DNA from: Bremia lactucae
Lineage: Eukaryota > Oomycota > Peronosporomycetes > Peronosporales > Peronosporaceae
Assembly: GCF_004359215.1 (NCBI RefSeq)
Contig: NW_027152029.1
Coordinates: 330,618-394,617, forward strand
Length of the DNA: 64,000 bases
Reading direction: 5' to 3'
In this document: positions 1 through 64,000 of the stretch, in pieces
How positions within the stretch are numbered: the stretch's first letter is position 1
How the letters are laid out: each line of letters opens with the position of its first letter
Translations under genes and position numbers: made by a program
The notes under the pieces: generated by a model
Databases searched by the model: none
Told to the model about the DNA's origin: nothing
The model's input: only the letters and a program-made list of their open reading frames with translations

Positions 1-469
1 CACGCTTTCAGCATCAAACTTGCCTATGATACCGCCGAGAGATCGGTCATAAGGTGTGGTTTTATTGACCACTGCTAAACTGGCAGGGTCACTAGGGCAA
101 GTTTCTGTCGTTAAGATGATACCCTCGCGGGTCATCGTCATATTGACAAAACTATGTCCCTCTTTCGCACTGAGCGTAGTGAAGGGCCCTCCCCCACTAA
201 GACTCGGGCTGCGCACAAACGAGACTGGCGTCCGATGATGGCGCAGTCTGTTAATAAAAAACGGGGTCTCACCGAACTGGCGTGGACACTGTTATTTATA
301 GCGAACTCCAAAGGTCAATTACTTGCTCCACTTTTTGGGGGTTGCTATAGTGCGTAAGACATCCGCCAAAATCCGATTGGCACGTTCTGTTCGGCCATCG
401 GTCTGGGTATGATCTGCGGACGACATGTGGAGCTTGCTATCTAGCAGCTCAAACGCATGACGCCAAAAA

Positions 470-673
470 TCAGTCGTAAAAGTGTGGATCCCGGTCCGAT
501 ACTATAAACTCAGACATCCCGTGTAGTCGGTATACATGATTAAGGAACAAGAGAGCTGCCTCCTTGCCTGTAATCGATGTTTTACATGGTGCTAAATGCA
601 CCGTTTTGCTCAGTCTGTCTACAAAGACGAAGAGCCCCGTCCGACCCTTATGATCGGGTGGCATGCCAAACAT
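470..673 (-). pseudogene. Integrase catalytic-core fragment, family B
   Basis: The translated fragment contains the stretch FGMPPDHKGRTGLFVFVDR followed by LSKTVHLAPC, typical of the first half of a gypsy integrase (rve) core, with the catalytic Asp in FVFVDR. It continues through FLNHVYRLHGMSEFIVSDRD, carrying the second catalytic Asp. Frames break at both ends. A nearly identical stretch occurs near 59480-59690. Confidence 0.8.
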
Positions 674-684
674 GAAGTCCAGAC

Positions 685-1299
685 TTACTGACTTCCAACA
701 GTTGGTAGCGGCTTCAGTGGCGCACTGCTGGACGGTTCAGGCTTAATGCGCTGACACTGTTCGCAAGAGCGAATAAAGTTGGCCACCCATCTATATAGGA
801 GTGGCCACCAAAATCCCTCTGACACTCGTAAATATATCTTTTCACGGCCCAAATGCCCACTAGATGGCGCATCATGGAGCTCGTGAAGGATCATCAGCTT
901 GAGATCTGTGTCATGAGGCACATAGATTCTCAAGGGATCACAAGGTGATAGCTGATGCCATAACAGGCCATTGCTGTAGCTAAAGCGATTTAACTTAGCT
1001 TTCAGGTGCGACTGAAGGGAAACCTTTCGTCCACCGAAGTGATCCAACAGCAGGCGACAATGGTCATCCTGACTGTAGCTCACTTTTATTTTAGAGGCTA
1101 ATGAGCTCGTCACGTGGTAGACCTTCATGGCTGCCAATGTTGACGACTCAACTTGTGCCTTAGCACGAGAGACGCTTTCCTGGTGTCTTACCTCGAAGTC
1201 TGGTCTACGCAATAAAGCGTCAGCCAAGATATTCGACTTACCCGGCTTGTATTCAACTTTAAAAATTAATTCAGAGAAAAATGTAAGCCGTCTTGCCAT
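685..1299 (-). pseudogene. RNase H end plus integrase zinc-binding domain, family B
   Basis: A 204-residue open stretch. The N-terminal part (ARRLTFFSELIFKVEYKPGK, then ILADALLRRPDF) is the end of a gypsy RT-RNase H domain. The C-terminal part has the integrase H2C2 zinc-binding pattern, with His residues in LHELHDAPSSGHLGREK and the cysteine pair CEQCQRIKP. In an intact element this joins RNase H to the integrase core. It is an internal fragment without its own start and is best read as part of a decayed polyprotein. Confidence 0.85.
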
Positions 1300-1595
1300 T
1301 CTGCCGAGAGGTGCGGTGAGTTTATTGCGGTCCGCAGGGATGCGTGATCCATATAAACCACAAATGGTTCGGTGCCCAGTAGGTGCACTCGAAATTTTTC
1401 AAGAGCATTCGTTATTGAAAGTAGCTCCTTGTCATGCACAGGGTCATCCAGTTCTGCAGCTTTTAAAAGCCGGGACTGATAAGAAATGACACAGTCATCA
1501 CCGTAATTATCCTTCTGCATGAGCGAGCTGCCGATTGCAAAATTACTTGCACTGCAGACGACGCTAAAGGGCTTATCCGCGCCTGGCAATGCCAA
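1266..1595 (-). pseudogene. RNase H fragment, family B
   Basis: Reads KPFSVVCSASNFAIGSSLMQ, then PVHDKELLSI and FVVYMDHASLRTAINS, the hallmark order of the RT_RNaseH domain of gypsy elements. The first motif has Ser where other copies have the catalytic Asp (VVCDASNF), so the site is damaged. The frame shifts at the C-terminal end into the preceding entry. Confidence 0.8.
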
Positions 1596-1673
1596 TACCG
1601 GTGCCTCTACAAGAGATTGCTGCGCTGATGTAAAACCGTCCTTTTTTTTCTTTTAACCAATCCCATTCTGCGT

Positions 1674-2336
1674 CTATTTGAAGGAGGTCAGACGATGTTT
1701 AGTTCGCTCAGCAAAATTCTTGCTATATTTATGCAAGTAATTAGCGAGCCCTAGGAATTGGCGCAAATCCTTCACACGTCGTGGGATTGGCCATTCCTTT
1801 ACCGATTTTACCTTGTCCGGTCTGCTCGTACACCATTTGTAACCCCCCCCCTCACCATGCGCCCCCACAGGTATCTCAGAATCCCCTTTTACGCACTGTT
1901 GCAAGTTGACGTACAATTGCGCGACCTTCACAGTCTGCAATACAGCGTCTAAATGGCGCTTGTGCGACTCTATTTCGCTCAGCCCGTCCTCGGCCCTACT
2001 ATGCACGAATCTCTCAAGGCATCCCAGCCCTGAGCAGCGAACCGCTTCTTTTTGTCCGTTTCTAGGACGCTCTCGTCCATTGTGGACGACGAGCAACAGT
2101 CCACCAAGTTCTCTCTTGGAACTCGTGCGACTATTTCGTGGATCTTTCCTTCCTTTAATTCGGCAAGGAACAGATCCCACGGCAGACATCTCCAGGAAAT
2201 TTACTTTCTCCTCGGCAGATTTAAAGACTTGCCGGAGCACCTCAACTGAAGATGCCTCTGCAATTTCGTCTTTGACGGCCTCGAGCACCTCGTTCGAAGG
2301 CCCGTCCTCTTTATTAGAGTTTGATCCGAAGGTCAC
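1674..2336 (-). pseudogene. Pre-RT linker joined to RT thumb; RT core deleted
   Basis: The N-terminal half is the linker upstream of RT (NKEDGPSNEVLEAVKDEIAE). The C-terminal half is the RT connection: FVHSRAEDG, then KVKSVKEWPIPRRVKDLRQF and LGLANYLHKYSKNFAE. The two halves meet near 2010 without fingers, palm or the YFDD box. The missing RT block of the same family is present in opposite orientation at 6470-7230. The fragment cannot be an active RT. Confidence 0.75.
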
Positions 2337-2629
2337 TCGTTTGACGTGCCTTTGATCATCCTAATCTGTCGGGTACTCAGTCTTCGAGTCACCACGACCT
2401 TTTTCTGGGAAGCGGGTGCCGTTGCTCTACTGGCTAACGTACACCTTCCAACCGCACCAGGCTCTGAGCACTGTTCTGGTTCATGGGACGCTTGACTTCC
2501 TGTCAGCTCGCCGTCTACTGCCACAGGCTTTCGGCTCTGTGCAGGACATTCAGACGCATGACTACTTGTCATCGTCTTTTTCACTACCCCAGTCTCCACG
2601 AGCTGGGTAGGACTGGAGACGTTTGACAT
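2333..2629 (-). pseudogene. Family B gag-pol linker fragment
   Basis: A 98-residue low-complexity stretch with no recognised domain. It matches in position and partly in sequence the region 7640-7900 of another family B copy, just upstream of the NKEDGPSNEV segment. It is therefore placed between protease and RT of the family B polyprotein. The function of this linker is not evident. Confidence 0.5.
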
Positions 2630-2855
2630 CTCGTCAACGCACCCTCAACTGTGTTGTACACGACATCAGTTGCATAAGCCTCACGCAGGAGCACATCCTT
2701 TCCGGTGTCCTGCGTAGAGTTCGCAACTGCGCGTGTACGCCAGTCTATCCTCGACATCGTATCGTCCTCCAAGACGACACGAGTTAGGAGGTCCAGAATC
2801 CATGGACCTCGCTTACGTCGAAAGCGAGAGACCTTGCTGTTCGAACAAATAGCGA

Positions 2856-3062
2856 TTGCAGAAATGCCATCGCTGCCAAAAATTAGGACACTACGCTCAT
2901 GAGTGTAGTGCCGCACGCCCAGCACCGAAAGATACTGAACGTAATTTTGGATCGTATGCAAGAAAGGGCAACGGTCGCGGGTCCGACGATGTTGCGAATC
3001 GCAACAGCGAGGCGGACCGCCAAAAAATGGTCGGGGTCAGCAGGGGCGCAACGCCCTACTGA
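2856..3062 (+). pseudogene. Gag zinc knuckle, family A
   Basis: Contains the CCHC knuckle CHRCQKLGHYAHEC (C-x2-C-x4-H-x4-C) followed by a basic, glycine-rich tail, as in the nucleocapsid part of gypsy Gag, where it binds RNA. The same knuckle is at about 30670 and 39190. The upstream gag body is absent, so this is a fragment. Confidence 0.85.
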
Positions 3063-3103
3063 TCCAGCAACCTAAAGAGAAATTGCAAATCTCTTGACTA
3101 AAG

Positions 3104-3821
3104 TTGTTCCCGACACACAATCATTATGTGTCTCTGCACCTGGCGATGAGGTATCCCTCATCAAAAGTGACAAACCATTTGTCACTTAGGGCCCTGGTAG
3201 ATTGTATGGCGTCGAAAAAATTTACTCGTCGTCAGTCGCTAGAGGGTCGTAGGTTCAAATACCTTGAGCGCGACATCCCTCCAACGAGGATGACGGTGCG
3301 TCTAGCGGCAGGCGCATCGATAACAGTGATGAAACGCGAAGTGAAATTTAACTACTCGTTTAAATGATTTACAGTACGATGATGATTTCATCGTACTGGA
3401 TTTGGATGACAAATTTGATGTCATTTTAGATTTACCTTGGTTCACAAAATATGAGCCAAGAATCAGCTGGCAACATCGATCCGTAAAAATGCCTGCTACT
3501 TGTTCATCAGATAATTTTCTGATGAACGTCTTGGAGCGTCCACAAGTGTGTGGATGTACGAGTGAGTGCGATGGCCTCACTTGTGGTACGGTCGTTTGTA
3601 CGACTGCACAAGATCACAGTGTGATTCTACTAATCACACTGTGGAGTCAGCTGCCGGCGGTTGTTGCAAATGCACAGGCAGCGCCTAAGGTCCACCACTC
3701 GAATAAGTCGAGTGAATTGAGACATGAATGTACGCCTAGCGAGCGACATTCAAGGAAGATACCGGTTGCCCAAAATGGACAACACGATAATCCTAAGTCT
3801 GGTAGAGAGTCGACCGTATAG
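3104..3821 (+). pseudogene. Retropepsin-like protease and linker, family A
   Basis: The protease region reads ALVDCMASKKFTRRQS where other copies have ALVDCGASNNFIRRQS, so the active-site Gly is replaced by Met. It then runs through RLAAGASITVMKREVKFNY, a frame break, and DDKFDVILDLPWFTKYEP, the C-terminal retropepsin motif (ILGLPWL type). A cysteine-rich linker to RT follows (CGCTSECDGLTCGTVVC). Inactive as read. Confidence 0.75.
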
Positions 3822-4101
3822 GACCCGACTGTGATAGCGCAATCACATTCGGAAGACGTTGAGAGAATAATTCCCCACGTACTTGAGGAGAAACCTCCTC
3901 AAATAGTTAACGCTAAAGTGACTAGACTTCAACTTCCCGAGGGATTAATCCCTCGCCAGCCTGTATAAAAGAAGTCCCAGGAAGAAACTGAGACATTGAA
4001 TGTTTTGGTTAAAGACGGGTAAGGAATACTCTTGATCTGTATGCGCCTCCGAAGTTAACTTCGGAGATAACTCAATACCAACCCTAGAACCTAAGCGGTT
4101 C

Positions 4102-5246
4102 TTGAGAGATATCCATAGTGGTAGAATCAAGCAGATCTACGTACTCGTCACAGAGGACGAATACGTAATCGATATTCGGTCAGCGCTAATTTTTATAGAG
4201 AACGAACGGGATCTCAGCAGCTCATTGATGGACGAAAGTGTCCTCGATGTGACGACTCGGATTGAGAGATATTCTACTCAATCCTGGGAGTTACTTAAGA
4301 CAAATCCTACATACAAAAATTTGAATGAATTCAGGGATGTACTCCCTAAAATAGTTCCATGCGAGTTGCCTAAGGATAATGGCACTCGACATAAGATTAA
4401 GCTTAAACCGGGCTTGAAGTACTGTGTCATGAAGATGTGGCCACTACCTCGTGAACAAGAACTTGCGATCGAAAAATCCTTTATCGATCGATTAAAAGCG
4501 GGCCATGTAAGGGAGTCAACCTCCCCACATTGCGGTCCGCCTTCTGTGTGTGAAAGGCCACAGGAGGGTGGCGGATAGTGCACGCATTCAATAAACTGAA
4601 TGCTGCGACGGTACCGACTCAAACGCCGATACCTAGAAAAGACGTTATCATAGATGGTATGTCTAAGAATACGATCTTTTCGTCTATGGATCTGATATAA
4701 GGGTTCTATCAAATCCTTATGCGTGAACGGGACATCCCATACACACCAGTGAGCACTCCCAGTGGGATGCTCTGGGAATGGATAGTGATGCCTCAAGGGC
4801 TTAGTAACGCCCCTGCAACATTCAGCAGATGCGTAACAAATCTGTTGAGACCGGTGCGGGATTTCGCACCGAGTTATTTCGACGATGTATTCGTCCATAG
4901 CCGGGCCATGGACGGTAAGACGGACGTGGAAGTTCATAAAACTCACGTTCGTCAGGTTCTTACACTTATGCGAAAGCATAAGTTGTATGCAAATCTCAAG
5001 AAGTGTATATTCGCTGCAAGCGAAATACCACTTCTTGAATGCATCGTCGGAATACACGGCGTGCGCTTTAATCCCGAAAAGATCAAGGCAATTACCGAAT
5101 GGCCAGTACCAGTCGATGTCAAGGGACCTAGAAAGTACCTTGGATTAGCGGCGTACTTGCACAAGTACTCCCGCAATTATGCCGAGGTGACAGTTCATCT
5201 TTCTCGTATCTTGAAAAAAGATGAGAAATGCAATCGCCCATCTTAG
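4102..5246 (+). pseudogene. Reverse transcriptase, family A
   Basis: Two open stretches (4102-4578 and 4719-5246) separated by frame breaks. The first carries the RT entry motif (HKIKLKPGLKYCVMKMWPLP). The second has MLWEWIVMPQGLSNAPATF and the catalytic SYFDDVFVHSR at about 4875-4905, then the thumb segment KYLGLAAYLHKYSRNYAEVT. The palm catalytic Asp pair is intact in this copy, but the frame is broken before it. Confidence 0.85.
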
Positions 5247-5249
5247 CGG

Positions 5250-5738
5250 TTGCAGATCGAGACAGACCATTCCATGTGGTCTGCGATGCCAGCGATTTCG
5301 CAATCGGCTGTGTGTTATTGCAATACGATACAGACGGCGCGGAGTGCGTCTAGTGCGTCGTCTGTTGCCAATCGCGTCAGCTGCAACCAGCTGCACGCAA
5401 TTATCCAGTGCATGACAAGGAACTCCTTGCCATGAAATATGCACTGGCTAAGTTTAGGGTCTTTCTCCTCAAAGATAGACCGTTCATCGTTTATATACGG
5501 ACCAACCGTCGTTACGCACGGCCGCAAAAGCCCACACCTCTCGCAAAGAATGGCGAGGTGGCTATCCTTCTTCGCGGAGTATTATTTCTCCGTGGAATTT
5601 AAAGCAGGACGACTTAATGTCGTCGCTGATGCGTTATCACGCCGACCCGATTTCAAGCCGGCTGCGCACTCGAACAGTGGAAAGAATCCAACTGTTGAAA
5701 AACTCATTACAAGCGTTCCATCAACAACTTTCTTTTGA
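5250..5738 (+). pseudogene. RNase H, family A
   Basis: Fragments of the gypsy RNase H domain in shifting frames: VCDASDFAIGC near 5285, PVHDKELLAMKYALAKFRVF at 5405-5465, ARWLSFFAEYYFSVEFKAGR and VVADALSRRPDF at about 5550-5655. At least two frameshifts disrupt it. The end matches the RNase H-integrase junction of E2 and E4. Confidence 0.8.
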
Positions 5739-5896
5739 TGACATAAAAAAAGCCTACACAGAAAATAAGACCTTCAGCGTTTAATAGATCATCTGATGAA
5801 TCCATCCGATAAATCTTTTAAAGATTTACCGGCTTATATATCGATCGTCATCCGATCGATACACAACACACAACGGCTTACTCTACTACACAGCCG

Positions 5897-6306
5897 TTGC
5901 CGGAGACACTCCACGTGTCGTCGTCCCAACTCACAAGGATTTGCGCTTGCTCATCATGTATGACTGTTACGATGCATCAACAAGTGAGCATCGTGGACGT
6001 GAGAAAACTAATGTCACAGTTAGTCGCGACTTTTACTGACCCCGCCAGTTTCAGTTCGTGCGCAAGTACATTCGTGTTTGCGAGGTATGTCAACGGGTGA
6101 AGCCTAGCCGTTCCTCCCGTGCACCTCTCCAACCTCTACCACTTCAGGCAGAATGTTGGCAGTCTGTATCTATGGACTTCGTCTTCGGTTTTCCCGAAGA
6201 CGTTCACAAAAACAATCAAATCCTTGTTTTTGTAGACAAATTCAGCAAGATGGTACATCTTGTTGCAAACCAGAGATACAAGGCCGACGTGATGCGAGAA
6301 TTGTAA
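5897..6306 (+). pseudogene. Integrase zinc-binding and partial core, family A
   Basis: CEVCQRVKPSRSSRAPLQPL is the second half of the integrase H2C2 module. It is followed by SVSMDFVFGFPEDVHKNNQI and LVFVDKFSKMVHLV, the start of the rve core with two catalytic-region Asp residues. It is truncated at 6303, before the DD35E glutamate region. Confidence 0.8.
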
Positions 6307-6315
6307 ACGTCGTTG

Positions 6316-6458
6316 TTGTAATGGGCTGAAGTTGCTATAATGTTGCACAGTCCCCGTCAAGTACACTTTGTGTACTTAAGGGGATGGTCAATTACTTAAA
6401 TAAAGTAATTGGACCCACCCTTGTGTATGTGATGCACAGAAGCATTCACATTAGGAAG
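6316..6458 (+). repeat. Family B LTR, 5' end fragment (plus orientation)
   Basis: Begins TGTAATGGGCTGAAG and continues with the same order of segments as the reverse complement of 10149-10000, including a repeat of TTACTTAAATAAAGTAATT. It breaks at about 6458 directly into RT-coding sequence of the same family, so most of the LTR, the gag and the protease are missing between them. Confidence 0.7.
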
Positions 6459-6469
6459 GAAAGATCAAC

Positions 6470-7472
6470 GAAATAGTCGCACCAGTTCCAGAAGAGAACT
6501 TGCTGGACTGTTGCTCGTCGTCCATAATGGACGAGAGCGTCCGAGAAACGGACAAAAAGAAGCGCTTCGCTGCTCAAGGCTGGGATGCCTTGAGAGAAAG
6601 TCCGTTCTTTGAGGTTATGTGGAAACATCGCGATGTGTTCCCAGAAGAAGTGCCGAGCCGCCTACCAGCAGATAGGGGCATCGGGCACGAGATAGACCTC
6701 AAACCTGGCACCAAGTATTGTATGACCAGGCAATGGCCGCTGCCGAAAGAACAAGTCAATTATATCAATGAGTTCTTCGACAAGCGAGCCAAGGCGGGAC
6801 ATGCGCGTGAGAGCAAATCGCCTCACTGCAGCCCGACCTTTTGTGTGCGTAAAGCCACAGGTGGATGGCGCGTACTTCATGCTTAGAAAAAGCTGAACAC
6901 GGCGACCATACCGGCGCAAACGCCAATCCCGCGGAAAGATGTCTTGTTGAACTCCATGGGAAAGCCAACTATCTTTTCCGCGTTGGATTTGAAGGATGGC
7001 TACTATCAGGTACTCATAATAGATTCCGATGTAGCCAAAACGGCAGCAAGCACCCGAAGCGGTATGTTTTGGGAGTGGCTTGTGATGCCCCAAGGGTTGA
7101 AAAACGCACCAGCGACATTCAACCGAGTGGTGGCTCACGTGATGCGTCAGCACCCACCGTGCCTTCGCGCCCCATTACTTTGACGATGTATTCGTGCATA
7201 GTAGGGCCGAGGACGGGCTGAGCGCAATAGAGCCGCACAATCGTCATAGATGCTGTGTTGCAGACTTTAAAGGACGCCCAATTATACGTCAACTTGCAAA
7301 ATTGCGTCATAAGGGTCCCTGAGATACCCGAAGCAGTCTTATGTAGAGGCACCGGTCTTGGCATTGCCAGACGCGGATAAGCCCTTTAGCGTCGTCTGCG
7401 CTGCAAGTAATTTTGCAATTGGCAGCGCGCTCATGCAGAAGGATGATGATGACGTTGACCGCGTCTCCTTTA
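6470..7472 (+). pseudogene. Family B RT block plus start of RNase H, inverted
   Basis: The most complete family B RT in the window: HEIDLKPGTKYCMTRQWPLP, FCVRKATGGWRVLHA then an in-frame stop, [34 protein letters not shown], and the YFDD box with VFVHSRAEDG at about 7175-7220. RNase H starts at about 7358 (ALPDADKPFSVVC, with Ala for the catalytic Asp). It is on the plus strand while all surrounding family B DNA is minus. The junction at 7472/7473 flips orientation. Confidence 0.8.
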
Positions 7473-8083
7473 ATTCGGCAAGGAACAGATCCCACGACAT
7501 CTCCGGGAGATTTACTATCTCCTCGGCAGATTTAAAGACTTGCCGGAGCACCTCAACTGAGGATGCCTCCGCAATTTCGTCTTTGACGGCCTCGAACACC
7601 TCGTTCGAAGGCCCGTCCTCTTTATTAGAGACTGATCCGAAGGTCACTCGTTTAGACGTGCCTTTGATCGTCCTAATCAGTCGAGTATTCGTTCTTCTAG
7701 TCACCCCGACCTTTGACTGGGAAGCGAATGCCGTTGCTCTCCTGGCTAACGCACCCCTTAAAACCGCACCTGGATCGAGGCACTGGGCCGGTTTATGCGA
7801 AGCTTGACTTCCTGTCAGCTCGTTATCTACTGCTACAGACTCTTGGCTCTATGCAGGACCATTGGACGCATGACTGCTTATCATCGTCTTTTTTACTACG
7901 CTAATCTATAGGAGCTGAGTAGGACTTAGGTGACGTTCGAAATTCCGTCAATGCACCCTCAACTGTGTCGGACACGACATCAGTTGCATAGACCTCTTGC
8001 AAGAGCACATCCTTTCCGGTGTCCAGCGTAGAGTTCGCAACTGTGCGTATACGCCAGTCTATCCATGGTTGGTGCTTTGCCAA

Positions 8084-8380
8084 CTATGGCATGCCTAGGA
8101 TAAGGTCATACGGACTCTCCATACCTACCACTGTGAACTTCTCTTTACAAGAGAAGTCACTAAAACTGAATGCGAGTACAACTTTAACTCCCTCAGACAT
8201 CACGAGCTCCCCTTTCGCTAAACGAAGGGTTGCCTCTTCTCGCTTGCCATCTTGGCAAAGCGACTCAAACATCGCCGGTCTATTTCTTAAAGCCGCGAGT
8301 TTTACAAATTTTGTGATGCACCCAAATCTATTAGGAGGGTCATCACTTGGTCATAGCCTCGCACTGGAGCGCTATAGACC
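8084..8380 (-). pseudogene. Retropepsin-like protease, family B
   Basis: Read on the minus strand: LLIDLGASQN (the active-site D-[ST]-G motif with Leu in second place), then a stop, then LAKGELVMSEGVKVVLAF, and finally ESPYDLILGMP, the C-terminal retropepsin motif. The stop and the altered second residue suggest a non-functional copy. Confidence 0.65.
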
Positions 8381-8787
8381 AGCAGGGTTGAGGTCTGAAA
8401 TTTAGAGACCTCAGGGACTATGCTACCCATTTGTTCGATAACTCTGTACTTCGAGGTACCTTAAAGTCCTCGTCAGTAGGAAATCCTGCCCCTACTGCAC
8501 TCCTGCATTTCCCGACCCCTCAGTGGTCGATGCTCATGCGTCTCGCAAGCTGGTTCTCGCCACCGCCCTTTGGGAAGGGAGTTCTCTTGCTGGGCGTCTT
8601 TATCCAGCAGGGACCCTGGCATAGCAGCGAGCCATCATATAGCCGCGCTTGCCGCATTCATACAGACCACGTCTGCATTGCCCAACTCCATAGGAGTGGC
8701 ATCTAACCTCTCGCCCGACGGCTTATACCAAGCTGTCGCCGAGGCACTGTTGTAGGATTGCTCCTCAACCAAGGCAATTTGAATTGA

Positions 8788-9135
8788 TTATGCCATCGTC
8801 GACGGCACCTTCCTGAAAAGGGCCTGTCGCGATGGGCCATGCCGTAGTCCGTTCATAAACGTGGACAGCTTAATGTGCTCCGGAATCGGACCTACAGTAA
8901 TGGACGCCGACAGCGAGCGCATCTCTTGCACATACTCTTGCAGAGATCGCTTCGCCTGTCGCGCTCCGAAGAAGTGCGCCTGCAGCAACACTTCGTTGTT
9001 TGGCGGCTGGTACATGGCGCGAATCTTTGCTTTGAAGATCGCCCATGTAGGGGTCGCCTTTCTGTCTGCCATAAGCGCCGAGTAAGCCCACTCTGAGGCC
9101 TTACCGCGCAGATGCGACATGGCGTACAACACCAT
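8788..9135 (-). pseudogene. Gag (retrotransposon gag domain), family B
   Basis: A 115-residue open stretch with the Retrotrans_gag pattern: LRGKASEWAYSALMADR, TWAIFKAKIRAMYQPPNN, SLQEYVQEMRSLSASI, and HIKLSTFMNGLRHGPSRQAL. This capsid-like region normally forms the particle core. Upstream and downstream gag parts are out of frame. Unlike family A, no zinc knuckle was seen downstream. Confidence 0.8.
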
Positions 9136-9623
9136 CCAGCTGTCGTCCGCGATTAGCTGTGCAACACCACATTACTCCACGGCTAAAAGTCAGTGGACAA
9201 TCGTGTACGCTGCAGTTCCATCGAACTTGGGCGGGTCCATCCGAATGGGCTTCAGCTGATGCGGCCGGGCAGAGAGCATATCAACAGTCATGTTGAGAGC
9301 CTCGCTCCGATCCTGCTAATGCCTCAGCTCATCCTGAGTCTGAGTGATGGACTCCGCCGCAGTATGGCTCTATACCTCGGACGCGGCTCTCCGCTGTCCG
9401 AGCACGAATGCCTTAAACTGCTCCAACTGAGCAATATGTTGCTCTAAAAGACTACCCAGGAGCCTGGTCAGGGCTTGTTTACCAAGTCCCTGCGCCAGTG
9501 CCCTACCACCTCCCATTGATGTTCGGAGAGGTGGGGGAAATGAGCCCAATCAGTATTGAGGCTCATCCTCACGTACACACAGCAGAGATGCGGGTCGTGG
9601 GAAGAATTTCAAGTGCTGCCAAG

Positions 9624-10149
9624 TGTAAGCGGGCACGTCGTAATGCGGCCACGCTCTACTTAGACACGCATCCTAGCACAGTGAGGAAGCGGTTTAACCT
9701 GCTTCTCTTGCGTGCAGTGAGGTAGTTGTGGTTGGCGCGTTAGCGACCTCACTCAACGCACTAAGTGCTTTATTTAAGTGTCGTCACGGGAGCGGTAATC
9801 CGGCTCCTCGTGCGCACTTACTTAGTAGATAGTAGTTTTCAGACTAATTTGTATTTAATCACATTAGACATAAATACCTATTTTACCAATCAAAATGTCA
9901 TCTCTGTAGATAACACTAATATGTATTGCGAGCGTATCTTTCTAGGTACCTCGCGTAACGGATGACGCTAGGCGTCATCCCTCCTAATGTGAATGCACCT
10001 ATGTGCACTACATACACATGTGTTGGTCATGTGAACCACACCCGAGTGCTGGTCTAATTACTTTATTTAAGTAATTGACCACCCCCTTAAGTACACCAAG
10101 TGCACTTAACGGGGACTGTGTAACATTAGGGCAACTTTAGCCCGTTACA
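9624..10149 (-). repeat. Family B 5' LTR (526 bp)
   Basis: On the minus strand it starts TGTAACGGGCTAAAG at 10149 and ends GCCCGCTTACA at 9624, giving near-perfect inverted termini of about ten bases. A putative primer-binding site (TTGGCAGCACTTGAA) follows directly inside at about 9608-9623. Partial copies are at 6316-6458, 15140-15400, 56576-57023 and 61105-61208. Confidence 0.75.
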
Positions 10150-10715
10150 GAATAGGCTAAGGAAAAATCAAATCTATTGACAGATAAATACTACTTTGGA
10201 AAGCTCATTCGGCAATACTCGTGTCAGAAGTGATTAAGCCTTTGATCGAGGAATGCTGGTAATACTGTTGGTCTTTGTGTCATACACACAGACGCATTGT
10301 TGAAGTCACTCTTTCGAGGTGAATTAATGTAATTGCTTCTGCCATTTCGAAAAAATAGCCAGAATGGAAAGCAGTCGGCGCATGTACGGGTTCCATTTGA
10401 CCTTGATTTTTTCAACAATGAAGCTTACAATTGCTTTACACCAGCGCACTCAAGCAAAAGACGATTGCGGGCAGGAATGACATTCAAGTTGTCTGTAGCA
10501 CGTGGTACGTGACCGCTGGCATTGTTTGAATTATGACGTGAACATAAATTGATTAATTTGACGATTGTGTACAGTACATTTTTAAATGCCCCCAGTGTCT
10601 CTTCTTGTGGAATGTGCAAGTATGGAAGCATCTGAAGATGAAGGTTTGACCCCACAGACCGATAAATCTGTTTTGTTTTGAATTTGTGACTCGCAGGGCA
10701 GAACTGAAGCCTCCA
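10150..10715. other. Upstream region of the zinc-ribbon gene
   Basis: Non-repetitive DNA between the LTR and the first assigned exon. The minus strand is open for 183 codons (10425-10976), but that frame covers exon 1 of the plus-strand gene and matches no family I know. On the plus strand a short FKCPQCLFLW segment near 10590 could belong to an earlier zinc-ribbon exon, because an acceptor-like CTCGCAG lies at 10696. Undecided. Confidence 0.4.
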
Positions 10716-11737
10716 ATGCACGATGTGCAGGCAGATGGAAGTTGGAAATGTGGTAAATGGTAAGTTAAAAAAATTATTTGGATTCATGCTGCAAAATATA
10801 ACCAGTTGTGATGGAGTATAGCGGAACACTGAACCGGCATGCGTCCAAGTGCTCACACTGCCACCTTGTCTTCTACTCGCTTGTGACGACAACTGCACCG
10901 GCGGAAATTTTTTGTTCGCGGTGTGGCTTCTTAAATGATGGTGACAATCTCTCGTGTGTGCAATGTGACAATACAATTCGATCCACTTTGGACAAGATCA
11001 GCACGGACTTAAAAGACAGTACTAACTTTTTGGCTCGAGATATGGGCGTTAACATCCATGTAAAGTGTCCTGGATGTTTCATAGTGTGCTACGTGCCCCC
11101 TGCTACCGCTTGCTTGCGGTGTGGAGCATGTCACACGTACTTTGCGTCGCCATCGGTTGGAGAAGTGACAAATTTTCACATGAGTCGGCTTGCGTCGTCC
11201 ATTTCGAGCTCATTTTTGGGATTTTTTGGTAAAAAACGCGGCGAACAAAAAGAATCAAATGCGACCAAGCGTTGTCCAGATGAGGCACAAGAAGCACCAT
11301 TGGGAAAATTAATTGCAACAGGTCAAGGTGTCGTGAGTTTGCCTCGTGATTCCCTAAATAGTAGTGACGCGATGGAATTATCCACGGGTTCACAGCTTCT
11401 TAATTCTAGCGAGATGTCTGATGAAGAAAAAGAGGACAGAGCTGACTCTTCTCATATAGATGAGCGCCCTGCAGAGCCAAAGACTCCTTTGACGGCGGAA
11501 AGCGTTAATTTTGTCTCTTTGACTCAACAGGCTTTAGCTCGTGAAGATCACGCGTCGTTTCTTCATACAGATCCCTTGCAAACACGAGAAAAGAACCGAA
11601 ATATTGCGTCGTTTAACTCGTCAAACGGCTTTCAAAAATCGCTACCGATGCTTGCCCGACAAATACCCATGCAGACAGCTCTTCCATTACCTCGACAAGA
11701 ATTGATAGAAGTTGAGGGAGACATTCTGGAGCTTTAG
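10716..11737 (+). CDS. Zinc-ribbon protein, two exons
   Basis: Predicted CDS join(10716..10759,10822..11737), 319 residues. The 62-nt intron (GTAAGT...TATAG) was chosen because it joins SWKCGKC to GTLNRHASKCSHC, completing two CxxC pairs of a zinc ribbon. Further pairs follow: CSRC, CVQC, CPGC and CLRC, within about the first 120 residues. The rest is a Ser/acidic-rich, probably disordered tail with a short Phe-rich segment (SSSFLGFFGKK). The multi-CxxC head suggests nucleic-acid or protein binding, but no precise function is recognised. The frame is open upstream of the ATG to a possible acceptor, so an additional 5' exon may exist. It is convergent with the CID gene. Confidence 0.7.
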
Positions 11738-11903
11738 CATGTGGCGACGACGGAGACACAAATCGTTTTATAGCGGGATACAAAACCTAAAGCTTCAAAA
11801 CTAGAATTTGATTAGGACTCGGAAGTCCAACGCGGACACTTTTTAATTTAATTTTAAACCAAGAAGTGCACTCGTATGCGTAGTCTTCGGTGTCATTGCT
11901 ACG

Positions 11904-11967
11904 CAGCGGTCATGTAGCTCTGTCGGGAGAGCACAGGGCCGTCCAGGGTTCGAGCCCTAAGGTCTGC
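11904..11967 (+). tRNA. tRNA-like remnant lacking an anticodon arm
   Basis: A-box-like GTAGCTCTGTCGGGAGAGC at 11914-11932 and B-box-like GGTTCGAGCCC at 11948-11958, with a T-stem (AGGG/CCCT). The ends GCAG and CTGC can pair. Only about 11 nt separate the D arm from the T arm, too few for an anticodon arm, so this is a deleted tRNA or a SINE head. A run of four T follows at 11973. Confidence 0.35.
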
Positions 11968-12039
11968 TTGATTTTGCTTCATGAGTACTAGACGGCACGA
12001 TACTGATTATATTTATAATGTTTAAAAGTGTATAACGAG

Positions 12040-13709
12040 TCACCATCGTCGGGCTTCAAAATTGTTATTGCTTCGTTCCTCAGGCATCGAGTCCCAGCGG
12101 GTGCGGCGTCCTGGGCGCGGCAGGGGTACTTGATATTGGTCTCTTGAAGAATATCGATTGACCTGCGACGAGAAGGACATTTGCTCCCTATCTACGCCAG
12201 TGTACGGGTTTGAGTGCCCACTATTTCGTAAAGGCGAAAAACGAGAGGCGTCATGCCACTGCCCGTTTTGAGACTCCATTACGTGCGAATGATTAATTTT
12301 AAGTCGCTTCGTAGTCGAAGGAGAATCTGCACCGAATTGACTAGTCGAATTGTTGTAGCGGCCATTTTGCCCATTGTATCGATATTGATTATTGTATCGA
12401 TCATCCACACCAGAGGCACTGTTGTGGCGGCGAAGCTCGTCGTGAGAATTTCTGCGATAGCTGAGATGGCCGTTCCCACCAATAGTTTTTCTGGTAGGTG
12501 ATGTTGCATCACTTGGTAAATAGTGCTCGTCGGCTGTGTGGTAGCTAGAGTATAAGGGATCCGAAGTGGAGGCAGCTATAGATGCTTGTCTCGCACGAAA
12601 GTCGGCGCGCTGTTCTTCCAACTGCTTAAGTTCCAGCGCCTCCGCTTCACAAGCAATACCGTATAGCTTCTCGAGTGCTAGCTCCTGCTGAATCGCATCC
12701 ACTTCCGTTGTCACATCGGAGGGATATGAGAACAAGTCTTTAGCGTTGAGCCCTCGCAGCTTCTTTATAAGAGCTTCCCGCTTCGCTGCCTGGTCCGTCA
12801 GATTAATACGATACTGCTCGACATGTCCACGACTGTTATCTAGATCAAGATCGTATACCTGCTGGTCCATCTTGCTCCAGGCAATGCCTCCCGCAGCCGG
12901 AAAAGCTTCATGCCTTTGTCCAGTCATAGTAACATCTTTTTCCTCTTCCACATTCTGCTCTTCACACGCATGATGAAAAACACTAATGCTAGACTCTAAC
13001 TGGAACATCCTGTCACTGAGCATATCGGCACTTATTGTCGCATTAACCAAATCCTGAAGATGTGTGGCCAGCTGTGTGGTTACACTTGATTCCACCACCT
13101 CTGGCATATCCTCTAGCACGTGCTCTACTGTCCGATCACTAGTCATTTCCTGCAAAACTTTAGCTTTCCTCTCTTCGAGTTCTTCATCGGTCTCAGGGAC
13201 CTCCACTCTGCACAAGAAAGACACGTACCCATGAGCAATCTCCAATTTATCTAGTATGCATTTACAAGGGTTACGTACACGGGAGATTTACCGGCGCACA
13301 CGTTCTCCAGCATGGCCAGCAGAGGCGGCGTCACAACTCCACGCTCCTTCCAGATGCCGACGACCTTAATGGCGCAACGCTTCACCTTTTCCTCTCCATC
13401 TCGCATTATGAGATGGAATATATCGACAAGGTTATGCTCAAATGCTGCAGCAATATGGCGCCCAAATTTGCGCACGCCGACCTGCATAGCATCATTGGCC
13501 ACGTAGAGATAGACAATCTGATGCTCAGTCTCTCCCTCACGGATAAGACCACTCCATATCGTAACTATCTCTGCTATATGCTGACGATGAGTAAGCATCC
13601 ACTGCGACACCCTTTGGATGCTCTGCGTAGTCACCTTCGCCTGCCGTAGCAAACGCTCGAGCTTTTCCGGCGAGTACATTGTAATATTTTCTTGACAACC
13701 ACCCGCCAC
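12040..13709 (-). CDS. CID-domain protein (RPRD1/Rtt103-like), two exons
   Basis: Predicted CDS complement(join(12040..13205,13292..13709)), about 527 residues. The 86-nt intron (GTAAAT...GCAGAG) is placed by reading frame: it joins ENVCA to VEVPETDEELEE. The N-terminal ~135 residues form an RNA polymerase II CTD-interacting domain: SIQRVSQWMLTHRQHIAEIV, IVYLYVANDAMQVG, IFHLIMRDGEEKVKRCAIKV and VGIWKERGVV match the family order. A helical, coiled-coil-like middle (EVDAIQQELALEKLYGIACE) and an Asn/Ser/Arg-rich tail follow. Proteins of this family bind phosphorylated CTD in transcription termination. A downstream Met at 13679 (MYSPEKLERLL) is an alternative start. Confidence 0.85.
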
Positions 13710-14309
13710 GAAATTATACGAGTTTTAGAAAATCCTTAAATTACAGCGGTGCATCGATTTCAGATGAGATAATGTTTTTTTAAACGAAGTGTACGCTGAA
13801 GTGCTAGGAAGCGAGAGAGTGCGCAGACGACCCCAAAAAGTTCATTAAATAGTCCCATGCAAATAGAGATTAAACTTGACGTTCTGTGACGTCAGGACCA
13901 TTTTTGAGGGAAATTTGTCGGTCGATGATTACGCTTCTTTTCGTCGAAAATCACGAGTGGGTAGAAAAAAATCATGGAGATGATGTGTTGACTTGATGAT
14001 ATTTTACCCATGGCCATCGCAGAAACACATACTCATTGATCCAGGAGAAAGGTGAGTTAGAAGTAGCACTTCGAAGGATCTCGAGCTCTCTTTTTAGCGA
14101 TATCTACGATATTTGGTGTATTTAGGTTGTGCGCACTTCACTTGTAAGGCTATCTACTCTTGAATCTATTAGTCTCACTTTTATCTTAACCTTTAAAGCT
14201 TTTGCCTATACTGGAAGCATTATTGTTGCATTTTCTTTAAGAAATAAACCTCTTAGGTGGCATGTCAGGCGCCGTGTATTGACAAGATGTACACACAGTT
14301 GTCGCTAAG
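13710..14309. other. Unassigned intergenic region
   Basis: Region upstream of the CID gene up to the LTR debris. No open frame over 60 codons and no RNA gene was recognised. It presumably includes the CID gene promoter, but no defined element could be pinned down. Confidence 0.4.
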
Positions 14310-15139
14310 TGTGACGGGGTGCCCCGTTACATAAATATGATTTCCTAATAAAATTATTTTCTTTATTAATTTTGACTTAATAATTCCAATATTACCAAAT
14401 TTGGTAATATTGACGCAATAAGAAACTAGCTCTTTTGATTCGTTGATTTAAGTTTTAAATAACCCCGCCATACATACTTTGTTTTTAATGTAGTAAAGTC
14501 AGTAGTAGATAGAAGATCGTTACGTAGGAACTGAATATATAATTACAGCTTTACTTTTTCCGATTCTAAAGCCTCAGAATTAACCTTTGGTAGCTAAGAG
14601 TACGTAGCTACCTCTGCATGCAACGGGATGTATCATTACATGAAATTAACACTTAAAGGCTGTTAATTAATACATAATCCAAAAGGTAGATAATATTTGG
14701 AGAACATTACTTCATATAGTAATGCTCAGAAATCTTATTCATAAATAGATATAGGCCATTATATCTATTTATCCCGCAGACTTATAAGCTGTAAACGTAA
14801 ACAAAGAGAGAGAGACAGATAAGATTTCAATTGCATGTTTAGTATTAGTTTTTAATTAAGTTAGCATTACAGAAAGAAGAGAAACTTACTTATATTAATA
14901 CAGTGTTTCATTTAACCCTCTTTAAGGTAGTTGTCTTAAAGAGAAGTCTTCCTCTGCACGTACTAGTGTACGTGAAGTGACGTAAGGCACCACTCGCAAC
15001 TGAAGCAGTGCGAAGTGGACTTGTTTTGAAGCAGTACAAGTCGTACTGCCCCGTTACACTGCACGTCGTGTATGTAAAGTAACCGAGCCACCCCACCTCC
15101 ACTGTAATAAGTGTAGGTTGACAAGCACATCTACACATG
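14310..15139 (+). repeat. LTR of a third family (A'), interrupted
   Basis: Starts TGTGACGGGGTGCCCCGTTACAT and shares blocks with the reverse complement of 36826-37331, including a 26-bp perfect palindrome at 14387-14412 and the CGTCGTGTA...AGTGTAGGTTG block at 15063-15120. It is split by the solo LTR at 14619-15058. The right end is uncertain. Confidence 0.6.
14619..15058 (+). mobile_element. Solo LTR, family A (TSD CTGCA)
   Basis: A 440-bp family A LTR (starts TGCAACGGGATGTATC, ends CCCCGTTACA) flanked by the perfect 5-bp duplication CTGCA at 14614-14618 and 15059-15063. It sits within an A' LTR, giving clear nesting. No internal sequence is present, so it is a solo LTR left by LTR-LTR recombination. 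Confidence 0.85.
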
Positions 15140-15400
15140 TGGCATCCATTGATTAGATATAAGACTTCATATATAATTCGATTTAATATAAATCAGTCTT
15201 AAAACTACTTCCTAGTGAACAAGTGCGCATGTGAAGCTGGACTACCGCTTCCGTGGCGACACTTGTACTAAGTTACTTAGTTCGTCGGGTGAGGTCGCTT
15301 AGGCGCCCACAAACTAGCTCACTGCACGTGAGAGAAGACGATCAAACCGCTTCTACTATGCTTGAAGGTATGTGCTTAAGTAGAGCGTGACTCGCCTACA
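15140..15400 (+). repeat. Family B LTR 3' part (plus orientation)
   Basis: Diverged sequence colinear with the reverse complement of about 9840-9640: the GTGCGCA, CTACCGCTTCC, GTGAGGTCGC, CTCACTGCACG and TAAGTAGAGCGTG blocks occur in the same order. It is not followed by a recognisable primer-binding site. Confidence 0.5.
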
Positions 15401-15527
15401 TCGTCTGTGAAAGTAAAGTTATATAGAATGTAAGTGTCTTGGAGCATGAAAACGTATCTTTCTGGCGCTTGATGCTCAATGATGAACGTCAATAATTCTG
15501 TCACACCTGAAGAAGTGTCCTGAGAGT

Positions 15528-16580
15528 TTGCGTGCGACGAAACGTATTGTGATATTTTGTAAGGTTCGAACCTCACAATCACGACAACGTGCCGAAGAAT
15601 TCGTTTCTGGCAACTGGCTCTTTAGAAATTCACGTTCTCAATTCCAAGGGCCACTCGAACAATATACACGCCAATCATATTCATCGCCATCGTCACTTTT
15701 ATCATCACCGCGGCTGCAACGAGATGACGGTTGGCTAGCGATACTGCTAAGGGTGATGGCGCTATATTGCCCATCCAAAATTCACAAATTGCTCCTAACA
15801 TTGAGACGCCCAACGTTGCAAAAGCAAACTTCCTTTACCTAAAGGAGGCAACTGTATCGTCGTCTGCGCTAGCTAGCGCAGCGACCATTTATGAGAGCAC
15901 TGTCCATTGAGGTGCAGCTGCTTCTCTGTTGGGTGAAACCTCGACATCTTTCGTTTCGACTATCATACACAATAAGGTCTGACGCAGAAGAGCCTGAGCG
16001 TAAAGCTCCACCGGCGGCGCATGAACGCGTCCAGTCGGTGTCACAAGCCAGTCGTATTGAACGCGGCTATGCGACTGGTGATATACCACCGATGCCACCT
16101 CCATCCGAATGGCCTTATTTGGATATAACTAGTGCGTCGCTCCTAAAGCGCGCTACTATAGACGCACATAGTTAAAATGGCATCTGTACTTCATGGAAGG
16201 CTCAGAGGGAACCACTTGACTCTTTTCCCCGATCCAGGTCGTGTTGCATTCGAGTGAATCAACCGATCATTACGAAGCGGAACTCCTGCGCCGCTTTCAG
16301 CCACATTTCGATGTGGCAAACAACGGTCGCAGCGACTTAACTTCACTCGCTTGCGTATGAGAGAAATCATAAGTGGTGCTTTACCCCCTATTTCTTCTCA
16401 TCACGCTGCTCCTTCTAGCTCATTTGGAACTAGCGGAGCGACAACTGGTGCTTCTTCTCATAGGCCCGATAAGTCGGAACGCAGGGCTTCGACCGATTCC
16501 CGAGAGTCCAAACTTTCGGGTATCCTCTCAACTGGATGAGGATTTGAAGCTTCTGCTGCACAGAGCGGTGGGCAATTAAG
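15528..16580 (+). pseudogene. Antisense-type ORF of family B (decayed copy)
   Basis: Broken plus-strand frames homologous to those at 57.1-58.2 kb: shared segments include ERVQSVSQASRIERGYATGD near 16030 (HECVQSVSQASRIERG in the other copy), SDAEEPERKAPPAAHE, and a Ser-rich stretch near 16390-16540 (SSSFGTSGATTGASSHRPDK). It lies next to, and opposite to, minus-strand integrase-end/linker sequence at 16590-17009. No known domain is recognised. Confidence 0.5.
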
Positions 16581-16589
16581 AACGAAGCA

Positions 16590-17009
16590 TTAATTCCCAG
16601 CAGCATCCATCAGTGCTAACGGCGCCCGCCATATCGCGGTGGGAGAAATCATTCGGCTAAATGTATTCACCTTCCCCGTCTCCCTCACCCGACCGACGCT
16701 CGACGCATAGTCGGCGTGACCTTTGGTCTCCTTAGACGGATGCGGGTATGTGATCTCTTCTGAATCAACAAACCATTTCGGACGACCCACGTAAAAGACG
16801 GAGTGCGACTTCATATACGGCTGGGTTGTGAGCCTATAATTAAGGTCTCTAACTTTCTCGACTACCGTAAACGGCCCGATGAGAAGCGCCAACAACTTCG
16901 TAGTACCTCCAGATAAAACAGAAACTGCATTTCTAGGCAGGGTAGCAGTACTTAATAGTTTTTGTCTCCCAAGCATACACGCAAAACCTTCCAAACAAGC
17001 TGCGTACAC
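16590..17009 (-). pseudogene. Integrase C-terminal region, gypsy
   Basis: Contains LLALLIGPFTVVEKVRDLNY and SHSVFYVGRPKWFVDSEEIT, the SH3-like integrase C-terminal pattern (F-x-GPF ... HPVFYVxxLKxY), followed by a Ser/Pro linker and LALMDAAGN, where a chromodomain would begin. It resembles 58462-58950 in family B element E6. Truncated at both ends. Confidence 0.7.
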
Positions 17010-17019
17010 ACACCCAGTA

Positions 17020-17560
17020 TTCTACGTTGACTTGCTTAAGCCATATGGGAACCCTTTCCAGGTGGACCGAAATTTCGACGGAATGTATTTTTTTAAATTA
17101 AATCTTTTCTTAACTTGGTAATATTAGAATTATTTTTGACTTTTTCGATTTTTATTTTTTTTATTAAAAAGCATTTGATGCTCTGATGCACGAGGTGCAA
17201 CTTCTTGGCGAAGGCTTGCTCAGGTTGAGGGCCCTTTTGAGGCGGTCCCTAACCGTTTTTCAATGCTGGAACGTCAGCACCTCGTTTAGAGGGTCAGCTG
17301 GACATTGGGGTGCGGATGCAGCAGTCTGCAGCGGCCGTCTTTTTCGGCGCAAGCGCTCTAAGCGCTGCTGGATGCTCGAGGGAACCTTTAGTTTCACGAG
17401 GAGAAACTTTTAAAGCGACGTCGTCGTAAGGGCCAATACCAGTATCTGATGAAGTGGCTTGGGTATTCCTCTTCTGAAAACTCATGGAAGTTTGAGGTAC
17501 CTCTTCGGCAAGATTGCTTGTACGCCGTTGACGTTTTTGAGCGCCAGCTCTGGGTCAACT
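17020..17560 (+). pseudogene. Integrase end and chromodomain of another chromovirus
   Basis: At 17020 the plus strand reads HPVFYVDLLKPYGNPFQVDR (integrase end). At 17398-17550 it reads KGQYQYLMKWLGYSSSENSW followed by VPLRQDCLYAVDVFERQL, a clear chromodomain with the Y-L-x-K-W-x-G-Y and ENSW aromatic-cage positions. Chromodomains steer such elements to chromatin marks. The two parts are separated by frame breaks. This is a different family from A and B, judged by the chromodomain sequence. Confidence 0.7.
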
Positions 17561-18282
17561 TGCGTCAAACGACGCTTCTCACCACTAGAAGTGGGATTAG
17601 GTGGATCTATAGCCTCAGTGCGGCTTCGATCCATGGTTGCATGATCAACCGAAGCACTGTAATATCGGCTAGACCTTTCTTCGTTTTGTGGCATAGATGC
17701 CGAAGGCAGCCTTTGGCCTTAAGCTTGGCGAAATCGAAGCGAAGCTTTCGTTACAAACAAACACCAGCCACATCCACAGATTCTCTGATATTCCAAACAT
17801 TGCGGAGGCGGCGGGCCCGATGCCCAGCTCTCAAATGAGACTTCGTTTTCACGTCTTGTTCTGTTTGGAAACAAAACAATCGGAATTCCCTCATTTATGT
17901 CACCGAATCTCCAAGTGCTTGATCACGTAAACGCGCCAGATACTGACCCCGCGTCATGACTTTTGGCGTAAGGCATCGCTCATGAAGAGCGTCGCGAGGA
18001 GCGATCTCCTCCGGCGTCCTCGCCGTGGCACCGGAGGTCCAGATGGCCAAGCTGTGACCCGCGATTTTTTTGAGACGCTCTTCCGCACTAAGCGGAGTGA
18101 ATCTATATTTGCTTTGAGCTTTTGGAAGCAGCGATCCTTTAAAGAAAGCGTAATAGCTCATTGGTCTAGTTTTTTTGCGCCTAAAATGTATCGAGGCTTA
18201 AGAATTTTACGAAGCGGCAAGGGAATTTAGCTTTAGATTAAAGTTCTTTAAAATTCACTTTAAAATTGTGTAAAGACCTATA
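17561..18282. other. Unassigned, probably retroelement-derived
   Basis: No family recognised. The longest minus frame (17895-18161) reads LSAEERLKKIAGHSLAIWTS and may belong to a gag or linker of an unidentified element. Nothing supports a host gene here. Confidence 0.3.
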
Positions 18283-18366
18283 TGGAGAAAGTAGGATCTG
18301 AACCTACGTAGAAAATAATTCAACAACTTCTCAGTCTGCCGTCTTGCTTTTCATCGAGCGGATTCG
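18283..18366 (-). tRNA. Class II tRNA-like remnant (Tyr/Leu type)
   Basis: On the minus strand: GACGGCAGACTGAGAA, a variable-arm-like stretch, then a perfect T arm GTAGG-TTCAGAT-CCTAC (18291-18307 on the plus strand) and TTTCTCCA as the acceptor 3' strand. The expected 5' acceptor GGAGAAA is not found, and the anticodon stem pairs poorly (loop would read GAG). The pattern resembles organellar tRNA-Tyr/Leu, so a mitochondrial insertion is possible. Not a functional tRNA as read. Confidence 0.35.
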
Positions 18367-18378
18367 TAATAATGTTGG

Positions 18379-18829
18379 TGTAACGGGGTGTATCGTTACA
18401 TGAAATTAACACTTAAAGGTTGTTAAATAATATATTATCTAAAAGGTAGATAATATTTGGAGGATATTACTTTAAATAGTAATATCCTGAATTCTTATCC
18501 ATAAATAGGTATAGACCATTATGTCTACTTATTCCGCAGACTAGTCAGCTGTAGAAGTAATCAGAGAGAGTTACAAGATAAGATAGATAAGAATTCATTT
18601 ACATGTTTAGTATTAGTTTATAGTTAAGTCAGCATTTCCAAAGATATATTAAGAGACACTTAACTATATTAATACAGTTTTCATTTTACCCTCTTAAGTT
18701 AACTTGTCTTAAGAGACGTCTTCCTCTATACGTACAGTGTACGTCACCTAACGAAAGGCACCACTCACAACTGAAACAGTGTGAAGTGGACTTGTACTGA
18801 AATAGTACAAGTCGCAGTGCCCCGTTACA
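18379..18829 (+). mobile_element. Solo LTR, family A (TSD GTTGG)
   Basis: A 451-bp LTR with perfect inverted ends TGTAACGGGG and CCCCGTTACA. It is flanked by the perfect 5-bp duplication GTTGG at 18374-18378 and 18830-18834. It has the same length as the E1 LTRs and is similar but not identical to them. No internal region remains. Confidence 0.9.
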
Positions 18830-19567
18830 GTTGGACTCAGGGTCCTGTGTCCTGCTCGATGCAGTTGCGAACAAATTTGGGGCCCGCCGACGTTTATCTG
18901 GAGGAGAAGGCGTGTGAGAGCGACGCTATTGTTCCTCATCATCTGATGGAGTGTGACTTTTTTTTCAAAGTCCACCATTCCCTCATCGTCGAGGAAGGTG
19001 CTAAGAGTAGTGACTCATGCTTAACTGTCATGGGACAAAGGGATACAAAACACAACCAAACGACAAGCTGTTTATGTTCTAACCTCGAAGATGAAATGAA
19101 GCGAATGTTGTCACTCGGTGTCAACAGCCTGATGGGGTAGGGTACACATTGGTTGGAGAACCGTTGTTGTAGTACATTAACTTTATATGTAAATACCCTT
19201 TTCTCCTTTTCTAAAAAAGTTAATTACTAAAATCCCATTTATTATGGGTAACAAATGTGGTCGCCGCCAGATATAAATCTGGCTACCGAAATCTATTTAA
19301 ATTAGCTAGGGTAAGGTTTTAGATTTAAATAGTTAAATATTTTTTAGTTCCTTTTTTGATCTTAAATGCGTCTAGTGCCTTTCTAAGGCTTGCGCATTGA
19401 TCTGTGAGAGACAGAAGCCTTTATAGGTTTATACTCTCGGGCACTAGTTGTCACTCGGTTCTACGAACCCCCGAATCCCTTGAACTATAATTTATTAAGC
19501 TTTAATAGGTTGTACGACTCCCTGAGCTATTAAACCTATTAGTTCTATAGAACTAAGAGACGCTTTG
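18830..19567. repeat. Unclassified repeat hit by E1
   Basis: The right part (about 19360-19510) is an inverted partial copy of 45950-46085, sharing blocks such as GCACTAGTTG, CTTTCTAAGGC and GCGCATTGATCTGTGA. It is therefore dispersed DNA, possibly the LTR of another retroelement. A plus-strand frame (to 19140) has no recognised domain. E1 is inserted at 19567 and the sequence resumes at 26964. Confidence 0.45.
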
Positions 19568-20018
19568 TGTAACGGGGCACTGCGACTTGTACTGTTTCAG
19601 TACAAGTCCACTTCACACTGCTTCAGATGTGAGTGGTGCCTCTCGTTAAGTAACGTACACTGTACGTATAGAGGAAGACTTCTCTTAAGGCAAGTTAGCT
19701 TAAGAGGGTAAAATGAAAACTGTATTAATATAGTTAAGTGTCTTTGTTAATCTATCTTTGTAAATGTTGTCTTAACTATAAACTAATACTAAACATGTAA
19801 ATGAATTCTTATCTATCTTATCTCGTAACTCTCTTTGATTACTTCTACAGCTGATTAGTCTGCGGAATAAATAGACATAATGGTCTATACCTATTTATGG
19901 ATAAGAATTCAGGAAATTACTATTTAAAGTAATTTCCTCCAAATATTATCTACCTTTTGGATAATATTAATTAACAATCTTTTATTGTTAATTTCATGTA
20001 ACGATACACCCCGTTACA
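19568..20018 (-). repeat. E1 3' LTR
   Basis: 451 bp with 10-bp perfect terminal inverted repeats. It contains several perfect hairpins, for example GACTTGTACTG...CAGTACAAGTC next to the outer end and ACGTACACTGTACGT further in. Compared base by base by eye with 26508-26958, no difference was found. Confidence 0.95.
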
Positions 20019-20031
20019 TCACCCCTCCCTT
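20019..20031 (-). other. E1 polypurine tract
   Basis: Minus-strand AAGGGAGGGGTGA directly abuts the 3' LTR, the expected plus-strand primer site for reverse transcription. Confidence 0.8.
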
Positions 20032-20095
20032 AAACGACAATCACTCTGAATGTCATTAGGTGGAGTGGTCGCTAAATGACCACTTAATTTTTAAA

Positions 20096-20554
20096 ATGAT
20101 TTTGATTGGTCAGATCCATCATTTTAAATTCCATCGCATGAAGGAACAATTCATGCGGGGTGAGGATAGTGTTGAACCTTCGGCTGCGGTTCGTGCAGCC
20201 GCGGGTGACGCATTGTTATCTCTTGCGGTAGACGTTCCGTCTACCGTAGTGTCTTCCACTCGCACAACACTTGGTGTTGCGAGTGCACGTGGTGATTCAC
20301 CACGTGAGTACGACCCCTCTTTAGAGGTCGATTATGAGTGCGAGTCGGACGAAATGGCCGACTCGGGGAGGATGGAACAGTCGCCTGATACCCGTCAGGC
20401 GGCTGATTATGAGCCTTCGAATGAGAGGGCTCATTCTAATAGACGAGTAAAGAGTCTATTTGGATCCGACGGTGAGGATGATCCCTCATCGCCCGTACCA
20501 TCTCTCATACGGTCACCTGCACGTATCTCTGTGCAAGGTGACGACGATGCGTAA
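20096..20554 (+). CDS. Antisense ORF of family A element E1
   Basis: An open frame of about 152 residues from the ATG at 20096, on the strand opposite to gag-pol, starting just inside the 3' LTR. It begins MILIGQIHHFKFHRM and carries an Ala-rich helix (SAAVRAAAGDALLSLAVD), an acidic segment (YECESDEMADS) and LFGSDGEDDPSSPVPS. The E2 antisense frame has the same start (MLIGQNHHFQVYRM) and the same landmarks, so the frame is conserved between copies. E1 has lost the downstream half through a deletion near 20625 relative to 44.2-44.8 kb. No known domain is recognised. It could be a gag-like accessory or a regulatory protein; that is inference. Confidence 0.6.
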   Translation: MILIGQIHHFKFHRMKEQFMRGEDSVEPSAAVRAAAGDALLSLAVDVPSTVVSSTRTTLGVASARGDSPREYDPSLEVDYECESDEMADSGRMEQSPDTRQAADYEPSNERAHSNRRVKSLFGSDGEDDPSSPVPSLIRSPARISVQGDDDA

Positions 20555-20603
20555 CCCATCGTAAGAAAAGTTTTTGTGGTACCCCTGCTTCAGTGGGTAC
20601 TAC

Positions 20604-20980
20604 TCAAGGGAGTGAACCAATAAAATGTCTCATCTGATCCATCGGATGAGTCTCGTCATACTGACAGACAAGGCCCTCAACGTCAACAACCAGCTGGGAA
20701 CAATGCTCCCATGTGTCATGCGAAGGTGGATAACCACTCCAGCGAACCAGACGACTCGTTCGCTGCCCCTTCAAATCACGGGGTTTAGAATACGTTCCAC
20801 TAAAAAACAGTGACAACCGTGGTAATTCACCAGTGGTTGTGGTGGCGGATTAAAAGTTAGATCCGAACCGTGCGTCGGATCTAGAGTCGAAGATCGACAA
20901 ACACGACCGCTAGCCTTATTTATTGGGAGGAGGGTTTGAACACGAGCACGGTAAGCGTCAACCATTGGAGTAGACGGTGC
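20604..20980 (-). pseudogene. Chromodomain, E1
   Basis: Minus-strand fragments read QRTSRLVRWSGYPPSHDTWE then LVVDVEGLVCQYDETHPMDQ. Upstream, a PPPQPLVNYHGCHCFLVERI segment in another frame supplies the chromodomain N-terminus. Aromatic-cage positions are present, but a frame break separates the two halves. It normally directs integration to modified histones. Confidence 0.75.
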
Positions 20981-21037
20981 AGGTTCACCATATCGAACGG
21001 TTGAAAACCGTTCAAAGAGTGCGTTCTCAATGACGGA

Positions 21038-21175
21038 GTACGAACGGACTTATCACGCTCTTCGCGATGAACCGTCGCTAGATTATCACGGTTCCGAGGA
21101 CCTTCGGACCCGATATGAAAATCTCCAGATTCAGCATAAGAATGTGGTTCGTGACCACGAGAATCTTGCATGAAT
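21038..21175 (+). other. Antisense coiled-coil frame, E1
   Basis: The plus strand reads EYERTYHALRDEP, then EDLRTRYENLQIQHKNVVRD to a stop after HENLA. The same frame is seen at 43695-43970 (minus) and 61599-61760 (plus). It overlaps, on the opposite strand, the linker between integrase and chromodomain. The heptad-like pattern of Leu, Tyr, Ile and Val is visible. Confidence 0.45.
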
Positions 21176-21219
21176 TCTTAAAAGAGATGGTCGGATCTGT
21201 CCTCGTAAGTAACCGCGTA

Positions 21220-21480
21220 CTAATGGTACGGGCGGAGCCCACAAACGTAAAACGTAGGATGTATTCGCATCCTACGTGGCAATTCTATTGTGTACGCAAT
21301 GCCTCTGCGATGCAGTACACAGAAAGGCCCAATGAACTTGGGTAGTAGTTTACTGCCACTCACATTAGTGACCAAACGCTTAGGTAAATTTACCGTAGAG
21401 AGTAGCACTAGATCATTAATTTTAAATGAAAGAGCGTTTGCTCTTCCATGTTTGTCTGCGTTCCGTTTCTGACGGTCCAC
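21220..21480 (-). pseudogene. Integrase C-terminal domain, E1
   Basis: DRQKRNADKHGRANALSFKI, DLVLLSTVNLPKR, LLPKFIGPFCVLHRRG and RIHPTFYVCGLRPYH match the C-terminal SH3-like integrase part of family A (E2 43247-43645, E4 61737-61976). The linker then runs on minus to about 20980 in a shifted frame. Confidence 0.8.
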
Positions 21481-22011
21481 TGCGTTAGCAATGAAATCCT
21501 GTATGAAACGGATTACTGATTCTCGAGCCAGCAGGAATCTCTCTGCTGACTAATTTGTTTTGACTTTTTCAGTGCGCTTTGTGCGCACTGCCATGAGATT
21601 TATCTCATCTTCGATGTCGAAGCAATCGACATCGACCTCATTCGCGTCGTTGTTAACTTCGACGCATGATGAGCATGCGCCAGAAATGGTTTTGCTCGTG
21701 CGAGCCCCCCCCCCTTAAACAAGAGGATCCCTCTAATTGGATGGAAATGAGAGGATGGCGTAAGTCATTCACGAAGATGAGTGTTTGCGTTGTTGACGCA
21801 TGCACCTAATTATTGATGGCGAATTCGACCATCAACTAAAACTCGCATTAATTCGGATACGATTGGACGTAATCTCGAAGTATCTCTTCAAACACGCGAT
21901 TTACCGTTCTGATTGACCATCCGTTTCTGGGCGATCGGGTATTGACATAGTCAGCCGTGTTCCGATCTCTCGGAACACGGATTGACAGAACTCCATTGTG
22001 AATCGATGATC

Positions 22012-22221
22012 TCAATCCGATACCAATTCACGGGGTAAACCGTGGAGTTTGAAAACCATGTCGATAAGACACGGGCACAACCCGGAGCCGTAATCGACTC
22101 CGGTACTGCAGCAAGATGTACCATCTTGCTGAATCTGTCTACAAAAACAAGGATTCCATTGTTTTTGTGATCGTCTTCGGGAAATCCGAAAATGAATTCG
22201 ATAAATACCGACTGCCAACAC
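22012..22221 (-). pseudogene. Integrase core fragment, E1
   Basis: In shifted frames the minus strand encodes the start of the rve core (compare FVFGFPEDDHKNNGILVFVD in other copies) and CLIDMVFKLHGLPRELVSD. The rest of the core down to 21500 is poorly open. Integrase is not functional in E1. Confidence 0.65.
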
Positions 22222-22478
22222 TCTGTCGGGAGTGGTAGAGGTTAAAGACGCGCACGGGTAGAAGGTCTGGCGTCACCAGGCGTCACCCGTTGAACCTCGC
22301 AAGCACGAACTGATACTGGCGGGGCCAGTAAAAGTCGCGACTTATTGTGAGATAAGTCTTGTCACGTCCACAATGTTCACTTGTTGTTGCATCGTGACCA
22401 ACTCATACACGATGCGCAAGTGCAAATCATTGTGAGTTGGGACGAAGGCCCGTGGAGTGTCGCCGGTAACGGCTGTGA

Positions 22479-22572
22479 AATGCAATAAATTATTGCGTGT
22501 CGTGTATCAATCGGATGACGATCGTAATGCAATAAATTATTGCGTGTCGTGTATCAATCGGATGACGATCGA
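22479..22572. repeat. 47-bp tandem duplication in E1 pol
   Basis: Two adjacent copies of a 47-nt unit beginning AATGCAATAAATTATTGC. 47 is not a multiple of three, so the reading frame between RNase H and integrase is shifted. Related copies have one unit. Confidence 0.85.
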
Positions 22573-23228
22573 TACAAAGCCGGTAAATCTTTAAAAGATT
22601 TATCGGATGGATTCATTAAATGATCCATCAAACATAGAAGGTCCTTATCTTCTTTATAGGTTTTCTTTATGTCATCAACTAAGGTTGATGACGGAGCACT
22701 AGTAGTGAGTGTTGCAACAGTAAGATCACTTTCACTGTTGGGGTGCACAGCTGACTCGAAATCGGGTCGGCGTGATAACGCATCAGCGACGACATTAAGC
22801 CGTCCTGGTTTATATTCGACGTAGAAGTTATACTTCGCGAAGAAGGACAGCCACCTCGCCATTCTTTGCGAGAGGTGTGGACTGTTTACGGCCGTGCGTA
22901 ATGACGCAAGGTCCGTATATACGATGAACGATCTATCTCCGAGGAGATAGACCCTAAATTTAGATAATGCATATTTCATGGCAAAGAACTCCTTGTCATG
23001 CACTGGGTAATTGCGTTCAGCTGGTTGTAGCTGACGCGATTGGTAACTGACGACGCGCTCCGCGCCGTCTGTGTCGTATTGCATTATCGCGCAGCCGATT
23101 GCGAAATTGCTGGCGTCACAGACCACATGGAATGGTCTGTCTTGATCTGGAATCGCCATATGGGCGAATGCATCAAGCTTTGCTTGATACCTTGAAAGGA
23201 GCGCTGACAACCAGCGTTCCATATCCAT
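22554..23228 (-). pseudogene. RNase H, E1
   Basis: A 224-residue open stretch, the best-preserved E1 domain: RPFHVVCDASNFAIGCAIMQ, NYPVHDKEFFAMKYALSKFR, FIVYTDLASLRTAVNS, QRMARWLSFFAKYNFYVEYK and LNVVADALSRRPDF. Catalytic Asp positions in the first and third motifs are kept. It continues into the spacer before integrase and ends at the tandem duplication. Confidence 0.85.
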
Positions 23229-24100
23229 TTCTTGTATTTTTTTCGAGACGAGAGAGATGAATTGTCATCTCGGCATAATTGCGTGAGTACTTGTGCAAGT
23301 ACGCCGCTAAACCAAGGAACTTTCTAAGTTCCATGACATCGACTGGAACTGGCCAGTCGGTGATCACCTTTATCATTTCGGGATCAGGGCGCAAGCCGTG
23401 TTTGCCTACAATGCACCCAAGAAGTGGTATTTCGATTGCAGCGAATTTCACTTCTTGAAATTTGCTTACAACTTATGCTTTTGCAAAAGTTTAAGAACCT
23501 GACTAACGTGAGTTTTATGAACTTCTACGTCCGTCTTTCCATCCATGGACCGGCTATGGACGAATACATCGTCATAACAATCCGGTACAAATTCTCGCAC
23601 CAGTCACAAAAGAATCGTTACGCATCCGTTATATGTTGCAGGGGCGTTACTAAGCCCCTGCGGCATTACTAGTCATTCCCTGAGCATCCCATTGGGAGTG
23701 CTCACTGCTGTGTACGGAATGTCCCGTTCACGCATATGGATTTGATAGAACCCATCCATCAGATCCATAGACGAAAAGATCGTACTCTTAGTATAATGCT
23801 GCAACGGTACCGGCTCAACGCCGATACCTATTCAGTTTGTTGAGTGAGTGCACTATCCGCCACCCTCCTGTGGCCTTTTGCACACAAAAGGTCGGAGAGC
23901 TATGTGGGGAGGTTGAATCCCTTACATGGCCCGCTTTAATTCGATCGGTTAAGAATTTATCGATCACAAGTACATGTTCACGAGGCAGTGGCTACTGCTT
24001 CATGACACAGTACTTTGAGCTTGGTTTGAGCTCGATGTCATGTCGAGTGCCTCTATCCTTAGGCAACTAGCATGAAAATGTTTCAGGGAATACATCCCAA
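23173..24100 (-). pseudogene. Reverse transcriptase, E1
   Basis: Only the thumb/connection is open: EIPLLGCIVGKHGLRPDPEM, ITDWPVPVDVMELRKFLGLA and YLHKYSRNYAEMTIHLSRL at 23173-23451. Upstream, palm motifs occur in broken frames, with the YFDD region near 23550-23575 altered. The RT entry motif lies near 24000-24050. It cannot be translated as one protein. Confidence 0.7.
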
Positions 24101-24439
24101 AACTCAATCGAATTCTTGTATTAAGGGTTTGTATTAAGTGACCAGTTTTACGTTTTCCCAAAATATACAACTGGTCACTTAAGACAAACGCTTTATACAA
24201 CCGCTGACCGAATATCGATAACGTCTTCGTCCTCTGCGACGAGTACGCAGATCTCTCAAGAACTGATCAGGTGTCTCCGAAATTGACTTCGGAGGCGTAT
24301 ACAGATCAAGAGTATAAGCGCCTGCTCTTGATCCGTAAGTAACCAAGACATCAAATGTCTCGATTTTTCATGGGACCCCTTTTTCACAGCCTGCCGAGAG
24401 ATTTATCCCTCGTGATGCTGAAGTCTAGTCACTTCAGTA

Positions 24440-25654
24440 TTAACTATTGTGAGGAGATTTCTCCTCAAGTACGTGGGGACTTATTCCCTCAACGACTTTT
24501 GACTGTGGTTGCGCTATCACAGTCGGGTCCTCTATGGTCGACTCTCTACTCGACCTAGGATCGTCATGATGTCCTTTTTGGGCAATCGATATCTTCCTTG
24601 AATGTCGCCTGCTAGGTGTACATTCATGTCTCGATCCACTCGACAAATTCGAGTGGTTGACCTTCGGCGCTGCCTGTGCATTCGCACAGCCACCGGCAAA
24701 TGACTCCACAGGGTGATTAATAATCACACTGTGATCTTGTGCAGTCGTACTAACGACCGTACCACAAGTGAGGCCATCGCACTCAGTCGTAGTACATCCA
24801 CACGCTTGAGGACGCTCCAAGACGTTCATCAGATGGTCATCTGTTGAACAAGTGACAGGCATCTTACGGATCGATGCTGCCAGCTGATCCTTGGCTCGTA
24901 TTTTCTGAGCCAAGGTAAACAAAGAATGACATCAAATTTGTCATTCAAATCCAGTACGATAAAATCATCATCGTACTGTTAATCTTTTAACGTGTGGTGA
25001 AATCTCACTACGCGTTTCATTACTGTTATCGATACGCTTGTCGCTAGACGCACCGTCATCCTCGTTGGGGGGATGTCGCGCGCCTACGACCTCAAGCGTC
25101 TGGCGACGAATAAAGTTATTCGTCTTTCCATTGCACCCGTTAACGTTTATACGTCTGATGACACGCTCGCAGTCCAATAGGGCTCCAAGTGGCAGAGTTT
25201 GTGTCACTTTTAACTTTAAGGTGATGAGGGATACCTCATCGCCAGGCGCAGAGACCCAAAATGACTGTGTGTCTGGAGCAACTTTTGTCAAAAGATTTGC
25301 AAATTCTCTTGAGGTTGCTATATCAGTAGGACGTTGCGCCCCTACTGACCCCGACCGTTTTTTTTGCGGTCCGCTTCGCTTTTGCGATTTCTCAACAACG
25401 TCGGACCCGCGACCGTTGCTCTTTTTGGCATTCGGTCCATAATTACGTTCAGTACCTCTCGGTACTGGGCGTGGAGCACTACACTCATGAGCGTAATGTC
25501 CTAACTTTGACAGCAATTGCATTTCTGCAATCGCTAATTGTTCGATAAGCGAGGTTAATCGCTTTTGACAAAAGAGAGGTCCATAGGTTCTGGACCTCCA
25601 AGCTTGTTTCGTCTTGAAGGACGATATGATGACAAACCAGCTTGAGCCTGTCAC
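24440..25654 (-). pseudogene. Knuckle, protease and linker, E1
   Basis: 24968-25654 holds a damaged zinc knuckle (KLGHYAHEC without its first CxxC) and the protease region, where LLDCERVIRRINVNGCNGKT is inserted before NNFIRRQ in place of the usual DCGASNNFIRRQ. 24440-24922 is the Cys/Ser-rich linker (CGCTTTECDGLTCGTVVSTT) toward RT. The insertion destroys the protease active-site loop. Confidence 0.7.
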
Positions 25655-25668
25655 AAGCTTAAGTCCTC

Positions 25669-26457
25669 CTATTCCGCAACTGGTAATGCTTCTTCAAGCG
25701 TATCTAGTACCAAGCGGAACAGGTGGGTCTTTACGGGACCATCCGCAAGACCTTGCATGAACACCGTAATACACGTGTGTTCATGAATGTTTGCGATACA
25801 AATCGCTAAGAGTCGTATGTGCTGGGCATATGCGTGAACATCACGCTTGCCTTGCTTGAGTTTCAGAAGCTCTGATCGAGCTCTGAACTCAGCCTTAGGA
25901 AGTTCAAACATCTGTTTGAGCCGGGCTTTAAAAGCTAGCGACCTAAAGACATATGGGTCGCGCAACTTGTGGCCCAATGCCCAAGTTTTGGCACGACCTG
26001 CCAAGTTTGATTGAGCAAATGCGATTTGCAGTTGCTCGTCGACGATGTGACGAGCACTTATGGCATCGTCCAACTCGACAAACCATCTTTAGAGGGAGCC
26101 TTCTTCGACTCCCCTATACTTAGAGATGTCAATCTTTAAGGTTTCGGGACGACGCGTTTGCGTCATCCCAGGTACAGGGGTCTGTACCTGTTGTAATCTC
26201 AACAGTTCCGCCTGTTGAGAGCCTTGCTGATTCAGCAAGGCTACTTTTTCCTTCATCTCGTCAAGTTCATGTTGTATGAACTTGGCGACGGTTGAATGGA
26301 GGGCATCTCTGTCTAAGTTGGACAGTAATGCCAGGATTGCATCGTTTCCTACGGATGAACTCATTCGTTCAACCGCACTCCTTTCTATATCACTTAGAAA
26401 GGAGTAGCTTTCAGGGGAAACGTGATGCGTATTCCCACTACCATCTAACATGTCCAT
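25669..26457 (-). pseudogene. Gag, E1
   Basis: Starts MDMLDGSGNTHHVSPESYSF at 26457, 50 bp inside the 5' LTR. A helical N-terminal part runs to a premature stop after YRGVEEGSL at 26089. Retrotrans_gag continues at 26073-25669 (QSNLAGRAKTWALGHKLRDP, RSELLKLKQGKRDVHAYAQH, ITVFMQGLADGPVKTHLFRL). Comparison with E2 and E3 shows the stop comes from a small frame change. Confidence 0.85.
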
Positions 26458-26490
26458 GTTAAATGTGGGAAATGTGGTCCTTGGACGGAC

Positions 26491-26505
26491 TACAAAGTGC
26501 TACCA
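26491..26505 (-). other. E1 primer-binding site
   Basis: TGGTAGCACTTTGTA on the minus strand, two bases inside the 5' LTR. It would pair with a tRNA ending TGCTACCA. The same TGGTAGC motif lies at the same spacing in E2 (38202) and E3 (29678). Confidence 0.6.
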
Positions 26506-26507
26506 GG

Positions 26508-26958
26508 TGTAACGGGGCACTGCGACTTGTACTGTTTCAGTACAAGTCCACTTCACACTGCTTCAGATGTGAGTGGTGCCTCTCGTTAAGTAACGTACAC
26601 TGTACGTATAGAGGAAGACTTCTCTTAAGGCAAGTTAGCTTAAGAGGGTAAAATGAAAACTGTATTAATATAGTTAAGTGTCTTTGTTAATCTATCTTTG
26701 TAAATGTTGTCTTAACTATAAACTAATACTAAACATGTAAATGAATTCTTATCTATCTTATCTCGTAACTCTCTTTGATTACTTCTACAGCTGATTAGTC
26801 TGCGGAATAAATAGACATAATGGTCTATACCTATTTATGGATAAGAATTCAGGAAATTACTATTTAAAGTAATTTCCTCCAAATATTATCTACCTTTTGG
26901 ATAATATTAATTAACAATCTTTTATTGTTAATTTCATGTAACGATACACCCCGTTACA
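26508..26958 (-). repeat. E1 5' LTR
   Basis: 451 bp, identical by eye to the 3' LTR at 19568-20018, with TGTAACGGGG/CCCCGTTACA termini and the right-hand TSD CTTTG at 26959-26963. Confidence 0.95.
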
Positions 26959-26963
26959 CTTTG

Positions 26964-28821
26964 AGTCTATAAGTCTTCCTCGGACTTAAGGAGCGATGTA
27001 GCTCCGCCTCAGATACGATAAATGAGATAAGAATCTAGGTAATTATTGAGCGCAAGGAACCTTTAACGGCCTTTGGTCAATCCACAATTTAAAGAACGAA
27101 TAAAGGAAAGGCTTGCAATGCAGTAAGATGGATATTTATACCTTTGCTGATTTTTTGCATTCTTCACCTTAATAGTTCGATACCCACGCTAATTGTGGTC
27201 AACATTGCCTAGTTATATACTCAACTTCTGATGTGTCTCGCTCAGTGCTATTCTTTAATTTGTATTTGGCGGGCGACCACGAGTTTTAAATGACAGGAGG
27301 AGCTTCACGAATTTGCTTTGCCAATTCAAAACTTGTGTTTCTTTGCAATAACTTTAATTTTCTGCTATTGGCAATTAGGACAAGCGTTCGGTTATGACGT
27401 CCGTTACATTTCGAAATCATTCTTAAATCCTAGCCCGACTTCCGGCAATGCCTTTCAAAGAAGACGCCGTTGTTCTAAAGAATAAGGCAGATAGCATGCC
27501 AATTTTATTCAGACATGCGCGTTGATATTGCCGCAGGCGCTTTGACACGAAGTTATGGACCCCATACTTACCACAAGATGAGCTTAACTAAAATTATGGT
27601 GTGTCCCATTACAATTTGCAGTATTCTGAAACGAATATTGCGATCACTCCACGTAAAGCGTGCTCGCCTCCAGTGCCACAAAGCTTATCTACGATCAGTA
27701 CGAACGCCTAACCTCACTAACGGCAAAGCCTCGGCACACCTACAAGTGTCTTTGAGAAAATCGTGTCGAGTTTAGCAGCTGCAAGGCCCACAAAATACTG
27801 TAAGGAATCATTTGGAACCAATTTTATGTCAAAAGAAGCGTGTGCGATGCTTTTGCCACTTAAACTACTTCAAACACAGCGTGATGTATGCTCACGTCGA
27901 TATACCATCAACAACAACTGTCATTATGTTCTTCGGGTTGGCTCCACGCATTGCAGACCGACTTGTATTGCAGCGGTCGTCCCGCTTTCGTCTTCTTGCC
28001 GCGACTTCTGGTTCGTCCAGAAAGTATACTTTGTGGTCCAGTGAATCAAAAGAATTAAGTTGAATTGTATATGTTTTTGCCGAGGATTAAACTATGCATG
28101 TCTGGCATTTGTGGCAGCGTACCACGCATTCCTAAAGCTTCTAGAACTTGTCTCCTAGAACTTACACCAGTTTGATCTCTATCCTAAGGAATAGTGACAG
28201 AGATGGGGACAGAAATCTATGGACGGGTCCACACTCATCTACAAATATTTACTGCGACGAGATAGTGAGCCAAGTCTTTTAGCACAGCATTTTCAACATA
28301 CCATTGTGATTCTTGTCCGAAAAATAAAAGTCGATGCCTAACACTTTTTTAAATTGCATAAGCTCTTGCAATAAATGGGTCTCCCTCTTTGATGCTGCGA
28401 AAGTCAATTGATTCATTTTCATACATATGAAGCTAGTAATTTTCACTCAAACATGCTGCATGCCAACACGTCCTACTCGCCAAATCTTGCCACCTTCACT
28501 TGACGAAGACTGACTAGCTTGATCATGGCCGTCGCTTTGAGGGCTCATAACAAATCTTTTAGGGGCTTAGCCGCCTACTACAAATTATAAGGCCCTTGAC
28601 AAAAGCATTCCTTTTTTTAGGGAAAGAGTCGTGTTAAGTAGCTTAACCAAGCTCCTGATAAGAGAACTATTTTGGTCCTGAAATCTTAGGAAGAAAAAAA
28701 AAGAGCAACCCTTCTGTTTTATTAAGGATACATAGCCAATCCATGACAGGTGCGGTATGCTCGCTTAGGGTTCCGAGTAAAATCATTGCTTTATGTGCTC
28801 AGGTTGTAATCCAGAACAAAA
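26964..28821. other. Unassigned region
   Basis: Non-LTR DNA with several short overlapping plus-strand frames (27515-27775, 27763-28044, 27812-28063) that show no family I recognise. They could be remnants of a decayed gene. The sequence after 26964 continues the DNA interrupted by E1. No RNA gene seen. Confidence 0.35.
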
Positions 28822-29203
28822 ATGAGAGTCGTGCAGTTCCTGAGAAATAGTACAGTGCAGCTCTTTCTGATCGCTATTAATTATGTCTTGGCGCTGGTGG
28901 TGCATTAGTACTTATGTTCGTAGGGTTGATGTCATAGGGGGCTATTGGTCAATGTTTGACGATGCGGTGACGGCGCTTATTGTAGTTGGAGCCGTAATCA
29001 TCGGTCTAGCAGGACTTAGCTCCCTGGTGGCAGTTTGTCGATGGAGATTTGGTCTCTGTGCTTACGCGATCGTGATGCTGCTATTCCTTATCGTATTCGT
29101 AATTATGGCCACAGCAGTCTTCATTCTTTGGCCCAAATCTGACGACTGGAATGACACGACATATCCGGCTGAAAACACCGAGAAGACTGTAAAAAATAAC
29201 TTT
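28822..29203 (+). pseudogene. Tetraspanin-like gene, frameshifted and cut by E3
   Basis: From the ATG at 28822 the frame reads MRVVQFLRNSTVQLFLIAIN followed by YVLALVVH and a stop, a first membrane segment. A shifted frame (ATG 28883) gives GGYWSMFDDAVTALIVVGAV, IIGLAGLSSLVAVCRWRFGL, CAYAIVMLLFLIVFVIMATA and VFILW, i.e. two further membrane helices with spacing and a Gly/Cys pattern like tetraspanin TM2-TM3. The large extracellular loop should follow, but after NTEKTVKNNF the family A LTR begins at 29204. At least one frameshift near 28910 and the insertion inactivate it. Tetraspanin is the best guess; another small multi-helix membrane protein is possible. Confidence 0.6.
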
Positions 29204-29675
29204 TGTAACGGGGTTTATCGTTACATGCAATTAACACTTAAAGGTTGTTAATTAATATATTATCTAAAAGGTAGATAATATTTGGAGAATATTACTTTAT
29301 AAAGTAATGTTCAGAAATCTTATCCATAAATAGGTTTAGGCCATGTAAACGTAAACAGAGAGAGAGAGAGATAAGATTTTAATTGCATGTTTAGTTTTAG
29401 TTTATAACTAAGTTAGCATTTAACAGATAGAAAGAAGAGAACTTAATTATATTAATACAGTTTTTCATTTAACCCTCTTTAGGTGGGTTAAATGAAAAAC
29501 TGTATTAATATAATTAAGTTCTCTTCTTTCTATCTGTTAAATGGTAGTTGTCTTAAAGAGAAGTCTTCCTCTGCACGTACTAGTGTACGTGAAGTGACGT
29601 AATGCACCACTCGCAACTGAAGCAGTGCGAAGTGGACTTGTACTGAAGCAGTACAAGTCGTAGTGCCTCGTTACA
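29204..29675 (+). repeat. E3 5' LTR with internal hairpin
   Basis: Starts TGTAACGGGGTTTATCG and ends GTGCCTCGTTACA (one mismatch to the usual CCCCGTTACA). It is 472 bp overall because a 59-bp arm is duplicated in inverted orientation (29485-29543), while it lacks some DNA around 29345 found in the other copies. Confidence 0.85.
29417..29543. repeat. 59-bp perfect inverted repeat (9-nt loop)
   Basis: Arms 29417-29475 and 29485-29543 are exact reverse complements by eye, separated by nine bases. The left arm is normal LTR sequence; the right arm is an extra inverted copy found only here. A transcript would fold into a long hairpin. Confidence 0.9.
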
Positions 29676-29725
29676 CCTGGTAGCCCTTTTTAGTCCGTCC
29701 AAGGACTCCAGTTCCTTTATCTAAC

Positions 29726-30867
29726 ATGGACATGTTAGATGATAGTGGGAATACGCATCACGTTTCGCGTGAAAGTTACTCCTTTCTAAGTGATATAGAA
29801 AGGAGTGCGGTCGAACGAATGAGTTCTACCGTAGGGAACGATGCAATTTTGGCAATGCTGTCCAATTTGGACAGAGATGCCCTCCATTCCGCTATTGCCA
29901 AGTTCATAGAACATGAACTTGACGAGTTGAAGGAAAAAGTTGCCTTGCTGAATCAGCAAGGCTTTAACAGGCGGAACTGTTGAGGTTACAACAGGTACAG
30001 ACCCCTGTACCTGGGATGACGCACACGCGTCTTCCGGAAACCTTAAGGATAGATATCGGTAAGTATAGGGGAGTCGAAGAAGACCCTCTCTTGAGATGGT
30101 TTGTCGAGTTAGACGATACCATAAGAGCTCGTCACATCGTCGAAGAGCAAATGCAAGTCGCATTTGCTCAATAAAATTAGGCAGGTCGTGCCAAAACTGT
30201 GGCACTAGGCCTTAAGTTGCGCGAACCACACGTCTTTGGTTCGATAGAGGCTTTTAAAGCCCGTCTCAAACAGACGTTTGAATCACCAAGGGTTGAGTTC
30301 AGAAGTCGTTCAGAGCTTCTAAAGCTCAAGCAAAGCAAGCGTGATGTTCACGCATTTGCCCAGCACATACGACTCTTAGCGAGTTGTATAACAAATAACC
30401 CAGCTTATGAACACACGTTGATTACGGTTTTCAAACAAGGTCTTACGGATGGTCCCGTAAAGACCCACCTGTTCCGCAAGGAAGTGGATACACTTGAAGA
30501 AGCAATATCAGTTGCGGAACAAGAGGACTTAAGCTTGAGACAGGCTCAAGCTAGTTCGTCATCACATCGTCCACCAAGACGACACGAGTTAGGAGGTCCA
30601 GAACCCATGGACCTTTCCTACGTCGAAAGCGAGAGACCTCGCTTTCCGAACAATAAGCGATCGCAGAAATGCCATCGCTGCCAAAAATTGGGACATTACG
30701 CTCATGAGTGTAGTGCCCCACGTCCAGCACCAAAAGGTACTGAACGTAATTTTGGACCGTATGCCAAAAAGGGCAACGGTCGCGGATCCGACGTTGTTGC
30801 GAAATCGCAACAACGAGGCGGACCGCAAAAAATAGACGGGATCAGTAGGGGTGTAACGCCCTTTTGA
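29726..30867 (+). pseudogene. Gag with zinc knuckle, E3
   Basis: MDMLDDSGNTHHVSRESYSF starts at 29726. The N-terminal helical part is frameshifted near 29965 and stopped near 30172. The capsid-like domain follows at 30199-30540 (RSELLKLKQSKRDVHAFAQH, ITVFKQGLTDGPVKTHLFRK), then PMDLSYVESERPRF and the knuckle CHRCQKLGHYAHEC at about 30670-30711, ending at 30867. Confidence 0.85.
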
Positions 30868-30982
30868 TCCAGCAACCTCAAGAAAATTTGCAAATCTCTT
30901 AACTAAAATTGCTCCAGACACACAATCATTATGTGTCTCTGTACCTGGTGGTGAGCTATCCCTCATAACCTTGAAATTATAA

Positions 30983-31285
30983 GTGACAAATAATTTGTCA
31001 CTTACAGCCCTAGTGGACTGTGGAGCGTCGAATAACTTTGTTCGTCACCAGTCACTAGAAGGTCGTAGGCTCAAATATGTTGAGCGCGACATCCCTCCGA
31101 CGAGGATGACGGTGCGTCTAGCGACAGGCGCATCGATAACAGTGATGAAACGCGTAGTGAAATTTCACTACACGTTTAAAGATTTACAGTATGATGATGA
31201 TTTCATCGTACTGGATTTGGATGACAAATTTGATGTCATCCTTAATTTACCATGGCTCAGAAACTACGAGCCATGTATAAATTAG
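30983..31285 (+). pseudogene. Retropepsin-like protease, E3
   Basis: ALVDCGASNNFVRHQSLEGR carries the active-site motif in the form D-C-G-A-S. It is followed by RMTVRLATGASITVMKRVVK and DDKFDVILNLPWLRNYEP. The residue after the catalytic Asp is Cys rather than Ser/Thr, as in the other family A copies. Open over 100 residues but detached from RT by stops. Confidence 0.75.
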
Positions 31286-32081
31286 CAGCATCAAGGCTTG
31301 AGGATGTTTGCCTCTCGTTCATCAGAGGGGCATTTGATGAACCTCTTTGAGCGTCCACAAGTGTGTTAAATATCGTACGAGAGAGTGCGATGGCCTCACT
31401 TGTAGTTCGGTCGTTTTCACGACTGCACAAGACCTCCGTTTGAAAACCATCACACTGTGGAGTTAGATACCGACGGCTGTGCACAAGCACATCCAGCGTC
31501 GAAATTCGACCACTCAAATAAGTTGAGTGGTACGAAACAAGGATGCTTGCTTCGAAAGCAACATTCAAGAACATTTGAAACCGCTGTCTATTAGAGACAA
31601 TGCGAAAATTCTAGATCGACTGGAGAGTCGATCCTAGAGTATCTCGCTGTGGTTGCACAACCACAGCAAGAGGCAGTGGGGGATATTTTCCAAATAGAAC
31701 TTGAGGGAATAGTCCCCAAGATTGTGCAAGAAAAAGACCCTAGAAACCTGCGGTCAAAGGATCGCAGGTTCCTTTGGAAGTAAGTTCCAAAGAGGAAACT
31801 GAGACATTAAATACCTAAGTAAACAGCGGATCAAGTGTAGGCGCTGATCTGATAGCGCCTTCGAAGATAACTTTGGAGATAACTCAAATGTCAACGCTAG
31901 AACCGAAACGGTTCTTGCGTGATATGCGTAGTGGCTAAGTCAAGCAGATCTGCATACTTGTTGCAGATGACAAATACGTGGCCGATATTTGGTCGGCAAT
32001 AGCATTTCCTGAGAACGAACGGGTTCTCAGCAGCTCATCGATGAACGGAAATGTCCTCGATGAGAAGGCTTGGATTGAACG

Positions 32082-33054
32082 TTGTACTCCCCAGCCTGGC
32101 AGTCTTCGAAGACAAATCCCTTATATAAAGATTTGATCGAATTGAAGGATGCATTTCCTGAATCCCTACCGTGCGAGTTGCCTAAGAATAAATGCACTCG
32201 ATACGAAATCGATATGATTCCAGGTCCGAATTACTGTGTCATGAACCAGTGGCCATTGCCTCGTGAACTAGTAAAAGCGATCGACGAATTCTTTGCCAAT
32301 CGCTTAGCAGCGGGCCATATGAGGGAGACGACCTCCCAACATAGCTCTCTGACCTTCTGTGCGCGTAAAGCAACAGGAGGATGGCGGATTGTGCATGCGT
32401 TTAATTTATTGAACGCTGCAACGGTACCGGCTCAAACGCCGATACCACGAAAAGACGTAATTATAGATGATATGTCAAAAAGTTCTATTTCGTCAATAAA
32501 TTGGATGGATGAATTCTATCAGATCCTTATGCGTGAACAAGATATCCCGTTCATCACAGTAAGAACACCAAGCGGAATGCTATGTGAGTGGCTAGTTATG
32601 TCACAGGGACTTAGTAATGCCCCTGCGACATTTAATAGATGTGTAACCAATCTGTTGAGATCGGTGCGGGATTTCGCACCATTTTAATGACGTCTTCGTT
32701 CATAGCAGAGCCATTACGGAAAGCCGGACGTTGGAATACGTCCGAAAGATTCTTGCACCGATGCGTAAGCATAAGTTTTACGCAAGTCTCAAGAAGTGTA
32801 TATTCGCCGCAAGTAAACACCACTTCTTGGGTGCATCGTGGGTACGCCATGATCCGAAAAAGATTAAGGCAATCACCGACTGGCCAATGCCAGTCGATGT
32901 AAAAGGACTTCGAAACTTCATCGGCTTAGCGGCGGAATTACAAAGGTATTCCCGCAATTATGCCGAAATGACAGTACATATATCTTCATTGTTGGAGAGA
33001 ATTTTAAGGTGGCCATGGAAGGCTGATTGTCAGCTTTTCTTTGAGGGTATCTAG
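32082..33054 (+). pseudogene. Reverse transcriptase, E3
   Basis: 32082-32687 covers the RT entry (YEIDMIPGPNYCVMNQWPLP), FCARKATGGWRIVHAFNLLN and MLCEWLVMSQGLSNAPATFN. At the catalytic box (about 32685) the reading is HFNDVF in place of YFDDVF and the frame is lost. The thumb resumes at 32731-33054. Catalytically dead. Confidence 0.8.
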
Positions 33055-33700
33055 CAAAGCTTGAGGCAATCGCCAATCCTGGCGATTGCTAACCAAAACA
33101 GACCATTTCAAATGGTCTGTGACGCCAGCGATTTTGCAATCGGCTGTGCGTTAATGCAATACGACACAGACGGCGCAGAGCGTCGTCTGTCATTTATCGC
33201 GTCAGTTGTAACCAGCTGAACAAAATTATCCAGTGCATAACAAGAACTCCTTGCCATTAAATATGTCGGCCGTAAACAGTCCACACCTCTTGCAAAGGAT
33301 GGCGAGATCGTTGTCTTTCTTCGCGGAGTACAACTTCTCCGTAGAATATAATTCACGACGACTTATCATCGTCGCTGATGCTCTTTCGCGCCGGACCCAT
33401 TTTTGAGCCGGCTTCGCAAAACAACAGTGAGGATAAGCCCACTGTTGCAACAATAAGTGTTCCATCACCAACATTACTTGACGACGTTAGAGGAGCTTAT
33501 CAAAAAGATAAAGCTCTTCAAGGGCTGATTGATTATCTTAGAAATCCATCCCAACAATCGTTGAAAGGATTGGCGAAATTGTACCGATCCTCAGCAGATC
33601 GATACACAACACGCAATGGTTTACTGTATGCACGGGCATTGCTAGCGACCCACCTCGTGTCGTCATCCCTACCCATAATGATTTGTTTGTACGCATAATG
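33055..33700 (+). pseudogene. RNase H and pre-integrase spacer, E3
   Basis: Short broken pieces: VCDASDFAIGCALMQYDTDG near 33118-33175, ADALSRRTHF near 33378, and a spacer open at 33378-33698 (LYRSSADRYTTRNGLLYARA). The middle of RNase H is deleted relative to E2. Confidence 0.7.
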
Positions 33701-34420
33701 TATGGGCGTCACGATGCTCCAATAAATGAGCATCGTGAACGTGAGAAGACTTATCTCACGGTAAGTTGCGACTTCTATGGGCGCGCCAGTATGAGTTCGT
33801 CCGCAAGTCCATACGTGCTTGCGAAGTTTGTCAACGGGTGGAGCCCAGTGCTTCATCCCGTGCTCCGTTACAACCTCTGCCTGTTCCGGTGAGTGTTGGC
33901 AGTCCGTATCTATGGACTTCGTCTTCGGTTTTCCCGAAGACGATCACAAAACAGTGGAATCCTTGTTTTTGTAGACCGATTCAGCAAGATGGTACATCTT
34001 GCTGCAGTACTAGAGTCGATTACGGCTCCGGGTTGTGCCCGTGTATTTATCGACACGGTATTCAAACTCCATGGGCTAACACGTGAACGGGTCTCAGATC
34101 GAGGCCCCAGATTCACAGCGGAATTCTGGCAAACTGTGGTCAAATCCCTTGGAACACAGTTGAAAATGTCAACTTCTGACCATTTTGAAAATGATAATCC
34201 GACAGAACGTGCAAATTGTATCCTTGAAGAGTTAGTTCGAGAATACGTCCACTTTTTCGCAAGTTGGAGCGAGTTCTTGTCGATTGTGGAGTTTGCCATA
34301 AACAATTCAGTGCATGCTCCTAGAAGCATACATGGTTTTACGAAGCATACATGGTTTTACGAAGCATACATGGTTTTACGTGAATGGCTTACGTTATCCA
34401 CATTAACCCAGCCTGTTTAA
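33683..34420 (+). pseudogene. Integrase, E3
   Basis: CEVCQRVEPSASSRAPLQPL (zinc-binding end) at about 33815. The 33893-34420 frame then carries NSGILVFVDRFSKMVHLAAV, FIDTVFKLHGLTRERVSDRG and PTERANCILEELVREYVHFF (region of the catalytic Glu, usually [10 protein letters not shown]). A 19-nt triplication at 34323-34379 disrupts the end. Confidence 0.75.
34323..34379. repeat. 19-nt tandem repeat, three copies
   Basis: Unit GAAGCATACATGGTTTTAC repeated three times without mismatch at the end of the E3 integrase core. Confidence 0.9.
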
Positions 34421-34977
34421 AAGTGGCTTTATTTCAAGGGGGGGACTCGCTTGAGCAAAGTACCTTCTAGGTCTTGCTCATCACGCATTGACCGTAGGGT
34501 CAACGCGAATGATAACAATGTTGATTCAGTCAACATTGAAGTGGACAAACTCAGTAGTAACAAAAATGCTATTATTGACTTTGATAACGATGCCGAAATA
34601 CACCGCATCGATGACAATGATGTTAGTCAGAACAAAATGCTCTCACTAATGAGGAGAATGAAATCTTCGCAGTGCGCACCGGTCGCACTGACGATAAAAA
34701 AAACTGAGCCTGCAGGTGAATACCTGCTGGCTTTTCGTACAGGATTTCAACGCAGATGCGGTGGACTGACAGAAACGGAACTCTGACAAAAATGGAAGTG
34801 CAAACATTCTTCATTTAATGTCAACGACCTAGTCCTACTGTCTACGGTAAACCTACCAAAAAATGTAATGACGAATGTAGGCAGTAATAAAGCGCAGGTA
34901 TATCGGCCCGTTTCGTGTACTACATCGCCAAGGCAATGCTTACACGATCGGGCTGCCTCGTAGTATGTGTACGCATC

Positions 34978-36301
34978 CTACGGTTTATGTTGGGCGCCTC
35001 CGCTTGTGCCATCAGAACGAGGCTTCTTCCGATTCCGGATTACACCGGAACGGCCAAGGGCATCCGCCAAAGCCTTTTTGTCTTGGCACCGAGTCTGATT
35101 ATCTTGAACCAGACGATCCACTCTTTCCTCCAAGGAAGATATCTTCTGACGAGCTGTCACCAGCTCGTTTGAAGGAACTGATGTGTCCTTTCATTCGCCA
35201 ATTGACCAGTCGCAATTTGCGTACAAATTTTTAATTGGTCACGATAAACATTATCGACCGTCATCGCAAACTCGAGGCGACGGGATCGCTCGTGATCAAT
35301 GACCTCCCGAAAATAATGGAGGGTGTGATCCAAATCACGATGTTGACTCGGGTTTGTAGAACGAGGCGAACCCGATTTTCCCTCCCCATCGACATTGACG
35401 GGTTCGAGTGGTGAAAAGCGTTTTCTTGTTGAACGCATCTCGAACCACGGTGAGGTGAGAGGAATTCGAGTTATACAAGCTGACCCGTTCGTTAACGAGG
35501 ATATCCACCCTCGCGTGATAGTTGGGAGCCTCGTTCCCAACTGATAATGGTCGTTCCGGGTCGTTCGACAGCACGACGAGACCCATCCTCCTCGACAGAG
35601 GGTCCAATCAGAAAACGAGCGCTTCGCGCGCTCATAAAAGGATTGGAGGTTCTCAATCCCTCCGTGCATCTCACAAGAGATAAGCGTCCTCTAATGAGGA
35701 TCCTTAAGGGAGTGTGCCTCTTTAGGGGCATGACCTGCACCATAAAAACAGCATTGACATGAATCCCTCCGCGAGAGTCAAGGAACCCTGACTCTTTAGA
35801 CAAGCGGTCCAGCTTGTAGCGTGCACCGACTACGGTCCGTTTTTATTAATCGTTCACGGAAAACACCCAGTTTGTCAAGCCAGACCTCGCGGCCGATGCG
35901 TTGCACATTCTGTACAAATCCTACCCAAGCTTGGAACAAAGGAGTGACATCCTTCGCCTGCTTACAAGTGTACCACCGATGCCGGAATAAGGCATCGATG
36001 CAGAATTCCGTTTCATCCTCACCAGGACGAGTGGATGAGTCGAACAACCGGATATTATATCGATCGTTGGTCATACCAGACTAACAAGTTAGGTTGCTCT
36101 AGAGGGCAACAAAGGCTTTTTTTCGGGAACAAACGGCAAAGTAGTGCGGTCCCTCTCCCAATGGTTCATGTTAACGTTAACGCCAACATTACTTTCGGAG
36201 CGATTCCTAAAATCACTTCGTCCCTGGTGACGCATACTAGCACCACCAGTAGTATGCTGATCGAAGCGGCCTTGACGATTGCTTCGTTCCTGGTGAGGCA
36301 T
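34978..36301 (-). pseudogene. Antisense ORF remnants of E3
   Basis: Minus-strand frames opposite to E3 pol. 36089-36301 is an Arg/Asn-rich start ending VPEKKPLLPSRAT (E2: APEKKPWLLPERLV). 35796-36074 reads CIDALFRHRWYTCKQAKDVT, LFQAWVGFVQNVQRIGREVW and LDKLGVFR, matching E2 AFIRNVKDIGREAWLQKL. 35157-35669 and 34978-35160 are charged, helix-rich frames (DHTLHYFREVIDHERSRRLE). The order agrees with the E2 antisense frame, so the protein was once shared, though diverged. No known domain. Confidence 0.5.
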
Positions 36302-36302
36302 T

Positions 36303-36825
36303 CTGACATTAACAGAGTAATAATCCTACTGATCCTGGTGTAGTAGTGGTACGCAACTCACTCTAGGACCGGCAGGTCGCGGGTTCGATATCCGGGGCCG
36401 ACAAATCCTCCAAAGTATAATGGTAGGTGGTCTTGTCCTGTGCACCAAAAAGGTGTATATGATTAGAAATTCAAAAATTAACTAATTATCAATTGAAGGG
36501 CAAGTCCGGTGTAACACACCGGAGTTATCATCCTGGTGACGCATGCTGACATCATCCGAGTTGTAAGTGACTGTGGAGTCATCATCAGATGACTCCCCAC
36601 CAAAGAGGTCCGACGTGTCGAACAACCACGTCATCACCTCTTTGGTTGTCACGTTAGAACCCTAAAGTTTAACGGACTATGCCCCGGGTGATCCGGTGGC
36701 CTTTTCAGTAGCCACTGAGTCGGGCGATGACGCCGACTTGGACCTTAAAATTATTATCATCTTATAATTTTAGCTTAATATTTCCAATATTACCAAATCA
36801 GGTAATATTGAAGCAAAAGACAACG
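36303..36825. other. Repeat debris
   Basis: No open frame of note. 36745-36822 resembles part of the A' LTR in plus orientation (the palindromic CAATATTACC motif recurs). A weak tRNA-like B box occurs at about 36382. Confidence 0.4.
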
Positions 36826-37331
36826 TGTAACGGGGCACTTTTCGCTAGTAATGATAACAGTACTAGCCAACCTACACTGATTACAGTGAAGGCGAGGTGC
36901 CTCGAAACTTTACGTACACGACGTAGAGAGGGACGTTTCTATAAAGCTAAGGGGATAGCTTGTAGGGTCTAGACTAAGGCTTTAGAATAGAGAAAATGTA
37001 AAAGTGTATTAATATATGAAGTTTGCTCGTTACGATCTTCTATCTATTACTGATTTTATTATATTAATAACTAATTATGGCGCCTACTTGCGCACCGCAC
37101 AATCATGCTCTGTGGCGATTGGCGGGGTTACTTTAAATTAAATTAATCTAATAATTAAACTAACGTCTTACTGCGTCAATAATACCAAATTTGGTAATAT
37201 TGGAACTATTAAGTCCAATAATTAATAAAGATAACTATTTGTACTTGTTTGATTACTTCCTTTCATAGAACCAAATATTAATTATTATTCTTTTAGGAAA
37301 CAATACTTATGTAACGGGACACCCCGTTACA
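36826..37331 (-). repeat. A' family LTR (506 bp)
   Basis: Plus-strand reading begins TGTAACGGGGCACTTTTCGC and ends GACACCCCGTTACA, so the LTR sense strand is minus. The right flank (TCACCCCCCTCTTAACC) is a polypurine tract on the minus strand, hence this is the 3' LTR of a minus-strand element. It shares termini, but little inner sequence, with family A. Confidence 0.7.
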
Positions 37332-37750
37332 TCACCCCCCTCTTAACCAGCAGTCACAATACTTATTATTGTGAAGTGACAGAGAAATTTTGTTATGCCT
37401 TTCCCTATAGTTTTTGTATTATTGTTTTTTTAATGATTTTTTTTAATTTTAACGCATTAGTGATTTTTTTCAAAAATCAATTCGTTTGCGCATGTCGACT
37501 AATTAGTCCGTGCGCGTAGCCGTGAGGCCGCTAAGCTGGCAGCTGCACGTATCCGTGCAGCTGCTATAATGCAAATGTTTCAGTAGACGCTAATGCGTCT
37601 ACTGTGGGGAATAAGTCACCTCCTTCTCCCATTGGAGATGACTACAATATGTCACCTGCTACGCCAATTGTAAATGGCCTTTTGGTTTAGCCCAACATCC
37701 TCCCCATCTGTATATAATAAAAACGTCATGTAATATATTTTCACTGTATG
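37332..37750. other. 3' internal remnant of an A' element
   Basis: Follows the A' 3' LTR. On the plus strand (antisense to that element) short stretches read REAAKLAAARIRAAAIMQMF and GDDYNMSPATPIVNG with stops between, resembling in composition the start of the antisense frames of families A and B. It is cut at 37750 by the E2 LTR. Confidence 0.4.
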
Positions 37751-38199
37751 TGTAACGAAGGGTATCGTTTATAGAAAATAACACTTGAAGGTTTTTAATT
37801 ATTATATTATCTAACAGGTAGATAATATTTGAAGGATATTTCTTTAAATAGTAATGTTTAGAAGTCTTATCCATAAATAGATATAGGTTATTATATCTAT
37901 TTATCCGCAGACTAATCAACTGTAGATGTAAACAAAAGAGAGACAGATAAGATAAGATAAGATCTCAATTGCATGGCTTAGTATTAGTTTATAATTAAGT
38001 TAGAGTTAACAGATAGAAAGAAGAGTTACTTATTTATATTAATCCAGTTCTCATTCTCATTCTCAAGCTAGTTGCCTTAAAGAGAAGTCTTCCTTTGCAC
38101 GTACTAGTGCACGTGAAATAACGTAAGGCACCACTCGCAACTGAAGCAGTGCGAAGTGGACTTGTACTGAAGCAGTACAAGTCGTAGTGCCCCGTTACA
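37751..38199 (+). repeat. E2 5' LTR
   Basis: 449 bp from TGTAACGAAGGGTATCG to CCCCGTTACA. Its middle resembles the E3 5' LTR and the solo LTR at 14619, unlike the E2 3' LTR. Confidence 0.85.
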
Positions 38200-38201
38200 C
38201 C

Positions 38202-38216
38202 TGGTAGCACTCTTTA
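38202..38216 (+). other. E2 primer-binding site
   Basis: TGGTAGCACTCTTTA two bases after the 5' LTR, at the same place and with the same first nine bases as in E1. Confidence 0.6.
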
Positions 38217-38249
38217 GTCGGTCCAAAGACCACATTTCCTTTATCTAAC

Positions 38250-39374
38250 ATGGACATGTTAGATGATAGTGGGAATACGCATCACGTTTCGCTTGAAAGC
38301 TACTCCTTTGTAAGTGACATAGAGAGGAGTGCGGTCGAACGAATGAGTTCGACCGTAGGATACGATGCCATCATGGCAATGCTGTCCAATTTGGACAGAG
38401 ATGCCCTCCATTCAGCCATCGCCAAGTTCATACAACATGAACTTGACGAGATGAAGTAGAAGGTAGCCTTGCTGAATCAACAAGGCTCTTAACAGGCAGA
38501 ACTGTTGAGGTTACAACAGGTACAGACCCCTGTACCTGGGATGACGCAAGCGCGTCGTTCCGAAACCTTAAAGATTGACATCTCTAAGTATTGGGGAGTC
38601 GAAGAAGACTCCCTCTTGAGATAGTTTGTCGAGTTGGACGATGCCATAAGGGCACGTCACATCACCGACGAGCAAATGCAAGTCGCATTTGCTCAATCAA
38701 ATTTGGCAGGTCGTGCCAAAACTTGGGCATTGGGCCTTAAGTTGCGCGACCCATATGTCTTTGGGTCGCTAGAGGTTTTTAAAACCCGACTCAAACAGAC
38801 GTTTGAGCCACCAAGGGCTGAGTTCAGAGCTCGTTCAGAGCTTCTGAAACTTAAGCAAGGCAAGCGTGATGTGCACGCATATGCCCAGCACATACGACTC
38901 TTAGCGAGTTGTATTACCAATAACCCAGTCCATGAACACACGTTGATTACGGTGTTCATGCAAGGTCTTACGGATGGTCCCGTAAAGACCCACCTGTTCC
39001 GCTTGGAACTGGATACGCTTGAAGAAGCAATATCCGTAGCGGAACAGGAGGACTTTAGCTTGAGACAGGCTCAAGCAAGTTCGTCATCATATCGTCCACC
39101 TAGACGACACGAACTAGGAGGTCCAGAACCCATGGACCTTTCCTATGTCGAAAGCGAGAAACCTCGCTTTTCGAATAATAAGCGATCGCAGAAATGCCAT
39201 CGCTGCCAAAAATTGGGACATTACGCTCATGAGTGTAGTGCCCCACGTCCAGCACCAAAAGGTACTGAACGTAATTTTGGATCGTATGCCAAAAAGGGCA
39301 ACGGTCGCGGATCCGACGTTGTTGCGAAATCGCAACAGCGAGGCGGACCGCCAAAAAATGGACGGGGTCAGTAG
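38250..39374 (+). pseudogene. Gag with zinc knuckle, E2
   Basis: MDMLDDSGNTHHVSLESYSF at 38250, an in-frame stop after ELDEMK at 38458, then a frame break. From 38634 a 246-residue open stretch holds the capsid-like domain (QSNLAGRAKTWALGLKLRDP, RSELLKLKQGKRDVHAYAQH, ITVFMQGLTDGPVKTHLFRL), PMDLSYVESEKPRF and the knuckle CHRCQKLGHYAHEC. This is the best-preserved gag in the window. Confidence 0.9.
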
Positions 39375-39424
39375 GGGCGCAACGCCCTACTGATCCAGCA
39401 ACCTCAAGAGAATTTGCAAATCTC

Positions 39425-39953
39425 TTGACAAAAGTTGCTCCAGACACACAATCATTATGTGTCTCTGCACCTGGTGATGAGGTATCCCTCATCACCTTGA
39501 AGTTGAAAGTGACAAATGATTTGTCACTCAGAGCCCTAGTGGACTGCGGAGCGTCGAATAACTTTATTCGTCGCCAGTCACTAGAGGGTCGTAGGCTCAA
39601 ATATATTGAGCGCGACATCCCTCCAACGAAGATGGTGCGTCTAGCGACAGGCGCATCGATAACAGTAATGAAACGCGTAGTGAAATTTTACAACTCGTTT
39701 CAAGATTCACAGTACGATGATGAATTTCATCGTACTGGATTTAGATGACAAATTTGATGTCATTCTAGATTTGCCTTGGTTCAGAAAATATGAGCCAAGA
39801 ATCAGCTGGCAGCATCGATCCGTAAAAATGCCTGCTACTTGTTCATCAGATAACCATCTGATGAACGTCTTGGAGCGCCGACTAGCGTGTGGATGTACTG
39901 CGAGTGAGTGCGATGGCCTCACTTGTGGTACGGTGGTTAGCACGACTGCATAA
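39425..39953 (+). pseudogene. Retropepsin-like protease and linker, E2
   Basis: ALVDCGASNNFIRRQSLEGR (active site D-C-G-A-S), LATGASITVMKRVVKFYNSF, a one-base frame change near 39717, then DDKFDVILDLPWFRKYEPRI and the Cys-rich linker CGCTASECDGLTCGTVVSTT. Essentially complete apart from the frame change. Confidence 0.8.
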
Positions 39954-40612
39954 GATCACAGTGTGATTACTAATCACACTGTGGAGTCAGCTGCCGGCGG
40001 CTGTCGCGAATGCACAGGCAGCGCCGAAGGTCCACCACTCGAATAAGTCGAGTGAATTGAGACATGAATGTACGCCTAGCGAGCGACATTCAAGGAAGAT
40101 ACCGGTTACCCAAAATGGACAACACGATGATCCTAAGTTTGGTAGAGAGTCGACCGTATAGGACCCGACTGTGATAGCGCAATCACATTCGGAAGACGTT
40201 GAGGGAATAATTCCCCGCGTACTTGAGGAGGAATCTCCTCAAATAGTTAATGCTAAAGTGACTAGACTTCAACTTCCCGAGGGATTAATCCCTCGGCAGC
40301 CTGTATAAAAGAGGTCCCAGGAAGAAACTGAGACATTGAATGTCTTGGTTAAAGACGGGTCAGGAGTAGGCGCTCGTACTCTTGAACTGTATGCGCCTCC
40401 GAAGTTAACCTCGGAGATAACTCAATACCAACCCTAGAACCTATGTTGTTCTTGAGAGATCTGCATAGTGGTAAATTCAAGCAGATCTGCGTACTCGTCA
40501 GAGTAGACAAATACGTAAACGATATTCGGTCAGCGCCAATTTTTTGTAGAGAACGAACGGGTTCTCAGCAGCTCATCGATGGACGAAATTGTCCTCGATG
40601 TGAAGACTCGGA

Positions 40613-41486
40613 TTGACAGAAATACTACTCAATCCTGGGAGTCACTTAAAGACAAATCCTTTATACAAGGATTTAATTAAATTCAGGGATGTATTCCCTG
40701 AAACAGTTTCATGCGAGTTGCCTACAGATAAACGCACTCGACATGAGATCGAGCTCAAACCGGGCTCGAAGTACTGTGTCATGAAGCAGTGGACACTGCC
40801 TCGTGAACAAGTACTTGCGATCGTATAAATTCTTGATCGATCGACTAAAAGCGGGCCATGTAAGGAAGTCAACTTTTTTTTTCTCTAAATAGCTCTCCAA
40901 CCTTCTGTGTGCGAAAGGCCACAGGAGGGTGGCGGATAGTGCACATATTCAATAAACTGAATGCTGCAATGGTACCGGCTCAATCGCCGATACCTAGAAA
41001 AGACGTAATCATAGGTGGTGTGTCTAAGAGTACGACGTACAGGTCGGTTTCTAAGTAGCTAAGGGTAAATCCTTAGGCGTGAACGGGACATCCCGTGCAC
41101 AGCAGTGAGCACTCCCAGTGGGATGCTCTGGGAATGGCTAGTGATGCCCCAGGGGCTTGGTAACGCCCCTGCAACATTCAACAGATGCGTAACAAATCTA
41201 TGAAGACCGGTGCGAGAATTCGCACCGAGTTATTTCGACGATGTATTCATCCATAGCCGGGCCACGGACGGTAAGACGGACGTGAAAGTTCATGAAACTC
41301 TCGTTCGTCAGGTTCTTGCACTTATGCGAAAGCACAAGTTGTACGCAAATCTCAAGAAGTGAATATTCTCTGCAAGCGAAATACCTTATATTGGGTGCAT
41401 CGTCGGTAATCACGGCGTGCGCCCTGATCCCGAATAGATCAAGGAAATTACCAACTGGCCAGTTCCAGCGATGTCGGGGGACTTAG
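40613..41486 (+). pseudogene. Reverse transcriptase, E2
   Basis: RT entry motif HEIELKPGSKYCVMKQWTLP near 40735-40800, a gap of broken frames around 40830-41060, then [20 protein letters not shown] and SYFDDVFIHSR at about 41228-41262 in another frame. The YFDD catalytic box is intact at the base level. The thumb is disrupted up to 41580. Confidence 0.75.
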
Positions 41487-41633
41487 AAAGTTCCTTGGGC
41501 TTGCGGCGTACATGCACTAGTACTCAGGCAATTATGCCAAGATTACAGCTCATCTTTCTCGTCTTCTGAAAAAGACGAGAAATGGTTATGGAACGCTGAT
41601 TGTCAGCGTTCCTTTGAGGGCATCAAGCAAAGC

Positions 41634-42060
41634 TTGACGCAATCACCTATCTTGACGATTGCAGATCAAGACAGACCATTCCATGTGGTCTGTAACGCCA
41701 GCGTTTTCGCAATCGGCTGTGCGTTAATGAAATACAATCCGGACGGTGCGGAGCGTATCGTCTGTTACCAATCGCGTCAGCTGCAACCAGCTGAACGCAA
41801 TTACCCAGTGCATGACAAGGAACTCCTTTCCATGAAACATGCACTGGCTAAATTTAGGGTCTATCTCCTCGGAGATAGACCGTTCATCGTATATACGGAC
41901 CATGCGTCATTGCGCACGGCCGTAAACAGCCCACACCTCTCGCAAAGAATGGTACGGTGGCTAACCTTCTTCGCGGAGTATAATTCCCAGTGGAATATAA
42001 CCCAGGACGACTAATTGTCGTCGCGGATGCATTGTCACGCCGACTCGAATTTGATCCGGC
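41634..42060 (+). pseudogene. RNase H, E2
   Basis: RPFHVVCNASVFAIGCALMK (Asn in place of the catalytic Asp), NYPVHDKELLSMKHALAKFR, FIVYTDHASLRTAVNS and QRMVRWLTFFAEYNSQWNIT. A frame break follows at about 41990, before VVADALSRR. Confidence 0.8.
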
Positions 42061-42331
42061 TGCGCACTTCAACAGTGAAAATATTCCAACTGTTGCAACA
42101 CTAATTTCAAGTGTTCCGTCGTCAACTTTATTGCTGACATAAAGAAAGCCTCCACAGAAGATAGAGACCTTCCGCGATTAATGAATCATCTAAAAAATTC
42201 ATCAAATAAATCTTTTATATAATTATTGGCTTTCTATTGATCGCCATCAGATCGATACACAACGCGCAACGGCTTATTGTACTACAGAACCGTTGCCGGC
42301 GACCCTCCACGTGTCATAGTCCCAACTCACA

Positions 42332-43009
42332 ATGATTTGCGCTTGCGCATCATGTATTAGTGCCACGATGCACCAACAAGTGAGCATCGTGGACCTGAGA
42401 AAATTTATCTCACAGTACTCGAAACTTTACTGGCCCCGCCTGTATCAGTTCGTGCGCAAGCACATTCGTACTTGCGAGGTGTGTCAGCGAGTGAAGCCTA
42501 GCCCTTCATCCCGTGCACCTCTCCAACCTCTACCACTTCCAGGAGAATGTTAACAGTCCGTATCTATGGACATCGTCTTCGGATTTCCCGAAGATGATCA
42601 CAAACAATGGAATTCTTGTTATTGTAGACAGATTCAACAAGATAGTACATCTTGCTGCAGTACCAGAGTCAATAATGGCTCCGGGCTGTGACCGTGTCTT
42701 TATCGACACGGTATTCAGACTCCACGTTTGCGCCGTGAACTGGTCTCCGATAAAGACCTACGGTTCACGGCGAAGTTTTGACAATCCGTCTTCTGATCTC
42801 TCGGAGCACGGCTGATGTCAACTTCTGATCATCCGGAGACAGATGGCCAGACGGAACGCGTCAATCGCGTCCTCGAAGAGAATCTTCGAGGTTACGTCCA
42901 ATCGTATCCGAAATGGAGCGAGTTTTTACCGATGGTCGAAATCGCCATCACAATTCGGCGCATGCTTCTACAACGCATACCAACCCATTTAAGGGATCCT
43001 CTAGTTTAA
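42332..43009 (+). pseudogene. Integrase, E2
   Basis: The zinc-binding end (FVRKHIRTCEVCQRVKPSPS) is at 42332-42553. Core pieces follow in shifted frames (VDRFNKIVHLAAVPESIMAP), and [20 protein letters not shown] at 42815 carries the region of the catalytic Glu. Two or more frameshifts separate them. Confidence 0.8.
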
Positions 43010-43246
43010 GGGGGGGTGGAATCGCCCGAGCAAAGCCAGTTTTGGATCACGCTCATCACGCATCGAAAATACCGACGACGCGAATGATGTCGATGTCCAA
43101 GCAATCGACATCTATAAAGAGAAACTCAGCAATAGTGATGACACTTTTGATCCCAACAAAATAAATAGCACCAGCGAGGAATTTCGCTAATGAAGAGAAA
43201 GATGCCATGACAGTGCGCACAAAGCGCACTGAAAAAGACAAAACAA

Positions 43247-44191
43247 ATGAGTCAGCATAGATTTTTTTTGCAGGGTCGAGAAGCAGTAGTCTGTTTCGTA
43301 CAGAATTCCGTTGCTAACGCAGTGGACCGGCAGAAACGGAACGCAGACAAACATGGACGAGCAAATGTTCTTTCATTTAGAATTAAAAATCTAGTACTGA
43401 TGTCTACGGTGAATTTACCTAAGCATGTAGTCACTAATGTGGGTAGGAGAAAACTACTACCCAAGTTCATTGGGCGATTTCGTGTACTGCATCGCAGAGG
43501 CAATGCGTACACAATGGAATTGCCACGAAGGATGCGAACCCATTCTACGTTTTACGTTAGTCGGCTCCACCCCTATCATCAGTACGCGGTTTCTTCCGAG
43601 GACGGATCTGACCACTTCTTTCAAGAATCCCCGAAAGATTTTTGAAATCACGAACCGGACTCTAATGTTGAGTGTGGAGAATTTCATGCCGAATTCAAAT
43701 TTCCTCTAAATCGCGATGAGCAGACGACAGCTCGTCACGAAGAGCGTGATACTTCCGTTCGTACTCCAACATTGAGTGCGCACTTTTCGAACGGTCTTCC
43801 AACCGTTCGATACGGTAAGTCTGCACCGTCGATTCCAATGAGTGACGTTTACCGCGCTCGTGATCAAGACCCTCCTTCAATACATGGAGGAAGTGTTCGA
43901 GCTTGTCGATCTTCGACTCTAGATCCGACACATAGGTCGGAAATAATACTCCCTCCTTCACCAGAACCATTGGTGGATTCCCACGGTGGTCAACGTTTCC
44001 TTGTGGAACGCATCGTAAGCCACCGTGATGTGGAGGGGCAGCGAACGAGTTATCTTGTTCTCTGGCGCGTTATCCACGTTCGCATGACACTTGGGAGCCT
44101 CGGTCCCAGCTGGATGTTGACGTTAAGGGCCTCGTCCGTCAGTATGACGAGACCCATCCGATGGATCAGAAGGTCCATCGGATGGGTCTGA
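43247..44191 (+). pseudogene. Integrase C-terminal domain, linker and chromodomain, E2
   Basis: 43247-43645: DRQKRNADKHGRANVLSFRI, LLPKFIGRFRVLHRRGNAYT and RTHSTFYVSRLHPYHQYAVS. After a frame break a Ser/Arg/Pro linker runs from about 43690, then 43950-44090: PEPLVDSHGGQRFLVERIVS followed by HRDVEGQRTSYLVLWR, a chromodomain. The end (Y-P-P-S ... WE ... DETHPM) is read in another frame to 44160. The linker region is also open on the minus strand. Confidence 0.8.
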
Positions 44192-45281
44192 AAATACGCG
44201 CCCCTTGCGCTTGTAAATCGATTGCAAAACGTCAATCGCATCGCGCATCTCGATAGAGATGTGAGCCCTTGCCCATGGCGAAGAAAGGAAATAAACAACC
44301 CCTTCCACTCGTTTCGTGTTGTCGACACAACACGGACAGGGATCACCCCACGTGAGGCATGGAAGTCCTGCCCCACGAGACAACCGATGCAGTTTAAATC
44401 TTGCACCGGTTGAAGTACGTTTCCAAACTTAACGCGAATCGCGTTAAGCTTTTGAAGCCAGGCTTCGCGCCCAATGTCTTTGACATTGCGAATGAACGCG
44501 TTCCAGGATCGCATCAACTAGCTTTTATTTCGCTTGTTGTTGCCATTATTCCATCGATGCTTAAGAAAAACATCGAGATAAAAATCCTCCTCAACACGAT
44601 AGGTCTTCGCGCTGGGGTCAAGGCCATGTAGCTTTTTCGCATAAATAAGGGAGAGGAGTAGTCTCTCCTGACAAGCTACTGACTAGCCGTTCGGGCAAAA
44701 GCCACGGCTTCTTCTCAGGGGCAAGACAATACATTTTATTGTCTTCACTCCCCTGAGCGGTACCCACTGAAGCAGGTGTACCACAAGAACTTTTATTACG
44801 ATTGCTTACGCCATCGTCACCACCACGCACAGGGATAAGTGCGGCTGACGGCACGGAAGACGGTGCTGGCGATGAGGAATCATCCTCATCGTCGGAACCG
44901 AACATGCTATAGCGAATACTATTAGCACGTCTTTCTGATTGTGCCCCCTCATTCGAACTCATAGTCAGCCGGCTGACGACGATTAGGCGACTATTCTGCT
45001 CTGTCCGAGTCGGCCATTTCGTCCGATTCGCATTCGTAGTCGACCTCCAAAGAGGGACCGCATACACGTGGTGAAACACCACGTCAACCCGCAACGTTAA
45101 GTGTTGCGGGAGAAGATGATACTACGGCATACGAAATGTCTGCCGCAAGAGACAATAAGGCGTCGCCCGCGGCTGCATGTACCGCAGCCAAAGGTTCCGT
45201 ATTATTCGCTGACCGCATAGACTCGTTAACCATGCGATAGACTTGAAAATGATGGTTCTGACCAATCAACATCATTTTCAC
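43695..45281 (-). pseudogene. Antisense ORF of E2, longest copy
   Basis: Opposite to gag-pol, starting at ATG 45281 just inside the 3' LTR (MKMMLIGQNHHFQVYRM). Order on the minus strand: Ala-rich helix (AAVHAAAGDALLSLAADI), acidic/Ser segment (MFGSDDEDDSSSPAPSS), APEKKPWLLPERLVSSLSGE, then 44050-44517 with AFIRNVKDIGREAWLQKLNA and IGCLVGQDFHASRGVIPVRV, and finally a coiled-coil-like end at 43695-43970 (DLESKIDKLEHFLHVLKEGL, RIERLEDRSKSAHSMLEYER, KYHALRDELSSAHRDLEEI). At least three frameshifts break it. The first part matches E1 and the middle matches E3. Unknown family. The last part overlaps the sense linker and chromodomain and may be an open shadow; the first kilobase has no sense competitor. 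Confidence 0.55.
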
Positions 45282-45348
45282 TAAAGCGGTCCTATAGTGA
45301 CCACTCTATTCAATGACAGTCTGTGTGATTGTCGTTTAAAGGGGGGGG

Positions 45349-45787
45349 GTAATAGGGTGTATCGTTACATTATACTAACACTTAAAGATTGTTAATAAAT
45401 AGATAATTCAAAAGGTAGATAATGTTTTTGGAATATTACTTTACATAGTAATATTCGAAGAGCTCATCTATTGGTAGATATAGGCCTTTGTATCTACTTG
45501 CTCCGCGGTCCAGTCAGCACTGGACGCGCGCAAGGAGAGAGACAGACAAGACTTTATTACATGTCTTGTATGAATGTATAATTAAGCTAGTAGAAAATAG
45601 ATAGAAACAGAAGAACTTAATTATATTAAATATAGTTTGTTTTTAACCCTCTTTGAAGCAAGTGTTCACAGAGAGTCTTCCTCTGCACGTACTAGTGTAC
45701 ATGAATTGACGTGTGGCACCACTTGCACTGAAACAGTGCAAAGATGACCTGTACTGAAGCAGTACAAGTCGGCAGTGCCCAGTTACA
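45349..45787 (+). repeat. E2 3' LTR
   Basis: About 439 bp with a decayed start (GTAATAGGGTGTATCG) and end (GTGCCCAGTTACA). Its middle (GTCCAGTCAGCACTGGACGC) matches the solo LTR at 62987-63426 in reverse, not the E2 5' LTR. Confidence 0.8.
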
Positions 45788-46275
45788 CGGTACCCGTGTG
45801 TTCGAAGAGCTTGTACGGTAAGCAGGCGTGCTAACACGAGCAGACTTAAAGTCGACTCAGCGCATAGCGCTATGGCAACTGCCTCGTCGAAAGTAGCAGG
45901 ATGGGATCGGAATAATTCCGTCCGGGCAACGCCCTCATTAGTACCCTAATAAATCCTAGTCAAAGGGATTTATGGGCTCGTAGAACCAAGTGGCAACTAG
46001 TGCCCGAGAGTATAAACCTTAGAAAGGCTGCCGTCTATCACAGATCAATGCGCAAGCCTTAGGTGCTTTAAGATCAAAAGGGGAACTGTACTTTATTTAA
46101 TTATTTCTCTCGCGAGGTTTGAATGTTATATCCGCCAATCGAAGGGCCAGTAGGAAAGCGAGTGCCAAGTTGCATCACTGGTTGAAGTTTCCCGTCTCAT
46201 TATCAACCAATCTCGTGGTGCCAACCTACCATTTGAAAGTGTGGGCAATAGGAAACATTTCAAAAGAAAGCAACG
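45788..46275. other. Repeat remnant and upstream region of the SDE2-like gene
   Basis: 45950-46085 is an inverted partial copy of the repeat at 19360-19510. The last 180 bases before the ATG are unique and must hold the promoter of the SDE2-like gene; no element could be assigned with confidence. Confidence 0.4.
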
Positions 46276-48213
46276 ATGACATCGGCCGAGCTCCAGTTTC
46301 TCGTGCATTTTAATCAAACGCTGTGCGTCTCTTTGTCGCCGAATATAGCTACGGTCTCCAGCATTCTTGTATTAATCCAGCAATTTGAAGGTGTTCCTCA
46401 CTCTCTGCTCGATCTCTACGTGAACGGCCGTAAGCTGGACGTGTTTAGCCATGTCCCATCCTTCCCGACAATTATTCGTGCACGGCTACGCGGTGGTCTG
46501 CGAGGTGGCAAAGGTGGATTTGGTGCTATGCTTCGAAGTATGGGAAAGGCTTCAGGCGGTAGGACTACTACAAATTTTGGTGCGTGCCGAGACCTGCACG
46601 GCCGTCGCCTGCGCCACGTAAACCAAGAGGTAGCCATGCTTAAGTGGCACCAAGAAGCGGAAGATCGAAAAAAAAATGACAATAACGCATTTGAAGACCG
46701 AGAAGTGCTTGATGAAGAAACGCCTAGCGGTATTCCTGGCTGGTATTTGGCCACACCATCGTGGGCAGAAGGTATCAAGAAGTCGTACATGAAGAGACGC
46801 CGTAATACGGTATTGTGCAGAAGCTGGTTAAAGGCTAGAGAAGGGGGTTGCATACCTCCGTCTGGTGCGCCTCGATGGTGGGGCTGCCCGCGTGGACGAG
46901 ACTGCGACTTTGCTCATGGAGAGGAAGAACTGCGGGGCGGAAGTTTGACGGAGCTCAAGCGCGCGAAAAGCGAGACGGATCAGCAAGCCAAGCAAAACCA
47001 ATTGCAAGAATACGTTGACTTTGAACAAGAGATGCCAGAGGATGTGATGGATGCAATAATGAATGGATTGCGACGTCGAAAGAAGAAAACAGAGGTTCCG
47101 AGGATACAGCAGGAATTTCATGCATCCGTGTTAATACCGGATGCAAGTTCATACATTTGTGTGCGCTCTGTACGACACTCGGTTCCAGTAGTAAAAAAGT
47201 GGCTAAAATTGGTGGGATCAGAAGAGGGAGATGGAAGCGTGACTACAACATTTCAACACGGATTGTGCGAATTACGTGGTCGAGGTAATTTTGGCACGGC
47301 CGCGATGCGACACTGTTGTGCTTTGACTCAGGGAAAATGGTATTATGAAGTGCGTCTCGTGACTGCTGGAGTTGTGCAACTTGGCTGGGCAGACTCGACA
47401 CTGGAGGCAAATTCGGCCACGGGCGATGGTGTCGGTGATCATGAGCGGTCGTGGGCTTATGATGGGGCCCGAAGGGTTAAGTGGAATGGTGGCAAGGACG
47501 AGGAGTACGGTTCAGACGATTCATGGAGCAAAAACGATGTGATTGGTTGCTTGCTGGACCTTAATGAAGGCACGGTGGCGTTTACTCGGAACGGTGTTGA
47601 TCTTGGTGTGGCGTTTCGCAACGTTAAGCACATGTCCAGTGACCGAGGATTATTTCCTGCCATAAGCGTTGAGCAGACGGAAATTATGCTGATAAATATT
47701 GGCTCCCAACCTTTTGTGTACGAGGCTCGCGGCTTTGATCCTGTAATTGAGGCATTGGACGCTGAAGAATTGGGCGGATTTGATAATAATGCTTCCGTCA
47801 AGAGCTACGGTAGTTACATCAGCAATGACGAAGTGTCTTGCACTGTAGGCCTAGATACCACCAAAAAGCAGATCGAAGCGAGCGTATTAGAAAGTGTAAA
47901 GACGGACACCCCAAAGGGTCCTCAGACGGAGGCAACAACGACTACGCCGATCGACCTACTAAAGTTTAAGACCATCGCGTCACTTGAGGCCTTGGGCTTG
48001 GAGAAGCTGAAGGTGGAATTGAGTCGTCGTGGGTTGAAGTGTGGGTAAGTATGGGCTTATATTGAGGCTGATAGTATTATTGCTTACTAGTTCTGATTGT
48101 TGTTCAATAGCGGTAACTTGACGGAGCGTGCGGCACGGCTGCTGACCGTTCGAGGAAAAGCCTGGGACGAAATTGATGCCAAAATCAAAGCGAAGAAAAG
48201 ATTGTGGATGTAA
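46276..48213 (+). CDS. SDE2-like protein with CCCH finger and SPRY domain
   Basis: Predicted CDS join(46276..48044,48111..48213), 623 residues. The 66-nt intron (GTAAGT...CAATAG) restores [14 protein letters not shown]. Residues 1-83 form an Sde2 ubiquitin-like N-terminus ending in GGKGGFG (77-83), where the family is cleaved after [22 protein letters not shown] follows, typical of SDE2. A CCCH-like finger (C192, C204, C210, H214) comes next, then a SPRY domain at about 325-480 ([40 protein letters not shown]), then the SDE2 C-terminal SAP-like region ([40 protein letters not shown]). SDE2 proteins act in pre-mRNA splicing and genome maintenance in the nucleus. Convergent with the next gene. 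Confidence 0.9.
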
Positions 48214-48323
48214 AATGTAGGTGCATTTGAGAATTAGATACAGTATGCAGCGTGCAAAAGGATGCAGCACACACATTTGTCAAGCAGCATGTACCTGTTA
48301 AAACCTGAACACTGACAAGGTAT

Positions 48324-50651
48324 TTACTTCTTCTGGCGTGTAGTAGTGACCGACGTGAACGACATGCTCGGCTTGAAAGTAGAATGAGGCTGTGGAGGTG
48401 GTGACGGAAATTGGGGCATCCCTGAAGAAAATTGTTGTCCTAACTGAGAAGCACGTGGATAGCCCACATTAGGACGTGGAGTGACGAAGTTGCCGTAATC
48501 AGGCGAGGATTTGTGAAACTGCATCGCGAGTGAAGCAACATCAAACGCCCCTCCACCACTGTTTGTTTGAGACGGCGGGGGAGGCGGAGGCTGTGGATAG
48601 CCACGTACTTGCATTCCATCCGGCGATGCGTTTAGTGGCGCACAGTGTAGAGGAGGTTGCTGCCGTATCATTGGGGGCATGGAATATCGTGGCGGCCCTG
48701 TCGCAAAGAAACTATTGCAGATAGGCATCGGACTTTTGAATTTCGCTTGCTCCTGTTGCTGCTTTACAAGTGGTTGTTGTTGCGATAACTGAGGTGGTTG
48801 GGGTGGATGATGCAGAGCTGATTGTGGCAGTGGGAAAGGCTCGCAGCCTCGCACAGACTTGGCGAAATCGGCGAAATTGAAACTTGTAGTATTATCATTT
48901 GTCTTGCTCTGAGCACCTTCGCTTTCTGTGGCTTTTAATATATCAGGATGAGGTGGCGATGTACTTTGTGGCTCGTCTTGATTGGCAAGCTGTATATCTT
49001 CGTCAGACGTGTCTACGACAGAGACAGAGGCATCAGAATGCAGGGAGAATGAAGAAGCTCGAGCAAAGCCAAAGCGTGACTGGCCCTCAGTATTTGAAGA
49101 CAATACTGACTGCTGCTGCGGTTCTTCAACTAGTAACTTCGCCCCAAACTCAATCTCGTTGACCTTGATCTCGCTCTCTGTATTGGCATGCTGATTTTTT
49201 TGTTTGCGCGAAAAAAATTCTTTCTCCTCTTCGAGAACAATTTCCACCTGAACAGGTTTAAGCTCAATCATTTCATCCTTAGCTTGATCGCATAGCAAAG
49301 CTTTAAGATTATCCTGATGCCCTGCCTCGTAAAATTGCGCAAGCCGCAATTGGGCGTACTGTCGAAACTCTATCAAACAATTGCGTTGCGCGTTCTCGAT
49401 GAATACAATATCATCAGCGAATTTCTCGCGAAGACGCAATCTTTTGATAAACGTTGTTGCTACGTGAAATTGCCCGCACTTCATTGCCTTTCGAATCAGC
49501 AGCTCAATGTTGTACTGAGGAAGGTACTCTACCTTGTTATCATTTATGGTAGGCATTGCTTCATTATTCGCACCGGTAAGCGCAGCTTCAGCAGCAGCAA
49601 TAGCCATGTTAAACGGGTTCTTTGCTAAATCAAATTTAATCGCATACTTTATGGCTTTGTAAAATTCTTTCTGCACAATCATTGCATCCACCACATATCG
49701 AAGCAGATTAAGCGATGAATCCTTACTGCCCTCATCCAGCTTAAACTCACGCAGATAGCGTAACGAGGTCACAAAATCACCCACACGAGCCGTCTCACGT
49801 ACCAAAACTTCATAAAGATTGGCTTGCGTATCGTCCGTATTTGACAACTTGTTTATGCATTTGACGGCCTGGGACCACTGCCGTTGCCTCATCATTTCCA
49901 CTGCAAGTGCTTCCGGCGGGAACTCTTGAAACAGCTGCATCTCCATGACGCTGGAGACGGCCTCATCCCAGCTCCTGGTCTCTAACATTCCTGCTACCAA
50001 TTGTGGGGCAGAAAACATGCCCAGCAGTCCAAACTGCTTAGCAAATTTAAGCGCTGCACGAAATTTTTGTGCGCGAATCATGGCTTGGATAAGCGCAGGA
50101 GGTGTCCAACATGGCCGCTCTGCAGAAGTGGAAAGCTGCTCGAATTTTGGGACCATTTCCTGTGCTAGCCGCACGGCTGCATTAAATTGCAGCGCGCGCA
50201 CCATTTCGCTAATGATTAGTGTGATCAGCGCTGCATTACTTTGAAGCTGTAAAATTCGTACCAGCCGCACTGCTTGCTCCAATGAGTGTGGGCTCTTGGC
50301 TTTCTCCAACATAAGGCGTACGACGTCCGACTTCTGAAAACGGGAGCCCAGATATGGGCTTGCGGCAATAATGAATGCAGCTTCTGCAAATTTTTTACTC
50401 ACAAGTAGCTGCTGAAGTCGCATCTCTAGCTGCTCGGGGCTTGCACTGTCAACGAAAGTGCGAGCGTGGGCGATGCCAAGTTCAAAAACGGAGGGGGTGG
50501 GCTTGACTGGAGGCTTAAGTTTTTCACTGCATTGCTTCTTTGGCTGTGATTTTGAGCGCGATAAACCACTAGTAGACCGCGGTTTTACTGCAGTGACGGC
50601 AGGACTGGCTTGAGAGATGCTCCGCCAGTTCGCGGGCGCCGGCTGAGTCAT
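48324..50651 (-). CDS. Alpha-helical-repeat protein with Pro/Gln-rich tail
   Basis: A single 775-residue frame with no intron needed. Residues about 50-470 are repeated helix pairs of roughly 35 residues (LQQLLVSKKFAEAAFIIAAS, EQAVRLVRILQLQSNAALIT, ALIQAMIRAQKFRAALKFAK, AVEMMRQRQWSQAVKCINKL), resembling PPR/TPR-like solenoids. The last 250 residues are low-complexity, rich in Pro, Gln and Ser (HHPPQPPQLSQQQP). A basic, Ser-rich N-terminal 50 residues gives no clear targeting signal. Function not recognised; an RNA- or protein-binding scaffold is a guess. Its 3' end faces the SDE2-like gene with 110 bp between. Confidence 0.8.
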   Translation of the reverse strand: MTQPAPANWRSISQASPAVTAVKPRSTSGLSRSKSQPKKQCSEKLKPPVKPTPSVFELGIAHARTFVDSASPEQLEMRLQQLLVSKKFAEAAFIIAASPYLGSRFQKSDVVRLMLEKAKSPHSLEQAVRLVRILQLQSNAALITLIISEMVRALQFNAAVRLAQEMVPKFEQLSTSAERPCWTPPALIQAMIRAQKFRAALKFAKQFGLLGMFSAPQLVAGMLETRSWDEAVSSVMEMQLFQEFPPEALAVEMMRQRQWSQAVKCINKLSNTDDTQANLYEVLVRETARVGDFVTSLRYLREFKLDEGSKDSSLNLLRYVVDAMIVQKEFYKAIKYAIKFDLAKNPFNMAIAAAEAALTGANNEAMPTINDNKVEYLPQYNIELLIRKAMKCGQFHVATTFIKRLRLREKFADDIVFIENAQRNCLIEFRQYAQLRLAQFYEAGHQDNLKALLCDQAKDEMIELKPVQVEIVLEEEKEFFSRKQKNQHANTESEIKVNEIEFGAKLLVEEPQQQSVLSSNTEGQSRFGFARASSFSLHSDASVSVVDTSDEDIQLANQDEPQSTSPPHPDILKATESEGAQSKTNDNTTSFNFADFAKSVRGCEPFPLPQSALHHPPQPPQLSQQQPLVKQQQEQAKFKSPMPICNSFFATGPPRYSMPPMIRQQPPLHCAPLNASPDGMQVRGYPQPPPPPPSQTNSGGGAFDVASLAMQFHKSSPDYGNFVTPRPNVGYPRASQLGQQFSSGMPQFPSPPPQPHSTFKPSMSFTSVTTTRQKK

Positions 50652-50928
50652 GGAAGGCGAGCTTAACGTGGAGAGTTTTGAAGGAGAAGCTAACTTGTTT
50701 TAAGCCAATGTATGCGTGAATTAGATCTGACTAATGACATGCTAGATACAAAACGCTTTATTAATAATTGTGGTGACACACCTTTCATTAGCTTAATCTT
50801 TTCGAAGATGGCGCGTTGAAGTCGTAAGAATCAAGTCGGGCAAGAATATCCGACTTCCAGCCATCGCTTTTCGTAAAATGCTTCGTGCGACATCAATTCA
50901 GCCGCACTCTTTTATATTGCTCTCAGCC

Positions 50929-51565
50929 TCAAGCGAAGGCAGAGAATTTACAGATTGAACACAATCCTTCTTTCGGAAGACATAGTTCAATGCAGTTTGG
51001 GTGAAAACGATGAAAGCACGGCATCACGCGCACGCGGCCGCCAATCTTAAACGCGCTCAGACACATGGTGCAGCTCGCACTTTCTAAAGCTTGCATAATT
51101 ATTTCCCTACAGTACGCAATGCATGTGAAGGTATTCAGAACGCTTAAAGTATGTCCGAGCCATCCTCTATGAAGAATTTTGACTCGCTGCCACATTATTA
51201 AATTCAAACGCGCCACACAGGCTGAGCTTAGCGCAGCAGCTTCGATTCTCATTTAGCGTCTCAATTTGTACGAGGTGCACAAAGTTGTTGCTATCGAAGT
51301 CGCGGTTACTCAAAAGCATTGACAGCATCTCACCATCCAACTGCTCGAATAGTGTACGACTCATACGCAGAACGCCGCGGGACGTCTGTCTCGTTATCTG
51401 CTGCTCAATTCGAATCGTATCGTACTTGAATTTCAGTAAGATCAGTTCTAGTAGTGATATGACGTCGCACAAGACAAGAAGTAGTCCGACTAGGCACAGA
51501 TTGAGGGGTATCAATACGTAGATCAATACGTAGAAGACGTCGACGTAAGCAGCTAAAACGGGCAA
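50929..51565 (-). CDS. Membrane RING-H2 finger protein
   Basis: The 3' exon (50929-51106) encodes a RING-H2 finger: CTMC, 14 residues, CFHRFH, C, then CSIC (C-x2-C-x14-C-x-H-x2-H-x2-C-x10-C-x2-C), the zinc-binding core of a ubiquitin E3 ligase. The upstream frame (51219-51565) has a hydrophobic segment (LIPLNLCLVGLLLVLCDVIS) and FEQLDGEMLSMLLSNRDFDS, like E3 ligases in which a membrane helix precedes the RING. A 112-nt intron (51107-51218, GTGTGG...TGTAG) restores frame but has a weak donor. No ATG precedes the helix in this frame, so a 5' exon is missing; the first in-frame ATG is at about 51364. Confidence 0.65.
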
Positions 51566-51927
51566 AAAACGTACGAGCTATAGCAAACGGAATAAGAATT
51601 TGTGTTAATATATAGCGAGGAGGCAATTACGATACCCAAGCCTCCCCTTGCTAGAATTACCTCTTAATGACTAATAAGAACATGTGGCGCCCTGACTGTT
51701 AAAGCGCTTCGATTGGTGGAAACATGCTTTGGCGCCTGTGCGTAATCTTTTCCTCCAATTGTCGGATGCAATTTCTGGAAGGGTAAGGGCTCTTCTCTGC
51801 GCGCAGAAGTCAGGCAAGACGGGAGAACGACAACGGCAGAGTCGCTGACATTGAACAAGGGAAGAAGCCGCCGCGCCTAATCGACGCAGTCATCGCGTTT
51901 TCTTCCTTAACCTGCGACGTCTAAGCC
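51566..51927. promoter_or_regulatory. Divergent promoter region, RING and Ras genes
   Basis: About 360 bp between the divergently transcribed RING-H2 and Ras genes. It must hold both promoters and perhaps the missing 5' exon of the RING gene: the minus strand has branch-point-like TATTAAC and acceptor TTTGCTATAG near 51580-51610. No specific binding site could be assigned. Confidence 0.35.
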
Positions 51928-52849
51928 ATGGGCGATAATAATAAGGAGTATAAGTTGGTAAGGCTGCATGCGCGGTGAAGAAGAAAAGATTTCATCCCGA
52001 TGACTGTCTTTTCTTTCTTTGGATTTCCCCCTCCGATCGGAGTATTACGGCTATCCCATTCACCTTGAAAATTGTTGTGTAGGTTGTGCTGGGTAGTGGT
52101 GGCGTTGGTAAATCTGCACTGACTATCCGTCTAGTGACTGACAATTTCCTCGAAGATTATGATCCCACGATTGGTAGCGATATGCTAAGTGCTACACTGT
52201 ATTGCTTCCGAAACTCACTTTCTCCACGATTTGGGTAAACAGAGGATAGCTACAGAAAGCAGACAACCATTGACAACAGTCCGGCGTTGCTGGATATTTT
52301 GGATACGGCCGGCCAGGAAGAGTACACGTCCATGCAAGACCAGGTTTGCTGCTTTTGTAGGTGATGGAGACTTTTCTTGGCTAAGTAGATGCTGTGTATT
52401 TTATCAGTGGATGCGAGAAGGAAAAGGATTCTTGCTTGTATACAGTGTGACGAGCCGCAGCTCTTTTGATGACATTGCCGCGTTTAAAGACAAGATACTG
52501 CGAGCCAAGGACGTGGATAACGTGCCTATTGTGCTGGTCGGAAATAAGTGCGACTTGGATAATCAGAGGCAGGTGGCTACTAGTGAAGGCAAAGAGCTCG
52601 CACGCCAGTGGGGATGTGCCTTTATGGAAACTAGTGCGAAGGAGAGAGTAAGTTGTTTTGTCAGCTTTTACAATTTGCATGCGGACTATATGCGGAAATT
52701 TAATGCTGTTGTTGCAGTGCTTGAATGAGGAGTGCTTTTATCAGGTTGTGCGCGAGATTAGGAAATCTGAGCGCCCTGTGCGTGCGGAGCGACCGCAACT
52801 TACCCAAAAGCCGCAAAAAAAGTCGGGGCTCAAATGCAACATCCTATAG
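51928..52849 (+). CDS. ras: Ras-family small GTPase, five exons
   Basis: Predicted CDS join(51928..51957,52083..52173,52243..52343,52408..52647,52718..52849), 197 residues. All four introns are GT-AG and the joins restore Ras motifs. The protein starts [10 protein letters not shown]. It has the P loop GSGGVGKS, the switch I effector sequence YDPTIEDSYRKQ, the switch II sequence [14 protein letters not shown] with the catalytic Gln, GNKCDL and ETSAK for guanine recognition, a basic/Pro C-terminal region and the CAAX box CNIL. Terminal Leu predicts geranylgeranylation. Length and every G motif fit a functional membrane-anchored switch. The fourth intron is read through in one frame, ending at a stop, which supports its removal. 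Confidence 0.93.
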
Positions 52850-53367
52850 AAGTGGGCAGTCTATTTGAGTTCTCGCCACGTTACACGAGGTCCCCCAGCT
52901 TTCATCGTATCTTTACGGCCTTCCTAATGCATACAAAACAATCTCTTCAGAATTTAATAAACCAGCTCACTCATTTTTTTCGTTGTCGCCCATGCGAAAA
53001 GCCGTTTGCGTCATCATTACCTTGAATAAGAAAAATCTTGAAGGTTATTACAACGCAAGCTGCTTTTATAAAAGACAGCAACGTGCCTGATTGCCTGTTT
53101 GATTTGTTGTTGCTTCACGCTACTAATTTAAATACTGACGAATGGTGAATTATCGATGTATTGCTATTTCTATTGCGTAACAAGTATATCCAACCGAAGG
53201 ATGCATGTATGCTAAGGCCAAGGCTAAGCAATAAATAATTGTAAGTATTCGTGTCATTGAAGTCAAATTCGTTTTGGCATACTCACTCCACTCTTAACCA
53301 TTCCGCTACAGTCCGCAAAATTCATATTAAAATGTAAATTCTAATTGTTTCGAATAGCATCTGGAGT
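52850..53367. other. Intergenic, convergent 3' ends
   Basis: Between the 3' ends of the Ras and NTPase genes. AT-rich with short frames only; presumably two 3' UTRs. Nothing else recognised. Confidence 0.5.
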
Positions 53368-54961
53368 CTAAACCTCTGCTACCTTTACTTCAACATCGCC
53401 CAAAAGATTTTTTTTCGACACGTTGTACGCCGATATAGTCTCGTCAGTGTCAGGCAACTCTTTTTTAATGTTCAAAAATGCAGGCAACAAGATATCCTGA
53501 TCGTTTTTGCAAGAAGCTTGCACATGCAATATAGCGAGTCCCGCAAGGTTTCCTGGCTCCTTGTAAACGTGAATCTGGAACGACTGATTTTCATACAAGA
53601 AACACATACGTTGCTGCTTTATAACATGACGCGTCGGGTCGCAACGATGCCTTACAGCGTATGAGTAATCGCGTGCACTTAAAACGCGCTTTAGGTGCAC
53701 CCTATGCAGCAAATGTAATATGTAAGAGGTTGTTTGTAAACAAGGTTCGACTCTACGTACACATCTCCAGTTTCAAGATATCGAACGGTTGTCATGCCAT
53801 AAGCAGGAATACCATACTGAGAGCGGCAACGTACAAAAGAGTAGTCCTTGCTTGTTTCTGCAGGAGGAAAAAGTTAAAAGTCCAGCTACTTAACATTATT
53901 TAGATTATAAAGACGTACTAGCAGCTTCAGGTTTCAAATAGACCTTCTCTACCTCAAAGTCTTCATGATGAAAAGGTATCTCCACCAATGGCTCCGCAAG
54001 CAAGTACTTTCTCGAAGCCTTCACTGTGGACGGAATGCCACACAATCCTGCTGCTGTGTCCACCAGCCGCTGCATTTTCCCTTCGAACGTGGTAGAGTTA
54101 TCTTCAGTAAAAAGTAGCAAAACATTATTTTATAGATTAAAGACCAGAAGTCCAAAAGGAATGACCAATTGGCTGTTGCAAACGGAATTAGCTGCATACC
54201 GAAGACGTAGAGCTTTGGATGACCAATCCAAGCACGACAAGTGCGTTCATCAGCTGCACGCGCTTCTTCAATCGATTCAATTCGAATTCCATTGTTTTCT
54301 AGCGAGTAAAACTTCTCGGCACCGTGAGCAGCCGTCACCAAGTGAAAAATGGCAATGTAGCGACTGCAGCAGTAGAAGTTTAGTCTTAAGTAAAATTGCT
54401 TACGAATTCACGTACGTGTCTCGAAGAGTGACAGTATCGAGGTCGTGCTCAAGCTTGAGTACTTCCCACTGCTCAGGCGTCATGTATGCTGAGCCGTCCA
54501 TAACACCACGATCGCATAGGATCACGCAAGGCTTGCCACTATCCTGTGCCAACGAGTAAAACGAATCCTCGAGTGAAATTTGGAGACTTAAAATTTGCCA
54601 CTGGAAGTTGAGAACGTCTTTTTCTTGGAGGTCTCTGACAATTTTGTAAGATTCGTAAGATTGTTTCTTTGTAAGAATCAGGGCATTTGCCGATTCCCGC
54701 CACTTACAGAAAAAAAGCTCCGCCAGTTTGCAACAACGTCGAGGCTTCCGGCACAACGTATACTCGAAAGCCGCGTTCTCGAAAAAACGTTGAGAGGCGG
54801 TCAAGGGACGTAGTCTTGCCAGCGCATGGTCCGCCCGTAAGAACGAATTTGTAGATAGGCGCAATATCTTTTTGTCCTGATTGAATCGGGCTAAGAAGAG
54901 GAAGTGGAGAGTCGGCTGCTAAATTAGTGCAGTTCTGAGACCACACCTTGTTCTTGCTCAT
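53368..54961 (-). CDS. TTD14-like P-loop NTPase with CYTH-like C-terminus, six exons
   Basis: Predicted CDS complement(join(53368..53701,53761..53857,53919..54101,54200..54363,54404..54634,54708..54961)), 420 residues. Intron lengths are 73, 40, 98, 61 and 59 nt, all GT-AG and all keeping frame. Walker A is GGPCAGKTT (residues 43-51), preceded by IYKFVLT. A Walker B-like ILCDRGVMDGSAY lies in exon 2. HLVTAAHGAEKFYSLENN and CRAWIGHPKLYV in exon 3 match proteins related to Drosophila TTD14 (TRPL translocation defect 14). Exons 4-6 carry a CYTH-like region (EIPFHHEDFEVEKVYLKPEA, VVHLKRVLSARDYSYAVRHR, QSFQIHVYKEPGNLAGLAIL). Biochemical role in oomycetes is unknown; nucleotide binding is likely. 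The 40-nt intron is the least certain. Confidence 0.85.
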
Positions 54962-55199
54962 AATACGCGCTCACAGTTGGCTTTCCACGAACGGGTAATG
55001 TGAAGCATTCAGTACAAATAGGTTTAAAAGGGTATACCCTTTATCTTAACTCGCTGTTACCATTTTTCAGTTCTTCACTACTTCAATAAAAAAATTACTG
55101 GTTTCCTCATTTAAGTAAACACACTATAAATTGTGGTCAATGCCATTCCAACCAGGGTCCATCGTATTAAAACAACCTTTTAACTTTTAAACGGCTCAC

Positions 55200-56421
55200 T
55201 TAAGGAGACGTCGATCGCGACATCATCTCCGGAGAAGAATGAGGAGAAGCTGATGGCATTGGCGAGCCTGAGTTGGCCGAGCCTTCATCTTCACTGACTG
55301 AAACTGAAGAATTGTCGACAGAATGCTGCCTTAGATAAGTATTATTGTAGGGCTGTACCTTTGGAGGTGGAGCTGCTGTCGCCAATGGTGTCGGTAAGAA
55401 CGCAGGATCTAGAGCATCCAGATTAAAACTGTCATCTGCATCTAGCATAGGGAGATCGTCAAGAGCCATTTCTAGCTGTTCATCAGACGGCACTACATTC
55501 ATCATGTGAGTAGATACAGGCTGAATCATCTGCACGACTTGTAGCGTAGAATCAGGCGCAGCACGGGCTGTTTTCGCAGCTCCCGCGTCAAGTGCGTAAT
55601 TTCTTGTCGGCAGTGATGACATTGGATCGATGGACATGCCCGCTGTATGTTCCTGCTTGGCCGTTTTTTTTATATAAGTCGACGCGTGAGGATTAGAACG
55701 GGATTGTTTAGAAGCGGCTATTGTAGCATCAGAATACGGTGTAGAGAGATGTGTTCGCTCAGAAGGATTCAAATCCACTGCATTTCGAGACGGAGACGAT
55801 TGTCGCGAGGATAGCTGCACGATGATGGCACCATCCAATGTTATTGAATAAATGTTCAATGTATCGTCCAAAAAGCAATCTAGGCGAATCGACTTACGAC
55901 ACGAACAGGGTACTCAGACAGTAGCTCTAATGGTGCAGCCATATGTTGGCGAACGCTGCGCGTCATGCGGCCTACTTCGCCTGCTCCACGCTTGCGCCCT
56001 GTTATCAAAGAATAGAAAAATCAGTCAGCTATGTAATGCATTTGTCTTCTCATCAATTCTTAATTGTCACCCTTTGACTTTTTAAGGTTGCCCTTTTGCA
56101 ACGCTTCCGTAGGAAACTACATGTGCAGAGCATCAGTGTGAGATCAGTATCCATTCAGCAGCTTGTATGTTGGAGTGCTCGCAGCCGAACCTCCTGGTCT
56201 ATGGAATACAAGCGCAAAAGTCAGTCGTAGAAGTAATCATCGCGCATTGCTGACACATTACCAGGAATCCACTTCAAAATTGTCAGATGCCCTATATTCT
56301 TAGGCTGCTTTGTCCATTTGCGTGTGCGAATCTCCGAGACGGGAGTACGGGGGAGCACTCCGTAGGCTCGCGTGGATGCTTGTGATGACATGAGTGGCAT
56401 AAGAGTTGATAGTTCGATCAC
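55200..56421 (-). CDS. Three-exon gene, weak BCL7-like N-terminal motif
   Basis: Predicted CDS complement(join(55200..55814,55898..55998,56262..56421)), about 291 residues. Splice joins (GTAATG...AACAG and GTAAGT...GTGCAG) keep frame. Exon 1 encodes RTRKWTKQPKNIGHLTILKW followed by IPG, a K-W ... IG ... KW-[VI]-P pattern like the BCL7 N-terminal motif of SWI/SNF subunits but two residues shorter. Exon 2 is basic. Exon 3 is Ser/Pro-rich with an acidic segment (MALDDLPMLDADDSFNLDAL), resembling an activation domain, and ends in a Ser-rich tail. A nuclear regulatory role is inference. Met codons inside exon 1 are alternative starts. Confidence 0.6.
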
Positions 56422-56575
56422 GAGTGAAATATATCGCTGTTATTAACATACAAATAAAAAAAAATATTGTTTTCAAGTATAGTTTATTGATACATTTAAT
56501 TATATACACATACGTAAAAATGTGATACTGGTTTTGTTCGAGTAATGACTTTTTTTGTCTGGCTTCATATGGATG

Positions 56576-57023
56576 TGTAGGCGGACAGGTCTTAATGCGA
56601 CCACGCTCTACTTAAGCACACACCTAAGCATAGCGAGGAAGCGGTAATCCGGCTTCACGTGCGCACTTGTTCACTAGGTAGTATTTTCAAGACTATAATC
56701 GAATCAAACATTAATTCCGATTTTAAACCAATCCTAAAATGCCATCTCTGTAGATAAGCACTAATTTGTATTGCGAGCGTATCTTTCTAGATACCTCGCG
56801 TAACGGATGACGCTAGCCATCATCCCCGCTAATTTGAATGCCCTCAGTGACATCACATACACAGGGGTGGGTCACAATGTAAGCCACACTCAAGTGGTGG
56901 GTCTAATTACTCCACTTATGTAACGGGGCACTGCGACTTGTACTGTTTCAGTACAAGTCCACTTCACACTGCTTCAGTGTATGTGACGGGATTGTAAGAC
57001 ACAGGGCAACTTTTGACCGTTGC
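56576..57023 (-). repeat. E6 3' LTR, family B
   Basis: Colinear with 9624-10149 (TGTAGGCGG...CTTAATGCGACCACG start, CGTAACGGATGACG block), with the middle replaced by a family A LTR fragment. Purine-rich AAAGGGGGAAGATGGG on the minus strand directly follows at about 57026-57041, fitting a polypurine tract. Confidence 0.7.
56919..56979. repeat. Family A LTR fragment inside a B LTR
   Basis: About 60 bp identical to the outer end of the E1 LTR (TGTAACGGGGCACTGCGACT to CACACTGCTTCAG) embedded in a family B LTR. It looks like a gene-conversion or template-switch patch rather than an insertion, because it replaces B sequence between TAATTAC and GACGGG. Confidence 0.65.
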
Positions 57024-57082
57024 CCCATCTTCCCCCTTTAAGAACGAATCTACATTTTGGAATTCGTCAAAGAGGAGCGAGA

Positions 57083-58265
57083 AACAGCGACCTGCTTTAC
57101 ACGCCGGTTAGTTCCCTCAATCACTGTAGCGACCTGTGTTCTCATACACGGCGCCAAACATGCCACCTACAAAGAAGCCAAGCTGGTGGGTCGTCTGCTA
57201 AGACACCCACCCAACCACGCACGAAGCGCACGCGCAGCATTAATACGCCGCCGTCGCTCAGTGCCACAGTTACAACGTCGACAGCTACTGCTGCTGTCGC
57301 GTTAACTGAACTGAATGATCCATCCCACTTTCATAGTGAGAATGTAAATTCGTCGCTCATTGTCGACTACAATGAGTCAGCACCGCTGCCAACACCTCAT
57401 AGTAGGAATGAGTATAGCGAGCTATTGAGGAAGGATGATGGGGCTTTATTGCCCATCAAAACTCCTCTCATTGCTACTAATATGGAGACACCAACGTTTT
57501 ACAATGCTGTCTCGTCGTCTGCGCTGGCTAGCGTAGCGACCAAAAATGAGAGCGCTGCCCATAAAGGCGCAGCTGCTTCTCACTACAACACCTATCGTTT
57601 AGACAATCATTCACAATGGGTCTGACGCAGAAGAGTCTGACCGTAAAGCTTCATCGACAGCACATGAGTGTGTCCAGTCGGTGTCACAAGCCAGTCGTAT
57701 CGAACGGGGCTTTGTGACGGATGGCATACCACTACTCCCTCTCCATCTAAATGGCCTCGTGTAAGCGGGCCAAGAGCGTCGCTCCTAGAGTGCGCTATAC
57801 TAAACCCTCCTAATTATTATGGCGTCTTTAATTTATGGAAGGTTAGGGGAAATCGCTTTGACGAGTTTTCCCGATCCCGGTCGTGTTGCGTTCAAATGAA
57901 ACGCCCGACGAATACGAGGCTAACTTCACGCGCCGCTTTCAATCGCATTACGAAACGATCGCAGCGAATTAATTCGCCCGCTTGCGTGGGAAAGAAATTG
58001 TGGGCTGGACAAATCCCCTGTTTCTTCTTACCGCGCTACTCCTGCTAGTCCATTTGAGACTAGCGGAGGGGCCTCAGCTGGTGCTTCTTTTCATAGACAG
58101 TCACCAAGCCGGGCACATCAATACGTAGGGTATCGATCGGTTCCCAAGAATCGAAACTCTTCAGATATCGCTCCACTTGGCGAAGATTTGATACTCCTGC
58201 CTCACCGAGCGGTGGGCAAGCAACCTTCCAATAAGGAAGCGTTGGTTCCTACCCGCATCCATCAG
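57083..58265 (+). pseudogene. Antisense ORF of family B element E6
   Basis: On the strand opposite to E6 pol, starting inside the 3' LTR. 57190-57625 is open: SSAKTPTQPRTKRTRSINTP, TELNDPSHFHSENVNSSLIV, SELLRKDDGALLPIKTPLIA, SSALASVATKNESAAHKGAA. ATG 57161 (MPPTKKPS) is the likely original start, one base out of frame. Later parts match 15.9-16.6 kb (SDAEE, VQSVSQASRIERG, SGGASAGASFHRQ). Thr/Ser/Pro-rich with no known domain. Position and orientation parallel the family A antisense ORF, though the sequences differ. Confidence 0.5.
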
Positions 58266-58683
58266 TGAAGACGGCGCCCGATAGGAGTGGCGATCTCGCC
58301 CACCTACTCGCGGCTGCATTACCCGCGTCCGTTCAGTCGCAGGCAATTAGCGCTGTTGAACGACGCAATGGGTATCTCGACAGTCAAGTCTTGCGACTGA
58401 CCTCGGACGTTCAGGGTGTCCACTCGAAGGATCGTCAGGGCTGAAACTTCGGCTTGACATCTTAGAGAAATTGGTGCTGAGGGACTCGCATTACGTGCGT
58501 GGTATCCCTCGCTCTCCGATTCCTTATCGTGGTGGAGAAGTCATTCAACTGATAGTTTTTCGCCTCCCCCGTCTCCCTCCCCCCATCGACGCTCGACTCA
58601 CAGTCGGCGTCACCATTGGTCCCTTTCGACGGATGGGGGAATGTGATCTCTTCTAACTTAACATACCATTTCAGACGACCCAC
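58161..58683 (-). pseudogene. Chromodomain and integrase-end linker, E6
   Basis: 58161-58346 reads LMDAGRNQRFLIGRLLAHRS then VRQEYQIFAKWSD, a chromodomain start with the FLIGRLLAHR and KW landmarks, cut by a frame break. 58462-58683 is the linker after integrase (GRLKWYVKLEEITFPHPSKG), parallel to 16590-16800. Confidence 0.65.
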
Positions 58684-58882
58684 GTATAATACGGGGGGGG
58701 GTGCGTCTTTACGTACGAAGGAAGGGGGAGAGCCTATAATTTAGATCTCCACCTCTTCTACCACAGTAAACGGCCCAATGAAACGCGGCAATACCTTAAT
58801 AGTACCTCCAGGTAGTTCAGAATTTGCATTTTTTGGTAGGGTAGCAGTGGTAAATAGTACTTTTTCTCCTACTCTAAAGCGT

Positions 58883-59380
58883 TCACTTTTTGCGACCATT
58901 TCGGTCAGCAAATTTTTCTTGACTATCATGTGCGCTTGCCATCGCGTCACGGACTTTCCGTGTGATGACTAATCGCTCATCCACAAAGCGTTGAGCCTCG
59001 CTCACGCTCTCAGCATCAAACTTGCCTATGATACCGCCGAGAGATCGGTCATAAGGTGTGGTTTTATTGACCACTGCTAAACTGGCAGGGTCACTAGGGC
59101 AAGTTTCTGTCGTTGAGATGATACCCTCGCGGGTCATCGTCATATTGACAAAACTATGTCCCTCTTTCGCACTGAGCGTAGTGAAGGGCCCTCCCCCACT
59201 AAGACTCGGGCTGCGCACAAACGAGACTGGCGTCCGAGGATGGCGCAGTCCGTTAATATAAAACGGTGTCTCAACCGTACTGGCGTGGACACGTTTTCTA
59301 TAGCGAACTCCACGAAGGGCAATTGTTTGCTCCATTCTTTTAATGTCGCTACCATGCGCAATCAATTCGCCACGACCCAA
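58883..59380 (-). pseudogene. Integrase core C-terminal half, E6
   Basis: A 165-residue open stretch: TPFYINGLRHPRTPVSFVRS matches the end of the integrase core (TPFYLNYGRHPRTP type). A long spacer and AQRFVDERLVITRKVRDAMA then DSQEKFADRNGRKK lead into the C-terminal domain continued at 58741-58950 (FRVGEKVLFTTATLPKNANS, KVLPRFIGPFTVVEEV). The first 230 bases of the window repeat part of this. Confidence 0.75.
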
Positions 59381-59686
59381 TTGGCACGTTCCGTTTGACC
59401 ATCGATCTGGAACTGATCTGCTGTCGACATGTGGAGCTTGCTACCTAGCAGCTCAAACGCATGACGCCAAAAATCAGTCGTAAAAGTGTGGATCCCGGTC
59501 CGATACTATGGACTCAGACATCCCGTGTAGTCGGTATACATGATTTAGGAACAATAGAGCTGCCTCCTTGCCTGTAATCGATGTTTTACATGGTGCTATG
59601 CACCATTTTGCTCAGTCTGTCTACAAAGACGAAGAGCCCCGTCCGACCCTTATGATCGGGCGGCATGCCAAACATGAAGTCCAGAC

Positions 59687-60965
59687 TTACTGACTTCCAA
59701 CAGTTGGTAGCGGCTTCAGTGGCGCACTGCTGGACGGTGCAGGCTTAATGCGCTGACACTGTTCGCAAGAGCGAATATAGTTGGCCACCCATCTATATAG
59801 ATGTGGCCACCAAAATTCCTCTGACACTCGTAAGAATGTCTTTTCACGGCCCAGATGCCCATTAGATGGTGCATCATGGAGCTCGTGAAGGATCATCAAC
59901 TTGAGATCTGTGTACGACACATGCAAGTTAAATGTTTTCAAGTAAAGGCACATAGATTCTCAAGGGATCACAGGGTGAAAGCTGATGCCATATCAGGCTA
60001 ACGCTGAAGCCCAAGCGATTTAGCTTAGCCTTTAGGTGCGATGGAAGGGTTACCTTTTTTCCACCAAAGTAATCCAACAGCAGGCGACAATGTCGGCCTG
60101 CTGTGCTTTAGAACACGACACATTTTTTTGGTGTCTTACCTTGAAGTATGGTCTCCGCGATAAAGCGTCAGCCAAGACATTCGTCTTATCCGCCTTTTAT
60201 TCACCTTTAAAATTAAATTCAGAGAAGAATGTGAGCCATCTTACCATTCTAGGCGAGAGGTGCGGTGAGTTTATTGCGGTCCGCAGTGATGCGTCATCCG
60301 TATAAAGCCCCAAATGGCTCTGTGCCCAGTAGGTGCACACGAAACTTGACAATAGCTTACTTTATTAAAAGTAGCTCTTTGTCATGCACGGGGTAATTCA
60401 GTTCCGCGGCTTTTAATAGCCGGGAATGATAAGAGATGACACGGTCAACGCCGTCGTCATTCTTCTGCATGAGCGTGCTGCCAATTGCAGAATTATTTAC
60501 ATCGCAAAGGACGCTAAAGGGCTTATTTACGTCTGGCGATGCCAAGACCGGTGCCTCTATAAGAGATTGCTACACTGATGTGAAAGAAGCTTCTTGATCT
60601 TTCAACCAAACCCATTTTGCGTCCTTTTTAAGGAGGTCAGACAATGGTTAGTTCGACAATGGTTTAGTTCGCTCAGTATTATCACTGCTATACTTGTGTA
60701 AGAAATTAGGAAGCTCGAGGAATGGTGCAAAATCCTTCACATGTCGTGGGATTGGCCATTCCTTTACCGATTTTACCTTGTCCGGGTCTGCTCGTACAGC
60801 ATTTGTACCTACAATGCAGCCCGGCACAGGTATCTCGGGGACCCCTATGACGCACTTTTGCAAGTTGACGTACGAATGGGCGTACTCTAGAGTCTGCAAC
60901 ACGGCGTTTAAATGACGCTTGTGCGACTCGATTGCGCTCAATTTGTCCTCGGCCCTACTATACAC
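59687..60965 (-). pseudogene. RT thumb, RNase H and integrase zinc-binding fragments, E6
   Basis: 60648-60965: RT connection (SRAEDKLSAIESHKRHLNAV, KVKSVKEWPIPRHVKDFAPF). 60357-60545: RNase H (KPFSVLCDVNNSAIGSTLMQ, NYPVHDKELLLIK). 59687-59953: integrase H2C2 (LHELHDAPSNGHLGREKTFL, CEQCQRIKPAPSSS). All are in separate frames. Closely parallel to 685-2000. Confidence 0.75.
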
Positions 60966-61003
60966 GAATACATCGTGAAAGTAATGGGGCCTGTAGGCAG
61001 GGT

Positions 61004-61103
61004 NNNNNNNNNNNNNNNNNNNNNNNNNNNNNNNNNNNNNNNNNNNNNNNNNNNNNNNNNNNNNNNNNNNNNNNNNNNNNNNNNNNNNNNNNNNNNNNNN
61101 NNN
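61004..61103. other. Assembly gap (100 N)
   Basis: Exactly 100 N, a conventional placeholder of unknown true length. The missing DNA should include the RT core, protease, gag and most of the 5' LTR of E6. Confidence 0.98.
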
Positions 61104-61104
61104 G

Positions 61105-61208
61105 TGGAGGGTCTGATTACTTAATTTAAGTAATTTACCATCCCCTTAAGTACACCAAGTTTACTTAACGGAGACTGTGTAGCATTAGGGCAACTTTAGC
61201 CCGTTACA
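61105..61208 (-). repeat. Family B 5' LTR end, E6
   Basis: Matches 10050-10149 (TTACTTAATTTAAGTAATT, CCCCTTAAGTACACCAAG, GGGCAACTTTAGCCCGTTACA) and ends in GCCCGTTACA at 61208. Confidence 0.8.
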
Positions 61209-61400
61209 CATCGGATGGGTCTCGTTATACTGAAGGACTAGGCCCTCAACGTCAAAGACCAGCTGGAAACGAGGCTCCCAGCTGTCATGCGAAGGTGGAT
61301 AATCGCGCCAGCGAGCAAGATAACTCGTTCGCTGCCCCTTCACATCACGGTGGTTTGAATACATGTCACAAGGAAACGTTGGCCACCGTGGAAATCCCAC
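61209..61400 (-). pseudogene. Chromodomain, E4
   Basis: HRDVKGQRTSYLARWRDYPP followed by SHDSWEPRFQLVFDVEGLVL and QYNETHPM: a nearly complete chromodomain C-terminal half with the W and SWE cage positions, in one frame. Confidence 0.8.
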
Positions 61401-61847
61401 AAATGGTTGTGGTGAAGGACGTAAAATTAGATCCGACCCATGTGTCGGATCTAGAGTCGAAGATCGACAAACTCGACCGCTACCTCCATGTATTTGAAAA
61501 GGGTCTTGAACACGAGCGCGTAAGCGTCACTCATTGGAGCAGACGGTGCAGGCTCATTTTATCGAACGGTTAGAAAATCGCTCAAGAGTGCTTACTCCAT
61601 GTTGAAGTACGAACAGAAGTATCACGCTCTTCGTGATGAGCTTTCGTCAGCTCATCGCGGTTTCGAAGATCTTCGGACACGACATGGTAATCTCCAGATT
61701 CAGCATGAGAATCTAATTCGTGACCACAAGAATCTTTTAGAGATTTTGAAAAGGGTGGCCAGATCCGTCCTCGGTAGAAACCGCGTACTGATGGTACGGG
61801 CGGAGCCGACCAACGTAAAACGTAGGATGCATTCGTATCCTACGTAG
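61295..61847 (+). other. Antisense coiled-coil frames, E4
   Basis: The plus strand reads DPTHVSDLESKIDKLDRYLH then VFEKGLEHER. After a frame slip, 61599-61847 reads LKYEQKYHALRDELSSAHRG then FEDLRTRHGNLQIQHENLIR and DHKNLLEILKR. The same antisense frame exists in E2 (43695-43970) and E1 (21038-21175). It overlaps the sense integrase-chromodomain linker. Long heptad-like stretches suggest a coiled coil if expressed. Confidence 0.45.
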
Positions 61848-61976
61848 CAATTCTATTGTGTACACATTGCCTCTGCGATGCAGTACACGATAAGGCCCAA
61901 TGAACTTGGGTAGTAGATTACTGCTACCCAGATTAGTGACTACGCTCTTAATTAACTTTACCGTAGACAGTAGCAC
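61737..61976 (-). pseudogene. Integrase C-terminal domain, E4
   Basis: SSNLLPKFIGPYRVLHRRGN, VYTIELLRRIRMHPTFYVGR and LRPYHQYAVSTEDGSGHPF, ending at a stop. Parallel to E2 43430-43645. Confidence 0.8.
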
Positions 61977-62311
61977 TAGATTAATAATTTAAATGAAAGA
62001 ATATTTGCTCTTCCACCTCTTTCTGCGTTTCGTTTCCGACGGTCCACTGCGTTAGCAATAAAATTCTGTACGAAACGGACTACTGATTCTCCAGCAGAAA
62101 TTTTAGCCGACTCATTTGTTATGTATTTTCCAGTACGCTTTGTGCGCACTGCCATGGGATCTTTCTCATCTTCGATGTCGATTGCTTTGACATCGACATC
62201 ACTCGCGTCGTTTCTAACTTCGACGCGTGATGATCATGAGCCAGAAGTGTTTTGCTCGTGCGAGTCCCCCCCCCTTACACAGGAGGATCCCCCAAATTGG
62301 GTGGGTATGCG

Positions 62312-62881
62312 TTATAGACGCATGCACCGAGTTATTGATGGCGAATTTCGTCCATCGGTAAAAACTCGCGCCAAATTCGGATACGATTCGACGTAACCTC
62401 GAAGTATCTTTTCGAAGCCGTGATTGACTCTGGTACTGCAACAAGATGTAAAATCTTTCTGAATTTGTCTACAAAAACAAGGATTCCATTGTTTTGTGAT
62501 CGTCTTCGGGAAATCCGAAGACGAAGTCCATTTATACGGACTGCCAACATTATCCTGGAAGTGGTAGAGGTTGGAGAGGTGCACGGGATGAAGGGCTAGG
62601 CTTAACCCGCTGACACACCTCGCAACCATGAAAATACTTGCACACGAACTGATACTGGCGGGGTCAGTAAACGTCGCGACTTACTGTGAGATAAAATTCC
62701 TCACGTCCACGATGCTTACTTGCGCAAGCGCAGAACAATTGCGAGTTGAGACAACGACACGTGGAGTGTCGCCGGTAACGGCTGTGTAGTATAGTAAGCC
62801 GTTGCGTGTTGTGTATTGATCGGATGACGATCGATATAAAGCCGGTAAATCTTTAAAATATTTATTCGATAGATTCATCAA
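62312..62881 (-). pseudogene. Integrase zinc-binding and core remnants, E4
   Basis: 62681-62881 is the pre-integrase spacer (DLPALYRSSSDQYTTRNGLL). 62312-62629 gives core pieces in two frames (NNGILVFVDKFRKILHLVAV). A large deletion joins PESITA directly to the end of the core (near 62430), removing most catalytic sequence. Confidence 0.7.
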
Positions 62882-62986
62882 ATGATCTATTATATATATA
62901 TATATTATTAAACGCAGAAGGTCTTTATCTTCTGTGACGGCTTTCTTTATATCATCAAATAAATTAATGACGGAGCACTTGTAATG

Positions 62987-63426
62987 TGTAACGGGGCACT
63001 GCCGACTTGTACTACTTCAGTACAAGTCCGCTTCGCACTGCTTCAATGCGAGTGGTGCCTCACGTCACTTCACGTACACTATTACGTACAGAGGAAGACT
63101 CTCTATAAAACACCTCCTTTAAAGAGGGTTAAAAGTAAACTGTATTGAATATGATAAATTTCTTCTGTTTCTATCTGCTTAATACAAACTTAACTATATA
63201 CTTATACAAAACATTTAATAAAGTCTTATCTGTCTCTCTCTTTGCGCGCGTCCAGCGCTGACTGGACCGCGTAGCAAGTTGATATAATTGCCTGTATCTA
63301 CCCATGGAAAAGCTTTCAGAATATTACTACGTAAAGTAATATCCTCCGAATATTATCTACCTTCTAGATAATATATTAATTAACAACCTTTAAGCGTTAT
63401 TTCATGTAACGATACACCCCGTTACA
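62987..63426 (-). mobile_element. Solo LTR, family A, inside E4 pol
   Basis: A 440-bp LTR (TGTAACGGGG ... CCCCGTTACA) inserted between RNase H and integrase of E4. Flanks TAATG (62982-62986) and AAATG (63427-63431) differ at one base. The uninterrupted site in E1 (AGTAGTGAGTGTTGCAAC near 22705) confirms the insertion point. Similar to the E2 3' LTR. Confidence 0.85.
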
Positions 63427-63431
63427 AAATG

Positions 63432-63994
63432 AATGTTGCAACAGTGGGATTGTTTTCACTGTTGGAGTGTGCAGCCGGCTCGAATTCGGATCGGCGTGAT
63501 AACGCATCAGCGACGACGTTTAGTCGTCCTGGTTTATAATCAATGGACAAATTATACTCCTTGAAAAAGGATAGCCATCTCGCCATTATTTGCGAAATGT
63601 GTGTGCTGTTTATGGCCGTGCGTAATGACGCCTGGTCCGTATATACGATGAACGGTCTATCTCCGAGGAGATAGACTCTAAATTTAGCCAGTGCATGTTT
63701 CATGGAAAGGAGTTCCTTGTCATGCACTGGGTAATTGCGTTCAGCTGGTTGAAGCTTACGCGATTGGTAACAGACGACGCGCTCCGCGCCATCTGTATCG
63801 TATTGCATTAACGCACAGCCGATTGCGAAATCGCTGGCGTCACAGACCACATGGAATGGTCTGTCTTGATCCGCAATCGCCAATATGGGCGATTGCATCA
63901 AGCTTTGCTTGATTCCTTCAAATGAACGCTGACAATCAGCGTTCCATAACCATTTCTCGTCTTTTTTCAAGAGACGAGAGAGATGTACTGTCAT
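63432..63994 (-). pseudogene. RNase H and RT end, E4
   Basis: A roughly 185-residue open frame: RPFHVVCDASDFAIGCALMQ, NYPVHDKELLSMKHALAKFR, FIVYTDQASLRTAINS, QIMARWLSFFKEYNLSIDYK and LNVVADALSRRSEF. It is the best-preserved RNase H in the window and its acidic residues are present. It continues past the right part of the window toward RT (MTVHLSRLLKKDEKW). Confidence 0.85.
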
Positions 63995-64000
63995 CTCTGC

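Follow-up and report, generated by a model that had tools for sequence, protein, structure and literature searches.

We analyzed a window of 64,000 nucleotides of Bremia lactucae DNA, whose coordinates are used throughout. It belongs to a 115.9 Mb, 220-contig assembly; the published assembly of this species is 115 Mb, of which 24 Mb are gaps (PMC6570648). The element studied here, E2, is a Ty3/gypsy element on the plus strand. It lies between a 5′ LTR (37750–38200) and a 3′ LTR (45349–45788), which are 72.6% identical to each other. A polypurine tract, identified by its sequence and assigned its role by position, adjoins the 3′ LTR (45337–45349, plus strand). Within pol, an RT/RNase H piece (41487–42014, plus strand) matched Pfam RT_RNaseH with an E-value of 8.3e-32, and a piece nearer the 3′ end (43646–44191, plus strand), opposite the antisense gene described below, gave a weak match to Pfam Chromo (E 0.0012; 19.2 bits, below the curated cut-off of 25.1). 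The pol gene stops at a TAG codon (44254–44256, plus strand). Pol pieces of other copies matched integrase H2C2, the integrase core and a Tf2-1-like SH3 domain. The carrier of the antisense gene is a Ty3/gypsy element of the chromovirus type.

The window holds five E2-like stretches; four include the 3′ end of pol and the fifth (2751–6275) stops short of it. One of them, E3, has the LTR at 37750–38200 in common with E2, for which it serves as the 5′ LTR while being the right-hand LTR of E3, in the order LTR-E3-LTR-E2-LTR (29204–45788). In several places elsewhere, copies of the right end of E3 also continue past this LTR, as in a tandem pair. The right part of E3 (within 31500–38200) is widespread at 100% identity despite its broken genes: 31500–35200 occurred in 11 places and 35100–36500 in 10, the window counted, and the stretch 27800–30200 had itself as its sole match at that identity. 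These identical right parts could reflect recent spread in trans or repeated filling of assembly gaps. Compared with E2, the DNA of E3 was about 80% identical over gag and most of pol and 68–74% identical near the pol end, and no blastn match was found across most of the antisense gene. This is the pattern of a mosaic element or of a fast-evolving 3′ module. Immediately to the right of E2, a host gene encodes SDE2 and SPRY domains (46252–48048).

Opposite gag-pol, and with the E2 3′ LTR just upstream of it, E2 carries a decayed copy of an antisense accessory gene (43545–45233, minus strand), delimited by tblastn and by a frame without shared stop columns. The tblastn query was P0001, a 559-amino-acid metagenome protein, which aligned to E2 in three pieces from 45218 to 43548 (minus strand). 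The E2 frame is broken, its longest pieces being 167 (44618–45121) and 155 (44050–44517) amino acids long. A preliminary description of this DNA had placed the frame from 45281 to about 44050, between the chromodomain and the 3′ LTR, in a region lacking any sense gene. That frame is real, but it is larger, running down to a stop codon at 43545–43547, and it is not confined to the proposed interval, since it overlaps the chromodomain-bearing 3′ end of pol. The lack of a sense gene holds for 44257–45233 (minus strand), between the pol stop, whose column in the alignment of copies maps to 44254–44256, and the 3′ LTR at 45349. This part, hereafter the unique part, codes for an acidic N-terminus and most of a helical Cys/His domain. 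It does not hold for 43548–44256 (minus strand), which codes for a linker, a coiled coil and a basic tail and has the 3′ end of pol as its sense strand.

Two candidate starts are present in E2, ATG 45275 (MMLIGQ) and ATG 45233 (MVNES). The M-x-LIGQ stretch, formerly taken as the start, does exist, but it is probably upstream of the real start, since several copies have a stop codon after MLIGQNHHF and the related proteins begin with MVNKSMR, MTKSMR or MR. Judging from these sequences, ATG 45233 appears the more likely start of the two, and the upstream ATG with its MLIGQ stretch (45258–45275, minus strand) would either open a short ORF of its own or extend the N-terminus. An imperfect palindrome, GTGGTC-N7-GACCAC (45286–45304), separates the antisense start from the polypurine tract; it is conserved among copies and pairs fully in 26 of 44 of them. 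Its total pairing was 243 and the mean for shuffled arms 242.9, hence no covariation, and it was rejected as a paired element. An initiator-like motif in the leader was also rejected, as it is a loose match at one column, in 34 of 52 copies, to a consensus too loose to carry weight.

Antisense frames with shared landmarks had been reported in E1, E2 and E3. They are indeed present, and the P0001 search added a fourth element, E4. The relative in E1, an element on the minus strand, lies at 20153–21254 (plus strand). The E1 frame had been described as open; it lacks P0001 residues 136–351, and the remainder, residues 1–135 and 352–559, is spread across three frames. E3 carries a distant, decayed relative (34978–36134, minus strand), with the layout and basic tail seen in E2, to which P0001 aligned at 36044–34984 (minus strand) with about 28–36% amino acid identity. 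The same position and tail at such identity indicated that the layout is conserved. In E4 (61211–61822, plus strand), solely the part opposite pol is found, corresponding to P0001 residues 355–559. The part outside pol is thus kept in three of the four E2-like elements of the window that have a pol 3′ end.

We then looked at further copies, retrieved through their resemblance to the ORF and representing a subset of the family (40 of 3,016, 94 of 9,335 and 77 of 7,926 first-look candidates were scored). With the copy L063 as reference, 53 rows were projected; removal of one duplicate left 52, among them E1 to E3 of the window. A shared stop column was defined as one with a stop codon in at least 30% of the copies having letters there. 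Run in this way, without a consensus, the check for shared in-frame stops found none in the antisense frame over 555 codons (L063 columns 277 to 1941; 52 copies). This stretch is flanked by stop columns at 268 (33 of 46 copies; L063 is one base short right there) and at 1942, the terminal stop (39 of 41). Each of the other five frames had at least 12 shared stop columns. The sense pol frame had none between column 2390 and its own stop, at column 1241, which is present in 39 of 50 copies and maps to the TAG of E2. It follows from this position that some 964 nt belong to the antisense gene alone and some 700 nt are shared with pol on the other strand. Per 100 codons of the unique part, the antisense frame had 0.82 stops and the other five frames 2.4–9.8; in the overlap, the values were 0.69 and 1.03 in the two gene frames and 2.2–7.3 in the others.

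The selection test used 49 of the 52 copies (E3 and two short rows were left out), together with a subset of 38 copies selected purely on DNA similarity. In the unique part, internal branches carried 134, 138 and 236 changes at antisense codon positions 1, 2 and 3, and terminal branches 878, 786 and 948 (internal versus terminal, p 5e-5). The relative N/S in the antisense frame was 0.52 on internal branches (z 7.5 by relocating changes) and 0.83 on terminal branches with the 49 copies, and 0.71 (z 3.5) and 0.81 (z 4.4), respectively, with the 38 DNA-selected copies; the two kinds of branches are therefore not cleanly separated, terminal ones being mildly constrained as well. Fetching copies by the ORF could have biased this result. 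Such a bias was rejected as the explanation, because the signal drops from z 7.5 to z 3.5 in the DNA-selected copies yet persists in the unique part. The mirror frame −2, which has its third positions in common with the antisense frame, also showed a low N/S (0.63, z 5.1; 0.76, z 2.8 with the DNA-selected copies), whereas the remaining four frames gave 1.19–1.39. Frame −2 had 10.7 stops per copy in the unique part, however, as compared with 2.5 in the antisense frame. These data indicate that antisense codons of the unique part are under purifying selection.

In the overlap, changes on internal branches were fewest (98) where position 1 of both genes coincides, the other two counts being 149 and 175. 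The N/S signal was weak there, with z 2.5 for the antisense gene and 0.8 for pol, and with 0.6 and 0.9 in the DNA-selected copies, for which it was not significant. The pol yardstick is itself weak, since the pol-only stretch, read in its own frame, gave an N/S of 0.80 with z 1.5; by that yardstick, the antisense gene, at 0.52 (0.71 DNA-selected), is conserved like retrotransposon proteins. The overlap is likely to be under double constraint, although N/S alone falls short of proof.

Relatives were sought among 5.8 billion proteins. The protein search gave 167 matches at E 0.01 among 3,556 candidates and a profile search 126 matches at E 0.001 among 7,997 scored, 120 being listed in either case. 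Relatives of 493–593 amino acids came from Peronospora matthiolae, P. effusa and metagenomes, and shorter models from Hyaloperonospora arabidopsidis. These three species were the named sources among the matches listed, the remainder being metagenome proteins; no Phytophthora, plant or fungus name appeared among the 120, in a search that reaches solely relatives sharing short words. Two P. matthiolae clusters at 90% identity held 1,335 and 524 sequences. A truncated H. arabidopsidis relative, P0172, bears the name "RxLR effector candidate protein" and is probably a retrotransposon gene that entered an effector list. The P. effusa protein P0155 has an internal tandem duplication within its acidic N-terminal part.

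The relatives also informed us on the pol overlap. Among 179 proteins, one, P0072, gave a match at E ≤0.01 past the usual stop, with 35 amino acids there that are 60% identical to the antisense translation of L063 pol (E 4.5e-10). When five tails were tried, that of P0072 matched over 70 amino acids across the stop (E 8.5e-21), that of P0009 reached ten residues beyond the stop (E 5.1e-10), and that of P0025 matched E2 in a shifted frame (E 5.6e-10); P0022 gave no match and the match of P0155 was confined to the gene. The tails of P0072, P0009 and P0025 indicated that P. matthiolae DNA past the gene is antisense pol, so that the two genes overlap in that species too. The conserved, protein-coding antisense ORF proposed near the 3′ LTR is thus supported by stop columns, by the N/S values on internal branches and by protein relatives in other genera, that is, by conservation beyond the DNA-level similarity of copies. 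It is practically certain that the frame codes for a protein of approximately 500–600 amino acids that selection has maintained in downy mildew elements; over its last ~230 codons, the frame uses the same DNA as the 3′ end of pol.

The antisense protein consists of an acidic N-terminus, a helical domain with an H-x9-C-x6-C-x2-C motif, a coiled coil and a basic tail. Mean identity among seven representatives was highest in the basic tail (0.57) and the central domain (0.55), followed by the linker (0.51), the N-terminal 165 residues (0.38), which are acidic and abound in S, P, A and G, and the coiled coil (0.33); between genera, the tail is 57% identical. To the eye, its sequence looks like a nuclear localization signal. 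The motif residues are near-invariant among aligned members (H282, 39 of 42; C292, 42 of 43; C299, 38 of 40; C302, 39 of 39) and may bind zinc. The AlphaFold model of P0157 showed a helical domain (pLDDT 78–97 for residues 11–130 and 63–66 for 131–160), with four successive helices at 48–124, and a long helix at 248–351. Of our two structure models, the first used 16 sequences (pLDDT 50) and the second, that of P0157 just described, 53 (pLDDT 77). Foldseek with the second gave no match at E ≤0.001 in PDB or BFVD, and a second look with VIA-align covered almost solely the coiled coil. The best E-value of a PDB sequence search was 0.16. Family libraries returned scattered coiled-coil matches, the best being Bap31/Bap29 at E 0.00025, and all matches shown with a curated cut-off fell under it. 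For Pfam, complete hit lists (E up to 1) covered nine proteins; for 53 members, 25 of the 46 families hit were shown. No DNA-binding domain was recognized by sequence or fold, nor could the protein be assigned to a fold or family.

Our preferred explanation is that an accessory gene opposite gag-pol encodes a nuclear, dimeric, nucleic-acid-binding regulator; taken as a whole, mechanism included, we give this statement an even chance. The promoter for antisense transcription would lie within the 3′ LTR or next to it. The basic tail may bring the protein into the nucleus, the coiled coil may pair it, and the helical Cys/His domain may bind nucleic acid or chromatin proteins, so that the protein could regulate either how the element is transcribed or what becomes of its cDNA. 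The regulatory role is modelled on HBZ of HTLV-1 and on suggestions made for the Grande and Retand antisense ORFs. E3 speaks against an LTR promoter, at least in that element, as about 1.4 kb separate the beginning of its recognizable antisense gene from the next LTR. A bolder and more doubtful version is that the gene, lying opposite and partly inside the integrase chromodomain, encodes a nuclear regulator that diverges fast and has not been described before, a switch like HBZ but with an independent origin, outside both retroviruses and plants. In that event, one stretch of DNA would make both a chromatin-targeting domain and the element's own antisense regulator.

Other functions were considered. 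The protein might be structural or act in replication, its helical domain and long coiled coil assembling particles or coating cDNA. Such an anatomy and the high copy number of the carriers would fit, but no capsid or zinc-knuckle family was among the Pfam hits listed, a structural protein from the antisense strand would be unusual, and the tail has the look of a nuclear localization signal; we consider this unlikely. It might instead be a derived DNA-binding domain, for instance the core-binding domain of a tyrosine recombinase, now serving integration or nuclear import. The UniProt name of the Hyaloperonospora protein P0005, "Core-binding (CB) domain-containing protein," and the four successive helices of the P0157 model point that way. 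Yet P0005 matched no recombinase family in Pfam, NCBIfam or PHROGs, no fold match was obtained (in a search dominated by the coiled coil) and there is no catalytic domain, which makes this origin distinctly improbable. It is slightly more improbable that the antisense RNA matters rather than the protein, by pairing with genomic RNA and feeding silencing. This has been proposed for antisense transcripts of other elements (PMC7264820), and such an RNA could act in addition, but selection bears on antisense-frame codons and the protein is conserved between genera. Lastly, there is next to no chance that the frame is a fortuitous one or a shadow of pol codon usage: although about 700 nt lie opposite pol and frame −2 of the unique part also has a low N/S, stop columns and stop densities rule out such an origin for the unique part, which has no sense gene opposite and several-fold fewer stops per copy than frame −2, and full-length relatives exist in other genera.

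In the preferred reading, that of an antisense-encoded regulator, the gene would matter in several respects. Gypsy elements make up 58.6% of B. lactucae contig sequence (PMC6570648), and an antisense regulator of their own, if they have one, would make it possible to test how their bursts are controlled. On the practical side, large clusters of these proteins are labelled "uncharacterized" in proteomes. The pol overlap is also a natural case of both DNA strands coding. Antisense accessory ORFs are already known as a kind; as far as our literature searches show, three things are new: their occurrence in an oomycete, the protein family and the long pol overlap. The literature covered, mostly outside subscription journals, contained no account of such an antisense ORF in oomycetes.

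The nearest known carriers are the Chronos elements, oomycete gypsy elements which, like ours, have a chromodomain at the pol 3′ end, and which have two RNase H domains (PMC5348765). No second RNase H was found between RNase H and integrase in the one copy scanned (L030), and the word "antisense" does not occur in the main text of that survey of oomycete retrotransposons. Beyond oomycetes, the likeness to plant antisense ORFs, Boty and HTLV-1 is one of layout and general anatomy alone. In plants, gypsy elements such as maize Grande (gene23), rice RIRE2, Silene Retand and PvRetro13 carry antisense ORFs between pol and the 3′ LTR, and the Grande protein is reported to be nuclear, with a promoter of its own for its transcription (PMC7264820, PMC11963269). 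Like these, the oomycete gene is antisense to gag-pol, near the 3′ LTR and kept across copies and species. The host group differs, and the oomycete gene overlaps about 700 nt of pol, an overlap not mentioned for plant antisense ORFs in the text consulted. Transposase_28 (PF04195; TRP28, Retand-type) was absent from the nine complete hit lists (E up to 1) and from the families listed for the 53 members (25 of 46). The antisense extra gene brtn belongs to Boty, a gypsy element of Botrytis cinerea (PMC7264820; Zhao et al. 2011, cited in PMC8365987), which, like the host here, is filamentous and infects plants; no fungal name was found among the 120 listed relatives of the oomycete protein. HBZ of HTLV-1 is a nuclear bZIP protein, expressed from a promoter in the 3′ LTR, that represses the 5′ LTR (PMC10186651). 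The oomycete protein has no bZIP match, neither in the nine complete lists nor among the families (25 of 46) listed for the 53 members, and its basic stretch comes after the coiled coil. What it has in common with HBZ is an antisense gene at the 3′ end, an acidic N-terminus, activating in HBZ, a C-terminal coiled coil and basic residues (PMC10186651). If our reading is correct, oomycetes would join retroviruses, plant elements and a fungal element in having 3′-end antisense genes.
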